A stretch of 64,000 bases of DNA from Fibrobacter sp. (GTDB lineage Bacteria; Fibrobacterota; Fibrobacteria; Fibrobacterales; Fibrobacteraceae). Location: contig JAFPWY010000013.1 of the NCBI GenBank assembly GCA_017412605.1, forward strand, positions 248,001 through 312,000, written 5' to 3'. Position numbers and translations under genes: made by a program. Below the pieces are notes generated by a model, which saw nothing but the letters and a program-made list of their open reading frames with translations, searched no databases and had not been told where the DNA came from. This document shows, piece by piece, positions 1 to 64,000 of the stretch (the stretch's first letter is position 1; each line of letters opens with the position of its first letter).

Positions 1-3
1 CGG

Positions 4-2091
4 TTATTGGCATTCTGCTGTATATATTGAATCTCGGATAGGGTCTATTATCCGGTTTGGATCGGTTGAACCGTCTTCCCATGCTATGAATGCTGTAGGG
101 CATTCTACGCTCAATTTCATGGGATGATGTTCAAAGACATCCCATTTGTATTCTTGGCTTTGTTTGATGTCGAAATCATCCAATTTTAATATTCCGTTGC
201 CTTTTACTTCTATAGTAATGGGAACTTCGTCATTTAGGTCAAATGCTTCTTTAAAATCGTTTCGTACTGTTATGTCACGATTGTAGGACCATGTTCTTAA
301 ACAACTGCCGTCTGTTTCAAAGTATGTCCCGCAAGAGTTTTTATGACTATTTCTTGTGTATAGTTCTAAATCTCTTGTAATTTGCGCTGGGTCGATTGAT
401 TTATTTATGAGGTCTATTTGTTGCGCTACTTTTTTGCCATTGATAAATGTTGAATACAGGTAAGATGCGCGATTGATGAACTTTTGCTTGAAATCGGAAT
501 TTTGGATAAGTTTTATAAAAATGTTTCCAAAACATTTGTAGTTGTTCCCGCCAGAACATGGTAAATTTGGTCGCCCTCCGCCGAGTATCCACTCAATCAT
601 ATTTGTATTTTCCGTAAACCCGGCGAGTTTAGGTAAAAAGTCGAAACCATTGTCTATGTCGTAAGCTATGAATTTCCATGGGGAATTTCCACTTTTCCAT
701 GCTCTCACATTATTTTGAGGCCAATCGTTGTTGAAATAAAAAATTTCTGCGGCCATATATTCCAGATAGTTTGGAATGTCAATCATTTTGGCAACAGACT
801 GATATGCCGCACTGTCGTCTTTAAAGTTTGATTTGTCAATAAATTGTATTGTGTTAAGATAATCGTCCAAAGAGCCGTTTTTTAGATATATGTTATCATT
901 TATAATTTTGATGAAGTCAACATTGTTGTTGTCTATTCCATAATTGGTTTCTATGAAATGCTCATTGAGCTTTTCTTGCATGCCAAAGATTCCTTGATAT
1001 TTACCATTGTAAAATACAATAACCTGTCTAGAGCGTTGATAGTCTACATTTGTTCCTTCAAGAAGGCTTGTTGCCAAAGCATCTTCATAAAGATCTCTTT
1101 CAAAGCGATTTCCGTTGTTGCGTAATTTGAATCCTTTGAATGCGCTTTTTTCCGGCCGTGTTTCAAATAGAGGATAATGTATTTTTCCGGATTGATATTC
1201 TTTCCTCATTCTTATTTCAACGGATTTTTTTTCAAAATTTCTGCTGTAGTTTCCGGCAATTGAAAGCCCTGCGTTTATTTCAAAAGCTTTCTCTTTCGAG
1301 GAACTTCCGTTGGCAAAATATTCCACGTGTGCCGGATATTCAACATCTTCCCAAAACTTGGCTTCTTTGCAAGGGTTTGGCAGGCATGGGCTGGCGTTGA
1401 GGTATTCTTTTACATAATACGGGTCTACGCTGATAGATACAACGGGCATATTGATTTTTTCGTTGACGAAGTAGGTCTCGGTTTGCTGCTTTGCTAGCAT
1501 TCCGCTTATGAATTCGTAACAGCGGACGACTGTAGTTGTATCTATCAACCGGGCTTCTGAAAATGCCGGTGTGGTTGAATCGGGTTCAGAACCGTCAAAG
1601 GTACATTGGACGATGCCTTGTGTTGGGGGGGGTGATAGCGTAAATGGCTTTTTGAAACCTGCATCTGGAATCAGCGCCCGGGATGCGGCTTGCGCAATTA
1701 TCTTGTTGAGGGAATCCTTAATGTTTGTGGAGTCGTTTTTTACATCAACGGAATCGTTGTTGACGTTTGCGGAGTCGTTTTTTACATCAACGGAATTATT
1801 GATAACGTTTGCGGAGTCGTTATTTGTGTTGAGGGAATCCTTAATGTTGATGGAGCTTTTTTTTACATTGACGGAATCGTTGTTGATGTTTGCGGAATCA
1901 TTTTTAACATAGGTAGAGTCTGTTGTTGCTCCGATGGTGGAGGACTCTTTTTCAACAGGGGTGTTTTCTAAGGAATCGTTGATTAAAGAGATTGCCTCGG
2001 TCGAAAAATCTTCTGTAGTATATAATTCACTATTGCTGCATGCGCAAAGTAGAGAGAATATAATCCAGCAGATTTTGTGATTTTTGTTCAT
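4..2091 (-). CDS. CotH kinase family lipoprotein, copy 1
   Basis: Predicted surface lipoprotein, 695 aa. An N-terminal signal peptide ends in lipobox LLCAC, so Cys18 should be acylated. Residues ~61-130 are a low-complexity linker with a 7-residue period (NxDSxNV). A chitobiase/hexosaminidase C-terminal-like beta domain follows (CTFDGSEP at 163-170), then the CotH kinase-like core with LLEGTNVDYQRSRQ and the putative metal-binding YDIDNGFDF, then a ~70-residue C-terminal beta domain. I start at ATG 2091 rather than at an in-frame GTG at 2172, because a TTGACA-17-TATTTT promoter lies between them and the signal peptide begins at this ATG. First of three tandem paralogues. CotH proteins elsewhere are protein kinases of spore coats; the substrate here is unknown and kinase activity is inference. 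Confidence 0.88.
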   Translation of the reverse strand: MNKNHKICWIIFSLLCACSNSELYTTEDFSTEAISLINDSLENTPVEKESSTIGATTDSTYVKNDSANINNDSVNVKKSSINIKDSLNTNNDSANVINNSVDVKNDSANVNNDSVDVKNDSTNIKDSLNKIIAQAASRALIPDAGFKKPFTLSPPPTQGIVQCTFDGSEPDSTTPAFSEARLIDTTTVVRCYEFISGMLAKQQTETYFVNEKINMPVVSISVDPYYVKEYLNASPCLPNPCKEAKFWEDVEYPAHVEYFANGSSSKEKAFEINAGLSIAGNYSRNFEKKSVEIRMRKEYQSGKIHYPLFETRPEKSAFKGFKLRNNGNRFERDLYEDALATSLLEGTNVDYQRSRQVIVFYNGKYQGIFGMQEKLNEHFIETNYGIDNNNVDFIKIINDNIYLKNGSLDDYLNTIQFIDKSNFKDDSAAYQSVAKMIDIPNYLEYMAAEIFYFNNDWPQNNVRAWKSGNSPWKFIAYDIDNGFDFLPKLAGFTENTNMIEWILGGGRPNLPCSGGNNYKCFGNIFIKLIQNSDFKQKFINRASYLYSTFINGKKVAQQIDLINKSIDPAQITRDLELYTRNSHKNSCGTYFETDGSCLRTWSYNRDITVRNDFKEAFDLNDEVPITIEVKGNGILKLDDFDIKQSQEYKWDVFEHHPMKLSVECPTAFIAWEDGSTDPNRIIDPIRDSIYTAECQ

Positions 2092-2130
2092 TTTTAGGCA
2101 CTTTATCGAATGTAAGGATTGCGTAAATAA

Positions 2131-2159
2131 AAAATATTTTTTTCTGCGAAGTTTGTCAA
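2131..2159 (-). promoter_or_regulatory. sigma70-like promoter of CotH copy 1
   Basis: Reading the minus strand: TTGACA (2159-2154), 17 nt, TATTTT (2136-2131). It ends about 40 nt before the chosen ATG at 2091. The same element is present upstream of copy 2. Confidence 0.6.
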
Positions 2160-2172
2160 TTTTTTTCTTCAC

Positions 2173-2252
2173 TCTCGTATTGACTATTTGTCACCTCGTT
2201 GAGCGGTTGTTGTCGGCGAATGTGGAACCTCGTGATTGCTTTTGAGGAATGT
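2173..2252. repeat. 80-bp spacer duplicated between CotH copies
   Basis: The spacer between copies 1 and 2 is repeated essentially unchanged at 4449-4528 between copies 2 and 3. The coding sequences flanking it (signal peptide on one side, C-terminal domain on the other) are also near identical between copies 1 and 2. The duplicated unit is therefore gene plus spacer. Confidence 0.8.
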
Positions 2253-4367
2253 CTATTGGCATTCTGCTGTATATATTGAATCTCGGATAGGGTCTATTAT
2301 CCGGTTTGGATCGGTTGAACCGTCTTCCCATGCTATGAATGCTGTAGGACATTCTACGCTCAATCTCATGGGATGATGCTCAAAGACATCCCATTTGTAT
2401 TCTTGGCTTTGTTTGATGTCGAAATCATCCAATTTTAATATTCCGTTGCCTTTTACTTCTATAGTAATGGGAACTTCGTCATTCAGGTCAAATGCTTCCT
2501 TAAATTCGGTTCTTACGGTCTTGTCACGATTGTAAGACCATGCTTTTAAGCAAAGACCGTCTGCATCGAATCCATCGTTGCATGCATTTTTGTATGTGCG
2601 TCTATTGTATCTTTTTTGATCTCTTGTGATTTGTGCTTTTTCGATGGTGCTATTTATATAATCAATTTGTTGAAATATTTTGGTGCTATTGATAAAAGTT
2701 GAATATAAATAAGCGGCCCTGTTAATGAATGCCTGCTTAAAGTCGGAGTTTTTAATAAGTTTGGCGAATATGTTCGGGAAACAGATGTAATCCCCGCCTT
2801 CCGAACAGTTGGTATTGGCTTTTCCTCCGCTAATCGTCCAGTCAATCATGTTTGTGTTTTCCGTCCAACCGGCCATTCTTGCAGACCAGTCAAGCCCTTG
2901 GTCTATGTCGAAGGCGACGAATTTCCACGGGGAATTGCCGCTTTTCCATGCCCGGACGTTATTATGTGGCCAATCATCGTTGGCGTAATAAATTTCGGCG
3001 GCGATGTATTCCATGAAGTTTGGTATGTCGATTTTTTTAGAAACAGATTCGTATGCTGTATTATCGTCTATGAAGTTCGCGCTTTCAATAAATCGCATGA
3101 GATTTAGGTAATCATCGGCTGTGCCATTTTGTACATTGATTTCGTTGAGCGATATCTTGATAAAATCAACGTTGTTGTGGTCGATGTTGTAGTTGGTTTC
3201 TACAAAGTGTTCGTTCAGTTTTTCGCGCATGTCGTAAATGCCGCGGTAGTCTCCATTATAAAAGACAATGACTTGTCTGGATCTTTGGTAATCGACGTTA
3301 GTTCCTTCCAGAAGGCTTGTTGCCATTGCGTCGCCGATATAATCGCTGACAAAGCGGTTCCCGTTATTGCGCAAGATGAATGACTTAAAGGTGCTTTTTT
3401 CTGGTCGTGTGTCGAATAAGGGAAAATTAATTCTTCCGGATTGATATTGTTTTCTCATTACGACGGCAACAGATTTTTTTTGCTGATTTCTGCTGTAATT
3501 TCCTGAAATTGAAATTCCGGCATCTATTTCGAAAGATTTCGCTTTTGAGGCGCTTCCTTCTGCAAAATATTCTACGTGTGCTGGGTATTCGATGTCTTCC
3601 CAAAATTTAGCCCCTGAACATGGGTTTGGTGAACAGGGTGGTTCATCGAGATAATCCTGAACGAAATTGGGTGCGACACTAATGGACACGACCGGCATGT
3701 TGATTTGTTCATTGATAAAATATGTTTCCGATTGTTTTCTTACAACATTGCCATTGACGAATTCCGTGCAACGAACGACGGTGGATGAATCAATTGACTG
3801 GGCTTCTGAAAATGCCGGTGTGGTTGAATCTGGTTCAGATCCGTCAAAAGTGCATCGGACAATGCCGAATGCCATTGGAGGGGATAGCGTAAATGGTTCT
3901 TTGAAACCTGCATCTGGGAGTAGCTGTGTGAACGTAATTCGTTCGCTTATTACGTTGGTGGAATCTTTCTTGACGCTTGTAGAATCTTTTTTTACGCTAG
4001 AGGAATCCTTCTTGACGTTTGCAGAGTCCTTTTTTACGCTAGAGGAATCTTTCTTGACGCTTGTAGAATCTTTTTTTACGCTAGAGGAATCCTTCTTGAC
4101 GTTTGCAGAGCCTTTTTTTGTGCTGGAAGGATCTTTCTTGACGTTTGTAGAGTCTTTTTTTGTACTGGAAGAATCTTTCTTGATTTTGCTTGAGTCGGTT
4201 GTTGCTCCGGTGGTGGAGGTTTCCTCTTCAATGGAGGCGTTTTCTAAGGAATCGTTGATTAAAGAGATTGCCTCGGTCGAAAAATCTTCTGTAGTATATA
4301 ATTCACTATTGCTGCATGCGCAAAGTAGAGAGAATATAATCCAGCAGATTTTGTAATTTTTGTTCAT
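2253..4367 (-). CDS. CotH kinase family lipoprotein, copy 2
   Basis: Predicted surface lipoprotein, 704 aa, with the same architecture as copy 1: lipobox LLCAC, repetitive linker, CHB_HEX_C-like domain (CTFDGSEP), CotH core (YNGDYRGIYDMREKLNEHF; FDIDQGLDW), C-terminal beta domain. Its linker is Lys/Ser-rich (KKDSxxV, 7-residue period) instead of Asn-rich. The signal peptide and last ~90 residues match copy 1, while the central CotH core matches copy 3, so the gene is a mosaic. The start at ATG 4367 is supported by a promoter just upstream and by homology of the signal peptide. Substrate and role unknown; probably cell-envelope or surface modification. Confidence 0.88.
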   Translation of the reverse strand: MNKNYKICWIIFSLLCACSNSELYTTEDFSTEAISLINDSLENASIEEETSTTGATTDSSKIKKDSSSTKKDSTNVKKDPSSTKKGSANVKKDSSSVKKDSTSVKKDSSSVKKDSANVKKDSSSVKKDSTSVKKDSTNVISERITFTQLLPDAGFKEPFTLSPPMAFGIVRCTFDGSEPDSTTPAFSEAQSIDSSTVVRCTEFVNGNVVRKQSETYFINEQINMPVVSISVAPNFVQDYLDEPPCSPNPCSGAKFWEDIEYPAHVEYFAEGSASKAKSFEIDAGISISGNYSRNQQKKSVAVVMRKQYQSGRINFPLFDTRPEKSTFKSFILRNNGNRFVSDYIGDAMATSLLEGTNVDYQRSRQVIVFYNGDYRGIYDMREKLNEHFVETNYNIDHNNVDFIKISLNEINVQNGTADDYLNLMRFIESANFIDDNTAYESVSKKIDIPNFMEYIAAEIYYANDDWPHNNVRAWKSGNSPWKFVAFDIDQGLDWSARMAGWTENTNMIDWTISGGKANTNCSEGGDYICFPNIFAKLIKNSDFKQAFINRAAYLYSTFINSTKIFQQIDYINSTIEKAQITRDQKRYNRRTYKNACNDGFDADGLCLKAWSYNRDKTVRTEFKEAFDLNDEVPITIEVKGNGILKLDDFDIKQSQEYKWDVFEHHPMRLSVECPTAFIAWEDGSTDPNRIIDPIRDSIYTAECQ

Positions 4368-4406
4368 TTTTAGGCACTTTATCGAATGTAAGAATTGCGT
4401 AAATAA

Positions 4407-4436
4407 AAAATATTTTTTTTCTGCGAAGTTTGTCAA
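4407..4436 (-). promoter_or_regulatory. sigma70-like promoter of CotH copy 2
   Basis: Minus-strand TTGACA (4436-4431), 18 nt, TATTTT (4412-4407). It is the same element as in copy 1 with one extra T in the spacer. Confidence 0.55.
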
Positions 4437-4528
4437 TTTTTTTTTCACTCTCGTATTGACTATTTGTCACCTCGTTGAGCGGTTGTTGTCGGCGAATGTG
4501 GAACCTCGTGATTGCTTTTGAGGAATGT

Positions 4529-6466
4529 CTATTGGCATTCTGCTATGTATATTGCGTTTTTGACAGGATCAACTATTCGGCTGGGATCGGTCTTTCCATT
4601 TTCCCATGCAATGAATGATGAACCATTTGGACATTCCACGCTTAATTTCATAGGATGATGCTTGAAAACATTCCAATTGTATTCTTTGCTTTGTTTGATA
4701 CTGAAGTTGTCAAGTTTTAAAATTCCGTTACCTTTTACTTCTATGGTAATGGGGACTTCGTCATTCAGCTCAAAGACCTCTTTAAATTCGGCTCTTACAG
4801 TCTTGTCGCGGATGTAAGACCATGCTTTTAAGCAGATGCCATATTCATCGAATCCATCATTACATGCGTTTTTGTAATTGTACCTGTTGTATCTTTTTTG
4901 ATCTCTTGTGATTTGAGCCTTTTCGATGGTGCTGTTTATATAGTCAATTTGTTGAAATATTTTGGTGCTATTGATAAAAGTTGAATATAAATAAGCGGCC
5001 CTGTTAATGAATGCCTGCTTAAAGTCGGAGTTTTTAATAAGTTTGGCGAATATGTTCGGGAAACAGATATAATCCCCACCGTCCGAACAGCTGGTATTGG
5101 GTTTTCCCCCGCTAATTGTCCAGTCAATCATGTTTGTGTTTCCTGTAAAACCGTTCACCTTTGCAGTCCAGTCAAAGCCATGGTCTATGTCGAAGGCGAT
5201 GAATTTCCATGGGGAATTACCGCTTTTCCATGCCCGGACGTTATTATGTGGCCAATCATCGTTGGCATAATAAATTTCAGCGGCGATGTATTCCATGAAG
5301 TTTGGCATGTCGATTTTTTTAGAAACAGTTTGGTATGCCGTATTGTCGTCTATGAAGTTCGCACTTTCAATAAAGTGCATGAGATCTAGGTAATCATCAG
5401 CCGAACCGTTTTGTACATCGACTTCGTTGTACGAAATTTTGATGAAATCAACTTTGTCATGATTAATATTGTAGTTGGTTTCTACGAAGTGTTCGTTAAG
5501 TTTTTCGCGCATGTCGTAAATACCGCGGTAGTCTCCATTATAAAAGACAATGACTTGTCTGGATCTTTGGTAATCGACATTGGTTCCCTCCAGTAGGCTT
5601 GTTGCCATTGGATCGCCGATGTAGTCGCTGATAAAGCGGTTCCCGTTATTGCGTAGGACGAATGACTTGAAGGTGTTTTTTTCTGGTCGTGTATCGAATA
5701 GGGGGTAATGAATTCTTCCGGATTGGTATTGTTTTCTCATTACGATGGCAACAGATTTTTTTTGCTGATTTCTGCTGTAATTTCCTGAAATTGAAATCCC
5801 GGCGTCTATTTCAAAAGATTTCGCTTTTGAGACGCTTCCTTCTGCAAAATATTCCACGTGTGCTGGGTATTCGATGTCTTCCCAAAATTTAGCGTTGTCG
5901 CAAGGGTCTGACATGCAGGGCTTTTCATCGAGGTATTCTTTTACGTAAATTGGGGCTACGCTAATGGACACGACCGGCATGTTTATTTTTTCGTTGATAA
6001 AGTAAGTCTCGGACTGCTTTCTTGCGGCTTTGCCATTGATGAATTCTGTGCAACGAACGACAGTCGTTGAATCAATCGACATAGCCTTTGAAAAAATCAG
6101 GGAACTTGAATTGGGCTCAGATCCGTCAAAAGTGCAACGGACCTGACCTTGTGTAATAGGAGGGGGTATTGTAAATGGGCTTGTGAATGCGGCATCTGGA
6201 ATCAGTGACTGGGGCCGTGTATTCGAGCCTGTTCTTACGTTGGAGGAATCGCTCTCGATGTCGGTGGTGTCCGTTATTATATCGGTGGAAATGATTTTTT
6301 TTTCAACGGGAATTAGCGCAATTTTTAGGGAATCATAGACATGTAAAAGGGATTCGTTCGAATCGGCCCATGCAGGATACAATTCGCTGTTGCTGCACGC
6401 GCAGCACAGGAATAGCGTAAAACATAATCCTATGGATTTTAGAAATGTTTTTTCCTTTTTATTCAT
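4529..6466 (-). CDS. CotH kinase family lipoprotein, copy 3
   Basis: Predicted surface lipoprotein, 645 aa. The signal peptide is different from copies 1 and 2 but again ends in a lipobox (LCCAC). It lacks the long 7-residue repeat linker, so it may resemble the ancestral short form. A CHB_HEX_C-like domain (CTFDGSEP) is followed by a CotH core nearly identical to that of copy 2, including FDIDHGFDW, and a more divergent C-terminal beta domain. It is the promoter-proximal member of the minus-strand trio and has its own upstream region (6467-6600), divergent from rplM. Biochemical role not known. Confidence 0.88.
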   Translation of the reverse strand: MNKKEKTFLKSIGLCFTLFLCCACSNSELYPAWADSNESLLHVYDSLKIALIPVEKKIISTDIITDTTDIESDSSNVRTGSNTRPQSLIPDAAFTSPFTIPPPITQGQVRCTFDGSEPNSSSLIFSKAMSIDSTTVVRCTEFINGKAARKQSETYFINEKINMPVVSISVAPIYVKEYLDEKPCMSDPCDNAKFWEDIEYPAHVEYFAEGSVSKAKSFEIDAGISISGNYSRNQQKKSVAIVMRKQYQSGRIHYPLFDTRPEKNTFKSFVLRNNGNRFISDYIGDPMATSLLEGTNVDYQRSRQVIVFYNGDYRGIYDMREKLNEHFVETNYNINHDKVDFIKISYNEVDVQNGSADDYLDLMHFIESANFIDDNTAYQTVSKKIDMPNFMEYIAAEIYYANDDWPHNNVRAWKSGNSPWKFIAFDIDHGFDWTAKVNGFTGNTNMIDWTISGGKPNTSCSDGGDYICFPNIFAKLIKNSDFKQAFINRAAYLYSTFINSTKIFQQIDYINSTIEKAQITRDQKRYNRYNYKNACNDGFDEYGICLKAWSYIRDKTVRAEFKEVFELNDEVPITIEVKGNGILKLDNFSIKQSKEYNWNVFKHHPMKLSVECPNGSSFIAWENGKTDPSRIVDPVKNAIYIAECQ

Positions 6467-6495
6467 CGGTGCAGGGCTGCAAAAGGCGTAATGAA

Positions 6496-6524
6496 AAAGT
6501 AGAAATGATGTAATTTGGCGTCAA
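6496..6524 (-). promoter_or_regulatory. promoter of CotH copy 3
   Basis: Minus-strand TTGACG (6524-6519), 17 nt, TACTTT (6501-6496). The -35 element forms one arm of a small inverted repeat, CGTCAA-N6-TTGACG at 6519-6536, which could be an operator. Confidence 0.5.
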
Positions 6525-6547
6525 TTATTTTTGACGAATATTTATTA

Positions 6548-6576
6548 ATTCTATCAATTATATTAATTGATAGAAT
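6548..6576. repeat. perfect inverted repeat, 13-bp arms
   Basis: Arms ATTCTATCAATTA (6548-6560) and TAATTGATAGAAT (6564-6576) are perfect reverse complements separated by TAT. The element lies between the divergent CotH copy 3 and rplM promoters. It is AT-only apart from two G/C pairs and has no T-run, so an operator is as likely as a terminator. Confidence 0.6.
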
Positions 6577-6627
6577 GCTGAACGCCTAAAATACGGACTT
6601 TTTTGCAATAATAGAACTTTTTTACCC

Positions 6628-6658
6628 TTGCAGGGTTGCCCAAATCCATCTATATTTG
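6628..6658 (+). promoter_or_regulatory. rplM promoter, TTG-N20-TATATTTG
   Basis: TATATTTG at 6651-6658 fits the Bacteroidetes -7 consensus TAnnTTTG. A TTG at 6628-6630 is 20 nt upstream. The 12-mer TTGCAGGGTTGC (6628-6639) occurs at the same spacing from the box at rpsB. It predicts a leader of about 45-50 nt before the rplM ATG. Confidence 0.6.
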
Positions 6659-6711
6659 TTCCACTTTCACGGGGCAAGGGTTGTCCCGGAAATCTTAACT
6701 AGAGGATTTAC

Positions 6712-7140
6712 ATGAAGACTATTACGGTAAACCCGAAGTCCGTCAGCCGCAAGTGGAAGCTTGTGGATGCCGCTGACAAGCCGATGGGACGCGTTGCAAG
6801 CGAAGTTGCTCGTCTCCTCATGGGCAAGCACAAGGCCATCTATTCCCCGAACGTCGACACTGGTGACTTCGTTGTCGTTATCAACGCAGCCAAGGTGCTC
6901 GTTACCGGTAACAAGAACCTGCAGAAGGAATACTTCCACCACACCGGTCACATCGCCGGCGAACGCTGGATCAACTTTGCCGACCTTTTGGCCAAGCATC
7001 CGACCGCTCCGCTCGAGGCCGCTATTTGGGGAATGCTCCCTCACAGCGCTCTTGGTCACAAGATGGTCAAGAAACTCAAAATCTATGCTGGCGCCGAACA
7101 TCCGCACGCTGCACAGAATCCCGAAGTCGTAGACTTTTAA
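6712..7140 (+). CDS. rplM: 50S ribosomal protein L13
   Basis: Large-subunit protein L13, 142 aa, the usual bacterial length. The conserved core is readable: WxLVDAADKPMGRVASEVA near the N-terminus, then NAAKVLVTGNK, the HTGHIAGER segment and GMLPHSALGHKMVKKLKIYAG near the C-terminus. The start ATG has the ribosome-binding site AGAGGA. It is followed after 21 nt by rpsI, the standard rplM-rpsI order, so the two subunit proteins are co-transcribed from the promoter at 6628-6658 and end at the hairpin terminator at 7589. Confidence 0.97.
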   Translation: MKTITVNPKSVSRKWKLVDAADKPMGRVASEVARLLMGKHKAIYSPNVDTGDFVVVINAAKVLVTGNKNLQKEYFHHTGHIAGERWINFADLLAKHPTAPLEAAIWGMLPHSALGHKMVKKLKIYAGAEHPHAAQNPEVVDF

Positions 7141-7161
7141 TTTAGAACGGAGGATAAATCT

Positions 7162-7566
7162 ATCGCTACCGCAAAAAGTAAGAAGATCTACCGCGGCACC
7201 GGCCGTCGCAAGAATGCCATCGCCGCTGTGATCCTGAAGCCGGGTACCGGCAAGCGCACTATCAATGGTCGTGATTTCAAGGATTACTTCCATTCTGAAG
7301 TGCAGAACATGATTGCAAACCTTCCGTTCGCCATCCTCGGCAACGCGGAAGAATGGGACGTCGAAGTCACCGCTCGTGGCGGTGGAATCGCCGGCCAGAT
7401 GGGCGCTGTCCGTCTCGGCATCTCCCGTGCCCTGGTTGCTAACGACGCCGAAGTCAAGCCCGCCCTCAAGAAGGAAGGCCTCATGACTCGCGACTCTCGT
7501 GCCGTTGAACGTAAGAAGTTCGGCCGCAAGAAGGCTCGTAAGCACTTCCAGTTCAGCAAGCGCTAA
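7162..7566 (+). CDS. rpsI: 30S ribosomal protein S9, apparent ATC start
   Basis: Small-subunit protein S9, 134 aa. The universally conserved N-terminal YRGTGRRKNAIAAV lies at residues 10-23 and the C-terminal KKARKHFQFSKR tail that reaches the P site is intact. No ATG, GTG or TTG lies in frame between the rplM stop (7138-7140) and this conserved segment. The first usable codon is ATC at 7162, preceded 8 nt away by the Shine-Dalgarno GGAGG (7149-7153). A GTG at 7228 would delete the conserved N-terminus. So the gene either uses a rare ATC start or carries a sequence error of ATG. The family call is certain; the start codon is inference. Confidence 0.93.
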   Translation: MATAKSKKIYRGTGRRKNAIAAVILKPGTGKRTINGRDFKDYFHSEVQNMIANLPFAILGNAEEWDVEVTARGGGIAGQMGAVRLGISRALVANDAEVKPALKKEGLMTRDSRAVERKKFGRKKARKHFQFSKR

Positions 7567-7588
7567 TCTGCGAATTTGCTTTTCGAAA

Positions 7589-7624
7589 GGAATATCCCGC
7601 CCGCGCGGGGTGTTCCTTTTTTTG
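7589..7624 (+). terminator. rho-independent terminator of rplM-rpsI
   Basis: A 12-bp stem (GGAATATCCCGC with GCGGGGTGTTCC, two G-T wobbles), loop CCGC, followed by eight T residues. Confidence 0.85.
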
Positions 7625-7655
7625 TTTTCTTCTCGAAGCTAAAATTTTTTGAGTG

Positions 7656-7685
7656 TTGCGAAATTTTCGTTAGGTGTTATATTTA
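7656..7685 (+). promoter_or_regulatory. promoter, TTG-N19-TATATTTA
   Basis: TTG at 7656-7658 and TATATTTA at 7678-7685, 19 nt apart, with a ribosome-binding site (AAAGGAG) then ATG 7710 downstream. Confidence 0.5.
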
Positions 7686-7709
7686 GATAAAGAGAAAAAG
7701 GAGCGATAC

Positions 7710-10700
7710 ATGAAAAGAGCCTTCCTGCTAGTCCTACTTTTTTGCATGGTTGTTTGTGCAAGAGTGAATCCGACCGCACCTGCTGTAAAGAACGGTTGTT
7801 ATTCCATTTCCACTACCGATGAATTGTATGGCTTTGCCGCGATTGTGAACGGCACCTTCGAAGAGGATCGCGCTGCGGAGAGTTCCGCCTGTGGCAAGCT
7901 CGAAAACGATGTCTGGGCAAATGACTCCGTGCGAACTTTTTGCGGCTATAGTGTAGAAACGGATGATTCCACGGGCAAGGAAGATTCTGTATACGTCTGT
8001 TACAGATATTCTTCTGCACAATCCCGGTTTGTGGAGGTCGACCCCGCAACTGTTGAACCTCGCGAACAGTGGATTCCGTTGAAGAATTTTTCCGGTTCTT
8101 TTGATGGCCAGGGACATGCTATCTGGGAACTCGAAAACGTTGAGGACTCGACGCAGGACAATTTGGGCTTTATCGCGTCTGTTGTCGGCGGCACGAAGGC
8201 AAGTCCGGTCGTTATCCGCAATTTGACTCTGCGCGACGCCGTGCTGAACGGACGGGATACGGTTGGCGGTATTGTCGCTAAAAATAGCGGGTATCTTTTG
8301 TTGGATGATGTGGCGTCCTTGATGAGTATAAGTGCGCGGAACCACGCAGGTTCTTTTGTGGGCCGCAACGAAGGACATCTTGTTGTCAAGAAGGGTGTGA
8401 CAAGTAGTGTCGAAGGTGAAAAGTTTGTGGGGGGTGCTGTCGGATCCAATTCAGGAACTGTGGATGTGGATAGCCTAGCCCTGAAAATAGCATTTGACGT
8501 AGCCCATTATGGCGCGAGCGGTTATGGTGCCTACGTAGTGGCGAATAGCCATGCGGGCCTTATTCTGGGCCTGAATGAAAAATTGGCCAGCCTTTCGATT
8601 AGGAATATCGAGGTGGATGAAAATTCCGTTTGGGCGGATTCTGTTGTGGGCGGCCTCGTGGGCGTCAATGAAAAGGATGCCGAAATCTCCATATCTACGA
8701 CGGCGATGGTTTACTACTTGGCCACGGATCGGAAGGCCAAGGTGGGTGGCTTTGTTGCTGTGAATCGCGGCATTGTGGATATTGCGAACTCGTATATAAG
8801 GGGCGGTGTTTCGGGGACCATGTCCGGCTGCTTTGTCGGTGTCAATGAGGATTCCCTCTCTATTACCAATTCCTATAGCGCGTGTACGTGGGAATCCGTT
8901 TCGGGGGATCCTATAGTCGCGGGTTGCGGTGGACGTATATCGCTCAAGAATACATTCTATCTAGAAAACTGCGGTGGGTTTTGCTCGGCACCCGTGACCG
9001 CTTCCTGCGCCGACAATATGGGGGCGAAACCTGTAACTGACAATGAAGTGAGGAATGGGGTGCTTGCGATACACCTGCACAACAACAAGGGCGGGGACGT
9101 TTGGGGACAAGATACGTCTAAGGATTATTATCCCAAGCTGCATGCGACTTTTGGCACTTATGAGTTCAAATTGCATTTGGGCTATATCCATAACGTTGGC
9201 TCCAATGGTCAATGGTGCTCTCCCGATACCAATATCACGTCCTATGTCTATACAAAAGGCGTAGACCAGTTCCCGGTGTGCTCGCAGTACGGTTATGAAT
9301 TCCTGGGCTGGGCTTATGAAGACAATCCGGATTCCATTGTAACTTCTATCGGCAAAACAGAATATGGCGACATCGACTTGATTGCGAGGTGGGCGGGCGA
9401 TCCCGTTGATCCTCCGCAAGATGAAGACGGGTGCTACCTGGTATCGTCCGTCGGCGAGCTTTATGGCGTTAGCGGGATTAAAGTAGATAAGGTGTGCGTG
9501 AAGTTGATGAAAGATATCGTTATCAATGTCAATATGAATCTGGATGACGAGTTCCATTTGAGAGACTGGCTTGGATTGTATGGCTTTAATGGCGTGTTTG
9601 ATGGCCAGGGTCATACGATTTCGGGCCTGTACGACCATGGCCTTTTCACGGATGTCCTAGAAGGGGACACCCTTGTCATCAAGAATTTGGGCATCGAGGA
9701 ATCTCATGTTATCAATCAGGGTCGTTCCGTTTTTGTGAGAAGTAATAGAGGTGTTGTCATTATCGACAGTTGTTTCAGTAGCTTTCCTAGCGGAGGTTTC
9801 GTCGAAAGCAACATCGGCAGCCTGTATGTCTCGAATTCCTATAATACCGGAGCCATCTATACGGGCGGCAGCAGTATCGTGAGTGACAATAGTGGTTTTG
9901 CTGTGCTGGATCATGTGCACAATACGGGCTCAGTGAAATGTTCTGGAGGCCTGTTGGGAAATAATTCGGGCAAGGCCGTTATTTCGAATTCCTATAATGT
10001 CGGGAAGATTACCAGGGATTGTGGGAGAGGGAATGCTGGTGGCATTGCCGGATTCAACAATGGGGAATTGGAAATCGTTAATTGCTATAGCGCGAATAAC
10101 TTTGACAGTGCAATGAAAGCCGGAGGCTTTGTCGGCAATCATTTCCTCGGCTCCCTCAAGATTATAAATTCCTATAGTGCAGGAATCCATGCGGGCAATT
10201 ATGGCATTGTGGGTATTCCCGATTCTCCGCCGCTTCATGGAGATAAATACGCCATCTACCTGGACAACGTCTACTATTCCGAGGGCGTCGGCGATACGAC
10301 CGGCCTTGGAATTTCGGCTTCTCCCGCAGTTTTCAGGAACGGCTACGTTGCAAAACTTCTCCACGACTATGTACAGAAAGATGAAAACGGGGATGTTGTT
10401 GCAAATGGCATTACCGGAGAAATCTGGGGTCAGGAAGTGGGCGTGGATTCTCTGCCGGTATTCAAGAATGCGCTGGTCGGTGTGGCCGATTCTGCTGGCG
10501 AAGGGGATATTGTCCCCGGACCCGTCGAGGCGTCTAGCTCCAGCAGCAAGGGCAAGAGTTCCAGCAGTTCAATCGGCAAACTCGAGTCCAGCAGCAGTGC
10601 AAAATCCGGCAATTCGGGCGACGTTAAGTCCAGCAGCAGCAAGGCCAAGAGTTCCAGCAGTTCCAGCCGTAGTGCGAAGAGCTCTTCCGGCAGCAAGTCT

Positions 10701-10940
10701 AGTATCGTTTCGCACCTCTTTGATCGCGGGGCTATCCATATAGAGGCGTCGCAGTTTGGCCGCGGGATTCTTATTACGGGCATCCCCGCGAGGTTGCAGT
10801 TCGTCATGTTCGACATGCTGGGCCATAAGGTGGCGTCCGGCGTGAGCGGACATTCCGGGATTGCGCTGGAAGGCGTTCCTGCGGGCAGGTACTACCTGCT
10901 TGCGGCTGGCGGACGGTTCGTCGTGAATGTGCGTCCCTAG
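7710..10940 (+). CDS. exported GLUG/InlB-repeat protein with C-terminal sorting-like domain
   Basis: Secreted or surface protein, 1076 aa. Start ATG 7710 has AAAGGAG upstream and opens a signal peptide (MKRAFLLVLLFC...). Two blocks of GLUG-type repeats (GGIVAKNSG, GGFVGRNEG, GGLVGVNE) form a predicted beta-helix. Between them sits a Listeria-Bacteroides (InlB B) repeat, recognisable by YGYEFLGWAYE and DLIARW. A Ser-rich linker (~945-1000) leads to a C-terminal beta domain ending PAGRYYLLAAGGRFVVNVRP, which resembles type IX secretion sorting domains. Likely role: adhesion or surface structure; no catalytic motif seen. It is a monocistronic unit between two hairpin terminators. Confidence 0.85.
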   Translation: MKRAFLLVLLFCMVVCARVNPTAPAVKNGCYSISTTDELYGFAAIVNGTFEEDRAAESSACGKLENDVWANDSVRTFCGYSVETDDSTGKEDSVYVCYRYSSAQSRFVEVDPATVEPREQWIPLKNFSGSFDGQGHAIWELENVEDSTQDNLGFIASVVGGTKASPVVIRNLTLRDAVLNGRDTVGGIVAKNSGYLLLDDVASLMSISARNHAGSFVGRNEGHLVVKKGVTSSVEGEKFVGGAVGSNSGTVDVDSLALKIAFDVAHYGASGYGAYVVANSHAGLILGLNEKLASLSIRNIEVDENSVWADSVVGGLVGVNEKDAEISISTTAMVYYLATDRKAKVGGFVAVNRGIVDIANSYIRGGVSGTMSGCFVGVNEDSLSITNSYSACTWESVSGDPIVAGCGGRISLKNTFYLENCGGFCSAPVTASCADNMGAKPVTDNEVRNGVLAIHLHNNKGGDVWGQDTSKDYYPKLHATFGTYEFKLHLGYIHNVGSNGQWCSPDTNITSYVYTKGVDQFPVCSQYGYEFLGWAYEDNPDSIVTSIGKTEYGDIDLIARWAGDPVDPPQDEDGCYLVSSVGELYGVSGIKVDKVCVKLMKDIVINVNMNLDDEFHLRDWLGLYGFNGVFDGQGHTISGLYDHGLFTDVLEGDTLVIKNLGIEESHVINQGRSVFVRSNRGVVIIDSCFSSFPSGGFVESNIGSLYVSNSYNTGAIYTGGSSIVSDNSGFAVLDHVHNTGSVKCSGGLLGNNSGKAVISNSYNVGKITRDCGRGNAGGIAGFNNGELEIVNCYSANNFDSAMKAGGFVGNHFLGSLKIINSYSAGIHAGNYGIVGIPDSPPLHGDKYAIYLDNVYYSEGVGDTTGLGISASPAVFRNGYVAKLLHDYVQKDENGDVVANGITGEIWGQEVGVDSLPVFKNALVGVADSAGEGDIVPGPVEASSSSSKGKSSSSSIGKLESSSSAKSGNSGDVKSSSSKAKSSSSSSRSAKSSSGSKSSIVSHLFDRGAIHIEASQFGRGILITGIPARLQFVMFDMLGHKVASGVSGHSGIALEGVPAGRYYLLAAGGRFVVNVRP

Positions 10941-10966
10941 CCGTGCCCTGGGCTGACTGTTTCTTC

Positions 10967-11002
10967 GGTCCTTTCGGTGTTCGCCGAAAGGGCCTTTTTT
11001 TC
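10967..11002 (+). terminator. rho-independent terminator
   Basis: An 11-bp stem GGTCCTTTCGG / CCGAAAGGGCC (one T-G pair), loop of 6, then eight T residues, 27 nt after the GLUG gene stop. Confidence 0.88.
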
Positions 11003-11044
11003 CCTTTTCGCGTGTTTGTTCGGCTGGAAGGGCTTGTAGCGGGA

Positions 11045-11075
11045 TTGCAGGGTTGCTCGGCTTTTTCTATATTTA
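11045..11075 (+). promoter_or_regulatory. rpsB promoter, TTG-N20-TATATTTA
   Basis: TATATTTA at 11068-11075, with TTG at 11045-11047 exactly 20 nt upstream. The 12-mer TTGCAGGGTTGC is shared with the rplM promoter at identical spacing. The predicted transcript has a leader of about 140 nt. Confidence 0.6.
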
Positions 11076-11111
11076 GCCCCGCCTTGGCAATTTCGCCTGG
11101 GTGAAACCAAT

Positions 11112-11138
11112 CACCGGTTTGCGAGAGTCGCTTCGGTG
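11112..11138 (+). promoter_or_regulatory. stem-loop in rpsB leader
   Basis: CACCG (11112-11116) pairs with CGGTG (11134-11138), and inside it GCGA (11121-11124) pairs with TCGC (11128-11131) around the loop GAG. An ~85-nt stretch separates it from the rpsB ATG. It is a candidate autoregulatory leader for S2; no family match was tested. Confidence 0.35.
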
Positions 11139-11222
11139 GCACCGTCCAGACCCCTGGGTCCGCCCGATGCTTTGCGGCTTAGTTGCAGACTGGGTAGTTA
11201 TAACCGAAAAGGAAAACATATT

Positions 11223-11963
11223 ATGGCAAATCTGCCTTCCGTCGAAGACCTGCTCGCTGCAGGCTCCCACTTTGGTCACCAGACTCAGCGCTGGAACCCG
11301 AAAATGAAACCCTACATCTTGGCTGAAAAGAACGGCATCTACGTTCTCAACCTGTCCAAGACCCGTGACCTCCTCGAAGAAGCCGGCAAGGCCGCTGCCA
11401 AGATTTCTGAATCTGGCAAGACTGTCCTCTTCGTGGGCACCAAGCCGACCGCTCGTCAGGTTGTCCTCGACGCTGCTGCCGCTTGCAAGCATTTCTCCGT
11501 GACCAACCGCTGGTTGGGCGGTATGCTCACCAACTTCCAGACTGTCCGCAAGTCCATCAAGCAGATTGACAAGATCGACACCATGGAACAGGACGGTACC
11601 TTCCAGGCTCTCTCCAAGAAGGAAGTGCTCGACAAGACCCGTGAACGCGAAAAGCTGCTCGGCGTGTTCGGCGGCATCCGCGAGATGGTGAACCTCCCGG
11701 GCCTCCTCGTCGTGACCGACCTCGCTCACGAAAAGATTGCCGTGGCCGAAGCCCGTCGCCTCCACATTCCTATCATCGGCATCTGCGACACGAACGTCGA
11801 TCCGACCCTCGTGGACTACCCGATTCCGGCCAACGACGACGCCGTGAAGTCCATCAAGCTCATTGTGGACTACATCGCCGCCAACGTGAAGACCCGTTCT
11901 TCCGAAAAGAAGGCTGACAAGGAAGAAGCGAAGAAGTACGACAACGGTGAGGAAAAGAAGTAA
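11223..11963 (+). CDS. rpsB: 30S ribosomal protein S2
   Basis: Small-subunit protein S2, 246 aa. It starts MANLPSVEDLLAAGSHFGHQ, the usual S2 opening, so the start is ATG 11223 and not the in-frame ATG at 11136. Family motifs are visible: RWNPKMKPYI, FVGTKPTARQ, NRWLGGMLTNF, DLAHEKIAVAEA and the C-terminal IPIIGICDTNVDP. An acidic/basic Lys-Glu-rich tail ends the protein. Its last codons contain the ribosome-binding site for tsf, whose ATG is 1 nt beyond the stop, so the two genes are translationally coupled. Confidence 0.97.
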   Translation: MANLPSVEDLLAAGSHFGHQTQRWNPKMKPYILAEKNGIYVLNLSKTRDLLEEAGKAAAKISESGKTVLFVGTKPTARQVVLDAAAACKHFSVTNRWLGGMLTNFQTVRKSIKQIDKIDTMEQDGTFQALSKKEVLDKTREREKLLGVFGGIREMVNLPGLLVVTDLAHEKIAVAEARRLHIPIIGICDTNVDPTLVDYPIPANDDAVKSIKLIVDYIAANVKTRSSEKKADKEEAKKYDNGEEKK

Positions 11964-11964
11964 T

Positions 11965-12861
11965 ATGCAGATAACCGCATCCCTCGTTAACGAACTCCGC
12001 CAGAAGACTGGCGTGGGCATGATGCAGTGCAAGAAGGCCCTCGTCGAAACTGACGGCGACATGGACAAGGCTGTTGAACTCCTGCGCAAGCAGGGCGCTG
12101 CCGTTGCCGCCAAGCGTGCCGACAAGGCTGCCAAGGAAGGCCGCATCTACCTCATCGAAACTGCCGACAAGGCCGCTGCTTTCGAGCTCTCTTGCGAAAC
12201 CGAACCGGTTTCCAACAACGACGACTTCGTCGCTCTCGCCGCTATGGCTGTGAAGGCTGTCGAAACGCAGGACATTAATTCCGTCGAAGACCTCAAGAAC
12301 GCTGTCGTCGATGGCAAGAAGGTGAACGATGTACTCCAGGACGTGCTCGTCAAGATCCAGGAAAACATCGACTTCCGCAAGTTCGCCGTCATCAAGAAGG
12401 TCCCGAGCTCTGTGTTCGGTCTGTACAGCCACATGAAGGGCAAGATCGGTGTCATCACCGAACTCGCTTTCGAAGGCACTCCTTCTGACGAAGCTGCTCT
12501 CAAGCAGGCTGCCAAGGACATCGCCATGCAGGCCGCTGCATTCGCTCCGGTTGCCCTGAACGACGCTGCTGTCCCGGCCGAAACGATTGAAAAGGAAAAG
12601 GAAATTGCCCGCGCTCAGATCGAGCTCCAGGCCCAGCAGACCGGCAAGGCTACCAAGCCGGAATTTGTTGAACGCCAGCTCCAGGGCCGCGTCGCCAAGG
12701 TCCTCAAGGAAATCGTTCTCGAAGATCAGGAATTCTTCATGTCTGACAAGAACCCGAAGAAGCTCTCTGTCAAGGACTACCTCCAGGAAGTCGTTGCCAA
12801 GCAGCTCGGTCTTTCCAGCCTGAAGGTCGTGAACTTCATCCGCTTCGAACGCGGTAACTAA
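11965..12861 (+). CDS. tsf: translation elongation factor Ts
   Basis: EF-Ts, the guanine-nucleotide exchange factor of EF-Tu, 298 aa. The N-terminal UBA-like domain has LRQKTGVGMMQCKKAL and the conserved DMDKAVELLRKQG, followed by the core exchange subdomains (FELSCETEPVSNNDDF) and a C-terminal module (QFFMSDKNPKKLSVKDY type). The start ATG is 1 nt after the rpsB stop, with GGTGAGGAAAAG upstream. In many bacteria pyrH and frr follow; here pyrH is about 17 kb away. Transcription appears to end at the hairpin at 12971. Confidence 0.97.
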   Translation: MQITASLVNELRQKTGVGMMQCKKALVETDGDMDKAVELLRKQGAAVAAKRADKAAKEGRIYLIETADKAAAFELSCETEPVSNNDDFVALAAMAVKAVETQDINSVEDLKNAVVDGKKVNDVLQDVLVKIQENIDFRKFAVIKKVPSSVFGLYSHMKGKIGVITELAFEGTPSDEAALKQAAKDIAMQAAAFAPVALNDAAVPAETIEKEKEIARAQIELQAQQTGKATKPEFVERQLQGRVAKVLKEIVLEDQEFFMSDKNPKKLSVKDYLQEVVAKQLGLSSLKVVNFIRFERGN

Positions 12862-12870
12862 GAGGTTTTG

Positions 12871-12952
12871 AGCGATGAGCTATGAGGTCGGGCCTTCGGC
12901 CCTTTGAGCAAATAGCTTATCGTGTCATCCTGAGCGCGACAGCGCGAAGGAT
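12871..12952. repeat. heptad repeats plus REP-like palindrome
   Basis: Two heptads AGCGATG AGCTATG (12871-12884) are followed by a GGGCC-TTC-GGCCC hairpin and by an imperfect palindrome at 12927-12952: ATCCT-GA-GCGC, loop GACA, GCGC-GA-AGGAT. The latter resembles widespread extragenic TGTCATCCTGAGCG-type palindromes. Only one copy occurs in this window. Confidence 0.5.
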
Positions 12953-12970
12953 CCAGACCGTAAATTGAAT

Positions 12971-13003
12971 TGGTCGCTCCTTTGCGGGGCGGCCAGTTTT
13001 TTT
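12971..13003 (+). terminator. terminator of rpsB-tsf
   Basis: A 10-bp stem TGGTCGCTCC / GGGGCGGCCA with G-T wobbles, loop TTTGC, followed by a G and a run of seven T residues. Confidence 0.75.
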
Positions 13004-13063
13004 GCCCGCAAGAGGCGCCTTTTAAAAAATGTTAATTTTGTCGTGATAAACCAAAGGGCCTGT

Positions 13064-14305
13064 ATGAAATCGAGACTTTATTCCATCGTTTTTGCTTCTT
13101 GCTTCCTGGGTCTGCTGGCCTGCTCCAGTGACAGCAGTAGCGGTTCGTCCGATCCTGTTCCTGTTGAAAATGGCGAGTTCTATTGCAAAGTTTCGTCTGG
13201 CAGGAATTGGGCCAGGCAGGAAATCAAGGATCCGGCAAGCGGGATTGTTTCTACCAAGGTGACCGTGAATGGTGGTGAAGTCGTTTCTTTGAGAATCGAG
13301 GACCTGGATGCGCTTGATGACGAGGAGTTCCTAAATAAGTGTGACTCGCTGAAAGAAGCCGAATATTCTTTTGATTACGGGTCTTTGCTCTGTGAAAAAC
13401 GCCATATTGAGTATTCCATTACTAGGTGGACCAACAAAGTCTCTATAAGCGATGTTGTTGATGATATGGAAGAGGATTGCGGTGAGTACGAGGAGGAATA
13501 CCTCAGCAGGAGCAGTTCCAGCAAACGTTCAAGTTCGTCTAGCGCAAAGTCTTCCTCTAGCATGGTGTCTTCATCCAGCAGGGAATCTTCGTCTAGCGAG
13601 GAATCCTCCTCGTCGAGGAGTAGTTCGTCTAGTGCGTTGACGTCTTCTTCAAGGAACGAGACCATTAGCAACTGCATTGATTCCGAATGTTTCGAAGATT
13701 TCGAAAATTTCGAACTTGAGGATGATACGGGCCTCTCCATAGATGGTTCTGCAGGCGTTGATGGTAGCAAGGCTCTCTCGTTGACATCGGACAGTTATGT
13801 TGTTATGCCGTGGAATCTGGATGATACGATTCAAGCCGGTTCGCTCGATTTTTATTATAAGCCCGATTCGGGATTCGCAACTTATGGTTCATATGCGCTT
13901 GTGAGCAATGACGGCGCTCGGATGAGTGTGCTTTATTCTGACGGTGAACTTTATTTCTACAAGAATCACACCAATGTTTATGTCGTGATTTCTGGAGAAG
14001 CGAATCTTGAAAGGGACGAGTGGTACCGTATTACGGCAGAGTGGAATGCCGAATTGGGATATATCGCATTGTTCCTGGATGGAAAACAAATCGCATTTGG
14101 TGCGGTTGAGAACGCCTATTACAGCCCTTCGGATCGAGGCTCGTCCGAGAATGTCTTGCAGATCGGCTATAAGAGCGGCTGCTGCATGAACCTGCTTTAT
14201 GGCCCCTTGTATGCTAGGGGAATGTTCGATAATGTTCGGGTCGCTACGGAAAACATCTTTGAAATCGTTGAGCCGGTTGCGGACGTTACCGAACCGGAAG
14301 AATAA
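13064..14305 (+). CDS. lipoprotein with Ser-rich linker and LamG-like domain
   Basis: Predicted surface lipoprotein, 413 aa. The start ATG 13064 opens a signal peptide ending in LLAC, so Cys is acylated. Residues ~30-140 are a small unrecognised domain with four Cys. Residues ~145-195 are a Ser-rich spacer of the type common in Fibrobacter exported proteins. Residues ~205-400 are a concanavalin A-like (LamG_3) jelly-roll: motifs GSLDFYYKPD, RDEWYRITAEWN and IALFLDGKQI are typical. Probable carbohydrate or surface binding; no catalytic residues can be assigned. It stands alone between the tsf terminator and the convergent nitroreductase gene. Confidence 0.8.
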   Translation: MKSRLYSIVFASCFLGLLACSSDSSSGSSDPVPVENGEFYCKVSSGRNWARQEIKDPASGIVSTKVTVNGGEVVSLRIEDLDALDDEEFLNKCDSLKEAEYSFDYGSLLCEKRHIEYSITRWTNKVSISDVVDDMEEDCGEYEEEYLSRSSSSKRSSSSSAKSSSSMVSSSSRESSSSEESSSSRSSSSSALTSSSRNETISNCIDSECFEDFENFELEDDTGLSIDGSAGVDGSKALSLTSDSYVVMPWNLDDTIQAGSLDFYYKPDSGFATYGSYALVSNDGARMSVLYSDGELYFYKNHTNVYVVISGEANLERDEWYRITAEWNAELGYIALFLDGKQIAFGAVENAYYSPSDRGSSENVLQIGYKSGCCMNLLYGPLYARGMFDNVRVATENIFEIVEPVADVTEPEE

Positions 14306-14380
14306 CCGAATTGCAGGACATGCTCCTGCTTACTTCGTCTTCCGCGTCTCCCATTGCGGGCTTCGGACGCCAGCCCGTAT

Positions 14381-15067
14381 TTACACCCACTCGAAGTTTT
14401 CTTTCCCGGCGGCAATCTCGAAATTGCACTTGACAATCCCAAGGTCCAGGGGAGCGTAGCCCATGAGGTCGAAGCTCGCCTTGGCGGCCACCTTGTTATC
14501 ATCTAGCAGAGTGAAGAAGAACTTCTGCCGGTTCATTGCGGTGGGGGCGAGGAGCGCCGCTTCCATTCCCCTTTCAAACCACTCGGGGAGCGGGGCGTTC
14601 TCGCTGCGCGCATCCTTGTAAAAACGGGAGATGGGCTTGAGCTTGCGAGTGGCGCCGTTTGACTCGCCGTATCCGCAGGCGATGACCATCCGCAACTTTT
14701 CGTCGGGCTTCATCTGGTAGGCGCTCTTGATGTTCTTGAACGTGAGCCCCACCCAGCAACTGTTGAGCCCCAGCGACTGCATCAGCAGGACAATCCTTTG
14801 TCCGTAATAGCCCACCGCCTCTTCGTGGTTGCCGTCCTTCTTGACCACCAGCGCGATGTAGTTCTTGACGCCGGAGAATTGCCCGTACTTGAAAATCCCG
14901 GTCGAAAACGCCAGGGGCTCGTTCTGCACCAGCTGAATGTGCATGCCGCCTTCCGCGTTGCACTCGTCAATCAGTTTCTGGATTTCGGCCGCCTTTTCGG
15001 GCTCGATAGGCCTGTCCGTGTATTTCCGCACCGAATGCCTCTCGCGAATCGCCTGTTGCAAGTCCAT
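14381..15067 (-). CDS. nitroreductase family protein
   Basis: FMN-dependent nitroreductase-like oxidoreductase, 228 aa, of the two-half (TM1586-like) subgroup. The N-terminus has the family signature IRERHSVRKYTDRPI, with QSLGLNSCWVGL in the middle and a second-half LLAPTAMNRQKFFF near residue 190, where FMN contacts are expected. Start ATG 15067 has a strong ribosome-binding site AGGAGG and a TATATTAG box 20-30 nt further upstream. It is monocistronic and convergent with the LamG lipoprotein. Physiological substrate unknown. Confidence 0.88.
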   Translation of the reverse strand: MDLQQAIRERHSVRKYTDRPIEPEKAAEIQKLIDECNAEGGMHIQLVQNEPLAFSTGIFKYGQFSGVKNYIALVVKKDGNHEEAVGYYGQRIVLLMQSLGLNSCWVGLTFKNIKSAYQMKPDEKLRMVIACGYGESNGATRKLKPISRFYKDARSENAPLPEWFERGMEAALLAPTAMNRQKFFFTLLDDNKVAAKASFDLMGYAPLDLGIVKCNFEIAAGKENFEWV

Positions 15068-15088
15068 AATGCCTCCTGGGTGATGATG

Positions 15089-15096
15089 CTAATATA
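15089..15096 (-). promoter_or_regulatory. -7 type box TATATTAG before nitroreductase
   Basis: Minus-strand TATATTAG, one mismatch from TAnnTTTG, 21 nt before the start codon. Confidence 0.4.
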
Positions 15097-15195
15097 GGAC
15101 ATTATTTTACCTTCCTTTTGAACAATCAAGTATTTCTTGATGGTTGGATTGTATTTTAAAGGGGGAGGAATCCCGCACCACCTAAAGGTGGCCAT

Positions 15196-15277
15196 GGACA
15201 CTTAAGCACTTCCCCAAAGAGGATAACTCTACTAAGGTGCTAAAGCACCAAGTATCGTATAAAAGTGCTAAGTGTCC
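15196..15277. repeat. nested inverted repeats upstream of Abi gene
   Basis: GGACACTTAAGCACTT (15196-15211) is the reverse complement of AAGTGCTAAGTGTCC (15263-15277) apart from one extra base. Midway sits a perfect hairpin GGTGC-TAAA-GCACC (15236-15249). Together they can form a cruciform or long stem-loop. The rest of 15097-15451 contains no gene that I can support. Confidence 0.6.
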
Positions 15278-15428
15278 AAAGGCCGCAACGCCCGGGTTTG
15301 ACTCAACCTGCCAGTATTTACTCGAAATGAGGGCCGATTCTCATTTAAACGAGTGAAAGGATGCTTGCCTTTCTCTGAAAAAGATTGTATTTTTAAGGTA
15401 ACAGGACCCCCCGCACCTCTCATTGATG

Positions 15429-15451
15429 TGTCCCAGGGGGGACATTTTTTT
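15429..15451 (+). terminator. terminator-like hairpin at the Abi start codon
   Basis: TGTCCC-AGGG-GGGACA (15429-15444) followed by seven T residues that run directly into ATG 15452. The only G-rich ribosome-binding sequence is inside the loop and stem. It could be an attenuator or could hide the binding site. Confidence 0.5.
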
Positions 15452-16316
15452 ATGGAAGTAAAAAAGGCGACAACTTATAGGGAACAAGTAGAAAAGATCA
15501 AACAACGCGGCTGTTGTATCGAAAATATTGACGATGCCATCCGCTGCCTTGAATCCATAAATTATTACAGACTCTCCGCTTATTTCCTGCCGTTTAGAAA
15601 AGCAGATGGGTCCTACCGGAACAAGCTTTTCAAGGATTGTACAGATATATGAGTTTGACCGCCTGTTGAGAAGGTCGCTCTTTTCGGCTCTTGAAGAAAT
15701 AGAAATTTCTATGAGGGCGAGGCTTGCTTATTTTCATGCGCATAAGTACAGCCCCGTTGGCTATTTGGATGCGTCGATTTATTCACAATCGCATAAGCAT
15801 CAGAAATTTCTGGACATGTTCAATAGGGAAGTTGAGCATAGTTCAAATGTTCCTTTTGTGAAGCACCATCAAGACTGTTATAATGGAATCTTCCCTATTT
15901 GGGTGGCTGTAGAATTGTTCTCGTTTGGGATGTTGTCTTATTTTTATGCCGACCTTGTTCTTGCGGACCAAAAGCACTTTGCTAGTGAGTATTATAAGAC
16001 CGTTCCGAAGAATCTCAAAAGCTGGCTAAGGTGCGCAACCGACTTGCGCAATATCTGTGCCCATTACGGACGGCTCTATTATAGAATTTTCTCCGCAATT
16101 CCTGCAAATATTGAGGAAGTAGAAGAAAAAGACGAACGCTCTCTTTGGGCGGCGTTCCTTGCGGTGCGGAATTTGTATCCGAATCCTCCAAAGTGGAACG
16201 AAGAATTTCTCCCGTCAATTAAAGAATTGTTTGAAAAGTATTCGTCTGCAATTCAGTTGGATCACATTTCGTTCCCGGAAGATTGGGCTGTAAAAGCGGT
16301 TGCTAAGGAAAAATAA
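15452..16316 (+). pseudogene. Abi_2 (AbiD/AbiF-type) abortive infection protein, frameshifted
   Basis: Both halves match the Abi_2 family of phage-resistance proteins. The first half (ATG 15452) reads YREQVEKIKQRG, then INYYRLSAYFLPFRKADGSYR and hits a stop at 15650-15652. The second half continues in the +1 frame from about 15618: TSFSRIVQIYEFDRLLRRSL, SALEEIEISMRARLAYFHA, FPIWVAVELFSFGMLSYFY and LRNICAHYGRLYYR to the stop at 16316. The RN(x3)H-like NICAH motif near the C-terminus is the HEPN-type signature of this family. A net loss of two or gain of one base near 15617-15620 breaks the frame, so the gene looks inactive unless it is a sequence error or programmed frameshift. AT-rich context suggests transfer. 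Confidence 0.85.
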
Positions 16317-16344
16317 TCTTTAGCAAAGATCCTTTTCTATAAAG

Positions 16345-16662
16345 TTATTTTCGGGCGAACTTTCCAATAGCCTTCTTTATTTCGGCAATGTCCTCTTTTA
16401 CGCTTTTGAACTTGGATTTGATATCCCTTCTCTTGGCATCTTGCTCCTCGAACGACTTGGCTTCGGGGCTGTCGCCTTGACATAGGTATTCCGTTACTAT
16501 CTGGTCGCCTTTTCTTGAAACCAGATAGAAGTAAATCTTCTGTCCGATTTTCTTTTTCCGCAGAGCCCCTTTGGGGAGAGCTTCGAGCATGGCAGAATAC
16601 TTCGCCTGAAGCCTTTCCAGCCGATCGAGTTCTTCTTTCAATATTCCGTTTACGATACTCAT
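16345..16662 (-). CDS. small coiled-coil protein of unknown function
   Basis: A 105-aa protein starting MSIVNGILKEELDRLERL. Residues ~1-30 and ~70-100 are charged helices with coiled-coil character, and between them is LPKGALRKKKIGQKIYFYLV plus a short beta-rich segment. Similar small proteins with an LPKGxL..K..G..YYYL core occur scattered in bacterial genomes; I know of no established function. The start codon overlaps one arm of a perfect 13-bp inverted repeat whose other arm lies beyond a TAAAAT -10 candidate, so expression is probably repressor-controlled, perhaps by itself. Convergent with the broken Abi gene. Confidence 0.7.
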   Translation of the reverse strand: MSIVNGILKEELDRLERLQAKYSAMLEALPKGALRKKKIGQKIYFYLVSRKGDQIVTEYLCQGDSPEAKSFEEQDAKRRDIKSKFKSVKEDIAEIKKAIGKFARK

Positions 16663-16702
16663 TACCCTACAATACACAAAATTTTAGTGATTGTAGGGTA
16701 AT
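16661..16702. promoter_or_regulatory. perfect 13-bp inverted repeat, putative operator
   Basis: Arms ATTACCCTACAAT (16661-16673) and ATTGTAGGGTAAT (16690-16702) are perfect reverse complements, 16 nt apart (29 nt repeat to repeat). On the minus strand the spacer contains TAAAAT, and the proximal arm overlaps the ATG at 16662. The geometry fits an operator bracketing a -10 element. Confidence 0.65.
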
Positions 16703-16902
16703 TACTGGGCTTTATTTGATAGGAACGGCATCTCGAAACAAGGTCCTTTCGCCTCAGAAAACCCATCTTTCTTTACAATTTGGCTGAAAAATGCCGTATT
16801 TGGCACAAAATCGGATTCTTATGTGAATTTTCTGCGTGTTCGCACTGTATTTAAGTTATTTTTGAATTGGACATATTAGAGAGTTTAGCTCTTGTTCTCA
16901 CC

Positions 16903-17109
16903 TTGAAATAGGGAAAATTTCAATAACCGAGGACAAGGCGAACGCTCACGCAGGTATGCCGTTTTACGGCGTATCTCGGTTTGTCGTACCAACTTTTAGC
17001 TGGTATGGGCAACAGCCCTTTTGGGGCGTGGGTCGTTTGCGTTTATCGGTTATAGGCTTTCCCTAGCCTCAAGGTGGTAAATGCAATGACTCGCGCCTTT
17101 TTATTTTTT
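16903..17109 (+). ncRNA. candidate structured RNA or leader
   Basis: Six potential helices occur in ~170 nt: TTGAAAT/ATTTCAA (16903-16923), ACCGAG/CTCGGT (16926-16931 with 16975-16980) enclosing ATGCCG/CGGCGT, TACCA/TGGTA (16987-17005), GCCC/GGGC (17015-17027) and AGGCT/AGCCT (17054-17069). The segment ends in a T-rich tract at 17098-17109, 70 nt before the CBS-HEPN gene. No long reading frame covers it. It may be a free RNA, an attenuating leader, or a decayed mobile remnant; I recognise no known RNA family. Confidence 0.3.
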
Positions 17110-17179
17110 CGAAAATTGGTGCCGTTCTTTGTTGAACAGGGGCGAACTCCTGAAGTGTAAACGATAGAGGCTGCATCCG

Positions 17180-17926
17180 ATGAGTAATCAAGAATTGCAA
17201 ATACAGCAAGGCTATTTTTCAAATCACCTTTTGAAAAATCTTCTGAATCTTGATGAAGCTGTTGCTTGTGTTTTGGAGATGGATCCGCTGTCCAAGGCAA
17301 CAACTTTAATGCTTTCAAAAGGGTTCTCACAACTTTTAGTAATGAAACGAATGCCAAATAATATGGTATTGAGGGAACATATTGTAGGGGTGATTTCTTT
17401 GCGATCCATTGTTAGCCGGTTGGCCATTACCAGCATATCAATAGATTCTCCTGTACGCGAATTTGTTGAACAGGGGCAATTGTCGGTATGTACCGAGGAT
17501 AGCACCCTATTATCGGTGTTGGAAAATTTGGGTGGAAACGAGTATATCACTGTGCTGGATAGCAAAGGAACTTTTGTCAAACGTATGATAACAGCCTTCG
17601 ACATTGCTGTTTTGTATAAACAAAAAGTCATTCCGTATTCACAACTAGAATTCATAGAGTGTTTTATCCGAGACAGGCTTGTTAAATTCGGTATCCTGTC
17701 TCCTGATGATGCTTATGGAGAAAAGTATGTATTCAGTGATTTTATAAGTCTATTCTCTAAAAATTGGTCGAAATTGGAAATGGGCTCCCTGGATTATAAT
17801 TTGTTTGTGCAACTGTTGGAAAATGTTCGAAATGCACGAAATGCCATGATGCATTTTAGAACATTGGATACTGCGTCGCATAAATCTATTGACGAAATGA
17901 TTAGACTGTTAAACATAACAAAATAA
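17180..17926 (+). CDS. CBS-pair protein with C-terminal HEPN-like domain
   Basis: A 248-aa protein. Residues ~25-145 look like two CBS motifs (VLEMDPLSKATTLMLSKGF, HIVGVISLRSIV, SVLENLGGNEYITVLDSKG, MITAFDIAVLY), which elsewhere bind adenine nucleotides. Residues ~150-248 are helical and contain RNARNAMMHF with R220-N221-x3-H225, the RNxxxH signature of HEPN domains, many of which are RNases in defence or toxin systems. Start ATG 17180 has GAGG upstream. The next gene, a small zinc protein, begins 11 nt after its stop. A nucleotide-sensing nuclease is a hypothesis, not shown. Confidence 0.7.
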   Translation: MSNQELQIQQGYFSNHLLKNLLNLDEAVACVLEMDPLSKATTLMLSKGFSQLLVMKRMPNNMVLREHIVGVISLRSIVSRLAITSISIDSPVREFVEQGQLSVCTEDSTLLSVLENLGGNEYITVLDSKGTFVKRMITAFDIAVLYKQKVIPYSQLEFIECFIRDRLVKFGILSPDDAYGEKYVFSDFISLFSKNWSKLEMGSLDYNLFVQLLENVRNARNAMMHFRTLDTASHKSIDEMIRLLNITK

Positions 17927-17937
17927 GGAGATAAAGT

Positions 17938-18117
17938 ATGCCTGTTAATTCTTCAAAAAAATACAAATGCTCTAAATGCGGCAAGATCTTACATAAAGGT
18001 GATTCTGTCTTTATTTGCATAGAGTGTCATCATCCCGTATGTGAAGAATGTTGGCGAGAAGGCCAACAACTATGTCCTCTATGTGATGGTGTTTTGGAGC
18101 CTAATGTAATTAAATAA
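17938..18117 (+). CDS. 59-residue RING-like zinc-finger protein
   Basis: A short gene with the ribosome-binding site AGGAG and ATG 17938, ending at TAA 18117. The 59-aa product has eight Cys in four CxxC pairs: C11/C14, C27/C30, C35/C38, C46/C49, with His31 and His32 between the second and third pairs. The spacing C-x2-C-x12-C-x3-H-x3-C-x2-C-x7-C-x2-C fits a RING-type cross-brace; a double zinc ribbon is the alternative. It is 11 nt after the CBS-HEPN gene and 28 nt before the giant surface-protein gene. It may be a partner or regulator of the HEPN protein. Function unknown. Confidence 0.75.
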   Translation: MPVNSSKKYKCSKCGKILHKGDSVFICIECHHPVCEECWREGQQLCPLCDGVLEPNVIK

Positions 18118-18145
18118 AAAATCATATATAAAGTGAGGTGACACC

Positions 18146-21100
18146 ATGAAGCGATTTAACAAAAAAAATAGTACGATGGTCAAAGCGGCTTTCTGTGTCG
18201 CCTTGTTTTCTGCATCTGTTTTCTCTACACCAGCCATTTGGGACGGTTCGGCAGATGTTTCTTGGTATGATGCCAGTGCCCAGACTTATAATTTGACTAC
18301 AGCCGAACAGTTGGCGGGCCTTGCAAAGCTAGTGAATCAGGGAACATCTTCTTTTGAAGGAAAAACAATCACTTTAGGGGCTGATATTTTCTTGAATGAT
18401 ACCGCTGGCATAACTTCTAGCACATGGGAAAAATCTTCACGAAATAAGTGGACCCCTATTGGTTCATATTCTCGTCCTTTCAAGGGTGAGTTTGACGGTA
18501 TCGCAGGCAAAAATAACCGAAAAATCCTTGGATTATACATAAAGAATACTTCATCAAATTATATGGGATTCTTTGGCTATACGAATAACGTTAAGATTAG
18601 CAATCTTGATGTTCTTGGCGGATACATCACGGCGAAAAATAATACTGGAGCCCTTGTTGGTTATGCTGATGGGGGGACTATATCCAATGTACATAGTGAC
18701 GTCAATGTGACTGGAAGTAACCATGTTGGAGGGCTTGTCGGCTATTCCAAGGTGACGATTACGGCTAGTTCAGCAAAGGGAATTATTGCAGGGCAAGATT
18801 CTGTTGGTGGGCTAGTGGGCATTACGACTGGTTCTGTTTCTGGTTCTTCAAAAAATGATACTTATTTCATGGGAAGTGTAACAGGACGTAAGTACATCGG
18901 TGGCTTGATAGGGGCAGGCGAAAGCGTGTCAAAATGTTATGCGTCGGGAACCGTAAAGGGAGATTCAAGTTATGTTGGCGGAATCGCTGGAAATGCTAAG
19001 GGAAATGTAGATTCCGTTTATCACATTGGTGGAGATGTAAACGGATCTGGATATGTTGGAGGGCTGGTTGGATTAGCTGCTGGTGATGTGAAAAATTCCT
19101 ATTCGGAAGGAACGGTTATTGGAAAATCATCATATGTTGGTGGACTTGCTGGATATGTATCGGGAACGATTGAAAATTCTTATCACATTAATGGCGATGT
19201 AAGCGGAAAAGGAAATGTGGGTGGAATTGCTGGATTGGTGGAAAAGGCTATTTCAAATTCTTATTCAGAAGGCATTATAACTGGAAGTGGCGATTATGTG
19301 GGCGGCGTTGCTGGCAATGTCTTAGGAACTATTGTTTCTGCACATCATGTTGACGGAAATGTTGAAGGTGTGAAATATGTAGGAGGTTTGGCTGGATCTG
19401 CTGCGGGTAATGTGAAAAATTCCTATTCAGAAGGAACTGTTAGTGGCAAGGCTTATGTTGGCGGTATCTTAGGGGCTGCTGATTCTAGTGCTTCGCTATC
19501 CAAAGTTTATTCTATTGGAAACGTTCATGCTGATTCTTCGTATGTTGGTGGAGTTGTCGGCTACGCAACAGGAACAATTGATTCGGTGCATCACAGTGAA
19601 GGTGATGTGACTGGAGATGATGATTATGTTGGTGGAGTTGCTGGTTATGCAAAGAAAACTATAGACTCTGCATATCATATTGGTGGAGATGTGAGTGGTT
19701 ATGGGTATGTTGGAGGCTTAGCTGGAAGGGCTGATAGTGCCATAGAGCGATCATATGTGGAAGGAAATGTAACTGGAGGGCAACTTTCTTCTGATCGTAA
19801 TCATAGAAATTATGTAGGAGGTTTGGTTGGTATTGGAAACCGTATTTCGTCATCTTATCACAAAAATGGAAAAGTTTTGGGTGATGGAGGTAATGTAGGT
19901 GGCCTTGCTGGTTATATAAAAGGGAATAATCGCAAAACATATTTTGTGCCACGCGATGAAATACCAGAAATATTCAATTCTTATAATATAGGTGAGGTTG
20001 AATGTACTCATACAGGATCATGGTTGTGTGAGAAAACAGGAGGACTTGTTGGAGAACTGTATGAAGGAGAAATTGTTGAGTCATATTCAGAAGGTTCAGT
20101 TCGCAGTGATCGAAATTATGTAGGAGGCCTAATAGGTTATTCGCATTATCCATATAGTCCTATTGTAAAAATGTATAGTTGTGGGTCTTCTGGAAACCAA
20201 ACAACATGTTTCGATAATGAGCCTGACGGCTCTCCGATTTATTTTATAAAAAATTCATATTTTAAAGGAGATGTCTACGGATATGGGTATGTAGGTGGCC
20301 TTGTTGGATATGATTCCTTGAGTACTTCGGCGTTCGATAATACAGCGAAAACAACGGCAAAGGTGTATAGAATTATTCTAAACTCATACTCAAAAGGTAA
20401 TGTTTATGGAAAATCTGCGTATAGTGGCGGACTTATTGGCCAATCGGTATATTTAACCAGGGCAAAATTTGACGTTTACGCAAAAATAGATAGCAGCTAT
20501 CATGTTAATGGTAACATCGGAACAAAAGGAGATTCTTACGGTTATCGTGGTGGATTAGCGGGAGAAACATATTACAGCATTTTTAACTCGTATTCGAAAG
20601 GAGATGTTTTTGGATATGAAATTTTAGGTGGATTGGTTGGTTTCTTTCATAATGCAAACTCATCTGTGAACGAAACAATAAAGAATTCGTATTCGGAAGG
20701 AAATGTTGATGGCTATGGATCGATGGTAGGCGGGTTAGTTGGAGATGCGTGGCATGTAAGTATTTATGATTCGCATTCTATAGGCAACATAAATGGTGGT
20801 GTTAAAACGGGTGGGTTAATAGGATATTCAACTAATGGTAATAGTAGTGTCTCTAATTCCTATTCTCTAGGTTCTGTTAAAGGCGGTTCTCACACCGGGG
20901 GCTTGATTGGATACGGACCCGGTGAATCAGTGAATAATTCCTATTCAATAGGAAATGTTTCTGGTGGGGATTCCTGTGTTGGGGGCGTAGCCGGATATGT
21001 TAAATCAATTAGCGGCTCTTATTCTTCTGGGGATGTTATTGGTAAAAGAAAATATATTGGTGGAGTGGTTGGTTATGCAACGGGAAATGTTACTTCGTCA

Positions 21101-24100
21101 TACCATATTGCAGGGAACATCGAAGGGAAAACATATATTGGTGGTGTCGCCGGAAAGGCAGACGGTACAATTAGGATTGTCTCCCATACCGAAGGCGATA
21201 TAAAAGGCGATGGTTCGTATTCATATGTCGGTGGAATTGTTGGTTACGCAGGAAGTTCCATAGATTCGGCGGTATTTAAAGGGGGAAAAGTAGATGGGGG
21301 CACATATGTTGGTGGCATTGTTGGTTACGCGTCTAAGTCGGTCAATCGTTCACATTCCGAAGGTGATGTGACTGGTACAAAAAAACATATTGGGGGCTTG
21401 GCTGGGCAGGTAGTTGATTCGGTGATGAACTCCTGTTCAAAAGGCAGCGTGTTGGGAACAAAGAATTTCGTTGGCGGATTGGCCGGTCAGATAGGCGGTT
21501 CAATAGTGAATTCTTGTTCCGAAGGAAATGTGACTACGCAAGATGATCAGGTTGGTGGATTGGTGGGGCAAATTGACGGCTCAATAGAAAATTCGTATTC
21601 AAGGGGAGATGTTTCTGGCGTCGATAGTGTTGGAGGTCTAGCGGGAGTTGTAAAAGGCATCGTAAAAAATTCCTATGTCGGGGCGACAAATGTAAAGGGC
21701 AGAAATGCTGTAGGAGGGCTTATAGGATATGCTCTTGAATCAATCAAGAACTCTTATTTTAGCGGAGACTCTGTTACAGGACTTTATCAGGTAGGCGGTT
21801 TCGTCGGTTATGCGGCAAAAGCAGTTGATAGTACTTATTCTACAGCCAATGTCAAGGGCGACGATAATGTTGGCGGCCTTATAGGAAGCGCTTATGGCAA
21901 TATATCTAATTCCTATGCATTGGGCAATGTTGATGGTGATGTGGATAATTCCAGTGCAGGTAATGATAACTTGGGTGGTCTTGTAGGTTATCAATATAGC
22001 GGTTCTGTTAGCAAATCAATGGCGTTGGGAAATGTCAACGGAACAACAAAGTTAGGTGGCCTTGTAGGTCGATTTGATGGAACTTCTATTTCACAATCTT
22101 ATGCAAATGGCAATGTTGTTGGCGACTATTATGGTAATCCGGCCGACGAAGTTGGCAATTACTATATCGGCGGTCTCGTTGGTTATGCGAAGGGAGCTGT
22201 AAATGAATCCTATGCTAGTGGTGTTGTTAAGGGTATAGAAGAAGGACCTGTTTATACAGGCTGCATTGTAGGCTATGTAAATGGCTCTTTATCTGTGACA
22301 AAAACTTATTACGATAAATCAAAGTGCAATCTTGGGATTGATGGTGGTGAAAATACCGCGACGATAACGGGTAATCCCGCCAAGACGACCGAAGAAATGC
22401 AAACACAATCAACTTTTGTTGATTGGGATTTTACAAATACTTGGAGAATAGAAAAAAACACATATCCTTTCCTACAGATATTTGCCAATTCTTTGATCAA
22501 TGCCGTAGTCCTAACGGAATCGCTCGAAGGATTTGAATATGATGGATTCCCCAAGGCACCGCAGGTGACAGCGGTAACGCTTTATGGAGATGCTCTAACC
22601 GAAAATGTTGATTATGCTGTCAAATATGAAAGGAATGTAAATGCAGGGACTGCAAAAATAAGTGTATGTGGGTTAAACCCGTATAGTGGATGCAAGGCCA
22701 TTAAGTTTGAAATTGCCCCTAAGGCTATTCTGCCGACCATTTCTGCAATTGAAGATGTGGTTTATACGGGTTGGACGATGACTCCCGAAATATCTGTTTA
22801 TAATGGGGAAACATTGCTAGATGCTTCGGACTACACTGTCGAATATAGTGATAATGTCAATGCAGGAACGGCATCCGTTGCAATAACAATGAAGGAGAAT
22901 TATAGTGGCTCTGCAATCAAAACATTTACGATAGGGAAAGCGAATCCGGTTATTACCCAAAATCCCGGTGCAAGTGATATTACTGTTGGCTCTACTCTTG
23001 CGTTGTCGGACCTGGCTAATGGAACTGCAAATGTTCCGGGTTCTTTCGCATGGAAAAATCCTGAAATCATTCCTGCTTTAGAAAATGAGGGGTATGTGGT
23101 TGTCTTTACTCCGAATGATGGAGTAAACTACAATTCTGTTGAAATGACAGTGCCTGTAAAAGTTTGGGATGTTGCGTATGTCACCGTTCATGTTGGTGAA
23201 AGATCGCTTGATAGTGCTGTTGTTGTAAAGGGGACGGATTACACCTTGCCTAAAGTTCCCGACAGCATCGGCTATGATTTTGCTGGTTTCTTCCTGGGTG
23301 ATTCGGCGATAGGACTTTCTGGTGACGTGATTTCTGTTAGCGAGAATACTGTCATTGATGCAAAATACAGTATCAAGATTTTTGCTGTGAATTTTATGAA
23401 TGGTGAAACAGAATTGCAATTAGATAGCCTGCCGTATGGATCTTTGCCTGAATATGTAGGCTCCATGCCTATTAAGGCAGCCTCAGCAAAATATACTTAC
23501 CCCTTTAAGGGTTGGAATCCTGCAATTGAGACAGTTTCAAAGTCTGCAACCTATACTGCGGTATTTGATAGCGTGGTGAATAAATACGTAATTACCTTTA
23601 TGGATGGAAATACGGAGCTGCAGAGTGGCGAAGTAGAATATGGCACAATTCCGTCCTACAAAGGAACTGTGCCGACAAAGAAGGAAACAAAGGAATATAC
23701 CTACACATTCAAAGGCTGGAATCCAAGAATTACGGCTGTGACCGGCAAGGCAACATACAAAGCGTTGTTTGATAGCACCCTTCAAAAGTATACAGTCGTA
23801 TTCAAGAACGGTAATGACAAGTTGCAAACGATTTCCGTTGCTTATGGAGAGACTCCTAAGTATACAGGAAAAACACCTACGAAAAAATCGACTAACGACT
23901 ATTCTTATGAATTTGTTGGTTGGTCACCGAAATTGGGGCCTGTTGCAAAAGAAACGGAGTTTTATGCGATTTTTGATAGCACAAAGGTGACCGGAATAAT
24001 GGCGGGAGATTTTGCCAATTTGGGTATGTCGGTAAATGTTGTTTCAAGAAATATTCAAATATCTGCGGCTCCAGTTGGCAAGGCTTATGCTCTCTTTGAT

Positions 24101-24223
24101 ATGCAAGGTCGTGTGTTGCAAAAAGGGCGTGTTGAGTCTGTTAATTACAATATTGTAGCGCCGTGTGCAGGTTCCTATTTCATACGAATAGGGAGTCAAA
24201 CAAGGGCTGTTGAAGTGAAATAG
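18146..24223 (+). CDS. giant GLUG-repeat surface protein (2025 aa)
   Basis: Very large predicted surface adhesin. Start ATG 18146 has GAGGTGA upstream and opens a signal peptide (LFSASVFSTPA). From ~residue 130 to ~1400 about 39 GLUG-type units (YVGGLVGY, YVGGVAGN and so on) repeat with a ~25-30 residue period, often alternating YSEGTV-like and YHIxGDV-like strands, predicting a long beta-helix. Two MBG/Ig-like segments (FEYDGFPKAPQV; VVYTGWTMTPEI) and about four InlB/Listeria-Bacteroides repeats (YTFKGWNPRITAVTGKATY) follow. The last ~75 residues (AYALFDMQGRVLQKG ... GSYFIRIGSQTRAVEVK) resemble a type IX sorting domain. It lies 28 nt after the zinc-protein gene and may share its transcript. 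The gene is AT-rich compared with housekeeping neighbours. Confidence 0.85.
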   Translation: MKRFNKKNSTMVKAAFCVALFSASVFSTPAIWDGSADVSWYDASAQTYNLTTAEQLAGLAKLVNQGTSSFEGKTITLGADIFLNDTAGITSSTWEKSSRNKWTPIGSYSRPFKGEFDGIAGKNNRKILGLYIKNTSSNYMGFFGYTNNVKISNLDVLGGYITAKNNTGALVGYADGGTISNVHSDVNVTGSNHVGGLVGYSKVTITASSAKGIIAGQDSVGGLVGITTGSVSGSSKNDTYFMGSVTGRKYIGGLIGAGESVSKCYASGTVKGDSSYVGGIAGNAKGNVDSVYHIGGDVNGSGYVGGLVGLAAGDVKNSYSEGTVIGKSSYVGGLAGYVSGTIENSYHINGDVSGKGNVGGIAGLVEKAISNSYSEGIITGSGDYVGGVAGNVLGTIVSAHHVDGNVEGVKYVGGLAGSAAGNVKNSYSEGTVSGKAYVGGILGAADSSASLSKVYSIGNVHADSSYVGGVVGYATGTIDSVHHSEGDVTGDDDYVGGVAGYAKKTIDSAYHIGGDVSGYGYVGGLAGRADSAIERSYVEGNVTGGQLSSDRNHRNYVGGLVGIGNRISSSYHKNGKVLGDGGNVGGLAGYIKGNNRKTYFVPRDEIPEIFNSYNIGEVECTHTGSWLCEKTGGLVGELYEGEIVESYSEGSVRSDRNYVGGLIGYSHYPYSPIVKMYSCGSSGNQTTCFDNEPDGSPIYFIKNSYFKGDVYGYGYVGGLVGYDSLSTSAFDNTAKTTAKVYRIILNSYSKGNVYGKSAYSGGLIGQSVYLTRAKFDVYAKIDSSYHVNGNIGTKGDSYGYRGGLAGETYYSIFNSYSKGDVFGYEILGGLVGFFHNANSSVNETIKNSYSEGNVDGYGSMVGGLVGDAWHVSIYDSHSIGNINGGVKTGGLIGYSTNGNSSVSNSYSLGSVKGGSHTGGLIGYGPGESVNNSYSIGNVSGGDSCVGGVAGYVKSISGSYSSGDVIGKRKYIGGVVGYATGNVTSSYHIAGNIEGKTYIGGVAGKADGTIRIVSHTEGDIKGDGSYSYVGGIVGYAGSSIDSAVFKGGKVDGGTYVGGIVGYASKSVNRSHSEGDVTGTKKHIGGLAGQVVDSVMNSCSKGSVLGTKNFVGGLAGQIGGSIVNSCSEGNVTTQDDQVGGLVGQIDGSIENSYSRGDVSGVDSVGGLAGVVKGIVKNSYVGATNVKGRNAVGGLIGYALESIKNSYFSGDSVTGLYQVGGFVGYAAKAVDSTYSTANVKGDDNVGGLIGSAYGNISNSYALGNVDGDVDNSSAGNDNLGGLVGYQYSGSVSKSMALGNVNGTTKLGGLVGRFDGTSISQSYANGNVVGDYYGNPADEVGNYYIGGLVGYAKGAVNESYASGVVKGIEEGPVYTGCIVGYVNGSLSVTKTYYDKSKCNLGIDGGENTATITGNPAKTTEEMQTQSTFVDWDFTNTWRIEKNTYPFLQIFANSLINAVVLTESLEGFEYDGFPKAPQVTAVTLYGDALTENVDYAVKYERNVNAGTAKISVCGLNPYSGCKAIKFEIAPKAILPTISAIEDVVYTGWTMTPEISVYNGETLLDASDYTVEYSDNVNAGTASVAITMKENYSGSAIKTFTIGKANPVITQNPGASDITVGSTLALSDLANGTANVPGSFAWKNPEIIPALENEGYVVVFTPNDGVNYNSVEMTVPVKVWDVAYVTVHVGERSLDSAVVVKGTDYTLPKVPDSIGYDFAGFFLGDSAIGLSGDVISVSENTVIDAKYSIKIFAVNFMNGETELQLDSLPYGSLPEYVGSMPIKAASAKYTYPFKGWNPAIETVSKSATYTAVFDSVVNKYVITFMDGNTELQSGEVEYGTIPSYKGTVPTKKETKEYTYTFKGWNPRITAVTGKATYKALFDSTLQKYTVVFKNGNDKLQTISVAYGETPKYTGKTPTKKSTNDYSYEFVGWSPKLGPVAKETEFYAIFDSTKVTGIMAGDFANLGMSVNVVSRNIQISAAPVGKAYALFDMQGRVLQKGRVESVNYNIVAPCAGSYFIRIGSQTRAVEVK

Positions 24224-24237
24224 TCCTGAACGAAAGA

Positions 24238-24274
24238 AAGGCCCCGGATCTGCATCCGAGGCCTTCATTTTTTT
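24238..24274. terminator. bidirectional terminator
   Basis: AAGGCCCCGGAT / ATCCGAGGCCTT stem (12 bp, one mismatch), loop CTGC, with a T-run on the right and an A/T tract on the left. It lies between the convergent surface-protein and acyl-CoA dehydrogenase genes. Confidence 0.8.
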
Positions 24275-24288
24275 ATCGCTTTCGCGGC

Positions 24289-26001
24289 TTACGCCTGCTT
24301 GTAGCTTTCCATCGCGGCAACGTCGAGGCTCTTCACGAAGTTGTAGTGCTTCGCGACTTCGGCTTCGGCGAGGTTCAGGTACACCTTCACGCTCTTGTCG
24401 AACAGTTCAGGCGACTTGGTGGCATCGCGGAGGAGCAGCTGGCTCATCACGCAGTTGGCGGCCATTTCGTACAGGTGACGGCTGCAGAGGTCGGTGAACT
24501 CGTTGTTGTTCGCGGCCTTCACGAATTCCACAGCTTCGTTGTACTTCATGTCCATGGCCTTTGCGCGGGCCTTGAGTGCTTCGTATTCCGGGCGCACATC
24601 CTGAGCTTCGAATTCTTCGAGCATCTGGCTGTAAGTGCCGGTGGTCACGTGCGGGAGAGCCGCAACCGTCTGCAACTGCGTCGTACCTTCGTAAATCGAA
24701 GTGATACGGGCGTCGCGGTACAGGCGCTGGCAAGCGTATTCGAGCATGTAGCCCGAACCGCCGTGAACCTGGATGCTGTCGTAGCTGTTGATGTTCGCGT
24801 ATTCGGAGTTCATGCCCTTGGCAAGCGGAGTGCATGCGGAAGCGAGCTTCTGGTATTTCTTGAGTTCAGCCTTTTCTTCGTCGGTGAGCTTGCGGTCACG
24901 TTCGATGTCTTCGAGGCCCTTGTAGATGTCCACGTAGCTTGCGGTCAGGTACAACAGGGCGCGGCCTGCATCGAGGCGTGCCTTGATGTTGGAAATCATC
25001 TCATAGACGGCGGGGAAGTTCACGATGGCCTGGCCGAACTGCTTACGGTCCTTGGCGTAGGCGAGTGCTTCGTTGTAGGCCATCTGGCTGATGCCCACGG
25101 ACTGGGCGGCAATGCCGAGGCGTGCGCCGTTCATGAGGGCCATCACGTACTTGATGAGACCGAACTTGCGGCGGCCGCAGAGTTCAGCCTTGGCGTTCTT
25201 GTAGACAAGTTCGCAAGTCGGGCTTCCGTGGATACCCATCTTGTTTTCGATGCGGCGGACGTCAACGCCACCGTCGCGCTTGTCGTAGATGAACATGGAA
25301 AGACCACGACCGTCGCGGGTGCCTTCTTCGGAGCGGGCGAGCACCAGGTGGATGTCGCTATCGCCGTTCGTGATGAAGCGCTTCACACCGTTCAGGTACC
25401 AGCACTTGTCTTCTTCGCTGTAGGTGGCCTTGAGCATCACGCGCTGCAGGTCGGAACCGGCATCGGGTTCGGTCAAGTCCATCGACATCGTTTCACCGGC
25501 GCAGATGCGCGGGATAAAGCGGGAGCGCTGGTCTTCGTCGCCGAATTCATAGAGCGTCTCGATGCAGTCCTGCAAGGACCAGATGTTCTCGAAACCGGCG
25601 TCTGCAGAGGCGATCATTTCGTTGATGGCCGTGTAAGCGGTAATCGGGAAGTTCAGGCCGCCAAAGCGGCGCGGCATCGTGACACCGTTGAGGCCAGCCT
25701 TGCGGGTGGCTTCGAGGTTTTCGTAGGTCTTTGCTGCGTAACGAACGCGGCCGTTTTCGCAGTGCGGGCCTTCGGCGTCCACTTCTTCCGAGTTCGGGAA
25801 GACGGTGTTCGCGGTGATGTCGCCAGCGACTTCGAGCACGCGGTTGTAGTTGTCCATCGCGTCGGCGAAATCTTCCGGCGCATAGTCGAAAGCGTCCTTG
25901 TCGGCATAGCCCTTTTCCTTGAGCTCGACAATGCGCGGCATCAGGGAATTGCTTTCGAGGTTGAATTTAATCTCGGGATGATCTGTATAAAAATTCGCCA
26001 T
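24289..26001 (-). CDS. acyl-CoA dehydrogenase with C-terminal extension
   Basis: FAD-dependent acyl-CoA dehydrogenase, 570 aa, longer than the common ~380-aa enzymes because of an ~120-residue helical C-terminal extension. Family features: MDLTEPDAGSDLQ (substrate/flavin region, ~175-187), GVKRFITNGDSD (~206-216), YAKDRKQFGQAI (~315-325) and the catalytic Glu438 in IYEGTTQLQ. It is the last gene of etfB-etfA-acd, so its electrons pass to the adjacent electron transfer flavoprotein. The acyl substrate cannot be read from sequence; oxidation or, in an anaerobe, enoyl-CoA reduction are both possible. Confidence 0.93.
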   Translation of the reverse strand: MANFYTDHPEIKFNLESNSLMPRIVELKEKGYADKDAFDYAPEDFADAMDNYNRVLEVAGDITANTVFPNSEEVDAEGPHCENGRVRYAAKTYENLEATRKAGLNGVTMPRRFGGLNFPITAYTAINEMIASADAGFENIWSLQDCIETLYEFGDEDQRSRFIPRICAGETMSMDLTEPDAGSDLQRVMLKATYSEEDKCWYLNGVKRFITNGDSDIHLVLARSEEGTRDGRGLSMFIYDKRDGGVDVRRIENKMGIHGSPTCELVYKNAKAELCGRRKFGLIKYVMALMNGARLGIAAQSVGISQMAYNEALAYAKDRKQFGQAIVNFPAVYEMISNIKARLDAGRALLYLTASYVDIYKGLEDIERDRKLTDEEKAELKKYQKLASACTPLAKGMNSEYANINSYDSIQVHGGSGYMLEYACQRLYRDARITSIYEGTTQLQTVAALPHVTTGTYSQMLEEFEAQDVRPEYEALKARAKAMDMKYNEAVEFVKAANNNEFTDLCSRHLYEMAANCVMSQLLLRDATKSPELFDKSVKVYLNLAEAEVAKHYNFVKSLDVAAMESYKQA

Positions 26002-26006
26002 ATCGC

Positions 26007-27032
26007 CTACTTATTGTTTGCCTTGTAATACTTGATCATCTTCGGGAGGACTTCTTCGACGGTGCCGTTGATCACGTAATCAGCGATAGCGTTGATCGGA
26101 GCTTCGGGGTCGGAGTTCACGGAGATGATGATACCTGAATCCTGCATGCCAGCGAGGTGCTGGATCTGGCCGGAAATACCGAAAGCGATATAGACCTTCG
26201 GGCGGACAGTCACGCCGGTCTGACCGATCTGGCGGTCATGATCGACAAAGCCCGCATCCACGGCGGCGCGGCTTGCGCCGACTTCAGCGTGGAGTTCCTT
26301 GGCAAGTTCGAACAGCATGTCGAAGTTTTCCTTGGAACCCATACCGTAACCACCGGCCACCACGATCGGGGCGCCCTTGAGGTTGTGCTTGGCCTTTTCC
26401 ACATGGCGTTCGAGCACCTTGACCACGTATTCCGTTTCCGGTACGTACTTGGCCACGTCGTGCTTGATGACTTCGCCCTTGTAGTTCGGGTCCACGATTT
26501 CTTTCTTCATCACGCCTTCGCGCACGGTTGCCATCTGCGGACGGTGTTCCGGGTTCACGATCGTCGCGACGATGTTGCCGCCGAATGCCGGGCGGATCTG
26601 GCAAAGCTGGTTTTCGTAAGCCTTCTTCACGCCACCGATGCTCATTTCGAAGCTGTCGATTTCGAGTTCGGTACAGTCGGCGGTAAGGCCGCTGTGCATG
26701 GCGCTGGAGATGCGCGGGCCGAGGTCACGGCCAATCACCGTTGCACCGAGCAAGCAAATCTGCGGCTGCTCTTCCTTGAAGAGGTTCACCACGAGGGCTG
26801 CATGCGGGTTGGTGGTGTAGGGGAACAGGCCTTCGGCATCGAATACATGAACCTTGTCCACGCCGTAGGGGAAAACCTGCTTTTCAATGCCATCGAGGCC
26901 CTTGCCGGCGCAGATGCACTCGAGCTGAACGCCGAGCGTGTTGGCCAGCTTGCGACCCTTGGACAAAAGTTCGAGGGAAACGTCAACGACGGTCGTGCCC
27001 TCAATTTCGCAATATACAAATACGTTATTCAT
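26007..27032 (-). CDS. etfA: electron transfer flavoprotein alpha subunit
   Basis: EtfA, 341 aa. The C-terminal FAD domain is typical: VVAGGYGMGSKENF, ELHAEVGASRAAVDAGF, GQTGVTVRPKVYIAFGISGQIQHLAGM and the closing INSVNSDPEAPI-like segment (ISVNSDPEAPINAIADY). The N-terminal domain carries GRDLGPRISSAMHSGLTADC. It forms a heterodimer with EtfB and moves electrons to or from the acyl-CoA dehydrogenase encoded 5 nt downstream. EtfB is 3 nt upstream, so the three genes form one tight operon. Whether this ETF bifurcates electrons cannot be decided by eye. Confidence 0.95.
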   Translation of the reverse strand: MNNVFVYCEIEGTTVVDVSLELLSKGRKLANTLGVQLECICAGKGLDGIEKQVFPYGVDKVHVFDAEGLFPYTTNPHAALVVNLFKEEQPQICLLGATVIGRDLGPRISSAMHSGLTADCTELEIDSFEMSIGGVKKAYENQLCQIRPAFGGNIVATIVNPEHRPQMATVREGVMKKEIVDPNYKGEVIKHDVAKYVPETEYVVKVLERHVEKAKHNLKGAPIVVAGGYGMGSKENFDMLFELAKELHAEVGASRAAVDAGFVDHDRQIGQTGVTVRPKVYIAFGISGQIQHLAGMQDSGIIISVNSDPEAPINAIADYVINGTVEEVLPKMIKYYKANNK

Positions 27033-27035
27033 AGG

Positions 27036-27917
27036 CTAGCCAATAATCTTCTCGTCTAAAAGTTCCTTGATAAGTCCTTCAACGTCGGCGTCGCTCGCGG
27101 TAAGCGTGCGGCTTTCCTTCGCCTTGAACACGATGTTCTTGACAGCCTTCACGTTCGTCGGAGAACCGGCCTTACCGATCTGCGTCGGGTCGGCGTCGAT
27201 ATCCGCGGCACCCCACTGCGGGATGTCGAGGTAGGGCTTCTTCGCGATGAGGGCGGCGTACTTTTCGGCGGCTTCCGGAGCGCGTTCGGCGACGGCGGTC
27301 GCGTTCTTGTACTTCATGATGCGCTTCGCGTTGCGCGGGCGGCACGGAGCGGCACTGCCGTTCACGGTCACGACCAGCGGGAGCGGTGCTTCCACCGTTT
27401 CCACACCACCGTCAATGTGGCGGCGGATCACGACCTTGCGGGCCTTCTCGTCGAGGGAGAGGATTTCTTCGGCGTAGGTCACCTGGGTGAGGCCGAGTTT
27501 TTCTGCAATCTGCGGACCGACCTGTGCGGTGTCGCCGTCGATAGCCTGGCGGCCACCGAGGATAATGTCATAGTCGCCGACCTTCTTGACGGCCTGGGCG
27601 AGCGTGTAGCTTGTAGCGAGCGTGTCGGCGCCACCGAGGGAACGGTCCGTAATCACGTAACCGCAGTCGGCACCGCGGTACAGAGCTTCGCGGATAACTT
27701 CGGCAGACTTCGGGAGGCCCATCGTCAGCACGGTAATGGTGGAACCGGGGAACTGGTCCTTCAGGCGAAGGGCTTGCTCCAGGGCGTTCAGGTCTTCGGG
27801 GTTGAAGACCGCGGGCAATGCGGCACGATTGATAGTGCCCTGCGGCGTCATGGCGTCGGGCCCTACGTTTCGTGTGTCAGGTACTTGCTTGGCAAGCACA
27901 ACGATTTTAAGACTCAT
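27036..27917 (-). CDS. etfB: electron transfer flavoprotein beta subunit
   Basis: EtfB, 293 aa. Family motifs: LAKQVPDTRNVG at the N-terminus, NPEDLNALEQALRLKD, TVLTMGLPKSAEVIREALYRGAD, and the nucleotide-binding GGRQAIDGDTAQVGPQIAEKL. Longer than the ~250-aa mitochondrial type because of a C-terminal tail. First gene of the minus-strand operon etfB-etfA-acd; ATG 27917 is preceded by AAGGA. The upstream ~180 nt contains a plausible TATCTTATA -10 region and otherwise nothing I can assign. Confidence 0.95.
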   Translation of the reverse strand: MSLKIVVLAKQVPDTRNVGPDAMTPQGTINRAALPAVFNPEDLNALEQALRLKDQFPGSTITVLTMGLPKSAEVIREALYRGADCGYVITDRSLGGADTLATSYTLAQAVKKVGDYDIILGGRQAIDGDTAQVGPQIAEKLGLTQVTYAEEILSLDEKARKVVIRRHIDGGVETVEAPLPLVVTVNGSAAPCRPRNAKRIMKYKNATAVAERAPEAAEKYAALIAKKPYLDIPQWGAADIDADPTQIGKAGSPTNVKAVKNIVFKAKESRTLTASDADVEGLIKELLDEKIIG

Positions 27918-28064
27918 TATATCCTTAACTGTTAGTGTTTAATTTGTTGGGGTATAAGATAGAAATTTTTCAAAAAGCCGCCCAACTGCCACTTCCAGTC
28001 GTTTCCACGTCATGACGAAGTAAGAAGAATGACGCTTTTTTGTAATAAACGATTTTGCCCTTGG

Positions 28065-28098
28065 AAAAAGGAGTTTGACCCTTTGTCACTCCTTTTTT
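28065..28098. terminator. terminator of the M6 protease gene
   Basis: AAAAAGGAGT (28065-28074) pairs with ACTCCTTTTT (28088-28097), with an inner GAC/GTC pair. On the minus strand the stem is followed by T residues just beyond the stop at 28104. Confidence 0.7.
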
Positions 28099-28103
28099 AG
28101 GCG

Positions 28104-29654
28104 TTATTTCTCGATTTCCAGGTAGACCCCTTTGGGTAGGTTGGGTAGGGTTCCGAATTCGGTTCTTTGCCCTACAGGTTTGCCTAAAGCGTTAAAAATC
28201 ATGTTTCCGGGTTTGCCAGGCCTTGTTTTTTGGATGTTCCTGGTAATTGCAGTGGGTTTTTCCTGGTTGCTGCTGGAACTCACGGACGATGAAGACTCTG
28301 GTTTTGACGAACTTGACGAAGATTCGGCTAACGAGCTGGACGATTCGAGTTCTGCAGGGCAGTTTCCGCCAATACAGAACGTGAGCGAATCTCCGGGGAC
28401 CCCGATGTCGGTGATTTTGAGCCCCGTTTTGGAGCCGTCATACCAGCGAATGGCGGGGTAACTGTCGTCAGAAAAATTGGAGTAGGAGCCGCTTTTGAAG
28501 AACGTATTCGCGGTGCTTCCGGGGTCCGGCCACTGCTTTGCCTCCTTGTCGCTTGACTTGCCGGCGGAATTGGCATGCACGATCCTTAAGGTGAGCGAGT
28601 CTGCAGAGGTGTTGCCGTCTTTGAAGGCGAAATCGTAATGCTGCATTAGGAGGCCGCTGCCTTTAAGCACTTTGTTGCGACCGCTGTTGCGCACGTACGA
28701 CCATACCAGTCCTTCTTTGTCAGGCCTTGCTGGGTTCTTGTAGCGGTAACAGACTTCACCGGGTTTGGTGGTTTCTCTGCTCACATCTTCGCTTGTTATA
28801 TCGACAAATGGAATCCATCCCTGGTCTGCTCGGTAAAAGTCATTGATTGCAACGGGGTTGTTATCGCTTGCGCGATTGCCCATGGTGCAGTAGTCGCCGT
28901 ACCAGTAGAGGTCCGGCCAGCCAAAAATCATGTGCCCGCTTTCGTGAACAAAAACATATATCGAAAATTTGCCGGGCATATCCGTCATCTGGTGGTGCGT
29001 GAGGCGGACTCCGTCGCGTTTTTCGCTGGACCATCCCGAATGGGGCCACAAGCCCTGCCCCCATTCCTGTCCGGCGCCGGCATAAACGATGTTAATGGCT
29101 TCGGTCGTTCCGTCCTTGTCGTTGTCGTAGCGTGAAAAGTCCACTTGCGGATCGAAGTAGTCGAAAACCTCCTGCATGAGGATGTCGGAGCCCTTGTACT
29201 TGTTGCCTCCCTCGAACCTGTCGGTGCTTTCGTACCAGGACTTGGGATGCTTTGCACGGTACCATCCATAAACTTCGTTTACGATGTCCAGCTGCCCGTT
29301 GGAAACGTCGAGGTAGTAATCGCGCACGGAACCGTTGCAGCCGTCCTTGTTGAAACCTTCCTTGTTGAGCCAGTCTTCAATGTCGCTTGTAGAAACTGGA
29401 GCTACTTTGTCTGAAAAATCGACGAGCAATGTCAGACTGTAGAATTTTCCCTTGGGTGCGGCGTAGTGGCTTTTTGTTTGCGTAGCCGTTGTTTTCATGA
29501 GGGCGTGAGTCTGGGCACCGCGAGAATTGTCGAACGTGGGCATTGCCTCGGCGGGCCATTCTTGGACACGCTTTCCTTGATATACGATGTCTGCAAAAAG
29601 CATCGTTGGAAGCGATATCAGTGCAAGACTGAGGTGCAAAAGGCAATTTTTCAT
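28104..29654 (-). CDS. M6-family secreted metalloprotease
   Basis: Secreted zinc metalloprotease, 516 aa, of the immune-inhibitor-A (M6) type. A signal peptide (residues 1-21) is followed by the catalytic domain. The zinc site is HESGHMIFGWPD: His237, Glu238, His241 and Asp248. Asp/Asn-rich YDNDKDGTTEAIN near 177 may bind calcium. After a Ser-rich linker (~430-460) a short C-terminal domain ends NLPKGVYLEIEK, similar to type IX sorting domains. I start at ATG 29654 (GGAG 10 nt upstream) rather than an in-frame codon 27 nt earlier. Likely extracellular protein degradation. Monocistronic. Confidence 0.9.
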   Translation of the reverse strand: MKNCLLHLSLALISLPTMLFADIVYQGKRVQEWPAEAMPTFDNSRGAQTHALMKTTATQTKSHYAAPKGKFYSLTLLVDFSDKVAPVSTSDIEDWLNKEGFNKDGCNGSVRDYYLDVSNGQLDIVNEVYGWYRAKHPKSWYESTDRFEGGNKYKGSDILMQEVFDYFDPQVDFSRYDNDKDGTTEAINIVYAGAGQEWGQGLWPHSGWSSEKRDGVRLTHHQMTDMPGKFSIYVFVHESGHMIFGWPDLYWYGDYCTMGNRASDNNPVAINDFYRADQGWIPFVDITSEDVSRETTKPGEVCYRYKNPARPDKEGLVWSYVRNSGRNKVLKGSGLLMQHYDFAFKDGNTSADSLTLRIVHANSAGKSSDKEAKQWPDPGSTANTFFKSGSYSNFSDDSYPAIRWYDGSKTGLKITDIGVPGDSLTFCIGGNCPAELESSSSLAESSSSSSKPESSSSVSSSSNQEKPTAITRNIQKTRPGKPGNMIFNALGKPVGQRTEFGTLPNLPKGVYLEIEK

Positions 29655-29754
29655 AAAGCGCTCCAAAATCGAACCATCCATTTATAATTATATACTGTTT
29701 TTTTCGAAAAAAACATTCCGTCGTGCATTGGCTTGTTTTATTTAACTCCCAATT

Positions 29755-29782
29755 TTGACACATTTCGCAACTTTTCTAAATT
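29755..29782 (+). promoter_or_regulatory. pyrH promoter
   Basis: TTGACA (29755-29760), 16 nt, TAAATT (29777-29782). Downstream are a perfect hairpin GGTGCG-GAA-CGCACC (29801-29815) and three to five degenerate heptads (29816-29850) that run up to the ATG. No Shine-Dalgarno sequence is visible. Confidence 0.6.
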
Positions 29783-29815
29783 AGATTCAAGAAAATAGAT
29801 GGTGCGGAACGCACC

Positions 29816-29843
29816 CTGACTACTAACCACTAATCACGAACCA
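29816..29843. repeat. degenerate 7-nt repeat array before pyrH
   Basis: Heptads CTGACTA, CTAACCA, CTAATCA, CGAACCA occupy 29816-29843 without interruption, followed by CTTCTTA and the start codon. Confidence 0.7.
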
Positions 29844-29849
29844 CTTCTT

Positions 29850-30557
29850 ATGTCCAAATTCAAACGCATTCTCTTGAAACTCAGTGGCGAAGCCCTCGCA
29901 GGCGAAAAGGGCCACGGTATCGACAACCAGATTCTCTCCGACATGGCATCTGAAATAGCCTCCATCGTCAAGCAGGGCGTGCAGGTTGCGCTCGTGATTG
30001 GCGGCGGCAATCTCGTTCGCGGCATTTCCGCTTCTGCTGGTGGCATGAACCGCGCCCAGGGCGATGCCATGGGCATGCTTGGCACCGTGATGAACGGCCT
30101 CGCCATGCAGGATGCTCTCGACAAGCAGGGTGTCGACTCCGTAGTGATGTCCGCCATCCGCATGGAGCCGGTCTGCGAATTCTTCGACCGCCGCAAGGCC
30201 TTGAAGCTCCTTTCCGCTGGTTCCGTGGTTATCTTCTCCGCCGGTACGGGCAACCCGTTCTTTACGACGGATAGCTGTGCCGCTCTCCGTGCCATCGAAA
30301 GCGAATGCGACGTGATCATGAAGGCCACCAAGGTGGACGGCATCTACACGGCCGATCCGGTCAAGGACCCGACAGCGACCCGTTTCGACGACATCAGCTA
30401 CCAGGAAGTCATTTCCCGCGGCCTCAAGGTCATGGACACCGCGGCCGTTGCGCTCTGCATGGAAAACAACATGCCCATCTTCGTGTTCAAGATGGAAAAG
30501 GGCAACCTCACGCGTGCGGCTATCGAAGGCGACCTCGGTACGTTGGTACACTGCTAA
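29850..30557 (+). CDS. pyrH: UMP kinase
   Basis: Bacterial-type hexameric UMP kinase, 235 aa, phosphorylating UMP to UDP in pyrimidine nucleotide synthesis. Motifs: FKRILLKLSGEALAG at the N-terminus, VIGGGNLVRG, the nucleotide-binding SAGTGNPFFTTDSCAALRA and KATKVDGIYTADPVKDP, ending GDLGTLVHC. Usual length. The ATG is preceded by heptad repeats and not by a ribosome-binding site. In many genomes pyrH follows tsf; here it is a separate unit with its own promoter and is convergent, 6 nt apart, with the lipoprotein gene at 30564. Confidence 0.96.
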   Translation: MSKFKRILLKLSGEALAGEKGHGIDNQILSDMASEIASIVKQGVQVALVIGGGNLVRGISASAGGMNRAQGDAMGMLGTVMNGLAMQDALDKQGVDSVVMSAIRMEPVCEFFDRRKALKLLSAGSVVIFSAGTGNPFFTTDSCAALRAIESECDVIMKATKVDGIYTADPVKDPTATRFDDISYQEVISRGLKVMDTAAVALCMENNMPIFVFKMEKGNLTRAAIEGDLGTLVHC

Positions 30558-30563
30558 ATATTT

Positions 30564-31694
30564 TTAGTTGCTCGAGCATTCGTCAATTTGTTGTTGGACG
30601 TATGCTTTGTTTGAGTCGAGTTTTGCCTGATAGCGCGGGTTCACGATGGTGTCCCCGTCGCATATTTGTTTTGTGGCGACGACCCCGATGAAGTCTATTT
30701 CTTTTGTGCGGACGCTATCTAGACAGGCTTTTTTCGCTTCGAGTTCCTCTTCGTTCAATGTCGTCTTGACGCTGTCGATGATGGCTTCTTTGTTGTCGTA
30801 ATAAGTGCGCCTTACTTGGCTGTTGATGTAAAAGCCATCTTTTGTGCAAAGCGGTGATGGCGGTTCCACGCTGCTGCTGGACTCTGCTTCGCTGCTGGAT
30901 TCTGGTTCGCTGCTGGACACCGCTTCACTGCTGGACTCTGGTGCACTGCTGGAACTGCTGACGAAATTTTCTTTATATTCGTCTAAAGAATAGAGCAAAC
31001 CATTGACTTGTATGTAGTCATTTTGACGGAGCGCACGATGTTCTAACCAATAGTAAGCTTCGGTTTTATCGTGGGTGATGTATTTTTGCCCGTTAGAACA
31101 TTCAAACGGGGTTTGCATTTCAACTCTTATACATGATATACGTGGTATCTCTGGAACCCCGTAGAGAGGTTCTTCCAAAAATGGGGATATTTTTTCCAAG
31201 GAGTCTTCGATTGCGCTGAGTTCTTTCAGAGTGCGTGTCTTGTTATTTATTAACAAATTTTGTAAGTTGTCGGCGTTTTCTTGTCTAGATTGTTTTGTGC
31301 TGGATTCAGATTCTGTGCTGGATTCAGATTCTGTACTGTACAAAAGGCATTCGTCGCCTGGTTGAAGATTGCCTTTGGTACATGTCACAGTCGGGTCGCT
31401 GGCGAGTTTATATTGGGTTCCTTCGCTGGAACTGCTTGCGGGGGCGTTACAGTCTGCGCATGCGTCTGAACTTGAAATGGCTCCGGAGTCGGTGTTATAG
31501 ACGGGCCTGATTCCGTAAAGGGTGTCGGTCTTGATTCCGTCGAGGTCGTCGGGATTGACTGTGGGGTTGGTGCTTGATGCGTTGTTCGGATCGCTTGTAA
31601 CGTAAATGGGATCTTCGCTGTCTCCGCCGCAACTAGCCCAAAAGAACGCTGTCGAAGAAAGCAGAATTTTTTTCCAATGCTTGCGAATGTTCAT
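30564..31694 (-). CDS. lipoprotein of unknown function, paralogue A
   Basis: Predicted lipoprotein, 376 aa. Start ATG 31694 has GGAGG upstream; signal peptide MNIRKHWKKILLSSTAFFWASC, lipidated at the Cys of ASCGG. Low-complexity Ser/Glu-rich segments alternate with a Cys-containing region; near the C-terminus ICDGDTIVNPRYQAKLDSN is shared with the gene at 34587-35576. I recognise no domain and can assign no function. The pair brackets the chitinase/TIM-barrel operon, and both share an upstream sequence (yGTGGAyAATTTGTAyAA), suggesting duplication and common control. Confidence 0.8.
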   Translation of the reverse strand: MNIRKHWKKILLSSTAFFWASCGGDSEDPIYVTSDPNNASSTNPTVNPDDLDGIKTDTLYGIRPVYNTDSGAISSSDACADCNAPASSSSEGTQYKLASDPTVTCTKGNLQPGDECLLYSTESESSTESESSTKQSRQENADNLQNLLINNKTRTLKELSAIEDSLEKISPFLEEPLYGVPEIPRISCIRVEMQTPFECSNGQKYITHDKTEAYYWLEHRALRQNDYIQVNGLLYSLDEYKENFVSSSSSAPESSSEAVSSSEPESSSEAESSSSVEPPSPLCTKDGFYINSQVRRTYYDNKEAIIDSVKTTLNEEELEAKKACLDSVRTKEIDFIGVVATKQICDGDTIVNPRYQAKLDSNKAYVQQQIDECSSN

Positions 31695-31780
31695 GGTGGC
31701 CTCCAAACGGAATATCTTGACTTGTTATGCTTTCAAAATATTTCTTTTTCTAGCCCTATGAACGAGAGTTGCTTTTTTTC

Positions 31781-31797
31781 CGTGGATAATTTGTACA
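31781..31797 (-). promoter_or_regulatory. shared upstream element, copy A
   Basis: The plus strand reads CGTGGATAATTTGTACA here and TGTGGACAATTTGTATA at 35661-35677, each next to a T-run and ~90 nt before the start codon of a paralogous lipoprotein. Function unknown. Confidence 0.4.
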
Positions 31798-31808
31798 ACG
31801 GAATTTTC

Positions 31809-33311
31809 TTACTGTTTCGAGGTGGGAAAATACGCACCGCGGGCCTTGTGCGTGTCCGTGCGACCCTTGATATCGGTCATGTTGGCGCGGTTTTGGCTGT
31901 TGCTGTATCCTATACGGGCACTCTTGATGGCGGTGTTCCCTTTTTCATCTACGGTTCCTTCGATGGGCTTTTCGCTTCCATCTAGGCTTGCTTTGTAGGG
32001 AATGGTTGCGCCATTCAAAAGCTTGTCGCTGGTGATGGATACTTCGGGCGATTCCTTGTCACCGATTTCTATTCCCGAAATGGTGAACGTGGCTTCTTCG
32101 TCGGGGAGTAACCCTTTGAGTGATTTTTCGCTGCGCACACCCTTTACGGTCACGTAGGCGTTGTGGTACAACGGGGCGATGCCGATGTTTTTCACGCGAA
32201 CGGCTGCAGATACCTTGTTTACAGTGTAACCAGTGACTTCGAACTTGTAGCCTGCGTATGAACTGGCCTCGTAAACGCGGTCCTTGGTGGCGTACTTGCC
32301 TTCGGGTGCGTCGTTACCGATGACATATGTCATGTGGTACTTCTCGGCGGCCTTTTCCCAGGTGACGCCGTAAAGGCCTGCCGGGTTTAGGAACTCGTGT
32401 TGGTCTTTATCCTCGTAGTAGCTGATTTCACCGCCAGCAGGTGCTGTCTTCCAACGGTCCTTACCTATGGCCTGCCAGTTCTTTTCGTTGTCGCCGTCCC
32501 CCTGCGAGATGTCGTGTTCCTCGTGCATGAAGGAGTCGTCGAAAAGCCCGAAGTGGAGCTTCATCAAATCCTTGCTTGCGACGATGGGGGTGTATTCGTC
32601 GTCAGCGGCGTCAATCGAAATGTTCCAAGGTGTTTCTTTAAACTGTTTGTCGACATGCTTCAGGAATTCTTTTTGGTAATCCTTGTTTGCAAAATTCGAG
32701 TCCGTTAAGTCTGTGCCGAAGATGTGGTATTCTGCCCAGTGCCCGAAGCCGACCTGCACGAAGGCAATGCGCGGGTCGGTGTCGTATTTTGCGGCGAAGT
32801 CGGTGTAGAACTGCTTGTAGAACCACTTGAGCTCATCGAAGTTCCAGTTCGCATAATAGGTGACTCCGTCTCCGTCCACGTCGTTCTTCGATTCATTGTA
32901 GCCGTCCATTTCCTTGATGTACTTCGGTACGGCGGTGGCGCCTACGACTTTTTCGGTGCAGTTGGGCGCGTTGCTGATGGACTCTCCCGGGTATTCGATG
33001 CGGAAACGCACGATGGCCTGGTGCCCGCGGCTCTTGATTCCGTCGAGTAATTTTTCGAAACTGCTCCAATCGTATTCAATTTTGTCGTCGGATTTGCCTT
33101 TGACAACGGCGCAGGGGAGACAGTACGAGAATTCGAGCGAAATGGAACCTTGCAGGTCCTTCTGTTCTTCTGCCTGGTCGGGCCAGAGTACGATACCCTT
33201 CATGGGCTCAAGTGATTCAATGCTCTTGTTCAGCGCGACGGAGCGGTCTTTCGCAAATGTTGCTGCGGTCAGGGTGGCAAGCGCGATTCCCGAGATAAAC
33301 CATTTGTTCAT
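31809..33311 (-). CDS. secreted TIM-barrel-like protein (DUF4832-type)
   Basis: Exported protein, 500 aa, signal peptide MNKWFISGIALATLTAATFA. The N-terminal ~330 residues look like a glycoside-hydrolase-style barrel: GHQAIVRFRIEYPGE, ANWNFDELKWFYKQFYTDFA, DPRIAFVQVGFGHWAEYHIFG and LHFGLFDDSFMH resemble the DUF4832 group. A C-terminal beta-sandwich (VRVKNIGIAPLYHNAYVTVKG, then EEATFTISGIEIG) follows, plus a basic tail. Its ATG overlaps the TGA of the chitinase gene (ATGA), so translation is coupled. It may act with the chitinase on amino-sugar polymers; substrate unproven. Confidence 0.75.
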   Translation of the reverse strand: MNKWFISGIALATLTAATFAKDRSVALNKSIESLEPMKGIVLWPDQAEEQKDLQGSISLEFSYCLPCAVVKGKSDDKIEYDWSSFEKLLDGIKSRGHQAIVRFRIEYPGESISNAPNCTEKVVGATAVPKYIKEMDGYNESKNDVDGDGVTYYANWNFDELKWFYKQFYTDFAAKYDTDPRIAFVQVGFGHWAEYHIFGTDLTDSNFANKDYQKEFLKHVDKQFKETPWNISIDAADDEYTPIVASKDLMKLHFGLFDDSFMHEEHDISQGDGDNEKNWQAIGKDRWKTAPAGGEISYYEDKDQHEFLNPAGLYGVTWEKAAEKYHMTYVIGNDAPEGKYATKDRVYEASSYAGYKFEVTGYTVNKVSAAVRVKNIGIAPLYHNAYVTVKGVRSEKSLKGLLPDEEATFTISGIEIGDKESPEVSITSDKLLNGATIPYKASLDGSEKPIEGTVDEKGNTAIKSARIGYSNSQNRANMTDIKGRTDTHKARGAYFPTSKQ

Positions 33312-34525
33312 CTTTTCCCTCCGATATCAAGTAAAATAATCGGTCGCTCGCCACGTATTCTGTGCCCGAGGGCGTCTACCTTTACGGAATTCTTGGTGGT
33401 GGCGGTACTGCGGGCTTTACGTATGGGCCGTATGGCGGTTGTCGAATCGTCTTGGAGAGCCACGGCGATGCTGTCGAGAATCGGGTTGCCGGTGCCTTCG
33501 ATGTAGTCGTGCGAGACTTCCCACACCATGATGCCCGCGTAGCCGTTATCCTTGACCCAACGGCTTTTGACGGCGGAAGAATGCGGGTCCTCGAATGTCA
33601 CGTATCCGGTTGAAGATACGCCGTAAGGTTCGACGGAGACGCTGTCAAAAAAGTATTCCCATTCGGTGTTTGCGACGATGTCCTTGTACGGGACTTGCTT
33701 TGCCGTGCCCTTGGTGAAATTGGTGCCGGGGCCCGTGGCGCCTTCAAATTGGAATCCGAAAGAGGGAATGCCAAAGACCATCTTTTCGGTGGGCACACCG
33801 CGTTTTTTCCAGTAGTCGCGGGTTTGTTCCCACGACCATGTGGTGTAACCTTCGTGCGGGTAGAGCGGCGAATCGAACATGGCCTTATCGTCCCAGTCGC
33901 CGGTCATGTCGTAGGTCATGAACCCGAACCAGTCCAGGTTTGCGACGAGGACTTCGGGCGTAAAGTATTTGCCGTAATACTGCGAGCAGGGGAGTGCTGC
34001 GGAAAGCGTCTTGCCTTTAGGGAGTGCAGCGCGGAGCTCGGTAAGCAACTTGCTGTAGGCGATGGTGTCGGCTTCGGGCACGGGATTGTATTCCCATTCC
34101 CAGTCCATGTCGAGGCCATCCAGGTTGTGGTCAGCGACAAATTGAACGAGGTGCTCGATAAACTTTCCGCGGAGAGCGTCGTCCGATGCGACAGGCACGA
34201 AGTTTTCGCTTTGCCCGCCACCGCCGAGCGAGACGATGACTTTTGTTCCGACGGCGTGGGCGAGGGTCACCATGGAATCGAGGGCGCTCGGATCGTCTGC
34301 GGCATCCCCTTTGAGCGAGCCGTCCGTATTCGGCGTAATAAAGCTCCACAGTACGTGCGTCAACTTTTCGTACGGCACCTTGTCTACCGTGTAGGCAGGC
34401 TTGTGCCATTTTCCCCAGTCGGGGTAATAACCGATGAATAGCGGTGTAGCGCTTGCGGTAGAAAAACCGGCGATGGCGAATGCCAGGCCGGCTAGAAATT
34501 TTTTGCAGAGATTCTTGTTAGACAT
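33308..34525 (-). CDS. secreted GH18 chitinase-like glycosidase
   Basis: Exported glycoside hydrolase family 18 protein, 405 aa, signal peptide ending ASA. The barrel begins PLFIGYYPDWGKWH; KVIVSLGGGG is the conserved third strand and DGLDMDWE gives the catalytic DxxDxDxE: Asp136, Asp139, Asp141 and the proton donor Glu143. FGFMTYDMTGDWD and the late GIMVWEVSHD are also family features. The enzyme should cleave beta-1,4-N-acetylglucosamine linkages, in chitin or peptidoglycan-type substrates. The promoter-side box TATATTGG and GAGGAGG precede ATG 34525; the next gene overlaps by ATGA. Confidence 0.92.
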   Translation of the reverse strand: MSNKNLCKKFLAGLAFAIAGFSTASATPLFIGYYPDWGKWHKPAYTVDKVPYEKLTHVLWSFITPNTDGSLKGDAADDPSALDSMVTLAHAVGTKVIVSLGGGGQSENFVPVASDDALRGKFIEHLVQFVADHNLDGLDMDWEWEYNPVPEADTIAYSKLLTELRAALPKGKTLSAALPCSQYYGKYFTPEVLVANLDWFGFMTYDMTGDWDDKAMFDSPLYPHEGYTTWSWEQTRDYWKKRGVPTEKMVFGIPSFGFQFEGATGPGTNFTKGTAKQVPYKDIVANTEWEYFFDSVSVEPYGVSSTGYVTFEDPHSSAVKSRWVKDNGYAGIMVWEVSHDYIEGTGNPILDSIAVALQDDSTTAIRPIRKARSTATTKNSVKVDALGHRIRGERPIILLDIGGKR

Positions 34526-34586
34526 GCCTCACTCCTCCTCTCCAATATATGTTTTTTTGTGAGGGGAAGTGCGCTATGCTTGTGCT

Positions 34587-35576
34587 TTATTCCGGATCCT
34601 TCAGGCAGTTCTCGCTCATCTCTTTGACGAACGCATTGTTGGAATCGAGTTTTGCCTGGTAGCGCGGATTCACGATGGTGTCTCCATCGCAAATCTGTTG
34701 CTTGGCAACCAGACCCTTAATTGCGGCTATGGATTCTCGGCTCGGAATTGCATCCAGGCAAGCATTTGCCGTTGTGTCGGCGGTCTGTTTTACACTGTCG
34801 ATGATTGCGGCCTTGTCGCTTTTGAATTGCTCGCGCAAGTCATCGGCGTTGGCAAAATCATTCTTGGTGCAAAGCGGGGACGGCGGTTCCGCGCTGCTGC
34901 TGGATATGGGCTCTGCGCTGGAACTGCTTTCTGCGACATTAGAGCTGCTGGAGAATTTTTGATTGTATTCTTCGCGAGAGTATATAGTGGAGTCTTTTAA
35001 AACATGCGGGCCGCTATCGTCGGCAAAAGTGTTGTAGGTGCTGCCGTTGGAACACTCGAATGTTTCCTGGAAATTGTATCTCATGCAAGAGGGCATTTGA
35101 ACGCCGTAAAGGGCGACTTCCGTGAAATCGGGAGTGTTTTCCAGTTCGCCTTCGATTTCTTCGAGTTCTTCTAGAGTCTTGGTCGTGTTGTTTTCAAGTT
35201 GCTCTTTTAGATCCTGCTGGGAAGGCCTGGATGAACCGGTCGATGTTGTTTTTGTGAGTTCTATGCAGGCACCGGTGGGAGAGGAACCTGTCATTTTGCA
35301 GGTCACATTTGGATCGCTTGCAAGTTTGAAGGCCCCGGTTTCGCCGCTGGAACTGGATTGCACGGCGTTGCTGGAACTTTCTATGTTGCTTCCGATTTCG
35401 CTGGAACTGGGGGTCGCGTCGGACGATGCGGGTTCCGCCGTCTCGGATGAGCTGATCGCTGCGCTAGATTCGGGGACTTGTGGTGCGGTGGAACTTTCGC
35501 TGTCGCTGCCGCAACTGGCCCAAAAAAGTGCTGTCGAAGAGAGTAAAATGCTTTTCCAATGCTTGCGAATATTCAT
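34587..35576 (-). CDS. lipoprotein of unknown function, paralogue B
   Basis: Predicted lipoprotein, 329 aa, starting MNIRKHWKSILLSSTALFWASC at ATG 35576 with GGAGG upstream. Ser/Thr/Glu-rich linkers surround a Cys-containing central part, and the C-terminal region repeats QICDGDTIVNPRYQAKLDSN of the paralogue at 30564-31694. Function unknown. It is upstream of the chitinase gene on the same strand, 61 nt away, so partial co-transcription is possible. Confidence 0.8.
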   Translation of the reverse strand: MNIRKHWKSILLSSTALFWASCGSDSESSTAPQVPESSAAISSSETAEPASSDATPSSSEIGSNIESSSNAVQSSSSGETGAFKLASDPNVTCKMTGSSPTGACIELTKTTSTGSSRPSQQDLKEQLENNTTKTLEELEEIEGELENTPDFTEVALYGVQMPSCMRYNFQETFECSNGSTYNTFADDSGPHVLKDSTIYSREEYNQKFSSSSNVAESSSSAEPISSSSAEPPSPLCTKNDFANADDLREQFKSDKAAIIDSVKQTADTTANACLDAIPSRESIAAIKGLVAKQQICDGDTIVNPRYQAKLDSNNAFVKEMSENCLKDPE

Positions 35577-35727
35577 AGGACCTCCAAACAAAATATGTTG
35601 TTCGTTTCTTTTCAAAAAATATCTTTTTTCAATCTCTTGAACAAAGGAAAATTTTTTTTCTGTGGACAATTTGTATAAAAAAATGTCGGGCATTTGCCCG
35701 ACGTTTGAAATTTGGTGCCGTGGGTGG

Positions 35728-36153
35728 TTATCCCAGCAATTCTTCCTTGCTGATAGCCTTGAAGTTTGTTGCCTTCAGTGCTTCGATAGCCTTGTCCACG
35801 TCCTGGAAGCGGAGAATCATGATGTTCTGGCCGTTCAGAGTGGAGGGGTAAGCGTACATGTAGTCAATCTGCTGGGTTCCGACTGCAGTGGAGAGCAGTT
35901 CGGCGAGGCCACCGATGGCGGCGTTCACGGGGCAGGCGACCACGTCGGTGATGGTGGCACTGAGGCCGGCCTTGGCGAGCACGTCCACGGCCTTTTCCGG
36001 GTCACTGACGATAAGGCGGATAAGCCCGAATTCGCCCGAGTCGGCGAGCGTGAGCGAAAGGAGGTTCACGCCGGCGTCGGCAAGCGAGCGGCATACCGCC
36101 TGGAGACGGCCCGGACGGTTGGATACGAAAACTGAAACCTGTGGGATTTTCAT
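35728..36153 (-). CDS. ACT domain protein
   Basis: A 141-aa protein made of two ACT-like halves: QVSVFVSNRPGRLQAVCRSLADAGVNLLSL (residues ~5-35 region) and, after ~70, YMYAYPSTLNGQNIMILRFQDVDKAIEAL. ACT domains bind amino acids. It follows phenylacetate-CoA ligase on the minus strand, a pairing frequently seen in genomes that degrade or make aryl acids from aromatic amino acids, so it may sense an aromatic amino acid and modulate the ligase. Ribosome-binding site AGGAG before ATG 36153. The 150-nt gap to the ligase gene holds inverted heptad arrays and two hairpins. Confidence 0.88.
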   Translation of the reverse strand: MKIPQVSVFVSNRPGRLQAVCRSLADAGVNLLSLTLADSGEFGLIRLIVSDPEKAVDVLAKAGLSATITDVVACPVNAAIGGLAELLSTAVGTQQIDYMYAYPSTLNGQNIMILRFQDVDKAIEALKATNFKAISKEELLG

Positions 36154-36178
36154 TGTGTTTTCTCCTGTTTTAAAACTT

Positions 36179-36300
36179 TTAGGGGTTAGAATCTAGGATT
36201 TAGGGGCTAGAGAAAGATATCATGGCTTCGCCATTTGTTATAGACGCACGAAGTGCGTGATTCTCATTCACTAGCCTCTAGCCCTTAGTCTCTAGATCCT
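36179..36300. repeat. inverted heptad arrays flanking two hairpins
   Basis: TAG-type heptads (TAGGGGT, TAGAATC, TAGGATT, TAGGGGC, TAGAGAA) fill 36180-36214. The opposite orientation (CTAGCCT, CTAGCCC, TTAGTCT, CTAGATC) fills 36271-36298. Between them are hairpins ATGGC-TTC-GCCAT and ACGCAC-GAA-GTGCGT. The element lies between the ligase and ACT genes. Confidence 0.7.
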
Positions 36301-36304
36301 CTTA

Positions 36305-37642
36305 TCACATCTTCTTCCTGTTGTCGACAACTCTCTTGGCCTTGCCTTCGCTACGCGGCAGCGAATCGGGTTCGCACAGCGTGACAATGACGGAAATGCC
36401 GAGAATCTGTTCGATGGAGTGCTTGAACTTCTTGTTCAGCTGTTCCATGGCGCTCATGGAGTCGCTCACCATGTCGCGGGAAACTTCCACCTTGACTTCG
36501 AGCGTGTCCATGTTGTTCTTGGTATCGAGCACGATCTGGTAGTGCGGCAATGCCTTCTCCGCACGGAGGAGGGCCGTCTCGATCTGGCTCGGGAACACGT
36601 TCACGCCGCGCATGATAATCATGTCGTCGCTACGGCGGCCAATGCGGCGGATGCGGCGGATGGTACGGCCGCACTTGCACTTGGTCTTCTCGATGGCAGT
36701 AATGTCGCGGGTGCGGTAGCGGATGATGGGCATGGCCTTCTTGCTGAGCGTAGAAAGCACGAGTTCGCCCTCTTCGCCGTCCGGCAGCGGTTCAAGCGTT
36801 TCGGGGTCCACAATTTCGGGGTAGAAGTGGTCTTCGAAGATATGGATGCCGTCGCGGCACTCGCATTCGCAGCCCACGCCCGGGCCCACGATTTCGGAAA
36901 GGCCGTAGATGTCGTATGCCTTGATGCCGGTCTTTTCTTCGATGTAGTCGCGCATGCCGTCGCTCCAGGGTTCAGCCCCGAAGATACCGCGCTTGACCTT
37001 CAAATCACGGATGTTGACGCCCATCTTTTCGGCAACGTCGATGATGCGGACAAAGTAACTCGGCGTTCCACCCACCGCAGTGACGCCGAAATCCTTCATG
37101 AGCATCACCTGGCGTTCGGTATTGCCGCCGCTGATAGGAATGACGGTCGCACCGAGGGCTTCGAAACCGCCGTGGATGCCGAGACCGCCGGTGAACAGGC
37201 CGTAGCCGTAGAAGTTCTGCACGATGTCGGTGCTGCGGAAGCCGCAAGCGAGGAGACCGCGCTTCACGACCTGGGCCCACACGTCCATGTCTTCCTTGGT
37301 GTAGCCGACCACGATGGGCTTGCCGGTGGTGCCCGAACTTGCGTGCAGGCGCACGACTTCGCTCAGGTCGACGGCGAACAGGCCATACGGGTAGGTGTCG
37401 CGCAGGTCCTTCTTCATGGTGAAGGGGAGCTTGGCCACATCCTTGAGACTCTTGATATCGTCGGGCTTGAGTCCCTTCTCGTCCATGCGCTCACGGAAGA
37501 GCGGAACTTTCTCGTAGGCGAGCTTTACAGTGGCGCGCATACGCTGCAACTGCAGGTCGCGCAGTTTTTCTTCGGGCATAAAGTCGAGCGCCATCTCGGG
37601 CAGGACCTTGTTTTCTTCGTCATTCCAGGCGGTTGAACGCAT
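36305..37642 (-). CDS. paaK: phenylacetate-CoA ligase
   Basis: Adenylate-forming phenylacetate-CoA ligase, 445 aa, activating aryl acetates with ATP and CoA. Motifs: LRDTYPYGLFAV, the phosphate loop HASSGTTGKPIVVGYT, YGYGLFTGGLGIHGG, YDIYGLSEIVGPGVGCECE, and YRTRDITAIEK with a CxCGR zinc-like site, ending RVVDNRKKM. Length is normal. With the adjacent ACT-domain gene it probably serves aromatic amino-acid-linked metabolism (for example synthesis of Phe or Tyr from aryl acetates via keto acid ferredoxin oxidoreductases). A TATATTCA box lies ~30 nt upstream. Confidence 0.94.
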   Translation of the reverse strand: MRSTAWNDEENKVLPEMALDFMPEEKLRDLQLQRMRATVKLAYEKVPLFRERMDEKGLKPDDIKSLKDVAKLPFTMKKDLRDTYPYGLFAVDLSEVVRLHASSGTTGKPIVVGYTKEDMDVWAQVVKRGLLACGFRSTDIVQNFYGYGLFTGGLGIHGGFEALGATVIPISGGNTERQVMLMKDFGVTAVGGTPSYFVRIIDVAEKMGVNIRDLKVKRGIFGAEPWSDGMRDYIEEKTGIKAYDIYGLSEIVGPGVGCECECRDGIHIFEDHFYPEIVDPETLEPLPDGEEGELVLSTLSKKAMPIIRYRTRDITAIEKTKCKCGRTIRRIRRIGRRSDDMIIMRGVNVFPSQIETALLRAEKALPHYQIVLDTKNNMDTLEVKVEVSRDMVSDSMSAMEQLNKKFKHSIEQILGISVIVTLCEPDSLPRSEGKAKRVVDNRKKM

Positions 37643-37672
37643 AGGGGTTCCTTTAGTTGAATTTTGCGCCTA

Positions 37673-37680
37673 TGAATATA
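37673..37680 (-). promoter_or_regulatory. -7 type box TATATTCA before paaK
   Basis: Minus-strand TATATTCA, 30 nt before ATG 37642; two mismatches from TAnnTTTG at its 3' end. Confidence 0.35.
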
Positions 37681-37777
37681 GGATTATTTCGGAAAATCAA
37701 AGAGTGTGAAAAGGATGTTTTTCTTTTTTTTGCAAAAGACGGCACATGAGCCGTTTTACATGGCGTGTAAAAATGGA

Positions 37778-37805
37778 TTCATAGGATGTATCGTGCTTTT
37801 ATAAT
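37778..37805 (+). promoter_or_regulatory. bamA promoter candidate
   Basis: TTCATA (37778-37783), 16 nt, TATAAT (37800-37805). It would start transcription near 37812, only a few nt before the TTG at 37818. Confidence 0.45.
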
Positions 37806-37817
37806 CTGCGGGGTGGG

Positions 37818-40652
37818 TTGGGTTGGTTTATTTTTTGTATTTTTGGGCGGTATTTTGGATTTTTTTCTGTATCTATAGGTAGGTTTATTCTGCGCTTACG
37901 ATTGTTTTTTTTGATACTGGCCATTGTGTCTGTGACCCGAGCACAACTTTTGGAAGTGTCTGATAGCTTTATGGCGGAAAATAAGGTCCGCAAGGTTATG
38001 GTGGATGGTACAGAGAACATGGACGAACGTTCTGTGTTGAGCCGTATCGGCATCCGTGACGGACAGACATATTCCCCTGCGGCGCTGTCCGAGAAGATCC
38101 AGTCCTCGGTGGCCAACCTTTATAATTCAGGACTTTTTGACGACGTCACGGCATGGATTGACTATGTGGATGATGGCACGGATGTGGATGTCATCTTCAA
38201 GATTAAGGAGCTTCCTGCTTTGGACACGGCTTATTTTGACGGCTGTGACGAGATTTCCGAAGAAGACCTGCGTCTGAAATTGCGCATTATTCCAGGCCAG
38301 GTGTACAGTAAGAGCCAGCTGGAACGTGACCGCCAGGCTTTGCTTGACTATTTCCATTCCGAGGGCTATCTGCTGGCCGAAGTCGGCTATCGTGAGACCC
38401 CGACCGATGACAATAAGAACGAGGTGACCTTCATTGTCCGCGAAGGCGGCAAGGTCAAGGTGACCCAGTTCGACATTCAGGGCAACGAACATGTGCCGGC
38501 CGAGGACATCAAGGAACACATGCTCACCAAACAAGACCAGTGGTGGGGCGGTGGCGAGTTCAAGCAGATTGTCTTTGAGGCCGATCGCGATACAGTGTTG
38601 AACGCTATCCGCCATTTTGGTTACCTGGATGCCGAGTTGACCGATTATAGGGCCGAGTACCTCCCGGATTCCAGCTGCTTGTTCTATCTGGGACGTATGG
38701 TCCCCGTTGGCAATCGTCTGGCGACCATGTACGACCAACTGAATGCGGCCTTGGCCGAACCTTCTTCGCCGCTCTACAAGATGGCGGGCAAACCGACCAT
38801 GCAGGTCACGCATTACTATCGCAAGTTCCACAAGAGCACGGAACCCTGGGTGAGCCGTCAGGTAAAGCAGGTCAAGGACGAAGAAGAAGCTCTCAAGATG
38901 CTCAACGACATTATCCGTTATGAGAGCGCTCGTAAGGAATGGCTCGAAATTACGGCCGACCTCAAGTGGAACAATCCGAAGATTGATTCCCTCTTGGCCA
39001 TTAAGAAGCGCGGCGTCTACGAAGAGAAGTTGATTGTTCGCTACCAGATGGAAGACTTGTTCTCCACTTTGAACAAGTATGACAACATCAAGACTTCCAG
39101 TGCCATCATCATCCATATCAATATGATTGAAGGCCGCCGCTACTACATGGGCTCCCTCCATTTCACCGGTAACGAGGTCCTGAACGACAACATCTTGAAC
39201 TATGCCTATCGTCTGGATAGTGGCGAGGTGTTCGACTACTATGTTTACGAAGCGTCCAAGAAAGCCTTGCTCGATTCTTATCGCGAAGACGGTTACCTGT
39301 TCGCCCAGTTTACCGAAGAACGTACCTTCGAAAACGATTCGACGGTCAACCTGACTTACCACATGGTGGAAGGGCTCCCGGCACAGATTCACAAGGTGCA
39401 TATCCACGGCAACACGAGAACGAACGAAAAGGTCATCCGCCGCGAAGTTCGCCTGTATCCGGGCGATACGTACCGCCAGTCGGCCTTGGAACGTAGTTTC
39501 CGCGAAATCATGCAACTGAACTTCTTCGACATGGTCACGCCGGACATCAAGGTTGTCGGCGAGCAGGAAGTCGACCTCGACTTTGTTGTGCAGGAGAAGG
39601 AAGCCGGTACGGGACAGTTCAGCTTGGGCGTGTCCTATAGTGAAAGTGATGGCCTTGTGGGTACGGCCAGTGTTTCTATCCCGAACTGCTGTATGGGTAA
39701 CGGACAGGCAGCCTCGTTGAATCTCGAATATGGTGTCGACAAGAAGAGTGCGGCCATCAATTTCCAGGAACCGTGGTTCATGGATAAGCCTATTACCGTG
39801 GGTGGTGGTCTCAGTTACTCGTGGTGGCACTTGGATTACGACCCGAACGTCACCCGTTACGGTGGCAACGTGTATGTGGGTAAGCGTCTCAAGTGGCCTG
39901 ACGACTACTTCTACGGACAGATCGGTTACAGCTGGCTCATGAACAAGCAGGGCCCGAACATCGAAGACAGCTACGTGGTGTACACGGGTGTCGAGTCTGC
40001 ATTGAACTTCCGCTTAGTGCGTGACGATAAGAACCTGCCGCAGTTCCCGACGGACGGCTCCCGTTATGTGCTGGATGTCCAGTGGGCTGACGATGTGCTG
40101 TTCAGCGACTTCAACTTTGTGAAGACGGAACTCACGGTCAAGTGGTGGTTCCCGCTGTTCCGCGACAGGCTTGCGATTGCACTCACGAACGAGTATGGTG
40201 TTATCTTCGGCGATCAGCTGCAATACCGTACGCTCTATACTATGGGCGGCGTGCTCGGTTATGAAGGTATGATGCGTGGCTATAGTTCCGGTTCTATCGG
40301 CTATCGTCGTTTAGGTCGCAGCTACCAGTATGTTGGTGCGGAACTGCAACTCGGCCTCGTGCCGCAGACGTTCTACCTGTTGCCGTTCTTCTTCGATGCG
40401 GGTAACGTGTTCGGTGACCGCTACGATCCGAGCACCAAGGTTCCCAAGCCTTCTCGTAGCCCGTTGGAAGAATGGGACCCGACTTCGCTTAAGAAGGATA
40501 TTGGTTTCGGCTTCCGTGTAGTTGTGCCGATGCTCGGTATTATCGGATTTGACTTTGCATGGCCTCTGGATGTGGGTGAAACCTATAGTGGTCTGCAGCG
40601 TACCAACGTGGGCGACATGGAGTTCAACTTCGTGATTGGCCAGGGATTCTAA
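37818..40652 (+). CDS. bamA: outer-membrane assembly factor BamA (Omp85)
   Basis: Central subunit of the beta-barrel assembly machine, up to 944 aa. POTRA modules are readable (VDGTENMDERSVLSRIGIRDG; YFDGCDEISEEDLRLKL; FDIQGNEHVPAEDIKEH; LHFTGNEVLNDNIL; VHIHGNTRTNEKVIRREV), then a 16-strand barrel ending in the aromatic FNFVIGQGF. An insertion of roughly 135 residues (~288-425) interrupts the third POTRA between two strands. There is no ATG start: TTG 37818 is nearly at the promoter; TTG 37902, giving the compact signal peptide before SVTRAQ, is an alternative. A periplasmic chaperone gene follows 9 nt later. Confidence 0.93.
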   Translation: MGWFIFCIFGRYFGFFSVSIGRFILRLRLFFLILAIVSVTRAQLLEVSDSFMAENKVRKVMVDGTENMDERSVLSRIGIRDGQTYSPAALSEKIQSSVANLYNSGLFDDVTAWIDYVDDGTDVDVIFKIKELPALDTAYFDGCDEISEEDLRLKLRIIPGQVYSKSQLERDRQALLDYFHSEGYLLAEVGYRETPTDDNKNEVTFIVREGGKVKVTQFDIQGNEHVPAEDIKEHMLTKQDQWWGGGEFKQIVFEADRDTVLNAIRHFGYLDAELTDYRAEYLPDSSCLFYLGRMVPVGNRLATMYDQLNAALAEPSSPLYKMAGKPTMQVTHYYRKFHKSTEPWVSRQVKQVKDEEEALKMLNDIIRYESARKEWLEITADLKWNNPKIDSLLAIKKRGVYEEKLIVRYQMEDLFSTLNKYDNIKTSSAIIIHINMIEGRRYYMGSLHFTGNEVLNDNILNYAYRLDSGEVFDYYVYEASKKALLDSYREDGYLFAQFTEERTFENDSTVNLTYHMVEGLPAQIHKVHIHGNTRTNEKVIRREVRLYPGDTYRQSALERSFREIMQLNFFDMVTPDIKVVGEQEVDLDFVVQEKEAGTGQFSLGVSYSESDGLVGTASVSIPNCCMGNGQAASLNLEYGVDKKSAAINFQEPWFMDKPITVGGGLSYSWWHLDYDPNVTRYGGNVYVGKRLKWPDDYFYGQIGYSWLMNKQGPNIEDSYVVYTGVESALNFRLVRDDKNLPQFPTDGSRYVLDVQWADDVLFSDFNFVKTELTVKWWFPLFRDRLAIALTNEYGVIFGDQLQYRTLYTMGGVLGYEGMMRGYSSGSIGYRRLGRSYQYVGAELQLGLVPQTFYLLPFFFDAGNVFGDRYDPSTKVPKPSRSPLEEWDPTSLKKDIGFGFRVVVPMLGIIGFDFAWPLDVGETYSGLQRTNVGDMEFNFVIGQGF

Positions 40653-40661
40653 AGGAGGCGC

Positions 40662-41180
40662 ATGATGATTCGTCGCTTAATTCTTCTTTTGGTGTTTGCA
40701 CTTGCTACTGCGGGTATGGCTGATGATGGCCTTCGCGTGGCACATGTCGATTCCAAGCTTATCTTTGACGGCTATAAGGGCACGAAGAAAGCTCAGGAAG
40801 AGTATGACCGCCAGGTGGCTAAGTGGGAACAGCAGGCGAACCTCCTGCAAAAGGAACTCGCCGCCATCAAGGAAAAGATTGACAAGCAGCTTCTGATGCT
40901 TTCGGACGAAAAGCGCCGTGAACTCGAAGCCGACTACAAGAAAAAGGACACGGAGCTCAAGAACTTCATCGATCGCGTGTATGGCCGTAACGGGGAACTG
41001 ATTTCTGAAAACGAGAAAATTAGCGGCCCCATTATCCAGCTGATTCGCAAGGCGGTGAACGAGATTGCCCTGCAGGAAGGCTACGACATGGTCGTGGACC
41101 GTGCAACCGGTTCCGTGCTGTTCTGGAAAAAGGAAAACGACTTGACGCAGAAGGTGCTAGATTACCTGAATAACCGCTAG
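40662..41180 (+). CDS. Skp/OmpH family periplasmic chaperone
   Basis: Periplasmic chaperone that escorts outer-membrane proteins to BAM, 172 aa. A signal peptide (to ~20) is followed by the family strand VAHVDSKLIFDGYKG, a long charged coiled-coil (residues ~45-120) forming the tentacle, and the C-terminal QLIRKAVNEIALQEGYDMVVD strand pair. Ribosome-binding site AGGAGG precedes the ATG, 9 nt after the bamA stop, a common gene order. ATG 40665 is an equally possible start. A strong hairpin terminator follows. Confidence 0.92.
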   Translation: MMIRRLILLLVFALATAGMADDGLRVAHVDSKLIFDGYKGTKKAQEEYDRQVAKWEQQANLLQKELAAIKEKIDKQLLMLSDEKRRELEADYKKKDTELKNFIDRVYGRNGELISENEKISGPIIQLIRKAVNEIALQEGYDMVVDRATGSVLFWKKENDLTQKVLDYLNNR

Positions 41181-41206
41181 TTCTCTGGCTGCATAAGTGT
41201 GTATGA

Positions 41207-41236
41207 AATAGGCCGCCCTTGGGGCGGCTTATTTTA
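41207..41236. terminator. terminator after skp
   Basis: GCCGCCC-TTG-GGGCGGC stem with flanking A/T tracts (ATTTTAT to the right), between the convergent skp and TrmH-type genes. Confidence 0.75.
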
Positions 41237-41258
41237 TATGCGTTTTTTGAAACGGCGA

Positions 41259-42152
41259 CTACTTGATGCGTGTCCTGGCGTATTCGTAAAGTCCGAGGGA
41301 AAGAGCAACGGATGCGTTGTAGGAATGCGCTTCGGGTTTCATTGGAATGCGGAGGATGTCGTTGCACTGTTTCCGGATGAACGGGGGCAGGCCGACGTCC
41401 TCGCCGCCAACGGCGAGCACAACCTGGTCTGCGAATTCGTACCCGGCGAGGCTTGTCTCGGTGTCGGCATCAAGGCCTAAAATCTGATAGCCCGCAAGCT
41501 TGAGCTCGCCGATGGCGGCTTCCAGGTTGTTCGGACGGCAGATGCGCATCTTGTCTAGCGCTCCCGCGCTGGTCCGCGCAACACTTGGGGTGATGCCGCA
41601 CATGCCTTTTGCCGGCATGAGCAGAATGTCCACGCCAAGGGCCAACGAACTGCGGATGCACGCCCCAAGGTTCCGCGGATCCTCGATGTTTGTGGCCACG
41701 GCAATGAGTTTCTTCTCGCCGTTTTCTTTCGCCTTAAAAAATTCCTCGCGGACGTCTTCCCACTGCAGGAGAGCCTTTTCGTTAATCAGCGCGACGACTC
41801 CCTGGTTTGGCCTGGCGTAGCTGTCGAGAATTTTGGAATCCACCTGCTGCACGTGGACATGCGCACGCTTGGCAAGCTTTTGTAAGTTGTACAGCTTGGG
41901 GTTGCCGGACTGGTGCATAAAGAGAATGCGGTGGACGCGCATGGGGTCGTTGGTGAGGAGGCTTTCGACTTCCTTGATTCCACCGACGGCTACTTGCGGC
42001 GCGGCATCGGCATCGCCGATAGCAGCCACGACGTTTTCTTGTTTGAATTTTTTCTCGCCGAATCTGGGGCGGTCATCGCGACCGAAACGGCGCATGCGAT
42101 CGTTGTTTGGTCTGCGCTGATCGCGACGGTTGTCGTCTTCGTTGAAACTCAT
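41259..42152 (-). CDS. TrmH/SpoU family RNA 2'-O-methyltransferase
   Basis: AdoMet-dependent ribose methyltransferase of the knotted SPOUT class, 297 aa. A basic, low-complexity N-terminus (NRRDQRRPNNDRMRR) precedes a substrate-binding domain and the catalytic SpoU domain with motif 1 NIEDPRNLGACIRS, motif 2 AVGGEDVGLPPF and motif 3 PMKPEAHSYNASVALSLGLYE. It probably modifies 23S rRNA or tRNA; the exact nucleotide cannot be told. Start ATG 42152 gives the N-terminus MSFNEDD; an upstream in-frame codon would overlap the previous gene. Confidence 0.9.
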   Translation of the reverse strand: MSFNEDDNRRDQRRPNNDRMRRFGRDDRPRFGEKKFKQENVVAAIGDADAAPQVAVGGIKEVESLLTNDPMRVHRILFMHQSGNPKLYNLQKLAKRAHVHVQQVDSKILDSYARPNQGVVALINEKALLQWEDVREEFFKAKENGEKKLIAVATNIEDPRNLGACIRSSLALGVDILLMPAKGMCGITPSVARTSAGALDKMRICRPNNLEAAIGELKLAGYQILGLDADTETSLAGYEFADQVVLAVGGEDVGLPPFIRKQCNDILRIPMKPEAHSYNASVALSLGLYEYARTRIK

Positions 42153-42172
42153 GGGGGTCTCCGTGTTGTTTA

Positions 42173-42757
42173 TCAGTATTTTTCCCTGCAAGGAATGACG
42201 ACGTTCATTTGAACGTCGGTGTCCTTCTGCTCAAGGGGCTCTTTCGAAATCTGTGCGGGCGTGGCGATGCCAGCCTTGTAGGAATGCGGGTGCTTGGCGA
42301 GGAACTTGTCGTAGTAACCCTTGCCATGTCCGATGCGATTTCCATTAAAATTGAATTTTGTGCCTGGAACGAGGAATATGGGAATATCTTCCTCGAATTT
42401 TTCAAGGCCATCCTTCGGTTCCATAATGCCGAATTTCCCAGGAACAAGGTCCTTGCGCAGGCTGCTTACTTTGTAAAAGTTCATGATGCCCTCGCCTTCG
42501 CAGCGCGGCAGCAGCAGGCGGCCTTCGCGGGCGAGTTCTTCGATAATGGGCATGATGTTCGGCTCGCCTTTCATCGGGTAGAACGCGGCGATGTTTCTTG
42601 CGTCGTGGTATCCCGGAATGTCGTGGATTTCTTGCCAGGGTTCGCCGATGATGTCGTCGCCTTTCTTGTCGCGACGCTTTTTCAGGATAAGTTCGATGAT
42701 GGGGCTGCTGCCGAACACGAATATCGCAAGGAACAGTACGAGTATCGAGGTTCCCAT
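42173..42757 (-). CDS. 5-formyltetrahydrofolate cyclo-ligase with N-terminal membrane helix
   Basis: A 194-aa protein of the 5-FTHF cyclo-ligase fold (ATP-dependent conversion of folinate to methenyl-THF). Recognisable parts: FYPMKGEPNIMPIIEELAREGRLLLPR, GKFGIMEP, and the C-terminal VPGTKFNFNGNRIGHGKGYYDKFL. The usual N-terminal basic helix that contacts ATP is replaced by a hydrophobic segment (TSILVLFLAIFVFG, residues 3-16) and a basic stretch KKRRDKK, so it looks membrane-anchored. ATG 42757 directly follows the RNase D stop (2-nt gap). Enzymatic activity is uncertain because of the altered N-terminus. Confidence 0.82.
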   Translation of the reverse strand: MGTSILVLFLAIFVFGSSPIIELILKKRRDKKGDDIIGEPWQEIHDIPGYHDARNIAAFYPMKGEPNIMPIIEELAREGRLLLPRCEGEGIMNFYKVSSLRKDLVPGKFGIMEPKDGLEKFEEDIPIFLVPGTKFNFNGNRIGHGKGYYDKFLAKHPHSYKAGIATPAQISKEPLEQKDTDVQMNVVIPCREKY

Positions 42758-42759
42758 TT

Positions 42760-43917
42760 CTAGCTCCTGATGGCGCGCGCTGCAGTCGGGAGTTTGTCCT
42801 GAAGGATTTCGTTCCAGATTTTGCGCTGCCATTGCATCAGGTGAGCTTCGTCGTAGCGGTCCTGCCAGGGCATGGTTCCCGGTGCGGCCAGCCAGATGAG
42901 CTGAGACTTATTCGCGACCATCGAAGGGTCTATATGGAGTGCTTCGGCCTTTTCGTCGCGCCACATCTTGAGCGAAAGTAGGAGGTCGGCATTCGGTACC
43001 ACTGGCGGGGGAGGTGCTTTGGGCAGCTTGGCTGGCCAGTTCTCTTCGGGGGTGGCGCAGGCTGCACGGAGCATGGCCATGAAGGAATCGTAGCGTTCTC
43101 CCTTGAAGTTGCGGGGCAACTTGGGCAGTTTATTCTCGTCAAAATTGGGGAATGTCGCCTGGACGTTGCGCACGATGGCGAGCATCAGTTCTGCGGGCAT
43201 GACCTTGTATGGGGGACGGTCCATGGCCTCGGCTTCTTTTTCCCGCCATTCCCAAAGATGCTTGAGAATGTTCAGTGCGCAGGGGTTGTATATGCTGGAA
43301 CCTGTGATGCGCCAGGGGTCTTTCTTGGGCGGGGCCGGGTGCCTAGAATGTTCTATCAGTGCGTTGCACTGTTCGGTCAGCCAACTCATGCGGTTTGCCG
43401 CTTGCAACTTTTCAACCAGGATGGCGCAGAGTTCGTGCAGGTAGAACGTATCGTGGATGGCGTATTCGCACATCTCGAGCGGGAGCGGGCGGATAGTCCA
43501 GTCGGCACGCTGGTTCTCTTTCTTGAGCTCGTCGCCGAAATATTCGCGAACGAGATCGGCCAATCCGAGGTGTGGCTCGCCGAGCAACTTTGCAGCGAGC
43601 ATCGTGTCGAAAATGTTTTTCGGGCTGAACTGGTAGGTCTGCCACAGGAGTCGCAGGTCGTAGTCCGCACCGTGGAAAATAAGCGTCTGCATGGCGCGTG
43701 CCTTGAATAGCGGGGCGAGGTCTATACCGCAGAGGGGGTCGACGATATAGTAATGGTCCCCGATGGTAATTTGGATAAGGCAGAGCCGTGCTAAATAATG
43801 ATGCATAGAATCGGCCTCCGTATCGACGGCGGCCATATCATACAAGTCGAGATCTTCGAGAAGCTTGGCGAGGGATTCCTCGCTGTCTACCAAGATGTAT
43901 TTTTCGTTTTGCAACAT
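42760..43917 (-). CDS. rnd: ribonuclease D
   Basis: 3'-5' exoribonuclease of the DEDD family with an HRDC domain, 385 aa; trims tRNA and other small RNA 3' ends. Exo motifs: AAVDTEADS (D, E), LIFHGADYDLRLL (D), and YAIHDTFYL (YxxxD), with two metal ions bound by the acidic residues. The HRDC-like helical part contains PPYKVMPAELMLAIVRN, and a shorter second helical repeat ends the protein. I start at ATG 43917 (MLQNEKYILVDSEE), since the upstream extension is not conserved-looking. First of three close minus-strand genes. Confidence 0.88.
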   Translation of the reverse strand: MLQNEKYILVDSEESLAKLLEDLDLYDMAAVDTEADSMHHYLARLCLIQITIGDHYYIVDPLCGIDLAPLFKARAMQTLIFHGADYDLRLLWQTYQFSPKNIFDTMLAAKLLGEPHLGLADLVREYFGDELKKENQRADWTIRPLPLEMCEYAIHDTFYLHELCAILVEKLQAANRMSWLTEQCNALIEHSRHPAPPKKDPWRITGSSIYNPCALNILKHLWEWREKEAEAMDRPPYKVMPAELMLAIVRNVQATFPNFDENKLPKLPRNFKGERYDSFMAMLRAACATPEENWPAKLPKAPPPPVVPNADLLLSLKMWRDEKAEALHIDPSMVANKSQLIWLAAPGTMPWQDRYDEAHLMQWQRKIWNEILQDKLPTAARAIRS

Positions 43918-43997
43918 TACCTGTGAAATGTAACTAAATTGCGAAAAAATGAGAACTCCGAAATGAAAAAGACGGCTCGATAAAGGGACTTGCTTCG

Positions 43998-44903
43998 TTA
44001 CCCGCAATGACGTTTGAGTGCCTCGATGTAGGAGTTGGCGTAGCGCGAAAGCGTGATTCCCTTGCGAGTCACGATACCGATGGTCATCTTGTCGAGGACT
44101 GCGAGTGGCTTTGCGATGATGTCCTTGCCGTTCAGCTTGTGGCTGATGACTCCTGAACAGATGGTATAGCCGTCGAGGCCGATGAGTAGGTTGAAAAGCG
44201 TGGCGCGGTCGCGGACCTTGATATTGCGTGGACAGTCGAAGTCAATGGCCGTGAGCGGCTCTTCGGCGAAATAGAACGAGTTGAAGTTGCCCTGTTCGTA
44301 AGTCAGGTACGGGTATGGCTTCAAGTCGGCGAGCGAGATGCGTTCCTTTTTTGCGAGCGGATTCTTCGATGACATGAATACGTGGAGCGGTGTTGTAAAG
44401 AGTTGTTCAAAAACGAGATTGTTCTTTTGTATCAGCTTGCGGATGACTTTTTCGTTCTTGCCGCTGAGGTAGAGTACCCCAATTTCACTTTTCATTTTGG
44501 CTACATCGTCGATAATCTCGTTTGTCTGCGTTTCGCGGAGCGTGAAGTCGTAGCTTGGACCACCGAATTTGCGGATGACATCGACAAAGGCGTTCACGGC
44601 GAAGGAGTAGTGCTGGCAGCTGACGGAAAAGATTGTATTGCCGTTCTCGCCGCCTTTGTAGTGGTCCTCGAGGAGGGCTGCCTGTTCCAGCACCTGGCGC
44701 GCGTACGAGAGGAATTCGTCGCCTTCGTTTGTTATGGTGACACCCTTGTTGCTGCGGTTGAAGATGGTGACACCCATCTCTTCCTCGAGTTCGTGGATGG
44801 CTGCGGTCAAACTTGGCTGCGAAATGAAGACACGCTTGGATGCTTCGGTGATGTTCAGTGTATCGGCTACCGCGACGGCGTATTTAAGTTGTTGTAAAGT
44901 CAT
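43998..44903 (-). CDS. LysR-family transcriptional regulator
   Basis: LysR-type regulator, 301 aa. The N-terminal helix-turn-helix is standard: LQQLKYAVAVADTLNITEASKRVFISQPSLTAAIHELE, with NRSNKGVTITNEGDEFL. The C-terminal ligand domain is of the CysB/OxyR fold (VFEQLFTTPLHVFMSSKNPLA). It is divergent from metE, with a T-N11-A palindrome between them, so it probably controls metE and itself; in other bacteria MetR, also LysR-type, uses homocysteine as co-inducer, but the ligand here is unknown. Five degenerate heptads directly precede its ATG and no Shine-Dalgarno sequence is visible. Confidence 0.9.
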   Translation of the reverse strand: MTLQQLKYAVAVADTLNITEASKRVFISQPSLTAAIHELEEEMGVTIFNRSNKGVTITNEGDEFLSYARQVLEQAALLEDHYKGGENGNTIFSVSCQHYSFAVNAFVDVIRKFGGPSYDFTLRETQTNEIIDDVAKMKSEIGVLYLSGKNEKVIRKLIQKNNLVFEQLFTTPLHVFMSSKNPLAKKERISLADLKPYPYLTYEQGNFNSFYFAEEPLTAIDFDCPRNIKVRDRATLFNLLIGLDGYTICSGVISHKLNGKDIIAKPLAVLDKMTIGIVTRKGITLSRYANSYIEALKRHCG

Positions 44904-44910
44904 AGGGGGG

Positions 44911-44945
44911 TGAGCTGTGAGCTATGAGCAATGAGTGATGAGGGG
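44911..44945. repeat. degenerate 7-nt repeat array before lysR-type gene
   Basis: Five head-to-tail heptads: TGAGCTG, TGAGCTA, TGAGCAA, TGAGTGA, TGAGGGG, in the predicted 5' leader of the regulator gene. Confidence 0.75.
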
Positions 44946-44969
44946 TTTGGGTTAGTGACTTTGTTCTAT

Positions 44970-44986
44970 CATAGGTTTAAACTATG
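44970..44986. promoter_or_regulatory. LysR-type operator between regulator and metE
   Basis: CATAGGTTTAAACTATG has inverted arms CATAG/CTATG and a T-N11-A core. Its centre is about 68 bp before the predicted metE transcription start, the usual activating position of LysR proteins, and it overlaps the putative promoter of the regulator itself. Confidence 0.5.
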
Positions 44987-45031
44987 GTGAACGCATAAAA
45001 AATAGTATTTTACCTATTTCAAAAAAGAGGG

Positions 45032-45039
45032 TATATTTG
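45032..45039 (+). promoter_or_regulatory. metE -7 box TATATTTG
   Basis: An exact TAnnTTTG match 43 nt before ATG 45083. No TTG is found at the -33 position, which fits activator dependence. Confidence 0.55.
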
Positions 45040-45082
45040 GGAGCGTTCAAGAAAAACATGTAAAAAAGGTAGGTAAATCAAT

Positions 45083-47356
45083 ATGACGGCAAAGAAGACA
45101 TCGGTTATCGGTTTCCCGCGCATTGGCAAGGCCCGCGAACTCAAGTTTGCTAGTGAAAAATTCTTTAAGGGCGAAGTCTCCGAAGCGGATCTCCAGAAGA
45201 CCGCCGCAGAAATCCGCCAGTACGGTTGGCAGAAGCAGAAGGCAGCCGGGATCTCGTTCATCCCGTCCAACGACTTCTCGTTCTACGATAACGTTCTCGA
45301 TACGGCGTTCTTGCTCGGTGCCGTTCCGGCCCGTTATAAGGAACTCGGCCTTTCCGCCCTTGAGACTTATTTTGCCGCGGCCCACGGCTATCAGGGCGCC
45401 AAGGGCGACGTCAAGGCGCTCCCGATGAAGAAGTGGTTCAATACGAACTACCACTACATCGTGCCCGAGCTGGACGATTCCACCGAGCTCGCCCTCTCCG
45501 GCGACGTGAAGCCCCTCCAGGAATACAACGAAGCCAAGGCCGCCGGCATCCAGACCGTGCCGAGCCTCATCGGTCCCTACACGTTCCTGCGCTTGGCCCG
45601 CTACAACGGCAACAAGAAGGCTGACGCTTTTGCCGCTTCTGCCGTGAATGCCTATTTGAAGTTGGTGGAACAGCTTGCGGCTGCTGGAGCCGAATGGATC
45701 GCTTTTGCCGAGCCTGCCCTCGTCTTTGACGTGAACGATGAAGAAAAGCAACTCTTCAAGTCTATCTATGCGTTCCTGCTGGAACAGGTCCATGCGAAGA
45801 TTTCCGCAAAGATTCTCTTGCAGACCTACTTCGGCGATATCCGCGATGTTTACCAGGATATCGTTTCGTTCGGCTTCGACGGTATTGGCCTCGACTTTGT
45901 GGAAGGCCTCAAGTCGCTTGAACTCATCAAGACCGGATTCCCGAAGAACGCAGTCCTCTTTGCGGGCGTGGTGAACGGCAAGAACATCTGGCGCGCTGAT
46001 TATGCGCAGAAGAACGCCCTCCTCGCCGAAATCGAGAAGTTCGTGGATGCCGCCAACATCGTGGTGGGTACCTCCTGTTCCCTGCTGCATGTGCCTTACA
46101 CCGTTGCCGCCGAGCAGAAACTCCCCGCGGAAACCCTGAAGCATTTTGCCTTCGCCGAGGAAAAGCTAGTGGAACTTGCCGACCTCGCCAATGCCGACGC
46201 GGCCGCCCTCGAAAAGAACAAGGCCCTGTTTGCCGCCGCTCGCGTGAGCGAAAATGCTGCGGTGCAGTCCGCGCTTGCCGCCCTCAATGATGCCGACTTC
46301 GTGCGTAGCCCGTCCCGCGCCGACCGCAAGAAGGTGCAGAAGAAGGTCTTCGGTCTCCCGGCTTTCCCCACGACAACGATTGGTTCGTTCCCGCAGACGG
46401 CTGAAGTCCGTGCGAACCGTGCCGCCTTCAAGAAGGGCGAAATCACTCGCGAACAATATGTGGCGTTCAACCAGAAGAAGATTGCGGAATGCATCGCTCT
46501 GCAAGAAAGCATCGGCCTCGACGTTATTGTGCATGGCGAATTCGAGCGCAACGACATGGTGGAATATTTTGGAACGCAGATTGACGGGTTCATCTTCACG
46601 CAGAACGCCTGGGTGCAGAGCTACGGCACTCGCTGCGTCAAGCCGCCTGTAGTGTGGGGCGATATTCACCGCAGCAAGCCCATCACCGTCGAATGGTCCG
46701 TGTTTGCCCAGAAGCAGACGAACAAGCCCGTGAAGGGCATGCTCACTGGCCCCGTGACGATTCTCAACTGGTCTTTCCCGCGCGAAGATATTTCGCTCAA
46801 GGCGCAGGCCCAGCAGATTGGCCTTGCCATCCGTGACGAAGTCCTTGACCTCGAAAAGAACGGCATCAAGATTATCCAGATTGACGAGGCCGCCCTCCGC
46901 GAGAAGCTGCCGCTGCGCAAGAGCGACTGGCACAAGGAATACCTCGACTGGGCTATCCCCGCATTCCGCCTGGTGCACGCGAAGGTCAAGCCTGAGACGC
47001 AGATCCACACGCACATGTGCTACAGCGAGTTCAACGACATTGTCCGCGACATCGACGCCATGGATGCCGACGTGATTACGTTCGAGGCGAGCCGTTCTGA
47101 CCTCAAACTGCTTGATGCACTCAACGAGGCGCATTTCGAAACGCAGGTTGGCCCGGGCGTGTACGACATCCACTCGCCGCGCGTACCCTCTGTCGAGGAA
47201 ATAGTCAATACGCTCCACAAGATTCTTGACAAGGTTCCGCAGGAGAACGTGTGGGTGAACCCCGATTGCGGCCTCAAGACCCGTGGCGAGACGGAGACGA
47301 CTGCAAGCCTCAAGAACCTGGTCGCCGCAGCCAAGCAGTTGCGCGCCGAAGCCTAG
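45083..47356 (+). CDS. metE: cobalamin-independent methionine synthase
   Basis: Transfers the methyl of 5-methyl-tetrahydropteroyl-triglutamate to homocysteine, last step of methionine synthesis, without B12; 757 aa, full length. The N-terminal barrel starts [16 protein letters not shown]; the C-terminal barrel begins [16 protein letters not shown]. Zinc ligands are visible as His644 and Cys646 in [10 protein letters not shown] and Cys729 in [18 protein letters not shown] is also typical. Monocistronic, divergent from a LysR regulator that probably activates it. The metE product is needed where B12 is limiting. Confidence 0.97.
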
Positions 47357-47392
47357 AGCGAGCCTCTAGAATAGAATTTCCATATACACCCT

Positions 47393-47424
47393 AAGTCCTG
47401 TAAGTTCATGCTTGCGGGACTTTT
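47393..47424. terminator. terminator between metE and rsmA
   Basis: AAGTCCTGTAA (47393-47403) pairs with TTGCGGGACTT (47412-47422) with G-T wobbles, 8-nt loop, short T-run; the two genes are convergent. Confidence 0.6.
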
Positions 47425-47446
47425 CCGTGTTAGGGTCAAGGCGGGA

Positions 47447-48226
47447 CTAGCCCTTGATGACGTTGTAGAATTCCAGGAACTGTGCGGGGGAGAGTTCCTC
47501 GGCGCGGACGGTAGTGGGATAGTCCAGGAACTCGATGGCTTCCTGGATTTTCTTTTTGTCGTATGCGCGACCGAAGGAGTTCGCGAGCGTTTTGCGCTTT
47601 TGCGTGAATGCGGCGCGGACAAAATCGAAGAATCCGTCGGGAGCCTCGAGCGGGCTTACCTTGGGCGTGAGGAGCATCGTGGCGCTGTCGACGTTGGGGC
47701 GCGGCGTAAAGTGCTCGGGGCCAATTTTCCGGAGGATTTGCGTGTCGGCGTAGGCGGAGACGAGTACGGACAAACTCCCGTAGTTGCTGCTGCACGGGGT
47801 GGCGCAGATGCGCTCGGCGACTTCGAGCTGGACCATGCCCATGAATCCCTTCGTGAGGTGCAGTCGCGGCATGAGCCCGGCAATGATGGCCGTGGACACG
47901 TTGTAGGGGAGGTTCCCGGTGACCCAGGGCTTTTCGTGGGTGTCGAGGAATGCCTGCAGGTCGAATTTTAGGAAGTCGATGTTCGCGATGTGGAAGTTGT
48001 CGCGGCCCTGGAATTTTTGTTCCAAAAATTCGACGCACTGCTCGTCGATTTCGACGGCAGTGAGTTCCACGGCGCGGTCCAGGAGGTGCTCCGTGAGCGC
48101 GCCGTGGCCAGGACCGATTTCCAGCACAACGTCGTGCTCATTTACGGGCAAGTCCCCCGCAATCAGTTTCGCGGTAGGGACATCCAAGAAGTTCTGTCCG
48201 AATTTTCGGCGGCGGGCTCTATCCAT
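47447..48226 (-). CDS. rsmA: 16S rRNA dimethyladenosine transferase
   Basis: KsgA/RsmA, 259 aa, dimethylating two adjacent adenosines in the 3' end hairpin of 16S rRNA. Motifs: RRKFGQNFL near the start, LEIGPGHGALTEHLL (AdoMet site), TAVEIDEQ, and the catalytic NLPYNVSTAII. Usual length. The gene is divergent from the Nudix gene with only 41 nt between start codons. Convergent with metE through a shared terminator. Confidence 0.95.
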   Translation of the reverse strand: MDRARRRKFGQNFLDVPTAKLIAGDLPVNEHDVVLEIGPGHGALTEHLLDRAVELTAVEIDEQCVEFLEQKFQGRDNFHIANIDFLKFDLQAFLDTHEKPWVTGNLPYNVSTAIIAGLMPRLHLTKGFMGMVQLEVAERICATPCSSNYGSLSVLVSAYADTQILRKIGPEHFTPRPNVDSATMLLTPKVSPLEAPDGFFDFVRAAFTQKRKTLANSFGRAYDKKKIQEAIEFLDYPTTVRAEELSPAQFLEFYNVIKG

Positions 48227-48254
48227 GACGTAAAAAATAGAAAAAGTCTTTTGT

Positions 48255-48262
48255 TACATTTG
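48255..48262 (+). promoter_or_regulatory. -7 box TACATTTG, 5 nt before Nudix ATG
   Basis: TACATTTG, then exactly 5 nt, then ATG 48268. If this is the promoter, transcription starts at or next to the A of the start codon. Confidence 0.5.
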
Positions 48263-48267
48263 GGGCC

Positions 48268-48666
48268 ATGAAACGGATTGAAGTTGTGGCGGGAATCATT
48301 TGCGACGGAGCTCCTCGGGCGCCGGGAACCCGGTATTTCGCGACCCAACGGGGCTATGGCGACTTCAAGGATTTCTGGGAATTCCCGGGCGGCAAGATGG
48401 AATCCGGTGAAACGCCGGAACAGGCACTGGCCCGTGAACTCAAGGAAGAACTGGCTGTTGACGTGTCTGTTGGTGAATTTATCTGTACCGTTGAACATGA
48501 CTATCCTGCATTCCATCTGACCATGCATTGCTTTTTCTGTTCCATAGATAGCGGTCGCCTTACGCTGCTGGAGCACGAGGCTGCCAAGTGGGTTGACTCC
48601 TCGGAAATGCGTAATCTGGACTGGCTCCCTGCCGATGTCCAGGTTGTCTCGGCTCTGCTTGGCTGA
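48268..48666 (+). CDS. Nudix hydrolase (MutT-like)
   Basis: A 132-aa Nudix hydrolase. The Nudix box GGKMESGETPEQALARELKEEL matches GX5EX7REUXEE; the position after is Ala where Gly is usual. The N-terminal VVAGIICDGAPRAP and late EAAKWVDSSEMRNLDWLPAD resemble MutT, the 8-oxo-dGTP sanitising enzyme, but substrate specificity cannot be decided from sequence. No ribosome-binding site; a TACATTTG box sits 5 nt before ATG, suggesting a leaderless message. Followed 22 nt later by trpS on the same strand with its own box. Confidence 0.9.
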   Translation: MKRIEVVAGIICDGAPRAPGTRYFATQRGYGDFKDFWEFPGGKMESGETPEQALARELKEELAVDVSVGEFICTVEHDYPAFHLTMHCFFCSIDSGRLTLLEHEAAKWVDSSEMRNLDWLPADVQVVSALLG

Positions 48667-48675
48667 AAAAGATTC

Positions 48676-48683
48676 TATATTTG
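48676..48683 (+). promoter_or_regulatory. -7 box TATATTTG, 5 nt before trpS ATG
   Basis: TATATTTG, then 5 nt (CGCCC), then ATG 48689. No Shine-Dalgarno sequence fits between box and ATG. Confidence 0.55.
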
Positions 48684-48688
48684 CGCCC

Positions 48689-49684
48689 ATGAAAAAGATA
48701 TCCCTTACGGGCATCAAGCCCACCGGCACGCCGCATTTAGGCAACTACCTGGGCGCCATTCGCCCGGCCCTCGAACTTTCGAAGACCTATGACACGGTCT
48801 ACTTCATTGCAGACTATCACGCGCTTACCACCGTCCAGAACGGTGCCGAGATGCGCGCCAATATCTACAAGATTGCCGCCACTTGGCTCGCTCTCGGCCT
48901 GAACCCCGAAGAAGGCTTGTTCTACAAGCAGAGCGATATTCCCGAAATTTTCGAACTCAGCTGGGCACTCAGCTGCTTTACGCCGAAGGGATTCATGAAC
49001 CGCGCCCATGCTTACAAGGACAAGGTCGCCAAGAACGAAGCCGCCGGCGAGGACCCGGATGCGAACGTGAACATGGGCCTCTACTGCTACCCCTGCCTGA
49101 TGGACGCCGACATCCTGATGTTCAGCGCCGACATCGTGCCTGTGGGCAAGGACCAGAAGCAGCATGTGGAATTCGCCCGCGACATCGCCATCAAGTTCAA
49201 CAAGCACTTCGGCGAAGATGTCTTTACGATTCCGGAACCGGTGTTCCAGGAAACGACGGGTATCATCCCCGGTCTCGACGGTCGCAAGATGAGCAAGTCC
49301 TACGACAACGTGATTGACATCTTCCTCGAGAGCAAGGCATTGAAGAAGAAGATTGGCAAGATTGTCACGAACTCCCAGGGAATCGAAGAACCCAAGGATC
49401 CCGATACTTGCAACGTCTTCAAGCTGTACAAGCTTTTTGCGACTCCTGAACAGACCGAGGCGCTCGCTGCACGCTACCGCGCAGGCGGCATGGGCTGGGG
49501 CCACGCGAAGCAGGAACTCCAGAACGTTCTCGAGGAACACCTGGGCGCTGCCCGCGAAAAGTACTTCTACTTGCTCGACCACACCGAGGAAATCGACAAG
49601 ATCCTCGCGTACGGCAAGGAGAAGGCCCGCGTGAAGTCCAAGGCCATGATGGAAAAGGTGCGCTCCCTGCTCGGAACGTACTAG
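48689..49684 (+). CDS. trpS: tryptophanyl-tRNA synthetase
   Basis: Class I aminoacyl-tRNA synthetase charging tRNA-Trp, 331 aa. TGIKPTGTPHLGNYLGAIRP contains the HIGH-type signature (here PHLGN) and GRKMSKSYDN the KMSKS loop. FTPKGFMNRAHAYKDK and LYCYPCLMDADILMF are family segments. I start at ATG 48689; the upstream in-frame codon would overlap the Nudix gene. No ribosome-binding site precedes it; the TATATTTG box 5 nt upstream suggests a leaderless transcript. A GGACCCCG-TT-CGGGG hairpin lies after the stop but lacks a good T-run. Confidence 0.96.
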   Translation: MKKISLTGIKPTGTPHLGNYLGAIRPALELSKTYDTVYFIADYHALTTVQNGAEMRANIYKIAATWLALGLNPEEGLFYKQSDIPEIFELSWALSCFTPKGFMNRAHAYKDKVAKNEAAGEDPDANVNMGLYCYPCLMDADILMFSADIVPVGKDQKQHVEFARDIAIKFNKHFGEDVFTIPEPVFQETTGIIPGLDGRKMSKSYDNVIDIFLESKALKKKIGKIVTNSQGIEEPKDPDTCNVFKLYKLFATPEQTEALAARYRAGGMGWGHAKQELQNVLEEHLGAAREKYFYLLDHTEEIDKILAYGKEKARVKSKAMMEKVRSLLGTY

Positions 49685-49710
49685 TCCTTGGACCCCGTTC
49701 GGGGCCTTGT

Positions 49711-50232
49711 CTAGATTTCAAACAAGTAGCCCGCTCTCCACAGGAGAGTGGGTTTTGTGTAATCCATGAAATAGTATAGCGGATAAGAAATCTGCGTGTA
49801 GATTCCGTATAAATGAACCCAAACCTCGGCTGACAGATCGAGCGTTTCCTCGTAGTTGTATGGCAGCGCATACATGGCTTCGTTTGCATCGTTCAATGCT
49901 TTGTGCATTCCGTTTGGTGCTTCGGCAAATGAGTATCCGCTGCCGATGCCTAGGTCGATGTTGAAAGGAAGCCCCTTGAATAACGTCCAGGCGAGTCCTC
50001 CGCGGATGGCGCACCAGTAGTCGTTTTCTCCGTTTCGCCACCCCATGCCTTGGATACGCATGATTGCGGACTTGTAGCCGAATCCGACGACTACAGAAAG
50101 GGGGGCGGGGTCACCTGCAGACAAGCCGAACTGGATTCTCCTTTCTTTTATCTGTTCTTTATCGGATCCGGATGCTCCGGATGCAAGACAAATGGAGGCA
50201 AGAATCATGAGGGCTAAAAAGAATTGTCGCAT
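49711..50232 (-). CDS. small predicted outer-membrane or exported protein
   Basis: A 173-aa protein with signal peptide MRQFFLALMILASICLASGASG. The rest is rich in alternating Gly and aromatic residues (SVVVGFGYKSAIM, NIDLGIGSGYSFAE, WVHLYGIYTQISYPLYYFM), typical of a small beta-barrel or beta-sandwich. It ends in LLWRAGYLFEI, an aromatic last residue pattern compatible with an outer-membrane barrel. No family recognised. It is divergent from the DUF3078-like gene and convergent with trpS. Confidence 0.75.
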   Translation of the reverse strand: MRQFFLALMILASICLASGASGSDKEQIKERRIQFGLSAGDPAPLSVVVGFGYKSAIMRIQGMGWRNGENDYWCAIRGGLAWTLFKGLPFNIDLGIGSGYSFAEAPNGMHKALNDANEAMYALPYNYEETLDLSAEVWVHLYGIYTQISYPLYYFMDYTKPTLLWRAGYLFEI

Positions 50233-50362
50233 GTTCAAAAACTAGCTAATTATATAGGGAAAAATAGGCTTTACTTTTGTGGTAACCTTGATTGGCATCT
50301 AAAAATTCTTATTTTTTTCGTAACAGTTTACATGGCCCCATGGGCAAAAAAGAGAGGTAGAA

Positions 50363-51235
50363 ATGAAAAAGTCACTCAAAATGTTGGGCATTGCCGCTTT
50401 GGCTTGCGTGACTTCGGCTTTTGCCGAGGGCGGCATGTTCGAGGGCTCGCTTCCTGAGAACTGGACTGCCGACGTTGTCGCTGCAGTGAAGTACACCCGT
50501 ATGCACTACAGCAACTGGTCTGAAGACGGAACTTCCAGCTATACCTGGCTTGTCACTTACGATGCCGATGTGCAGGGCAAGTGGACGGTCGCTAACTGGC
50601 GTAATTTGATCGATCTGGACCTCGGACAGACTTGGACTGACGGTCTTGGCAAGCGTAAATCTGCCGACAAGATTTTCTGGGAATCCATGGTAGACTTCAA
50701 TATGACAGAAGTCCTGAAACCGTACGCGGGTCTCCGTTACGAAACCCAGTTCATGACTGGCTACAGCTACAGCGAAGATGAAGATGGTGACGAAGTCAAG
50801 ACGCCCGTTTCCTGCTTTATGGATCCGGTGTACTTCACTCAGGTTGCCGGTCTTGCCTACATCCCGAACGATAACTTCTCCCAGCGTCTCGGTTTTGCCA
50901 ACCGTGTGACGGTTTCTCATGGCTACGGCTATGCCGACGATAAGGATACCGAAGACGAAATCGAAGAAGTTAAGGACGAACCGGGTCTTGAAAGTATCAC
51001 CGAGTTCAAGTATGCCTTCTCCGACATCATGGGCTTCAAGACCCGCCTTTGGGCTTTTGCCAATTTCAAGGGTGTTGACGAAATCGACGGAAAGTGGGAA
51101 AACCTCCTGACCATCTCGATTGCTCCGCTCATCGAACTCCAGGTCGGCTTCGACATGGTCTACGACAAGGATCTCGACAAGGACGCCCAGTACAAGGACA
51201 TGATCCTGTTCGGCCTGACTTGGCGCTGGTTCTAG
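50363..51235 (+). CDS. DUF3078-like outer-membrane protein
   Basis: A 290-aa exported protein, signal peptide MKKSLKMLGIAALACVTSAFA. It resembles the DUF3078 group of Bacteroidetes/Chlorobi outer-membrane proteins: YSNWSEDGTSSYTWL, WRNLIDLDLGQTWTDG, KSADKIFWESMVDFNM, LKPYAGLRYETQF and a closing ILFGLTWRWF with terminal aromatic residue. This predicts a beta-barrel of ~12 strands. Acidic loops (DEDGDE; DDKDTEDEIEE) may bind cations. Function unknown. AGAGAGG precedes ATG 50363; a clear terminator follows. Confidence 0.85.
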   Translation: MKKSLKMLGIAALACVTSAFAEGGMFEGSLPENWTADVVAAVKYTRMHYSNWSEDGTSSYTWLVTYDADVQGKWTVANWRNLIDLDLGQTWTDGLGKRKSADKIFWESMVDFNMTEVLKPYAGLRYETQFMTGYSYSEDEDGDEVKTPVSCFMDPVYFTQVAGLAYIPNDNFSQRLGFANRVTVSHGYGYADDKDTEDEIEEVKDEPGLESITEFKYAFSDIMGFKTRLWAFANFKGVDEIDGKWENLLTISIAPLIELQVGFDMVYDKDLDKDAQYKDMILFGLTWRWF

Positions 51236-51277
51236 TGCGAAGCCCCTTGTGGGTACAAAGCATCGAAATTGTAAAAG

Positions 51278-51302
51278 TTCCCGGTTCCGCCGGGAATTTT
51301 TT
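51278..51302 (+). terminator. terminator of the DUF3078-like gene
   Basis: TTCCCGG-TTCCG-CCGGGAA stem-loop followed by six T residues. Confidence 0.85.
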
Positions 51303-51318
51303 ATGGGGAGCTTAGGGA

Positions 51319-51936
51319 CTATTGCTCGATGGAGAGCAGGTCTTCTTGCCAGGCGTCGCGTTTTTTGCGGAGATTCTCGAGGGATTTTTCGTCGGCACCG
51401 GAGGTGTCGCGGATTTCGGTGAGTTTGCGGTATCCTTCGAGCAGCCGTGTGGCTTTGGGGTAAACAGCTTCCAGGTCCTGGAGAGCCTTTTCGATGGCTT
51501 CGTCCGAGTAGAGGCGCGCAATGCCTTCGACGGTGCGCAAAATGGCGAGCTCGTTGTCACCGCTTTCCTTGGCCGTTTGTGCTTCGGCAAATTCCAGTGG
51601 GCGAATGGCGTCCATCCAGACGGATTCCTGGGCGTACAGGTCGTTGTCTTCGGCGATGGCGTCCTTTTTCCGGGTCAGTTCCACCTGTTTCGCGATAAAT
51701 GGGCGGTATGTGCCGGCGTCAACATCAATTTGGCTTTTTTGGCAGAATTCGTCGAGATTGCGCAGGTTCGTTTCTGTCGGGTTGTTGAGGAGGCATTCCT
51801 TGAGTACCGCCAGTTTGTCCTTAGGGGGCAAGGCTTTGAAATTTTCGGATTCCATGCTGTTTGCTTTTATGCGTAACCAGAAAACTCGCATGAGTATGGC
51901 CGCTATGGCGATAAAGAAAAAAATGCCCCAATTCAT
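51319..51936 (-). CDS. membrane-anchored helical protein, unknown
   Basis: A 205-aa protein with one N-terminal membrane helix (GIFFFIAIAAILMRVFWL) and a long charged, mostly helical cytoplasmic or periplasmic part (EDWNLL-free; several Leu/Glu-rich heptads such as LRNLRKKRDAWQEDLL near the C-terminus). No known domain recognised; TPR-like packing is possible but not demonstrated. ATG 51936 has no ribosome-binding site; a minus-strand TATATTTC box ends 5 nt before it, the same geometry as trpS and the Nudix gene. Confidence 0.75.
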   Translation of the reverse strand: MNWGIFFFIAIAAILMRVFWLRIKANSMESENFKALPPKDKLAVLKECLLNNPTETNLRNLDEFCQKSQIDVDAGTYRPFIAKQVELTRKKDAIAEDNDLYAQESVWMDAIRPLEFAEAQTAKESGDNELAILRTVEGIARLYSDEAIEKALQDLEAVYPKATRLLEGYRKLTEIRDTSGADEKSLENLRKKRDAWQEDLLSIEQ

Positions 51937-51941
51937 TGGGC

Positions 51942-51949
51942 GAAATATA
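51942..51949 (-). promoter_or_regulatory. -7 box TATATTTC, 5 nt before ATG
   Basis: Minus-strand TATATTTC, 5 nt, ATG 51936. Third example of this spacing in the window. Confidence 0.5.
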
Positions 51950-52097
51950 GCTAAATCGGGGGTGCTGTACTTTCGTTCTAACCCTTATTTCTAGAGCTTT
52001 GACGATGTTTGAGTTGTTTAAAATCACCCTATTTTTGCAAACCTCTTTTTTACATAGTTTTTCGCTTATTTTGAGTGGATTTTGGGAATAAAAGGTA

Positions 52098-52105
52098 TAT
52101 ATTTA
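52098..52105 (+). promoter_or_regulatory. -7 box TATATTTA before fibro-slime gene
   Basis: TATATTTA about 38 nt before ATG 52144, with the ribosome-binding site TTGGAG in between. Confidence 0.5.
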
Positions 52106-52143
52106 GGGGGAGAAATATAACCCTTTATTGGAGCATGGATTTT

Positions 52144-54837
52144 ATGGCACAGAGAAGCTGGCTTGTTGCCGGCCTTTTGGTCGGTTCTGCATCTTTTGCT
52201 TTGGGGGCGCCTGTGGCGACCGCCGACTTGGATATTGTTATTCGTGACTTTCAACCGAATCACCCGGATTTCGAAAACTTTTCGGAAGAATACGTCAGCC
52301 CGGGCGATTCTCCGTCTCCATGTACCAGTGGCATGTGCCGCGACAACATCTACAACGCCACATTGTGTGGCGGCAAGGCCTGTGATGGCTATGATGTGAC
52401 ATGGTATGGTCAGGAAGACTTGCATCGCTCCTGCGGAAACGGACGTTCCAAGACGGGTGCCCAGATTGGCCAGGATGGCTATCCGATGGTGGAAAACTCG
52501 TCTCTTCCCAGCTATCTAGCCAAGATGGTTTCTTCATCGGAGCCGTTGGAATATGGCCAGTGCTCCGAAGACGGAAACTATAACGGAAAGGCGGTGACCA
52601 AGCGCGGCTATACAAAGGTGGCGAAAGGTTCCGATGGACAGCCGGCTGTTCACGGGGCTACTTGCACCAGCGGTACTATTTGGGAAAACCCGGTTTATTA
52701 CACCCCCGGCATGGTGAAACCCTACCTGAAGTTCTCCGATGTGGATGGCGACGGTAATGTGACTGGACAGGACGACATGCTTGATGGTGTGATTATCGAG
52801 AAAATGTTGGACCTGTGTGACAACAGCCATTTTGCGGAATGGTACATGGATGTGGACGGCGTGAACAAGCGTACCAATGCTGTTATGACCATCCCCAAGG
52901 AAGACGAAAAGAGTAATTTCTACGTTATCGACTATAACTACAATAACGGTGGATATTTCCCGTTGGATAAAATTGATCCGCAGACATTGAACTGGCTGAG
53001 CCCGGCGGAATGCAAAACGGACAAGTGTGAAACGTGGGGAGCTCAGTCCCTGTCCATTTTCTGCCCGCCGTATGATTATCAGTATGCTGGCACCCAGACG
53101 GACTTCCTTAAGCAGAATACGAGTGCTCTCTGCTCGAGTTGGCTCAATGCGGGTGGACCGCGTAACTTGGATGCGGCGATTACGGCTGCAGGTTCTTCCA
53201 ATATTGGCTTGAGCCATCTGCGCAACTACAACTTCACGATGATGGGCTATGCAAAGTTCAAGTATAATGAACTGAACCAGACTCCCAACCATGAAGTGTT
53301 CGAATTTACCGGTGACGATGACATGTGGATTTTCGTGGATGGCGTCTTGGTTGTGGACTTGGGTGGTACTCACCTTTCTGCTCCGGGCAAGGTGGACATT
53401 GCCGTGCTCGCTGCCAACAACCATGGTTGCCAGACGGATCCGGCCCTTGCCGCATTCATGGGTCCTCCTCCTCTGATGAACGAGGCCAACTGCGTTCCTG
53501 GAACGACGACTTGGCAGAACAATACATGGCACCATCTCCACTTCTTCTATGCGGACCGTCAGACCGATGGTTCCAACATGTACATCCGCACGTCTCTTTC
53601 CCAGATTGCCCCGACCAAGTATGGTCAGCCTTCCATTATGGACTTCATCATCACAATCGAGGGCGATACAACGACGAACAGCATGTTCCTGAATACGGAA
53701 CTGGATCCGGGTGTTGTCGCTGGAATGGTTACGGGAGGCATGCCGTCCATCTTGGTGACTCGTAACAAGTACGATGCTTCCGGTAAGGTTATCGGCAAGG
53801 ATACGCTTGGCTTTGTCGTTACGGCCATGAGTGAACCGCAGAACAAGGGCACTGACGGTTTCATGTACGAAATTCAAGGCAATCTTGTTGACGTGAACGG
53901 CAATCCGGTGTCCACCGGCCTTTTGGGTGGCGATGAACTGGCCTTTAACTTCCCGTCTTCCGATGCAACGGCTGAAGGTTATAACTGGAATTCCAAGATG
54001 AAGTATGCCGGAGCTCCCTTCAGCATCATGTCCAAGGGAGGAAAGTCTGTTGATGGCTTCCCGGCTGAATGGGGCCCCATCACGCTGAATGTCAAGCCGA
54101 AGACTGTCCTTGTCCCGCAGGACAATTCCATCGACCGTCCGGATTTTGATGAACAGGCTCAGGAACTTACCAACATGGCGGGCAGCAACGGCCTTCCGGA
54201 CGAAGCGACGGGTGAACTCTTGCTGACAGCGCTTCCGGCTGTTACGGGCCAGGATCCGTTGACGCTGAGTGAAGAACAGATTGCCTTGTATACGGCGGCT
54301 CCTGCTATTGATGGCGGAAATGCTGGTCTTAACCCGATGACGACTTCTGTGGCCTACAAGAAGTCTCCCACGGAAAATCCGCGCTGCTTTACGGCTAACG
54401 ATAACGAAAGCTGCGTGAGCTATGCATTTACGACAACGCAGCCGTTCAAGGTGAATATCCGCGTATTTGACCATCTCGGTCATTTCGTGAGCCAGTACAA
54501 CCAGTCCGTGAGTGCCGAAGAATTCGCCGCTGCTCTCCAGAAGGCCAATGGGAGTTCTTCTCGCACGTCTTGCGGTGAAAGCAAGGTGGTAAATCCGGGT
54601 ACGACTTTGTTCCCGACCGGTTCCGGTGCAATGCTTGTTGCCGTGAAGATGTATCCGGTGACCCAGGAAGGCCGTAAGCTCGGTACGGGTCCGTACATCT
54701 ACCAGATGTCCGTGATTAAGGAAGAATACGAATACTGCTATATGCAGGGCGGAACGACTCCTTCGTACTCCTACATGCGCTACCAGCGTACCTCCGAGAC
54801 ATACCGCCGCGGTTACCGTCGCTTGAACAAGAAGTAG
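52144..54837 (+). CDS. fibro-slime domain secreted protein
   Basis: Large exported protein, 897 aa, with signal peptide MAQRSWLVAGLLVGSASFALG. The fibro-slime (PA14-like) domain is clear: DIVIRDFQPNHPDFENF at the mature N-terminus, then after Cys-rich loops NHEVFEFTGDDDMWIFVDG, VLVVDLGGTHLSAPGKVDI and WHHLHFFYADRQTDGSNM. Such proteins are abundant in Fibrobacter and are linked to adhesion to cellulose; the ligand here is not known. The C-terminal half has Ig-like beta domains (FKVNIRVFDHLGHFVSQYNQ). I start at ATG 52144 (GGAG 10 nt upstream) rather than 52135. Monocistronic with its own terminator. Confidence 0.9.
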   Translation: MAQRSWLVAGLLVGSASFALGAPVATADLDIVIRDFQPNHPDFENFSEEYVSPGDSPSPCTSGMCRDNIYNATLCGGKACDGYDVTWYGQEDLHRSCGNGRSKTGAQIGQDGYPMVENSSLPSYLAKMVSSSEPLEYGQCSEDGNYNGKAVTKRGYTKVAKGSDGQPAVHGATCTSGTIWENPVYYTPGMVKPYLKFSDVDGDGNVTGQDDMLDGVIIEKMLDLCDNSHFAEWYMDVDGVNKRTNAVMTIPKEDEKSNFYVIDYNYNNGGYFPLDKIDPQTLNWLSPAECKTDKCETWGAQSLSIFCPPYDYQYAGTQTDFLKQNTSALCSSWLNAGGPRNLDAAITAAGSSNIGLSHLRNYNFTMMGYAKFKYNELNQTPNHEVFEFTGDDDMWIFVDGVLVVDLGGTHLSAPGKVDIAVLAANNHGCQTDPALAAFMGPPPLMNEANCVPGTTTWQNNTWHHLHFFYADRQTDGSNMYIRTSLSQIAPTKYGQPSIMDFIITIEGDTTTNSMFLNTELDPGVVAGMVTGGMPSILVTRNKYDASGKVIGKDTLGFVVTAMSEPQNKGTDGFMYEIQGNLVDVNGNPVSTGLLGGDELAFNFPSSDATAEGYNWNSKMKYAGAPFSIMSKGGKSVDGFPAEWGPITLNVKPKTVLVPQDNSIDRPDFDEQAQELTNMAGSNGLPDEATGELLLTALPAVTGQDPLTLSEEQIALYTAAPAIDGGNAGLNPMTTSVAYKKSPTENPRCFTANDNESCVSYAFTTTQPFKVNIRVFDHLGHFVSQYNQSVSAEEFAAALQKANGSSSRTSCGESKVVNPGTTLFPTGSGAMLVAVKMYPVTQEGRKLGTGPYIYQMSVIKEEYEYCYMQGGTTPSYSYMRYQRTSETYRRGYRRLNKK

Positions 54838-54858
54838 TGTTCATTACACAAAATTCAG

Positions 54859-54890
54859 AATCCCGGGCTCATGTCCGGGATTATTTGTTT
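54859..54890 (+). terminator. terminator of the fibro-slime gene
   Basis: Perfect AATCCCGG-N8-CCGGGATT hairpin followed by a T-rich tract. Confidence 0.8.
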
Positions 54891-54914
54891 GTATGGAAAA
54901 TGGGCGATTGGCTT

Positions 54915-56180
54915 TTATGGGGCGAGGGGCTCGGCGATAAGCGCAAATGCTTCGGCGTCTGTGATGCGGACGCGTATTTTCTGGCCTGGTGCGAATTCGC
55001 CCTGTATGGCGACTGGGTTGTAGGCTTCGCTCCTTGCGATGGTGGTTCCGCTGCGGTGCCCCTGCTTTTCGGTGACTACGTCGCCTTCGTAACCAATCCA
55101 TTGTCTGTTGTTTTCGCAGGCGATATCCTGGAATGCCTGGGCGAGTGTGGCCGAGCGTCGGTGCTTTTCTGCATCGCTTACTGCGGCATTCTGGTTCAGA
55201 GCGAATGCCGGTGTGCCGGGGCGTGCGACAAAGCGTGTGATGTTGCAGACTGTCGGCCTGGTTTCCTTGAGCAAGTCCAGCGTGGCTTCGAAATCGGCAT
55301 CAGTTTCGTCGGGGAATCCGACAATCATGTCCGTGCTCAGCGTGAAACGCTTGAATCGTGTATTGAACATCTCTGCCAGCGTGGCGTAGTCGCGTGCAGT
55401 GTGGCGGCGGTTCATCGCCTTGAGGATGCGCTCGCTTCCGCTTTGGACGGGCAGGTGAATGAATTTGTACACGCGGTTGTCTGTAAAGCAATCCAGCAAT
55501 GCGTCTGCGTAGGTGAGCAGGTGGCGCGGGTTGCCCATGCCGAGGCGTAGCTTGTAGTCTCCTGGGACATGGACGAGGATGTTCTGCACAAGTTCGGCGA
55601 GGTTTGTTCCCGTGTCAAAACCGAAGCATCCGCAGTCTTGTCCGGTCAGCAGTATTTCGGAACAGCCACTGCTTACCAGGTCGTGGACTTGTCTAGTGAT
55701 GGATTCTGTAGGGTAGCTGCGTAGCCGGCCCTTGACCAGGTGTGTGCTGCAGAAGGAGCAAGCGTCCATGCAGCCTTGCTCTATATTGACGATGCCAGTA
55801 AAACGGGATGTGCGGAGCGTGTTGTGGGCAAGCATTGCCTGGCTTGCGCATTCTTTCATGCTACGCTCGATGTCTTCGAAATCCGTGAACTGTACGGAAG
55901 GAAGGTATGCGAGCGCCGCCTCGCGCAGGTCTTTTGTCGCACAACCGGTGATGTAAAGAGGTATGCCGGGGAAGGCTTCGTTTGCCCTGCGCAAGAGTTT
56001 TAGCGCTCCTGCAATCCCCTTGGCGGTACATACGTTCAGGTAGATGGCGGCTGGGGTTTCTTCTGTTGGCAAGTCAAATGCAATACGGAATTTTGCGGCG
56101 AGCGCTCTCGCCATTTTTTCTCCGTCACCGAAGTTGGCGGCGCATCCCTGGCTGATGATTGCAACGAGGGGCGCCTGCAT
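54915..56180 (-). CDS. MtaB-type tRNA methylthiotransferase, archaeal/eukaryal-like
   Basis: Radical SAM methylthiotransferase, 421 aa, predicted to form ms2t6A37 in tRNA. The first Fe-S cluster ligands are Cys13, Cys51 and Cys80; the radical SAM cluster ligands Cys137, Cys141 and Cys144 (CMDACSFC). A C-terminal TRAM domain follows (~350-421). The segment GRLRSYPTE, then EILLTGQDCGCFGFDTGTNL and RLGMGNPRH, looks more like the archaeal/eukaryal e-MtaB (CDKAL1) branch than bacterial MtaB. ATG 56180 is 1 nt after the SpoIID-like gene stop, so it is the last gene of a long operon. Subfamily placement needs a tree. Confidence 0.85.
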   Translation of the reverse strand: MQAPLVAIISQGCAANFGDGEKMARALAAKFRIAFDLPTEETPAAIYLNVCTAKGIAGALKLLRRANEAFPGIPLYITGCATKDLREAALAYLPSVQFTDFEDIERSMKECASQAMLAHNTLRTSRFTGIVNIEQGCMDACSFCSTHLVKGRLRSYPTESITRQVHDLVSSGCSEILLTGQDCGCFGFDTGTNLAELVQNILVHVPGDYKLRLGMGNPRHLLTYADALLDCFTDNRVYKFIHLPVQSGSERILKAMNRRHTARDYATLAEMFNTRFKRFTLSTDMIVGFPDETDADFEATLDLLKETRPTVCNITRFVARPGTPAFALNQNAAVSDAEKHRRSATLAQAFQDIACENNRQWIGYEGDVVTEKQGHRSGTTIARSEAYNPVAIQGEFAPGQKIRVRITDAEAFALIAEPLAP

Positions 56181-56181
56181 T

Positions 56182-57651
56182 TTAGTGCTCGAATCGTTCC
56201 AGCGTAATGCCGGGATAGTAGTGGTTCAATATGTCGAGATAGTTCTGTCCGGCCTGCGCCCTTGCTCGCACGCCCATCTGACACATGCCTACACCGTGGC
56301 CGTAGCCCTTGCCCTCAAGAATCCAGTTGTGTCCCTTGTGGCTGATGGTGAAAAGCGAAGACGGGAGAATGGTTCCCTTCTGCTTGAATAGCCAGCGGAC
56401 CTTGTCTCCGGTAACCTTGAACGAGCCCTTGTCCGTGGAGACTTGCAGAGTGTAGATTCTTCCGCTGGGGAGCTTCTTGCGTATGGAAATGTCCTTCAGC
56501 TTCTTGAACTTCGGAACTTTCGCTTTGGCTTCCTTGCCGTTCTGCTGGAATAGCGTGACCAGTTCCTTGTCGGTGAACTTCCGTCCCCACTTGCCGTAGC
56601 TGGATTCGTTGCACCAGGGCTGCCCATTGGGTCGCAAATCGGGAACGCTTCTGAGATAGGGAAGGTTTTTCTTGTCCCAGGTGACCATCGTTTCCGTCTT
56701 GCCGCCGCAAGTGGAATGATAGTAAGCGATGATGAATTCTCCTTTGTATGTCATCGTTTCGCCTGCAGTGGCTTTGACAGCTGCATTGGTCAGCGGGGTC
56801 GCGCTTTTGTAGCCCATGTACACTTGGTCCTTGGTGTCGGCGTACACGTCGAAGCCCATGGCGTCACGGCTGTTGAAGTGCTTGTATACGTAGGTGCGTG
56901 CGGCGACTGCCTGCGCCTTGAGCGCTTCGAAACGGCTGCTGTCCAGTTTGCCGATTTCGTAGGGGACGACTCCGCGGATGTAGTCCTCGACTTCGACCAC
57001 GTTGATTGCAGTAACCTTGCTCTTTGTGGCCTTGACGATAAAGTAGCCCGGATAGCAAGACGATTTTAACTGCTTTTCCGTTGGTGCGATGTTCAGGCAT
57101 TTTTTGTTGTCGTCTGCATAGAACTCTCGCTGGCCGACAGTTTCTTTGGTGCCGTTGCTTTCGATTTCCAGCTGGTTGCCGATGGCGGTGATGGCAATGG
57201 TCTGGTTGCCCTGCTTGACGAAGAGTTTCTTCTCGTCTACGAATACGCCTACGCGTACGGGGCGGTCCAGATTGTCCGGGAATTTCCTGACCTTGATTTT
57301 GGGAGGCGTGTCGCCGAACTTGTCGGGTTCGCCTTCGCTGACAGGTTCCGCTGCCGTGGCTTGAACTTGTGCAGGCTCGGCGGCCTCTATTTGCTCAGCA
57401 GCCGGCTGTTCCGGTTCCGGAGCGTCCATAGCATCGTTCTGCGGACCGGCATAAGGGGCTTCCTGCGCCGGTTCTGCTTCGAACGCTTCTGCGCTCGGAG
57501 CGGTTTCGCTTGAAGGCGGAACGGTTGCGGGCTGTTCGGCTGCCGGCGGCGGAAGTTCCGGGAGGTCAAAGCCGTCGTCCATGCCGTCTTGGGCATGGGC
57601 CAGTGTCAAAAGGAGTGTCGCGCTGAGTAAGCTTGTTCGGAGTATTCCCAT
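56182..57651 (-). CDS. SpoIID/LytB domain protein
   Basis: Exported protein, 489 aa: signal peptide (residues 1-20), a Pro/Glu/Ala-rich linker (~25-105), a beta domain, then a SpoIID/LytB domain. Family motifs: VVEVEDYIRGVVPYEIG, FEALKAQAVAARTYVYKH (catalytic Glu region), YHSTCGGKTE, and GYGHGVGMCQMGVRARA near the C-terminus. SpoIID is a lytic transglycosylase acting on stripped peptidoglycan; here a role in wall remodelling is likely, sporulation is not expected. Gene lies between def and the MtaB-type gene in the same operon. Confidence 0.9.
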   Translation of the reverse strand: MGILRTSLLSATLLLTLAHAQDGMDDGFDLPELPPPAAEQPATVPPSSETAPSAEAFEAEPAQEAPYAGPQNDAMDAPEPEQPAAEQIEAAEPAQVQATAAEPVSEGEPDKFGDTPPKIKVRKFPDNLDRPVRVGVFVDEKKLFVKQGNQTIAITAIGNQLEIESNGTKETVGQREFYADDNKKCLNIAPTEKQLKSSCYPGYFIVKATKSKVTAINVVEVEDYIRGVVPYEIGKLDSSRFEALKAQAVAARTYVYKHFNSRDAMGFDVYADTKDQVYMGYKSATPLTNAAVKATAGETMTYKGEFIIAYYHSTCGGKTETMVTWDKKNLPYLRSVPDLRPNGQPWCNESSYGKWGRKFTDKELVTLFQQNGKEAKAKVPKFKKLKDISIRKKLPSGRIYTLQVSTDKGSFKVTGDKVRWLFKQKGTILPSSLFTISHKGHNWILEGKGYGHGVGMCQMGVRARAQAGQNYLDILNHYYPGITLERFEH

Positions 57652-57669
57652 CTAAGTTTGCTGTCCCGG

Positions 57670-58215
57670 CTATCGCTTGTTCTTCTTGAGCTTTTCCTGG
57701 GTTTCCTTCGCCATCTTCCGTAGCTTGGATTGGTTCAGCGTACGGTCGGATGTCGAAATCTTATCTACAAAAAGGTCGCCGTTCAGGTGGTCGCATTCGT
57801 GCTGGATGCAGCGGGCGAACAGGCCTTCGCAGTTTCGGATTTCTTGCGGTTCCCCGTTGATATCGAAAAAGCGGACCGCGACCTTGTTGGGACGGACAAC
57901 GTTGCAGAACAAATCGGGAATGGAAAGGCAACCTTCGTCATAGTCGACCATCTCGGCGTCGGCCTCGGTTTCCCATTCGGGGTTGAACATGATGTAAGGT
58001 CTCGGTTCCTCTTCGTCGGGAATAGCCGTGTCGATGACGACGAGCCTGATGTTCTTGCCGATTTGGGGCGCCGCGAGTCCACAGCCTGTGGAATCGTAGA
58101 GCGTTTCGAGCATGTCGCGCGCCAGCTGGCGAAGTTCCGGGGTGATTTCTGTAATCGGTTCGGATTTCTTACGCAGTACGGGGTCACCGTAGGTTCTGAT
58201 GGGGAGCAGTGCCAT
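57670..58215 (-). CDS. def: peptide deformylase
   Basis: Removes the formyl group from nascent proteins, 181 aa. All three signatures are present: motif 1 GLAAPQIG (46-53), motif 2 EGCLSIP with Cys96, motif 3 QHECDHLNG with His139, Glu140 and His143, together the metal site. Usual length with a Lys-rich tail. It is in the operon between yajC and the SpoIID-like gene; no promoter is evident in front. Confidence 0.96.
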   Translation of the reverse strand: MALLPIRTYGDPVLRKKSEPITEITPELRQLARDMLETLYDSTGCGLAAPQIGKNIRLVVIDTAIPDEEEPRPYIMFNPEWETEADAEMVDYDEGCLSIPDLFCNVVRPNKVAVRFFDINGEPQEIRNCEGLFARCIQHECDHLNGDLFVDKISTSDRTLNQSKLRKMAKETQEKLKKNKR

Positions 58216-58245
58216 GGGTCGCCTTTTTATTGTCGGTTCGTTGTA

Positions 58246-58611
58246 TTACTTTGTCTCGGCTTTTGCTTCGGCGTTCAGCACGCGGAGGATGGCGGACTTG
58301 TCAAAGTCAATGAGCGTTGTCGATGCCGTGCGAACGGTGACGGTGCTGGAGCCTTCTTCCATGTTGGTGATAGTGCCGATGATGCCAGCGGCGGTCATGA
58401 CCTTGTCACCCTTCTTGAGGGCCTTGCGCATGGCGTCCATCTGCTTCATTTCCTTCTGCTTCGGGCGGATGAAGAAGAGCCACATGACGACGAAGAGGAG
58501 AATCAGCGGGAGGAAGCTGGCAATTGCGTTCGGCTGTTCGGCTGCAGGAGCGGCGTCCTCGGCGAAAGCGACAATGGCGGAAAGGGTCACGAGAAGGGCG
58601 GAAATTTTCAT
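58246..58611 (-). CDS. yajC: preprotein translocase subunit YajC
   Basis: Small accessory subunit of the Sec translocase, 121 aa. Residues ~1-18 look like a cleavable signal, an unusual extra for YajC, followed by the normal membrane helix FLPLILLFVVMWLFFIRP and the family motif RPKQKEMKQMDAMRKALKKG, GDKVMTAAGIIGTI. Preceded by a TATATTTT box and by three heptads at the end of the upstream gene, so it may have its own promoter inside the longer operon. Confidence 0.93.
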   Translation of the reverse strand: MKISALLVTLSAIVAFAEDAAPAAEQPNAIASFLPLILLFVVMWLFFIRPKQKEMKQMDAMRKALKKGDKVMTAAGIIGTITNMEEGSSTVTVRTASTTLIDFDKSAILRVLNAEAKAETK

Positions 58612-58649
58612 AATAAGCCTTGATTTAAGGTGAATGGTTGTTACCGGGG

Positions 58650-58657
58650 AAAATATA
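58650..58657 (-). promoter_or_regulatory. -7 box TATATTTT before yajC
   Basis: Minus-strand TATATTTT about 40 nt before ATG 58611. Confidence 0.4.
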
Positions 58658-58663
58658 GAAACT

Positions 58664-58684
58664 CTAGATCCTGATCCCTAAACC
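58664..58684. repeat. degenerate heptads before yajC
   Basis: CTAGATC, CTGATCC, CTAAACC in tandem, overlapping the stop codon of the cyclic-nucleotide-domain gene. Confidence 0.55.
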
Positions 58685-59610
58685 AACTTCTTGTCGAGCA
58701 GGGGGAATACGCGGTTGAGCTCAATCAGGTCCATGATTTTGTCGAAGTCGGCGTAGAAGAACTGGATCTCTTCTATGGGCATGTGGATGTCGTAGGTTGC
58801 CGAGGGGAACAGCAGCTTGCGTTCAATGAGCGAACTCATGGTGCGCGTGGTCAGTGTGAATCCGTGCATGGACTTTTTCGCCTCGTCGCAGAGCTGCTTT
58901 GTCGTGACCGTGCAGATGCCACCGGGACGCGGCGATGAACTTTCTCGAGCGACCTTCAGGAAGGTGGAGAGAATCATCTGGTCGGTCATGGACAAAATGT
59001 TTGGCGACACCTTCTTGTTCAGGGCCCGGTACTTGATGGTCTCGTAGAGTATCGTTACGATCTGCTGGCTTGAAGTGCTGATTACGTTGTCCTGAATCTT
59101 GAGAATCCCGAGTTCCTGCAGGATTTCGAGCAGCTTAGTCGCATTTTCGACCGAAGTGCCAGCCAGTGCATGGATTTCCCTGTGCAGGGCGCTTGCTTCG
59201 AGCTTGTTTGTGTTTGACTTCTTGAGGCTCGAAGAAATGATATACAGGAGCGGCGGCAACGACTGGATGAGCCCATTCTTGCGCTTGTTCTCTTCGGCGA
59301 TGTGGAAACGCTTGGAGAGGAACTGCAGTATGGAAGTAATCCAGGACGGTTTTTGTTCCAGCGTGTCGTTAAGCGTCTCTTTGGAAATTACGATGAGCTC
59401 GCTTGCTTCTGCGGCCCGGAGCGTGTACTGTCTAGGTGCGCCCTCGAGCAGGCTGAGTTCGTCGATGATGGAACCCGGTCCAAAATTGATGTAGCGTTCA
59501 CCCGAACTTTGGTCCTGGGTTTCGGCGACGATCATGCCGCTCTTGACGATAAAGAGCGTGTTGGCCTTGTCGCTTTCGAGGCAGACATATTCTCCGGCAG
59601 TCACTATCAT
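58678..59610 (-). CDS. cyclic-nucleotide-binding domain protein 2
   Basis: A 310-aa protein. Residues ~1-105 form a Crp-type cyclic-nucleotide-binding domain: INFGPGSIIDELSLLEGAPRQYTLRA carries the phosphate-binding cassette ELSLLEGAPR with the Arg that contacts the nucleotide. The remaining ~200 residues are helical, without a clear DNA-binding helix-turn-helix. The start codon overlaps the TAA of the upstream paralogue (TAATG), so translation is coupled. Possible regulator sensing cAMP or another nucleotide; function unknown. It sits in the ribosomal operon before yajC. Confidence 0.82.
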   Translation of the reverse strand: MIVTAGEYVCLESDKANTLFIVKSGMIVAETQDQSSGERYINFGPGSIIDELSLLEGAPRQYTLRAAEASELIVISKETLNDTLEQKPSWITSILQFLSKRFHIAEENKRKNGLIQSLPPLLYIISSSLKKSNTNKLEASALHREIHALAGTSVENATKLLEILQELGILKIQDNVISTSSQQIVTILYETIKYRALNKKVSPNILSMTDQMILSTFLKVARESSSPRPGGICTVTTKQLCDEAKKSMHGFTLTTRTMSSLIERKLLFPSATYDIHMPIEEIQFFYADFDKIMDLIELNRVFPLLDKKLV

Positions 59611-60551
59611 TACAGCACCCCCCGGATGTTGGTCTCAAAACGCAGCGCCGTCAGGTAGTAGTTAATCTTGTCGGGGTTTACGCGGAACATTCCCGCGGTC
59701 GTCTCGGTACACCAGCCCATTTTCTGTATTCTTATCCAGTCGGTCACGTTGATGTCCTTGACGCGTTCTGCCAGGAAGGATAGCCACGACGGGCCGTCCA
59801 TTTGCATGTCGTTGTTTGTTGTGGACAATGTGACGAGCAGTTTTTTCTGCATGATCGAAAGCTTGAACGGCTCCCAGGAACCGGTTTGCTCGATGGACCT
59901 CTGGTAGTCCACGAAAAGTTCCAGCAGGAATGGGTTGGGGACCATGAGCGAAATCTTTGTCCCCTCCTTCTTCAGTTCGATGAACCGGCGGCGGGCGAGG
60001 GCCTTGATGTCTTCCTGAATGTCCTTTTCTTTGACCTTGGTGAGCCAGCCGAATTCACGGATGACGTCATCCAGGGGGATGTCCGTGTATTCTGGAAGGT
60101 TGCCACAGTAAGCGGCGAGACTCATGAGGGAGTTGGATGTCGAGGGAGCGTAGAGCGATGCCTTGAGCTTGCGCGTCTTGCGCGAAAGCGTCCTGATGAC
60201 GGCCAGGAGCCATACCGGCAGCGTCTTGAGCTCGGATTCCATGCAGTCCTCGTTGATCAAGGTTACGACAGAATCCTTGGATGCCTCGATGGTCAGGTGG
60301 AAGGGTTCCCGTTCCAGCAGGGATGCCACGCCGACCAGGTCGCCGGGGTGCATCTTGAAAACCACCTTGCGGTCTCCGCCCGAGGTGTCTATTGCTGTCA
60401 GTTCGCCTTCATCCAAAATGATGATGGAACGTTCGCCGGTTTCGGGGGAATATACAACAAAACCCGCCTTCACGTGGATCCGCGTGGGCGGGATAATTTG
60501 CTGTCGGGAATCCCCCGTAACCATCGGGAAATAACCGCCTTCGAAAATCAA
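59610..60551 (-). CDS. cyclic-nucleotide-binding domain protein 1
   Basis: A 313-aa paralogue of the downstream gene. The N-terminal Crp-like beta roll (VYSPETGERSIIILDEGELTA, then MHPGDLVGVASLLEREP) lacks the Arg of the phosphate-binding cassette, so it may not bind a nucleotide. The rest is a helical ~200-residue region with no recognised output domain. The first codon is TTG at 60551, 6 nt after the rplS stop; ATG 60524, with GAAGGCGG upstream, is an alternative start. The pair may form a heterodimer with one binding site. Function unknown. Confidence 0.78.
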   Translation of the reverse strand: MIFEGGYFPMVTGDSRQQIIPPTRIHVKAGFVVYSPETGERSIIILDEGELTAIDTSGGDRKVVFKMHPGDLVGVASLLEREPFHLTIEASKDSVVTLINEDCMESELKTLPVWLLAVIRTLSRKTRKLKASLYAPSTSNSLMSLAAYCGNLPEYTDIPLDDVIREFGWLTKVKEKDIQEDIKALARRRFIELKKEGTKISLMVPNPFLLELFVDYQRSIEQTGSWEPFKLSIMQKKLLVTLSTTNNDMQMDGPSWLSFLAERVKDINVTDWIRIQKMGWCTETTAGMFRVNPDKINYYLTALRFETNIRGVL

Positions 60552-60557
60552 GACTGA

Positions 60558-60905
60558 TTACGCCTGACGTTCGTCGATACGGGCAGCCTTGCCGCGGAGG
60601 TTGCGCATGTAGTAGATGCGAGCCTGACGGACCTTACCGGCGCGTTCGAGTTCGATGGAGTCAATGCGGGGAGAGTTGACCGGGAAGATGCGTTCGACGG
60701 CAACGGAGCCGGACATCTTGCGGACAGTGAGAGTCTTGCCGATACCAGAATTCTTCTGCTGGATAACGACACCCTTGAACGGCTGAATGCGTTCCTTGGT
60801 GCCTTCAATGACCTTGACGTTCACGGTGACGGTGTCGCCGGCGCGGAAATCCGGCATTTCGGACTTCACGTTTTCGTTCTGGATTGCTTCGATATTCAGG
60901 GACAT
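60558..60905 (-). CDS. rplS: 50S ribosomal protein L19
   Basis: Large-subunit protein L19, 115 aa. Typical stretches: FRAGDTVTVNVKVIEGTKERIQ, FKGVVIQQKNSGIGKTLTVRK, VAVERIFPVNSPRIDSIEL and RRGKVRQARIYYMRNLRGKAARI-type ending. Ribosome-binding site AGAGG before ATG 60905. It follows trmD by 15 nt, the classical order rpsP-rimM-trmD-rplS. A TAAATTTG box inside the end of trmD may give an additional promoter. Confidence 0.96.
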   Translation of the reverse strand: MSLNIEAIQNENVKSEMPDFRAGDTVTVNVKVIEGTKERIQPFKGVVIQQKNSGIGKTLTVRKMSGSVAVERIFPVNSPRIDSIELERAGKVRQARIYYMRNLRGKAARIDERQA

Positions 60906-60920
60906 AGTGTGTACCTCTTT

Positions 60921-61625
60921 TTATTTGTCGCCAAATTTAGTATTTATTTTCAGTTTTTCAAAGATGTCGGGACGCCTTTCTTGCGTTCTTTTCAACGATT
61001 CTTGGCGTCTCCACTCGGAAATGTTCTTGTGATGGCCCGAAAGCAGCACTTCGGGCACCTTTTTTCCCTCAAATTCCTCGGGTCGGGTGTAGACCGGCCA
61101 TCCCAGTACGCCCTGGGCGAACGAGTCCGTCTCGCCACTTTCTTTGTGGCCGAGGGCTCCGTCCACCAGCCGGACAACCGCGTCCGTGAGGATCATGGCG
61201 GGCAATTCGCCCCCGCTGACGACGAAATCGCCAATGGAAATTTCCATGTCGACTTCGGATTGCCGGATGCGATCGTCGATTCCCTTGTAGTGCCCGCAGA
61301 CGAGCACCAGGTGGTTTTCCTTGGAAAGTTCCTGCGCAATCGCATGGGTGAGGGGGACCCCGTCGGCTGTAAGGTAGATGACCTTTCCGCCGTCTTCCTT
61401 GACACCCGTGCTACGGATGGCCTTGGCCAGCGGTTCCGGACGGAGCACCATGCCCGGTTCGCCCCCGTAGGGCACGTCGTCGACTTGGCCGTAGTCGTTT
61501 ATGGCGAAGTCGCGGAGATAGACCGTGTTGAACTCGAACAGTCCCTTGGCCTGGGCTCGCCCCATAATGGAACTCTTCATGGGCGCAAACATCTCGGGGA
61601 ATATGGTGATGCAGTCGATGATCAT
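60921..61625 (-). CDS. trmD: tRNA (guanine-37-N1)-methyltransferase
   Basis: SPOUT methyltransferase making m1G37 in tRNAs, 234 aa. Family motifs: IDCITIFPEMFAP at the start, YGGEPGMVLRPEPL, LVCGHYKGIDDRI, EISIGDFVVSGGELPAMI and the late DSFAQGVLGWPVYTRPEEF. ATG 61625 overlaps the TGA of rimM (ATGA). It precedes rplS in the conserved operon. Confidence 0.96.
   Translation of the reverse strand: MIIDCITIFPEMFAPMKSSIMGRAQAKGLFEFNTVYLRDFAINDYGQVDDVPYGGEPGMVLRPEPLAKAIRSTGVKEDGGKVIYLTADGVPLTHAIAQELSKENHLVLVCGHYKGIDDRIRQSEVDMEISIGDFVVSGGELPAMILTDAVVRLVDGALGHKESGETDSFAQGVLGWPVYTRPEEFEGKKVPEVLLSGHHKNISEWRRQESLKRTQERRPDIFEKLKINTKFGDK
60932..60939 (-). promoter_or_regulatory. -7 box TAAATTTG before rplS
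   Basis: Exact minus-strand TAnnTTTG match 27 nt before the rplS ATG, overlapping the trmD stop region. No convincing TTG at -33. Confidence 0.4.
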
Positions 61626-62179
61626 CTTTCCTCCGGGCACAGGGACTTGAGATAGTCCGAGTCGCAGACGATGAACTGGCCCTGCTCGTCCACTTCCTTG
61701 ACGCAGTCGTCTATCCACGGGGCGAGGATGGATTTCTTGCTGAACTCCTGTTGCATGTCCGGGTCGAATTGGATATGGAAGGCGTCGACCGTCATGAGTT
61801 CCTGCACTTCGAGCACTTCGCCGACTTCGCGGCCGTCTTCTGTCTTGACGCGGAAACCGACAAGGTCGTCGATGTAGTATTCGCCCTCGGGTGCGGGGAG
61901 TCTCTCCGATTCCGGAATCATCACGTCGGCATTCACCAGGAACTTTGCTGCTTCGGGGGTGTCGATTCCCTTGAACTTCAGCAACCAGAGATTGCCGGCC
62001 TGCCTGGATTCCTCGATTTCATGCTCCTGGATTTCTCCGTTCGTCTTTTTCACCGATACGGTCTTGAGGCTCTTGTGGCGCGTGATGTCGTGGGTCAGGG
62101 GCATTGCCTTGATATGGCCCTTGACGCCATGCGTGCGCATGAGCTGGCAGACGGTAATGTACTCTTCGGATTCGGACAT
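61622..62179 (-). CDS. rimM: 16S rRNA processing protein RimM
   Basis: Ribosome maturation factor for the 30S head, 185 aa. N-terminal domain starts ITVCQLMRTHGVKGHIKAMP; the PRC-barrel domain carries EYYIDDLVGFRVKTEDGREVGEVLEVQ and a late ILAPWIDDCVKEVD. It lies between rpsP and trmD as in most bacteria and shares an ATGA overlap with trmD. Confidence 0.94.
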   Translation of the reverse strand: MSESEEYITVCQLMRTHGVKGHIKAMPLTHDITRHKSLKTVSVKKTNGEIQEHEIEESRQAGNLWLLKFKGIDTPEAAKFLVNADVMIPESERLPAPEGEYYIDDLVGFRVKTEDGREVGEVLEVQELMTVDAFHIQFDPDMQQEFSKKSILAPWIDDCVKEVDEQGQFIVCDSDYLKSLCPEER

Positions 62180-62254
62180 ATAGACGGGGGAAGTGAGGCG
62201 AGAGACGAAAAAAGTCCCGTGCGCGGGGCACAGGACCTTTTCAAAGCTTTTTGA

Positions 62255-62707
62255 TTATGCTTCGGCCGGGGCTTCAGCAGCGGCTTCGGCGGCAGGAGCT
62301 TCGGCAGCGGCAGCAGCTTCAGCAGCAGCGGCTTCCTTGGCGGCCTTTTCAGCTTCGATCTTGGCGAGAGCCTTAGGACCGAGCTTAGCCTTCTTGGCCT
62401 TTTCGGCACGCGGAGTAGCGACCTTGCCTTCGATGGAGCGGCCAGCGCGGAGTTCGTGGAAGAGTTCCATGATGCCAGCCCTCTTGAGGAGGTTGCGGAC
62501 GGTGTCAGACGGCTGAGCGCCAGTCTTGAGCCACTTCAGGACCTTTTCCTGATCGAAGCGGATCTCGGGCACCTTGGTGTTCGGGTTGTAGAAACCCACC
62601 TGTTCGATAAAGCTATCGTCGCGGGCCTTGCGGTTGTCGATAACCACGGCGCGGTAGATGGGGTTGTGACGCTTGCCGAAACGAGCGAGACGGATAACGG
62701 TTGCCAT
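62255..62707 (-). CDS. rpsP: 30S ribosomal protein S16 with Ala-rich tail
   Basis: Small-subunit protein S16, 150 aa against the usual 80-90. The core is standard: MATVIRLARFGKRHNPIYR, VVIDNRKARDDSFIEQVGFYNP and EKVLKWLKTGAQPSDTVRNLL. The last ~55 residues are an Ala/Glu/Lys-rich low-complexity extension (KALAKIEAEKAAKEAAAAEA and beyond), perhaps a flexible surface tail. First gene of the rpsP-rimM-trmD-rplS operon. Ribosome-binding site AGAGG; a hairpin CCCCGA-AAAA-TCGGGG in the leader at 62729-62744 and a TATATTTG box upstream. Confidence 0.95.
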   Translation of the reverse strand: MATVIRLARFGKRHNPIYRAVVIDNRKARDDSFIEQVGFYNPNTKVPEIRFDQEKVLKWLKTGAQPSDTVRNLLKRAGIMELFHELRAGRSIEGKVATPRAEKAKKAKLGPKALAKIEAEKAAKEAAAAEAAAAAEAPAAEAAAEAPAEA

Positions 62708-62762
62708 TTTAACCTCTTTTTGGGTTTTCCCCGAAAAATCGGGGGTGTTGTTCATTTTTGGC

Positions 62763-62770
62763 CAAATATA
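62763..62770 (-). promoter_or_regulatory. rpsP promoter box TATATTTG
   Basis: Exact minus-strand TAnnTTTG match, giving a leader of about 50 nt that holds the GC-rich hairpin. Confidence 0.55.
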
Positions 62771-62893
62771 GCAATTAAAATCTTGTGCGTAAAGGACGGA
62801 ATGTAAAATTTTTCCGTTGTTTACAAATAAAGTAATTCTAAAAACGGCGAAATTTAGCGAATTTTTGCTGATTTCGCTGTTTTTTGAACTATT

Positions 62894-63544
62894 TTAAGGT
62901 CGCTTTGCGGGCATTGTCCGGCAGGGTTCGATGGCTTTCTGGGCGAAAAAACTCCAGTTCGGGTCGCTGTAGAGGGGGGTTATTCCTTCCGGACAGGTTT
63001 CGCAGTCCCAGGGTTTCAATTTCACCTCGCATTCCATGTCCCCCTCGTTATTTTCAATGAAGGCCCCTCCCTCGGCTTCGCAGGAATCCCGGAATTCCTC
63101 TGCGATATCACTAATATAGTTGACCAGGTTGCGGCTCAACGTTTTCGTGGCGGTGCTATCGTTCATGTAGCCGCTGTAGGTAAGGGTGTCCTGTGCCAGT
63201 TCGCAGCTGATGCGGTCGCTGGTTCCTAAATAGAATTTGGATACCGTTCCGCTTTCCAATTGGATCCTGGGAGGGAGGCACCACCACGGATTGTCCGGAT
63301 AATCAGGGTTTTCGACACACCAGTGGTCGACCGCGATTATTTTGCTGAGCGAGTTGCCTTGCAGCCAGCTTTCGAGAGTTTCTTTCGTTTCGTCTGGCAA
63401 ATTGGCGCTGACGAGCTGGTAATTTTCGTTGCTGCCGTTTGCCTGGGATGGGGCTTGTTCTGGGGCGGCAATGTTTTCGCTTGAGCAGGCGTACAGTGCA
63501 AATGCGGCAACCCCGCAGGCGATGGTTTTGGCTAAGAGATTCAT
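62894..63544 (-). CDS. lipoprotein of unknown function
   Basis: Predicted lipoprotein, 216 aa, with signal MNLLAKTIACGVAAFALYAC and Cys20 lipidation. Several Cys (CVENPDYPDNPWWCLPP; ISCEL; SCEAEGGAF; CEVKLKPWDCETCP) suggest disulfides, so the protein is probably outside the cytoplasm. ATG 63544 has AAGGAGGG upstream. It resembles the partial gene at the window end (shared pattern GTxxxxx...C...EAEGG/IAEGGEF...DPNW), so the two are tandem paralogues. No known domain seen. Confidence 0.8.
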   Translation of the reverse strand: MNLLAKTIACGVAAFALYACSSENIAAPEQAPSQANGSNENYQLVSANLPDETKETLESWLQGNSLSKIIAVDHWCVENPDYPDNPWWCLPPRIQLESGTVSKFYLGTSDRISCELAQDTLTYSGYMNDSTATKTLSRNLVNYISDIAEEFRDSCEAEGGAFIENNEGDMECEVKLKPWDCETCPEGITPLYSDPNWSFFAQKAIEPCRTMPAKRP

Positions 63545-63629
63545 GACTCCCTCCTTTTTAAGGATGTGTTTCGTAACGCATCATGGCACGAAGCCTTGAC
63601 GCCGTGATTTGTTATTTCGGTTTAGTTTC

Positions 63630-64000
63630 TTATTTTCGGCAGATGCCTACAATCAGTTCAACGTATTTCTTCCAGTTCGGGTCCACGTAATGCCTGCTTT
63701 CGGACAGGTGTTCGGCGGTTTCTAGATTGCAGGAGTGTATCAGCTGGCCTGCGGTTTCGCTTGTCGTGTCCGTCGCGAACTCGCCTCCTTCAGCGATGCA
63801 ATCCGATTCAAAATTGTCCGCGCTCATGGTGTCCGGTAGAACGAGGTACTTCCGTATCAGCGAATCGCTGGCATTGACGGAATAGACGAACCAGTTTGTT
63901 TCGGTTTCGCAGGTGAGCGATTTGAAATCGTCGCGTAGCGCGTTGTACAGTGTTCCGTTCTTGACTTCTATGCCCGGATTTCTGATGGTGCTGTTGGGGT
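63630..64000 (-). CDS. lipoprotein-like protein, 5' end beyond window
   Basis: The reading frame is open from the window edge to TAA at 63630, so the gene is cut at its 5' end; an internal ATG at 63827 is not the likely start. Visible residues include TLYNALRDDFKSLTCETETNWFVYSVN, FESDCIAEGGEF, SCNLETAEHL and DPNWKKYVELIVGICRK in order. Compared with the 62894 gene the order of short motifs (Cys pair, xAEGG, DPNW, terminal Cys) is the same. Function unknown. Confidence 0.7.
   Translation of the reverse strand, partial: PNSTIRNPGIEVKNGTLYNALRDDFKSLTCETETNWFVYSVNASDSLIRKYLVLPDTMSADNFESDCIAEGGEFATDTTSETAGQLIHSCNLETAEHLSESRHYVDPNWKKYVELIVGICRK

What the first reader, a model, noticed from the sequence alone, without database searches (positions are those of the whole stretch)
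44911..44945. Degenerate 7-nt repeats in 5' leaders and gaps
Tandem heptads with a fixed 7-nt period but variable bases occur at 12871-12884, 29816-29843, 36180-36214, 36271-36298, 44911-44945 and 58664-58684. Those at pyrH and the LysR gene run straight into an ATG lacking a ribosome-binding site. The common nucleus is TAG/TGA or its complement. Such arrays may be remnants of a replicating short repeat, translation enhancers or protein binding sites.
Basis: seen in the sequence. Interest (0 to 1): 0.55.

Follow-up and report, generated by a model that had tools for sequence, protein, structure and literature searches.

The report
Heptad-armed intergenic palindromes of Fibrobacter
The odd 7-letter stutters between genes of this gut bacterium are real: many are the changeable arms of small palindromic repeats that sit in gaps between genes, mostly point the same way around, and are swapped between close relatives, much like 7-letter repeats described separately in other bacteria.

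Summary
In 408 short gaps from 864 kb of this Fibrobacter genome there are 100 period-7 segments against 11 in shuffles; only lag 14 comes near (76), no other lag from 4 to 20 exceeds 32. Arrays come in several "dialects" (TAGRRNC, TGAGCNR, AGACGAA and others) and adjacent units are seldom identical (29 of 332). Where one gap holds arrays on both strands (17 of 70 array-bearing gaps), the G-rich one is left and the C-rich one right in 22 of 22 pairs; in 80 congeners TGAG-left/CTCA-right has 200 matches, the reverse order 13. The window's 36180 and 36271 arrays are arms of one dispersed repeat with a double-hairpin core, 41 matches in the genome. Between close relatives a gap may hold the same array, another dialect, or nothing. 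Best reading: palindromic intergenic repeats whose arms change by whole units and turn over quickly; effects on translation are secondary and unproven. Xanthomonas GGGAATC repeats look alike in architecture: a new variant of a known kind. How copies spread is open.

The parts
36179..36212 (+). Left (G-rich) heptad arm of a dispersed palindromic repeat, TAGNNNN dialect
36210..36274 (+). Conserved core of the same repeat with two small hairpins, ATGGC-TTC-GCCAT (36222-36234) and ACGCAC-GAA-GTGCGT (36244-36258)
36269..36298 (-). Right (C-rich on +) heptad arm of the same repeat, ending 6 nt from the 3' end of the minus-strand gene 36305-37642
44910..44953 (+). TGAGCNR array (the finding's own coordinates); on the LysR coding strand it reads CTCATAG-like units and comes within 6 nt of the LysR start codon (gene 43998-44903, minus)
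29816..29844 (-). CTAACCA-type array (C-rich on +) that ends 5 nt before the pyrH start at 29850; preceded by hairpin GGTGCG-GAA-CGCACC at 29801-29815 (read by eye)
12871..12909 (+). Two TGAGC units, hairpin GGGCC-TTC-GGCCC (12890-12902) and a further TTTGAGC, starting 10 nt downstream of the gene end at 12861 (read by eye)
   Evidence: base counts
58664..58684 (-). Short C-rich array whose last unit contains the stop codon of the minus-strand gene 58678-59610; both relatives carry long heptad arrays in this gap

Best explanation
The arrays belong to a population of small palindromic, non-coding intergenic repeats and are their variable arms. The general form is G-rich heptads, then a loop or one or more GC hairpins with TTC/GAA or TTCG loops, then C-rich heptads; forms with only one detectable arm are commoner than complete ones. 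Shown: dispersed copies of one type with a conserved core and variable arms; polarity (the G-rich strand mostly leaves the flanking gene into the gap); rapid turnover of array and dialect at orthologous gaps. Inferred: one-armed arrays are halves or relics of the same elements, arms grow and shrink by gain and loss of whole 7- or 14-nt units (slipped-strand mispairing), elements spread by ectopic copying through a route not identified, and selection mainly confines them to gaps. Because the element is a palindrome of fixed polarity, a start codon usually meets the C-rich strand, which has little ATG or GAGG, while the G-rich strand, often rich in TAG/TGA, follows a stop codon. Effects on translation or mRNA 3' ends would be by-products in most places.
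For: Period 7: 100 segments against 11 in shuffles; 81 of 112 strong segments intergenic, 18 inside called genes although called coding sequence is nearly five times as long. Polarity: 22 of 22 opposite-strand pairs in 17 gaps are G-left/C-right, and 20:0, 15:0, 6:0 and 1:0 in G000, G058, G071 and eight other congeners; of 73 strong arrays, 53 of the 67 with a G/C skew have the G-rich strand leaving the nearer gene, and non-array intergenic DNA shows no such skew. TGAG-left/CTCA-right: 200 matches in 37 of 80 genomes against 13 in 6 of 80 for the reverse; in G000 55 against 0. Arms of one gap are on average more alike than arrays of different gaps (0.555 against 0.462; 7 of 20,000 random draws reach it). 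Dispersed element: 41 matches of window 36178-36300, itself included; core identity 0.915, arms 0.735 and 0.596 over 28 copies. Turnover: of 139 orthologous gap pairs 24 have arrays in both, 10 only in G000, 8 only in the relative, 97 in neither; examples: a 104-nt element against 2 nt between the same start and stop codons, a 14-nt difference, and three different elements beside one tRNA-Leu gene in three species.
Against: 57 of 95 arrays have no opposite-strand partner in their gap at the threshold used, so 'arm' is inferred for them. 5 of the 22 pairs are less alike than the average of unrelated arrays, and the draws treat pairs as independent although several share a gap. Folding is only suggestive: median z -2.98 for 15 two-armed elements, -0.55 for 40 array-free slices, but a quarter of those slices reach -2.5. 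Covariation in the core is thin: one pair changed on both sides, in 2 of 28 copies. No mobilising enzyme was found: no Y1 transposase; other transposases were not searched. No constant target-site duplication is evident in the gaps inspected. Only one clean whole-unit length change was seen; other array-bearing pairs are equal in length, differ by other amounts (11 or 12 nt, for example) or wholly. 14 of 67 skewed arrays break the polarity rule, and the rule is not significant in the eight other congeners alone.
Confidence: 0.68

Rival explanations
1. Translation leaders: arrays next to a start codon act as unstructured, G-poor ribosome-landing sites that replace Shine-Dalgarno sequences.
For: Array leaders lack SD: 0 of 6 against 106 of 269, LysR 0 of 8 against 6 of 21 without array, pyrH 0 of 11. 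pyrH has a heptad leader in 11 of 30 loci, of several dialects. MacGregor (PMC4679880, sections 13 and 23 read) proposed a translational role for Beggiatoaceae TAACTGA repeats.
Against: The SD differences are not significant (p 0.085 and 0.15). 37 of 73 strong arrays are nearer a 3' end. pyrH leaders without array also lack SD (0 of 19). 21 of 29 LysR leaders and 19 of 30 pyrH leaders have no array by the score used.
Confidence: 0.15
2. 3'-end or terminator elements: the hairpins end or protect transcripts, like REP/BIME elements.
For: Arrays abut stop codons (24 of 37 3'-end arrays within 6 nt); array-bearing gaps are most frequent between convergent genes (15 of 59, against 42 of 244 co-directional and 13 of 100 divergent); some two-armed elements fold well.
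Against: The convergent excess is not significant (p 0.055 against divergent, 0.093 against the rest). Ordinary GC-hairpin plus T-run sequences lie beside arrays in several gaps, and the arms lack a terminal T-run (by eye). Divergent gaps carry arrays too.
Confidence: 0.2
3. A REP/REPIN-like transposition system, with heptads as cleavage-guide repeats.
For: Palindromic, extragenic, dispersed; TAG- and GAG-type motifs in the arms (the link to REP tags is recalled).
Against: No Y1 transposase domain in the 99.5% complete genome, while the control search found it in 5 of 14 known genomes; arms vary in unit number and sequence.
Confidence: 0.08
4. Sequence-specific protein binding arrays (repressor, nucleoid or RNA-binding protein).
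For: Regular spacing and a shared nucleus within a dialect.
Against: Dialect is swapped at the same locus between species whose 300-nt flanks are 80-98% identical in the examples, and several dialects coexist in one genome.
Confidence: 0.05
5. Chance, low complexity or coding periodicity.
For: The two shortest window sites are weak alone.
Against: Strong excess at lags 7 and 14 only; 206 matches to a 19-nt array pattern at up to 3 mismatches against 0 for the reversed pattern.
Confidence: 0.01

Closest known systems
Xanthomonas GGGAATC / (GGGANTN)n heptameric repeats (PMC4692102; sections 10 and 11 and found passages read)
   Same: [quoted passage not shown] That this equals the polarity seen here is my reading.
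   Different: One dialect with GGG tracts that can form G-quadruplexes; here several dialects, 0 of 95 arrays with four GGG tracts, strong degeneracy, and a conserved hairpin core between the arms of one type.
TAACTGA direct repeats of Beggiatoaceae, some Cyanobacteria and Bacteroidetes (PMC4679880; abstract and sections 3, 9, 10, 13, 23 read)
   Same: Intergenic heptads, often directly before start codons that lack an SD; indels mostly in 7-nt steps between two Cyanothece strains; mixed heptamer arrays in some species.
   Different: Exact unit, related heptamers rare as repeats there, one indirect repeat against 169 direct sets; TAACTGA x2 occurs 0 times in the 864-kb sample.
Nostoc tRNA-Leu(UAA) intron P6b heptad stems, Class I TDNGATT and Class II NNTGAGT (PMC4476775, found passages read)
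   Same: Degenerate heptads that build a hairpin stem; one class replaced by the other at the same site; unit gain and loss.
   Different: A single locus inside a self-splicing intron, not a genome-wide intergenic population.
Cyanobacterial STRR sequences (recalled; only search listings seen)
   Same: Short tandem heptanucleotide repeats.
   Different: Not compared by sequence here.
REP/REPIN elements with TnpA-REP/RAYT (search listing only)
   Same: Extragenic palindromes in many copies.
   Different: No Y1 transposase found in G000; heptad arms of variable length.

Membership tests
Intergenic heptameric repeats (Xanthomonas/Nostoc type) | 7-nt unit in excess | tested here: met
Intergenic heptameric repeats (Xanthomonas/Nostoc type) | mainly intergenic | tested here: met
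   81 of 112 strong segments intergenic, 13 straddling, 18 inside called genes
Intergenic heptameric repeats (Xanthomonas type) | inverted pairs with convergent G-rich strands | tested here: met
   17 of 70 array-bearing gaps hold such pairs
Intergenic heptameric repeats (Xanthomonas/Nostoc type) | G-quadruplex-capable GGG tracts | tested here: not met
   0 of 95 arrays; hence filed as a variant, not as the same G4 repeat
TAACTGA repeats | unit TAACTGA in direct repeat | tested here: not met
   0 in 864 kb
TAACTGA repeats | placed just before SD-less starts | tested here: inconclusive
   true for part of the arrays only
REP/REPIN | cognate Y1 (TnpA-REP/RAYT) transposase in the genome | tested here: not met
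   G000 only
MITE | terminal inverted repeats and target-site duplication | tested here: inconclusive
   three filled/short gaps read by eye, no constant duplication; CAT repeated at one junction can be the array's own unit
Known structured RNA | match to an Rfam family | tested here: not met
   none at E up to 1 in window 36000-45300; the rest not scanned

The most novel reading that the evidence does not exclude
A still unknown, phylum-crossing process writes heptads at gene borders: each gene edge acts like a chromosome end from which a G-rich 7-nt repeat is extended 5' to 3' into the gap, so that two edges give G-rich-to-C-rich head-to-head arrays like fused telomeres. The unit length and polarity would come from the enzyme (a polymerase with a 7-nt slip or a short templated step), and the dialect from the local or genomic seed. 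Fibrobacter, Xanthomonas and Nostoc would be three outcomes of one process.
Probability: 0.08. Interest if true: 0.85.

Novelty: new variant of a known kind. Interest (0 to 1): 0.5.

Why it matters
Heptameric intergenic repeats have been reported piecemeal as G-quadruplexes, translation signals and intron stems. Fibrobacter carries several dialects in one genome under one polarity rule, with orthologous short, filled and swapped gaps between close relatives (flanks 80-98% identical in the examples). That makes the open question of why seven nucleotides, and how such arrays arise, testable by strain-level comparison, and it argues against a sequence-specific function for most copies. It also warns that fast intergenic turnover in Fibrobacter can mislead promoter, terminator and gene-end annotation.

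Tried and rejected
Chance and coding periodicity: rejected. G-quadruplex: rejected for these arrays (0 of 95). 'All-frame stop codons' as the reason for TAG/TGA and period 7: rejected as a general cause, since the pure AGACGAA and TCGGAAT units, read in series, hold no stop. RAYT/IS200 mobilisation: no Y1 domain. The single reverse transcriptase (L125; neighbouring ORF) was not pursued. A 14-nt true unit: mean unit identity falls steadily (0.713, 0.665, 0.620 for one, two, three units apart), although exactly identical units are commoner two apart (40 of 278) than adjacent (29 of 332; 30.8 expected with shuffled unit order); left open. Statistics are biased because arrays were picked at lag 7. 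Covariation of core hairpins: weak. An exact-pattern scan of IMG/VR for the core was empty, Rfam empty for window 36000-45300. At LysR, of 28 congener loci only metE (25) is shared widely as a neighbour. A first orthologous-gap comparison gave only 21 pairs and was enlarged. No protein family scan was run: gene names (pyrH, LysR, metE, tsf) rest on reading the translations and on memory.

Dropped rows: one search left out 6 of 73 strong arrays without G/C skew from the 53 of 67; one search dropped 8 of 139 pairs with a side under 20 nt; searches used 28 of the 41 matches: 30 were fetched, and in two of them (L205, L219) the script picked a neighbouring copy already present, so those two copies are missing. 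One search scored 40 of 87 candidates, and its list includes the query itself and one 34-nt match. pyrH loci fetched: 30 of the 57 genomes with a match, G000 included. Single-array folding z returned no number. Sums 200 and 13 for searches were added by hand from the 'forward' columns; nested matches at one site are counted more than once. Confidence was lowered from 0.72 to 0.68 on re-checking, for the 57 of 95 arrays without a partner and the overlap of folding scores with the controls.

Full report
What was checked. The six stated sites carry 7-nt spaced units. I take the genus to be Fibrobacter: the nearest relatives of its LysR protein are Fibrobacter MAGs at 96-88% identity. The relative handled as G071 has a contig of 42,447 bases, the length of the RGIG9772 contig, and G058 one of 69,160, the length of the RGIG9997 contig; I take them to be those genomes. 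Gene names rest on reading the translations; no family scan was run.

More than chance. A 19-nt pattern from the 44911 array has 206 matches with up to 3 mismatches in the genome and none when reversed. In 408 short gaps from 864 kb (800 kb sampled, plus the window), lag 7 gives 100 segments against 11.0 in shuffles and lag 14 gives 76 against 10.8; the other 15 lags give 6-32 against 8.8-13.6. Strong segments are intergenic 81, straddling 13, inside called genes 18, with 714 kb called coding and 150 kb not. Gene calls came from a simple script of mine, so edges are approximate. The TGAGC dialect is uneven: in a family sample of 61 genomes 13 have the pattern at up to 2 mismatches, with G000 (90 matches) and G058 (50) far ahead.

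Dialects. Clustering 95 arrays by unit profile gives TAGRRNC (35), TGAGCNR (24), AGACGAA (11), a TAATTGA/TAATGGA type (7), AAGTAGG (3) and 15 in small groups, some of them probably chance. Exact doublets of chosen units are rare in 864 kb: none of TGAGCAA, one each of TAGGATC and TAGAGGC, eight of AGACGAA. Unit identity falls with distance, 0.71, 0.67, 0.62, as duplication followed by mutation predicts, with the caveat that arrays were chosen at lag 7.

Polarity. The 95 arrays lie in 70 gaps; 17 gaps hold both strands, with 38 of the arrays. In all 22 opposite pairs the G-rich array is left and the C-rich one right. The same test on other sets gives 20:0 (G000, stricter skew), 15:0 (G058), 6:0 (G071) and 1:0 (eight other congeners). 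Of 73 strong arrays 67 have a skew, and 53 of those have the G-rich strand leaving the nearer gene; other intergenic DNA is balanced. All six window sites fit (base counts, sides assigned by me). A test free of my gene calls: TGAGN3TGAG-gap-CTCAN3CTCA matches 200 times in 37 of 80 congener genomes, the opposite order 13 times in 6; G000 has 55 and 0. The tool's reversed control of the second pattern is itself a G-left GAGT palindrome (13 matches in 7 genomes), and that of the first is its C-left form (0). The rule is seen in TAG, TGAGC, AGACGA and TAATGGA-type pairs, in a TCGGAAT-like pair of G048 and an A-rich pair of G071.

Anatomy. The window's 36180 and 36271 arrays are arms of one repeat. 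Its 123 bases have 41 matches in the genome, itself included, with 40 of 87 candidates scored. In 28 copies a ~65-nt core is 0.915 identical while the left and right arms are 0.735 and 0.596. The core has two small hairpins; one pair shows a double change in 2 of 28 copies, weak support for a selected structure. A second type has TGAGG units around a GC hairpin with TTCG; such a sequence lies at 12871-12909 and others resemble it. Fifteen two-armed elements have a median folding z of -2.98, 40 array-free slices -0.55, but a quarter of the latter reach -2.5. Two composite copies are 91% identical over 173 nt on different contigs, so whole elements are copied. 57 of 95 arrays have no partner in their gap at this threshold; that they are halves or relics of such elements is inference.

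Turnover. In 139 orthologous gap pairs (87 G000 gaps against G058 or G071), 97 have no array in either, 24 in both, 10 only in G000, 8 only in the relative. At C1:82731 G000 has 104 nt between a start and a stop codon where G058 has 2 nt and G071 a different 50-nt array. At C10:68554 G058 is 14 nt shorter inside the array while G071 has another element. At C3:98122, beside a tRNA-Leu gene, three species hold three different elements. At C1:94044 flanks are 97-98% identical but the gap is replaced. The 36154 gap, in contrast, is the same 151 nt with few substitutions in all three. Mean aligned coverage of gaps is 0.75 (24 pairs, both with array), 0.68 (16, one) and 0.91 (91, none), 8 pairs dropped. 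At LysR the segment before the ATG is an array in 8 of 29 leaders, of three dialects; the others have hairpin units, unrelated repeats or a short leader. At pyrH 11 of 30 loci have array leaders of several dialects.

Leaders. In this sample 106 of 269 well-scored genes without array have an SD-like motif, 26 of 269 in an upstream control stretch, and 0 of 6 array leaders do (p 0.085). At LysR 6 of 21 non-array and 0 of 8 array leaders have one (p 0.15); at pyrH none of 30 does. So a loss of SD next to arrays is suggested, not shown. Nor is leader function general: 37 of 73 strong arrays are nearer a 3' end, 24 of those within 6 nt of the stop codon, against 8 of 36 within 6 nt of a start; random placement would put 19% of arrays within 6 nt of an edge, 44% are. 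Array-bearing gaps are most frequent between convergent genes (15 of 59; co-directional 42 of 244; divergent 13 of 100), not significantly (p 0.055 and 0.093).

Comparison with what is known. Xanthomonas GGGAATC repeats (PMC4692102, sections 10 and 11 read) are heptads, mostly intergenic, near the 5' neighbour, with 70 and 75 convergent inverted pairs and more repeats between convergent than divergent genes. I read this as the same architecture. They differ by one dialect and G-quadruplex tracts. TAACTGA repeats (PMC4679880, sections read) share the place before SD-less starts. The Nostoc intron stem (PMC4476775, passages) shares degenerate heptads in a stem and class replacement. PMC4679880 section 3 reports, after Mrazek et al., that heptanucleotides are the most abundant class of long simple repeats in most genomes studied. 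I found no description for Fibrobacter in the listings of searches, and in the S85 genome paper the word 'repeat' occurs only in the reference list (PMC3079729, word search); subscription papers are not held, so this is limited.

Judgement. It is best described as a variant of intergenic heptameric repeats, here often as arms of dispersed palindromes. The spread mechanism is unknown: no Y1 transposase, one reverse transcriptase of unknown role.

Noticed in passing
window 43998-44903; L077-L087, L089: The LysR protein next to metE is 80-85% identical in rumen MAGs or genomes labelled Bacteroidales, Salinivirgaceae, Paludibacteraceae, Treponema and Spirochaetaceae, with a similar upstream region; this suggests transfer across phyla or misbinned contigs.
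   Followed up: no
L057 and L064 LysR leaders; C1:144066, C1:194359 and other gaps of G000: Other dispersed GC-rich repeats, GATTGCTTC..TTCG..CGCAATGACA and GATGCCCGGTCAAGCCGGGCATGACA types, occupy the same kind of gap as heptad elements.
   Followed up: no
G000 C9:180042-180263 (L018): A ~65-nt unit of hairpin plus heptads is repeated in tandem inside one gap.
   Followed up: no
window 3960-4183 and 1718-1910: Period 42/84 tandem repeats inside long minus-strand ORFs, perhaps repetitive linker peptides.
   Followed up: no
L125 1108-3410 (G000 C15 around 18926): A lone 538-aa reverse transcriptase ORF followed by a 234-aa ORF, perhaps a defence pair.
   Followed up: no
window 18146-24223: A single 2,025-aa ORF, not examined.
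   Followed up: no
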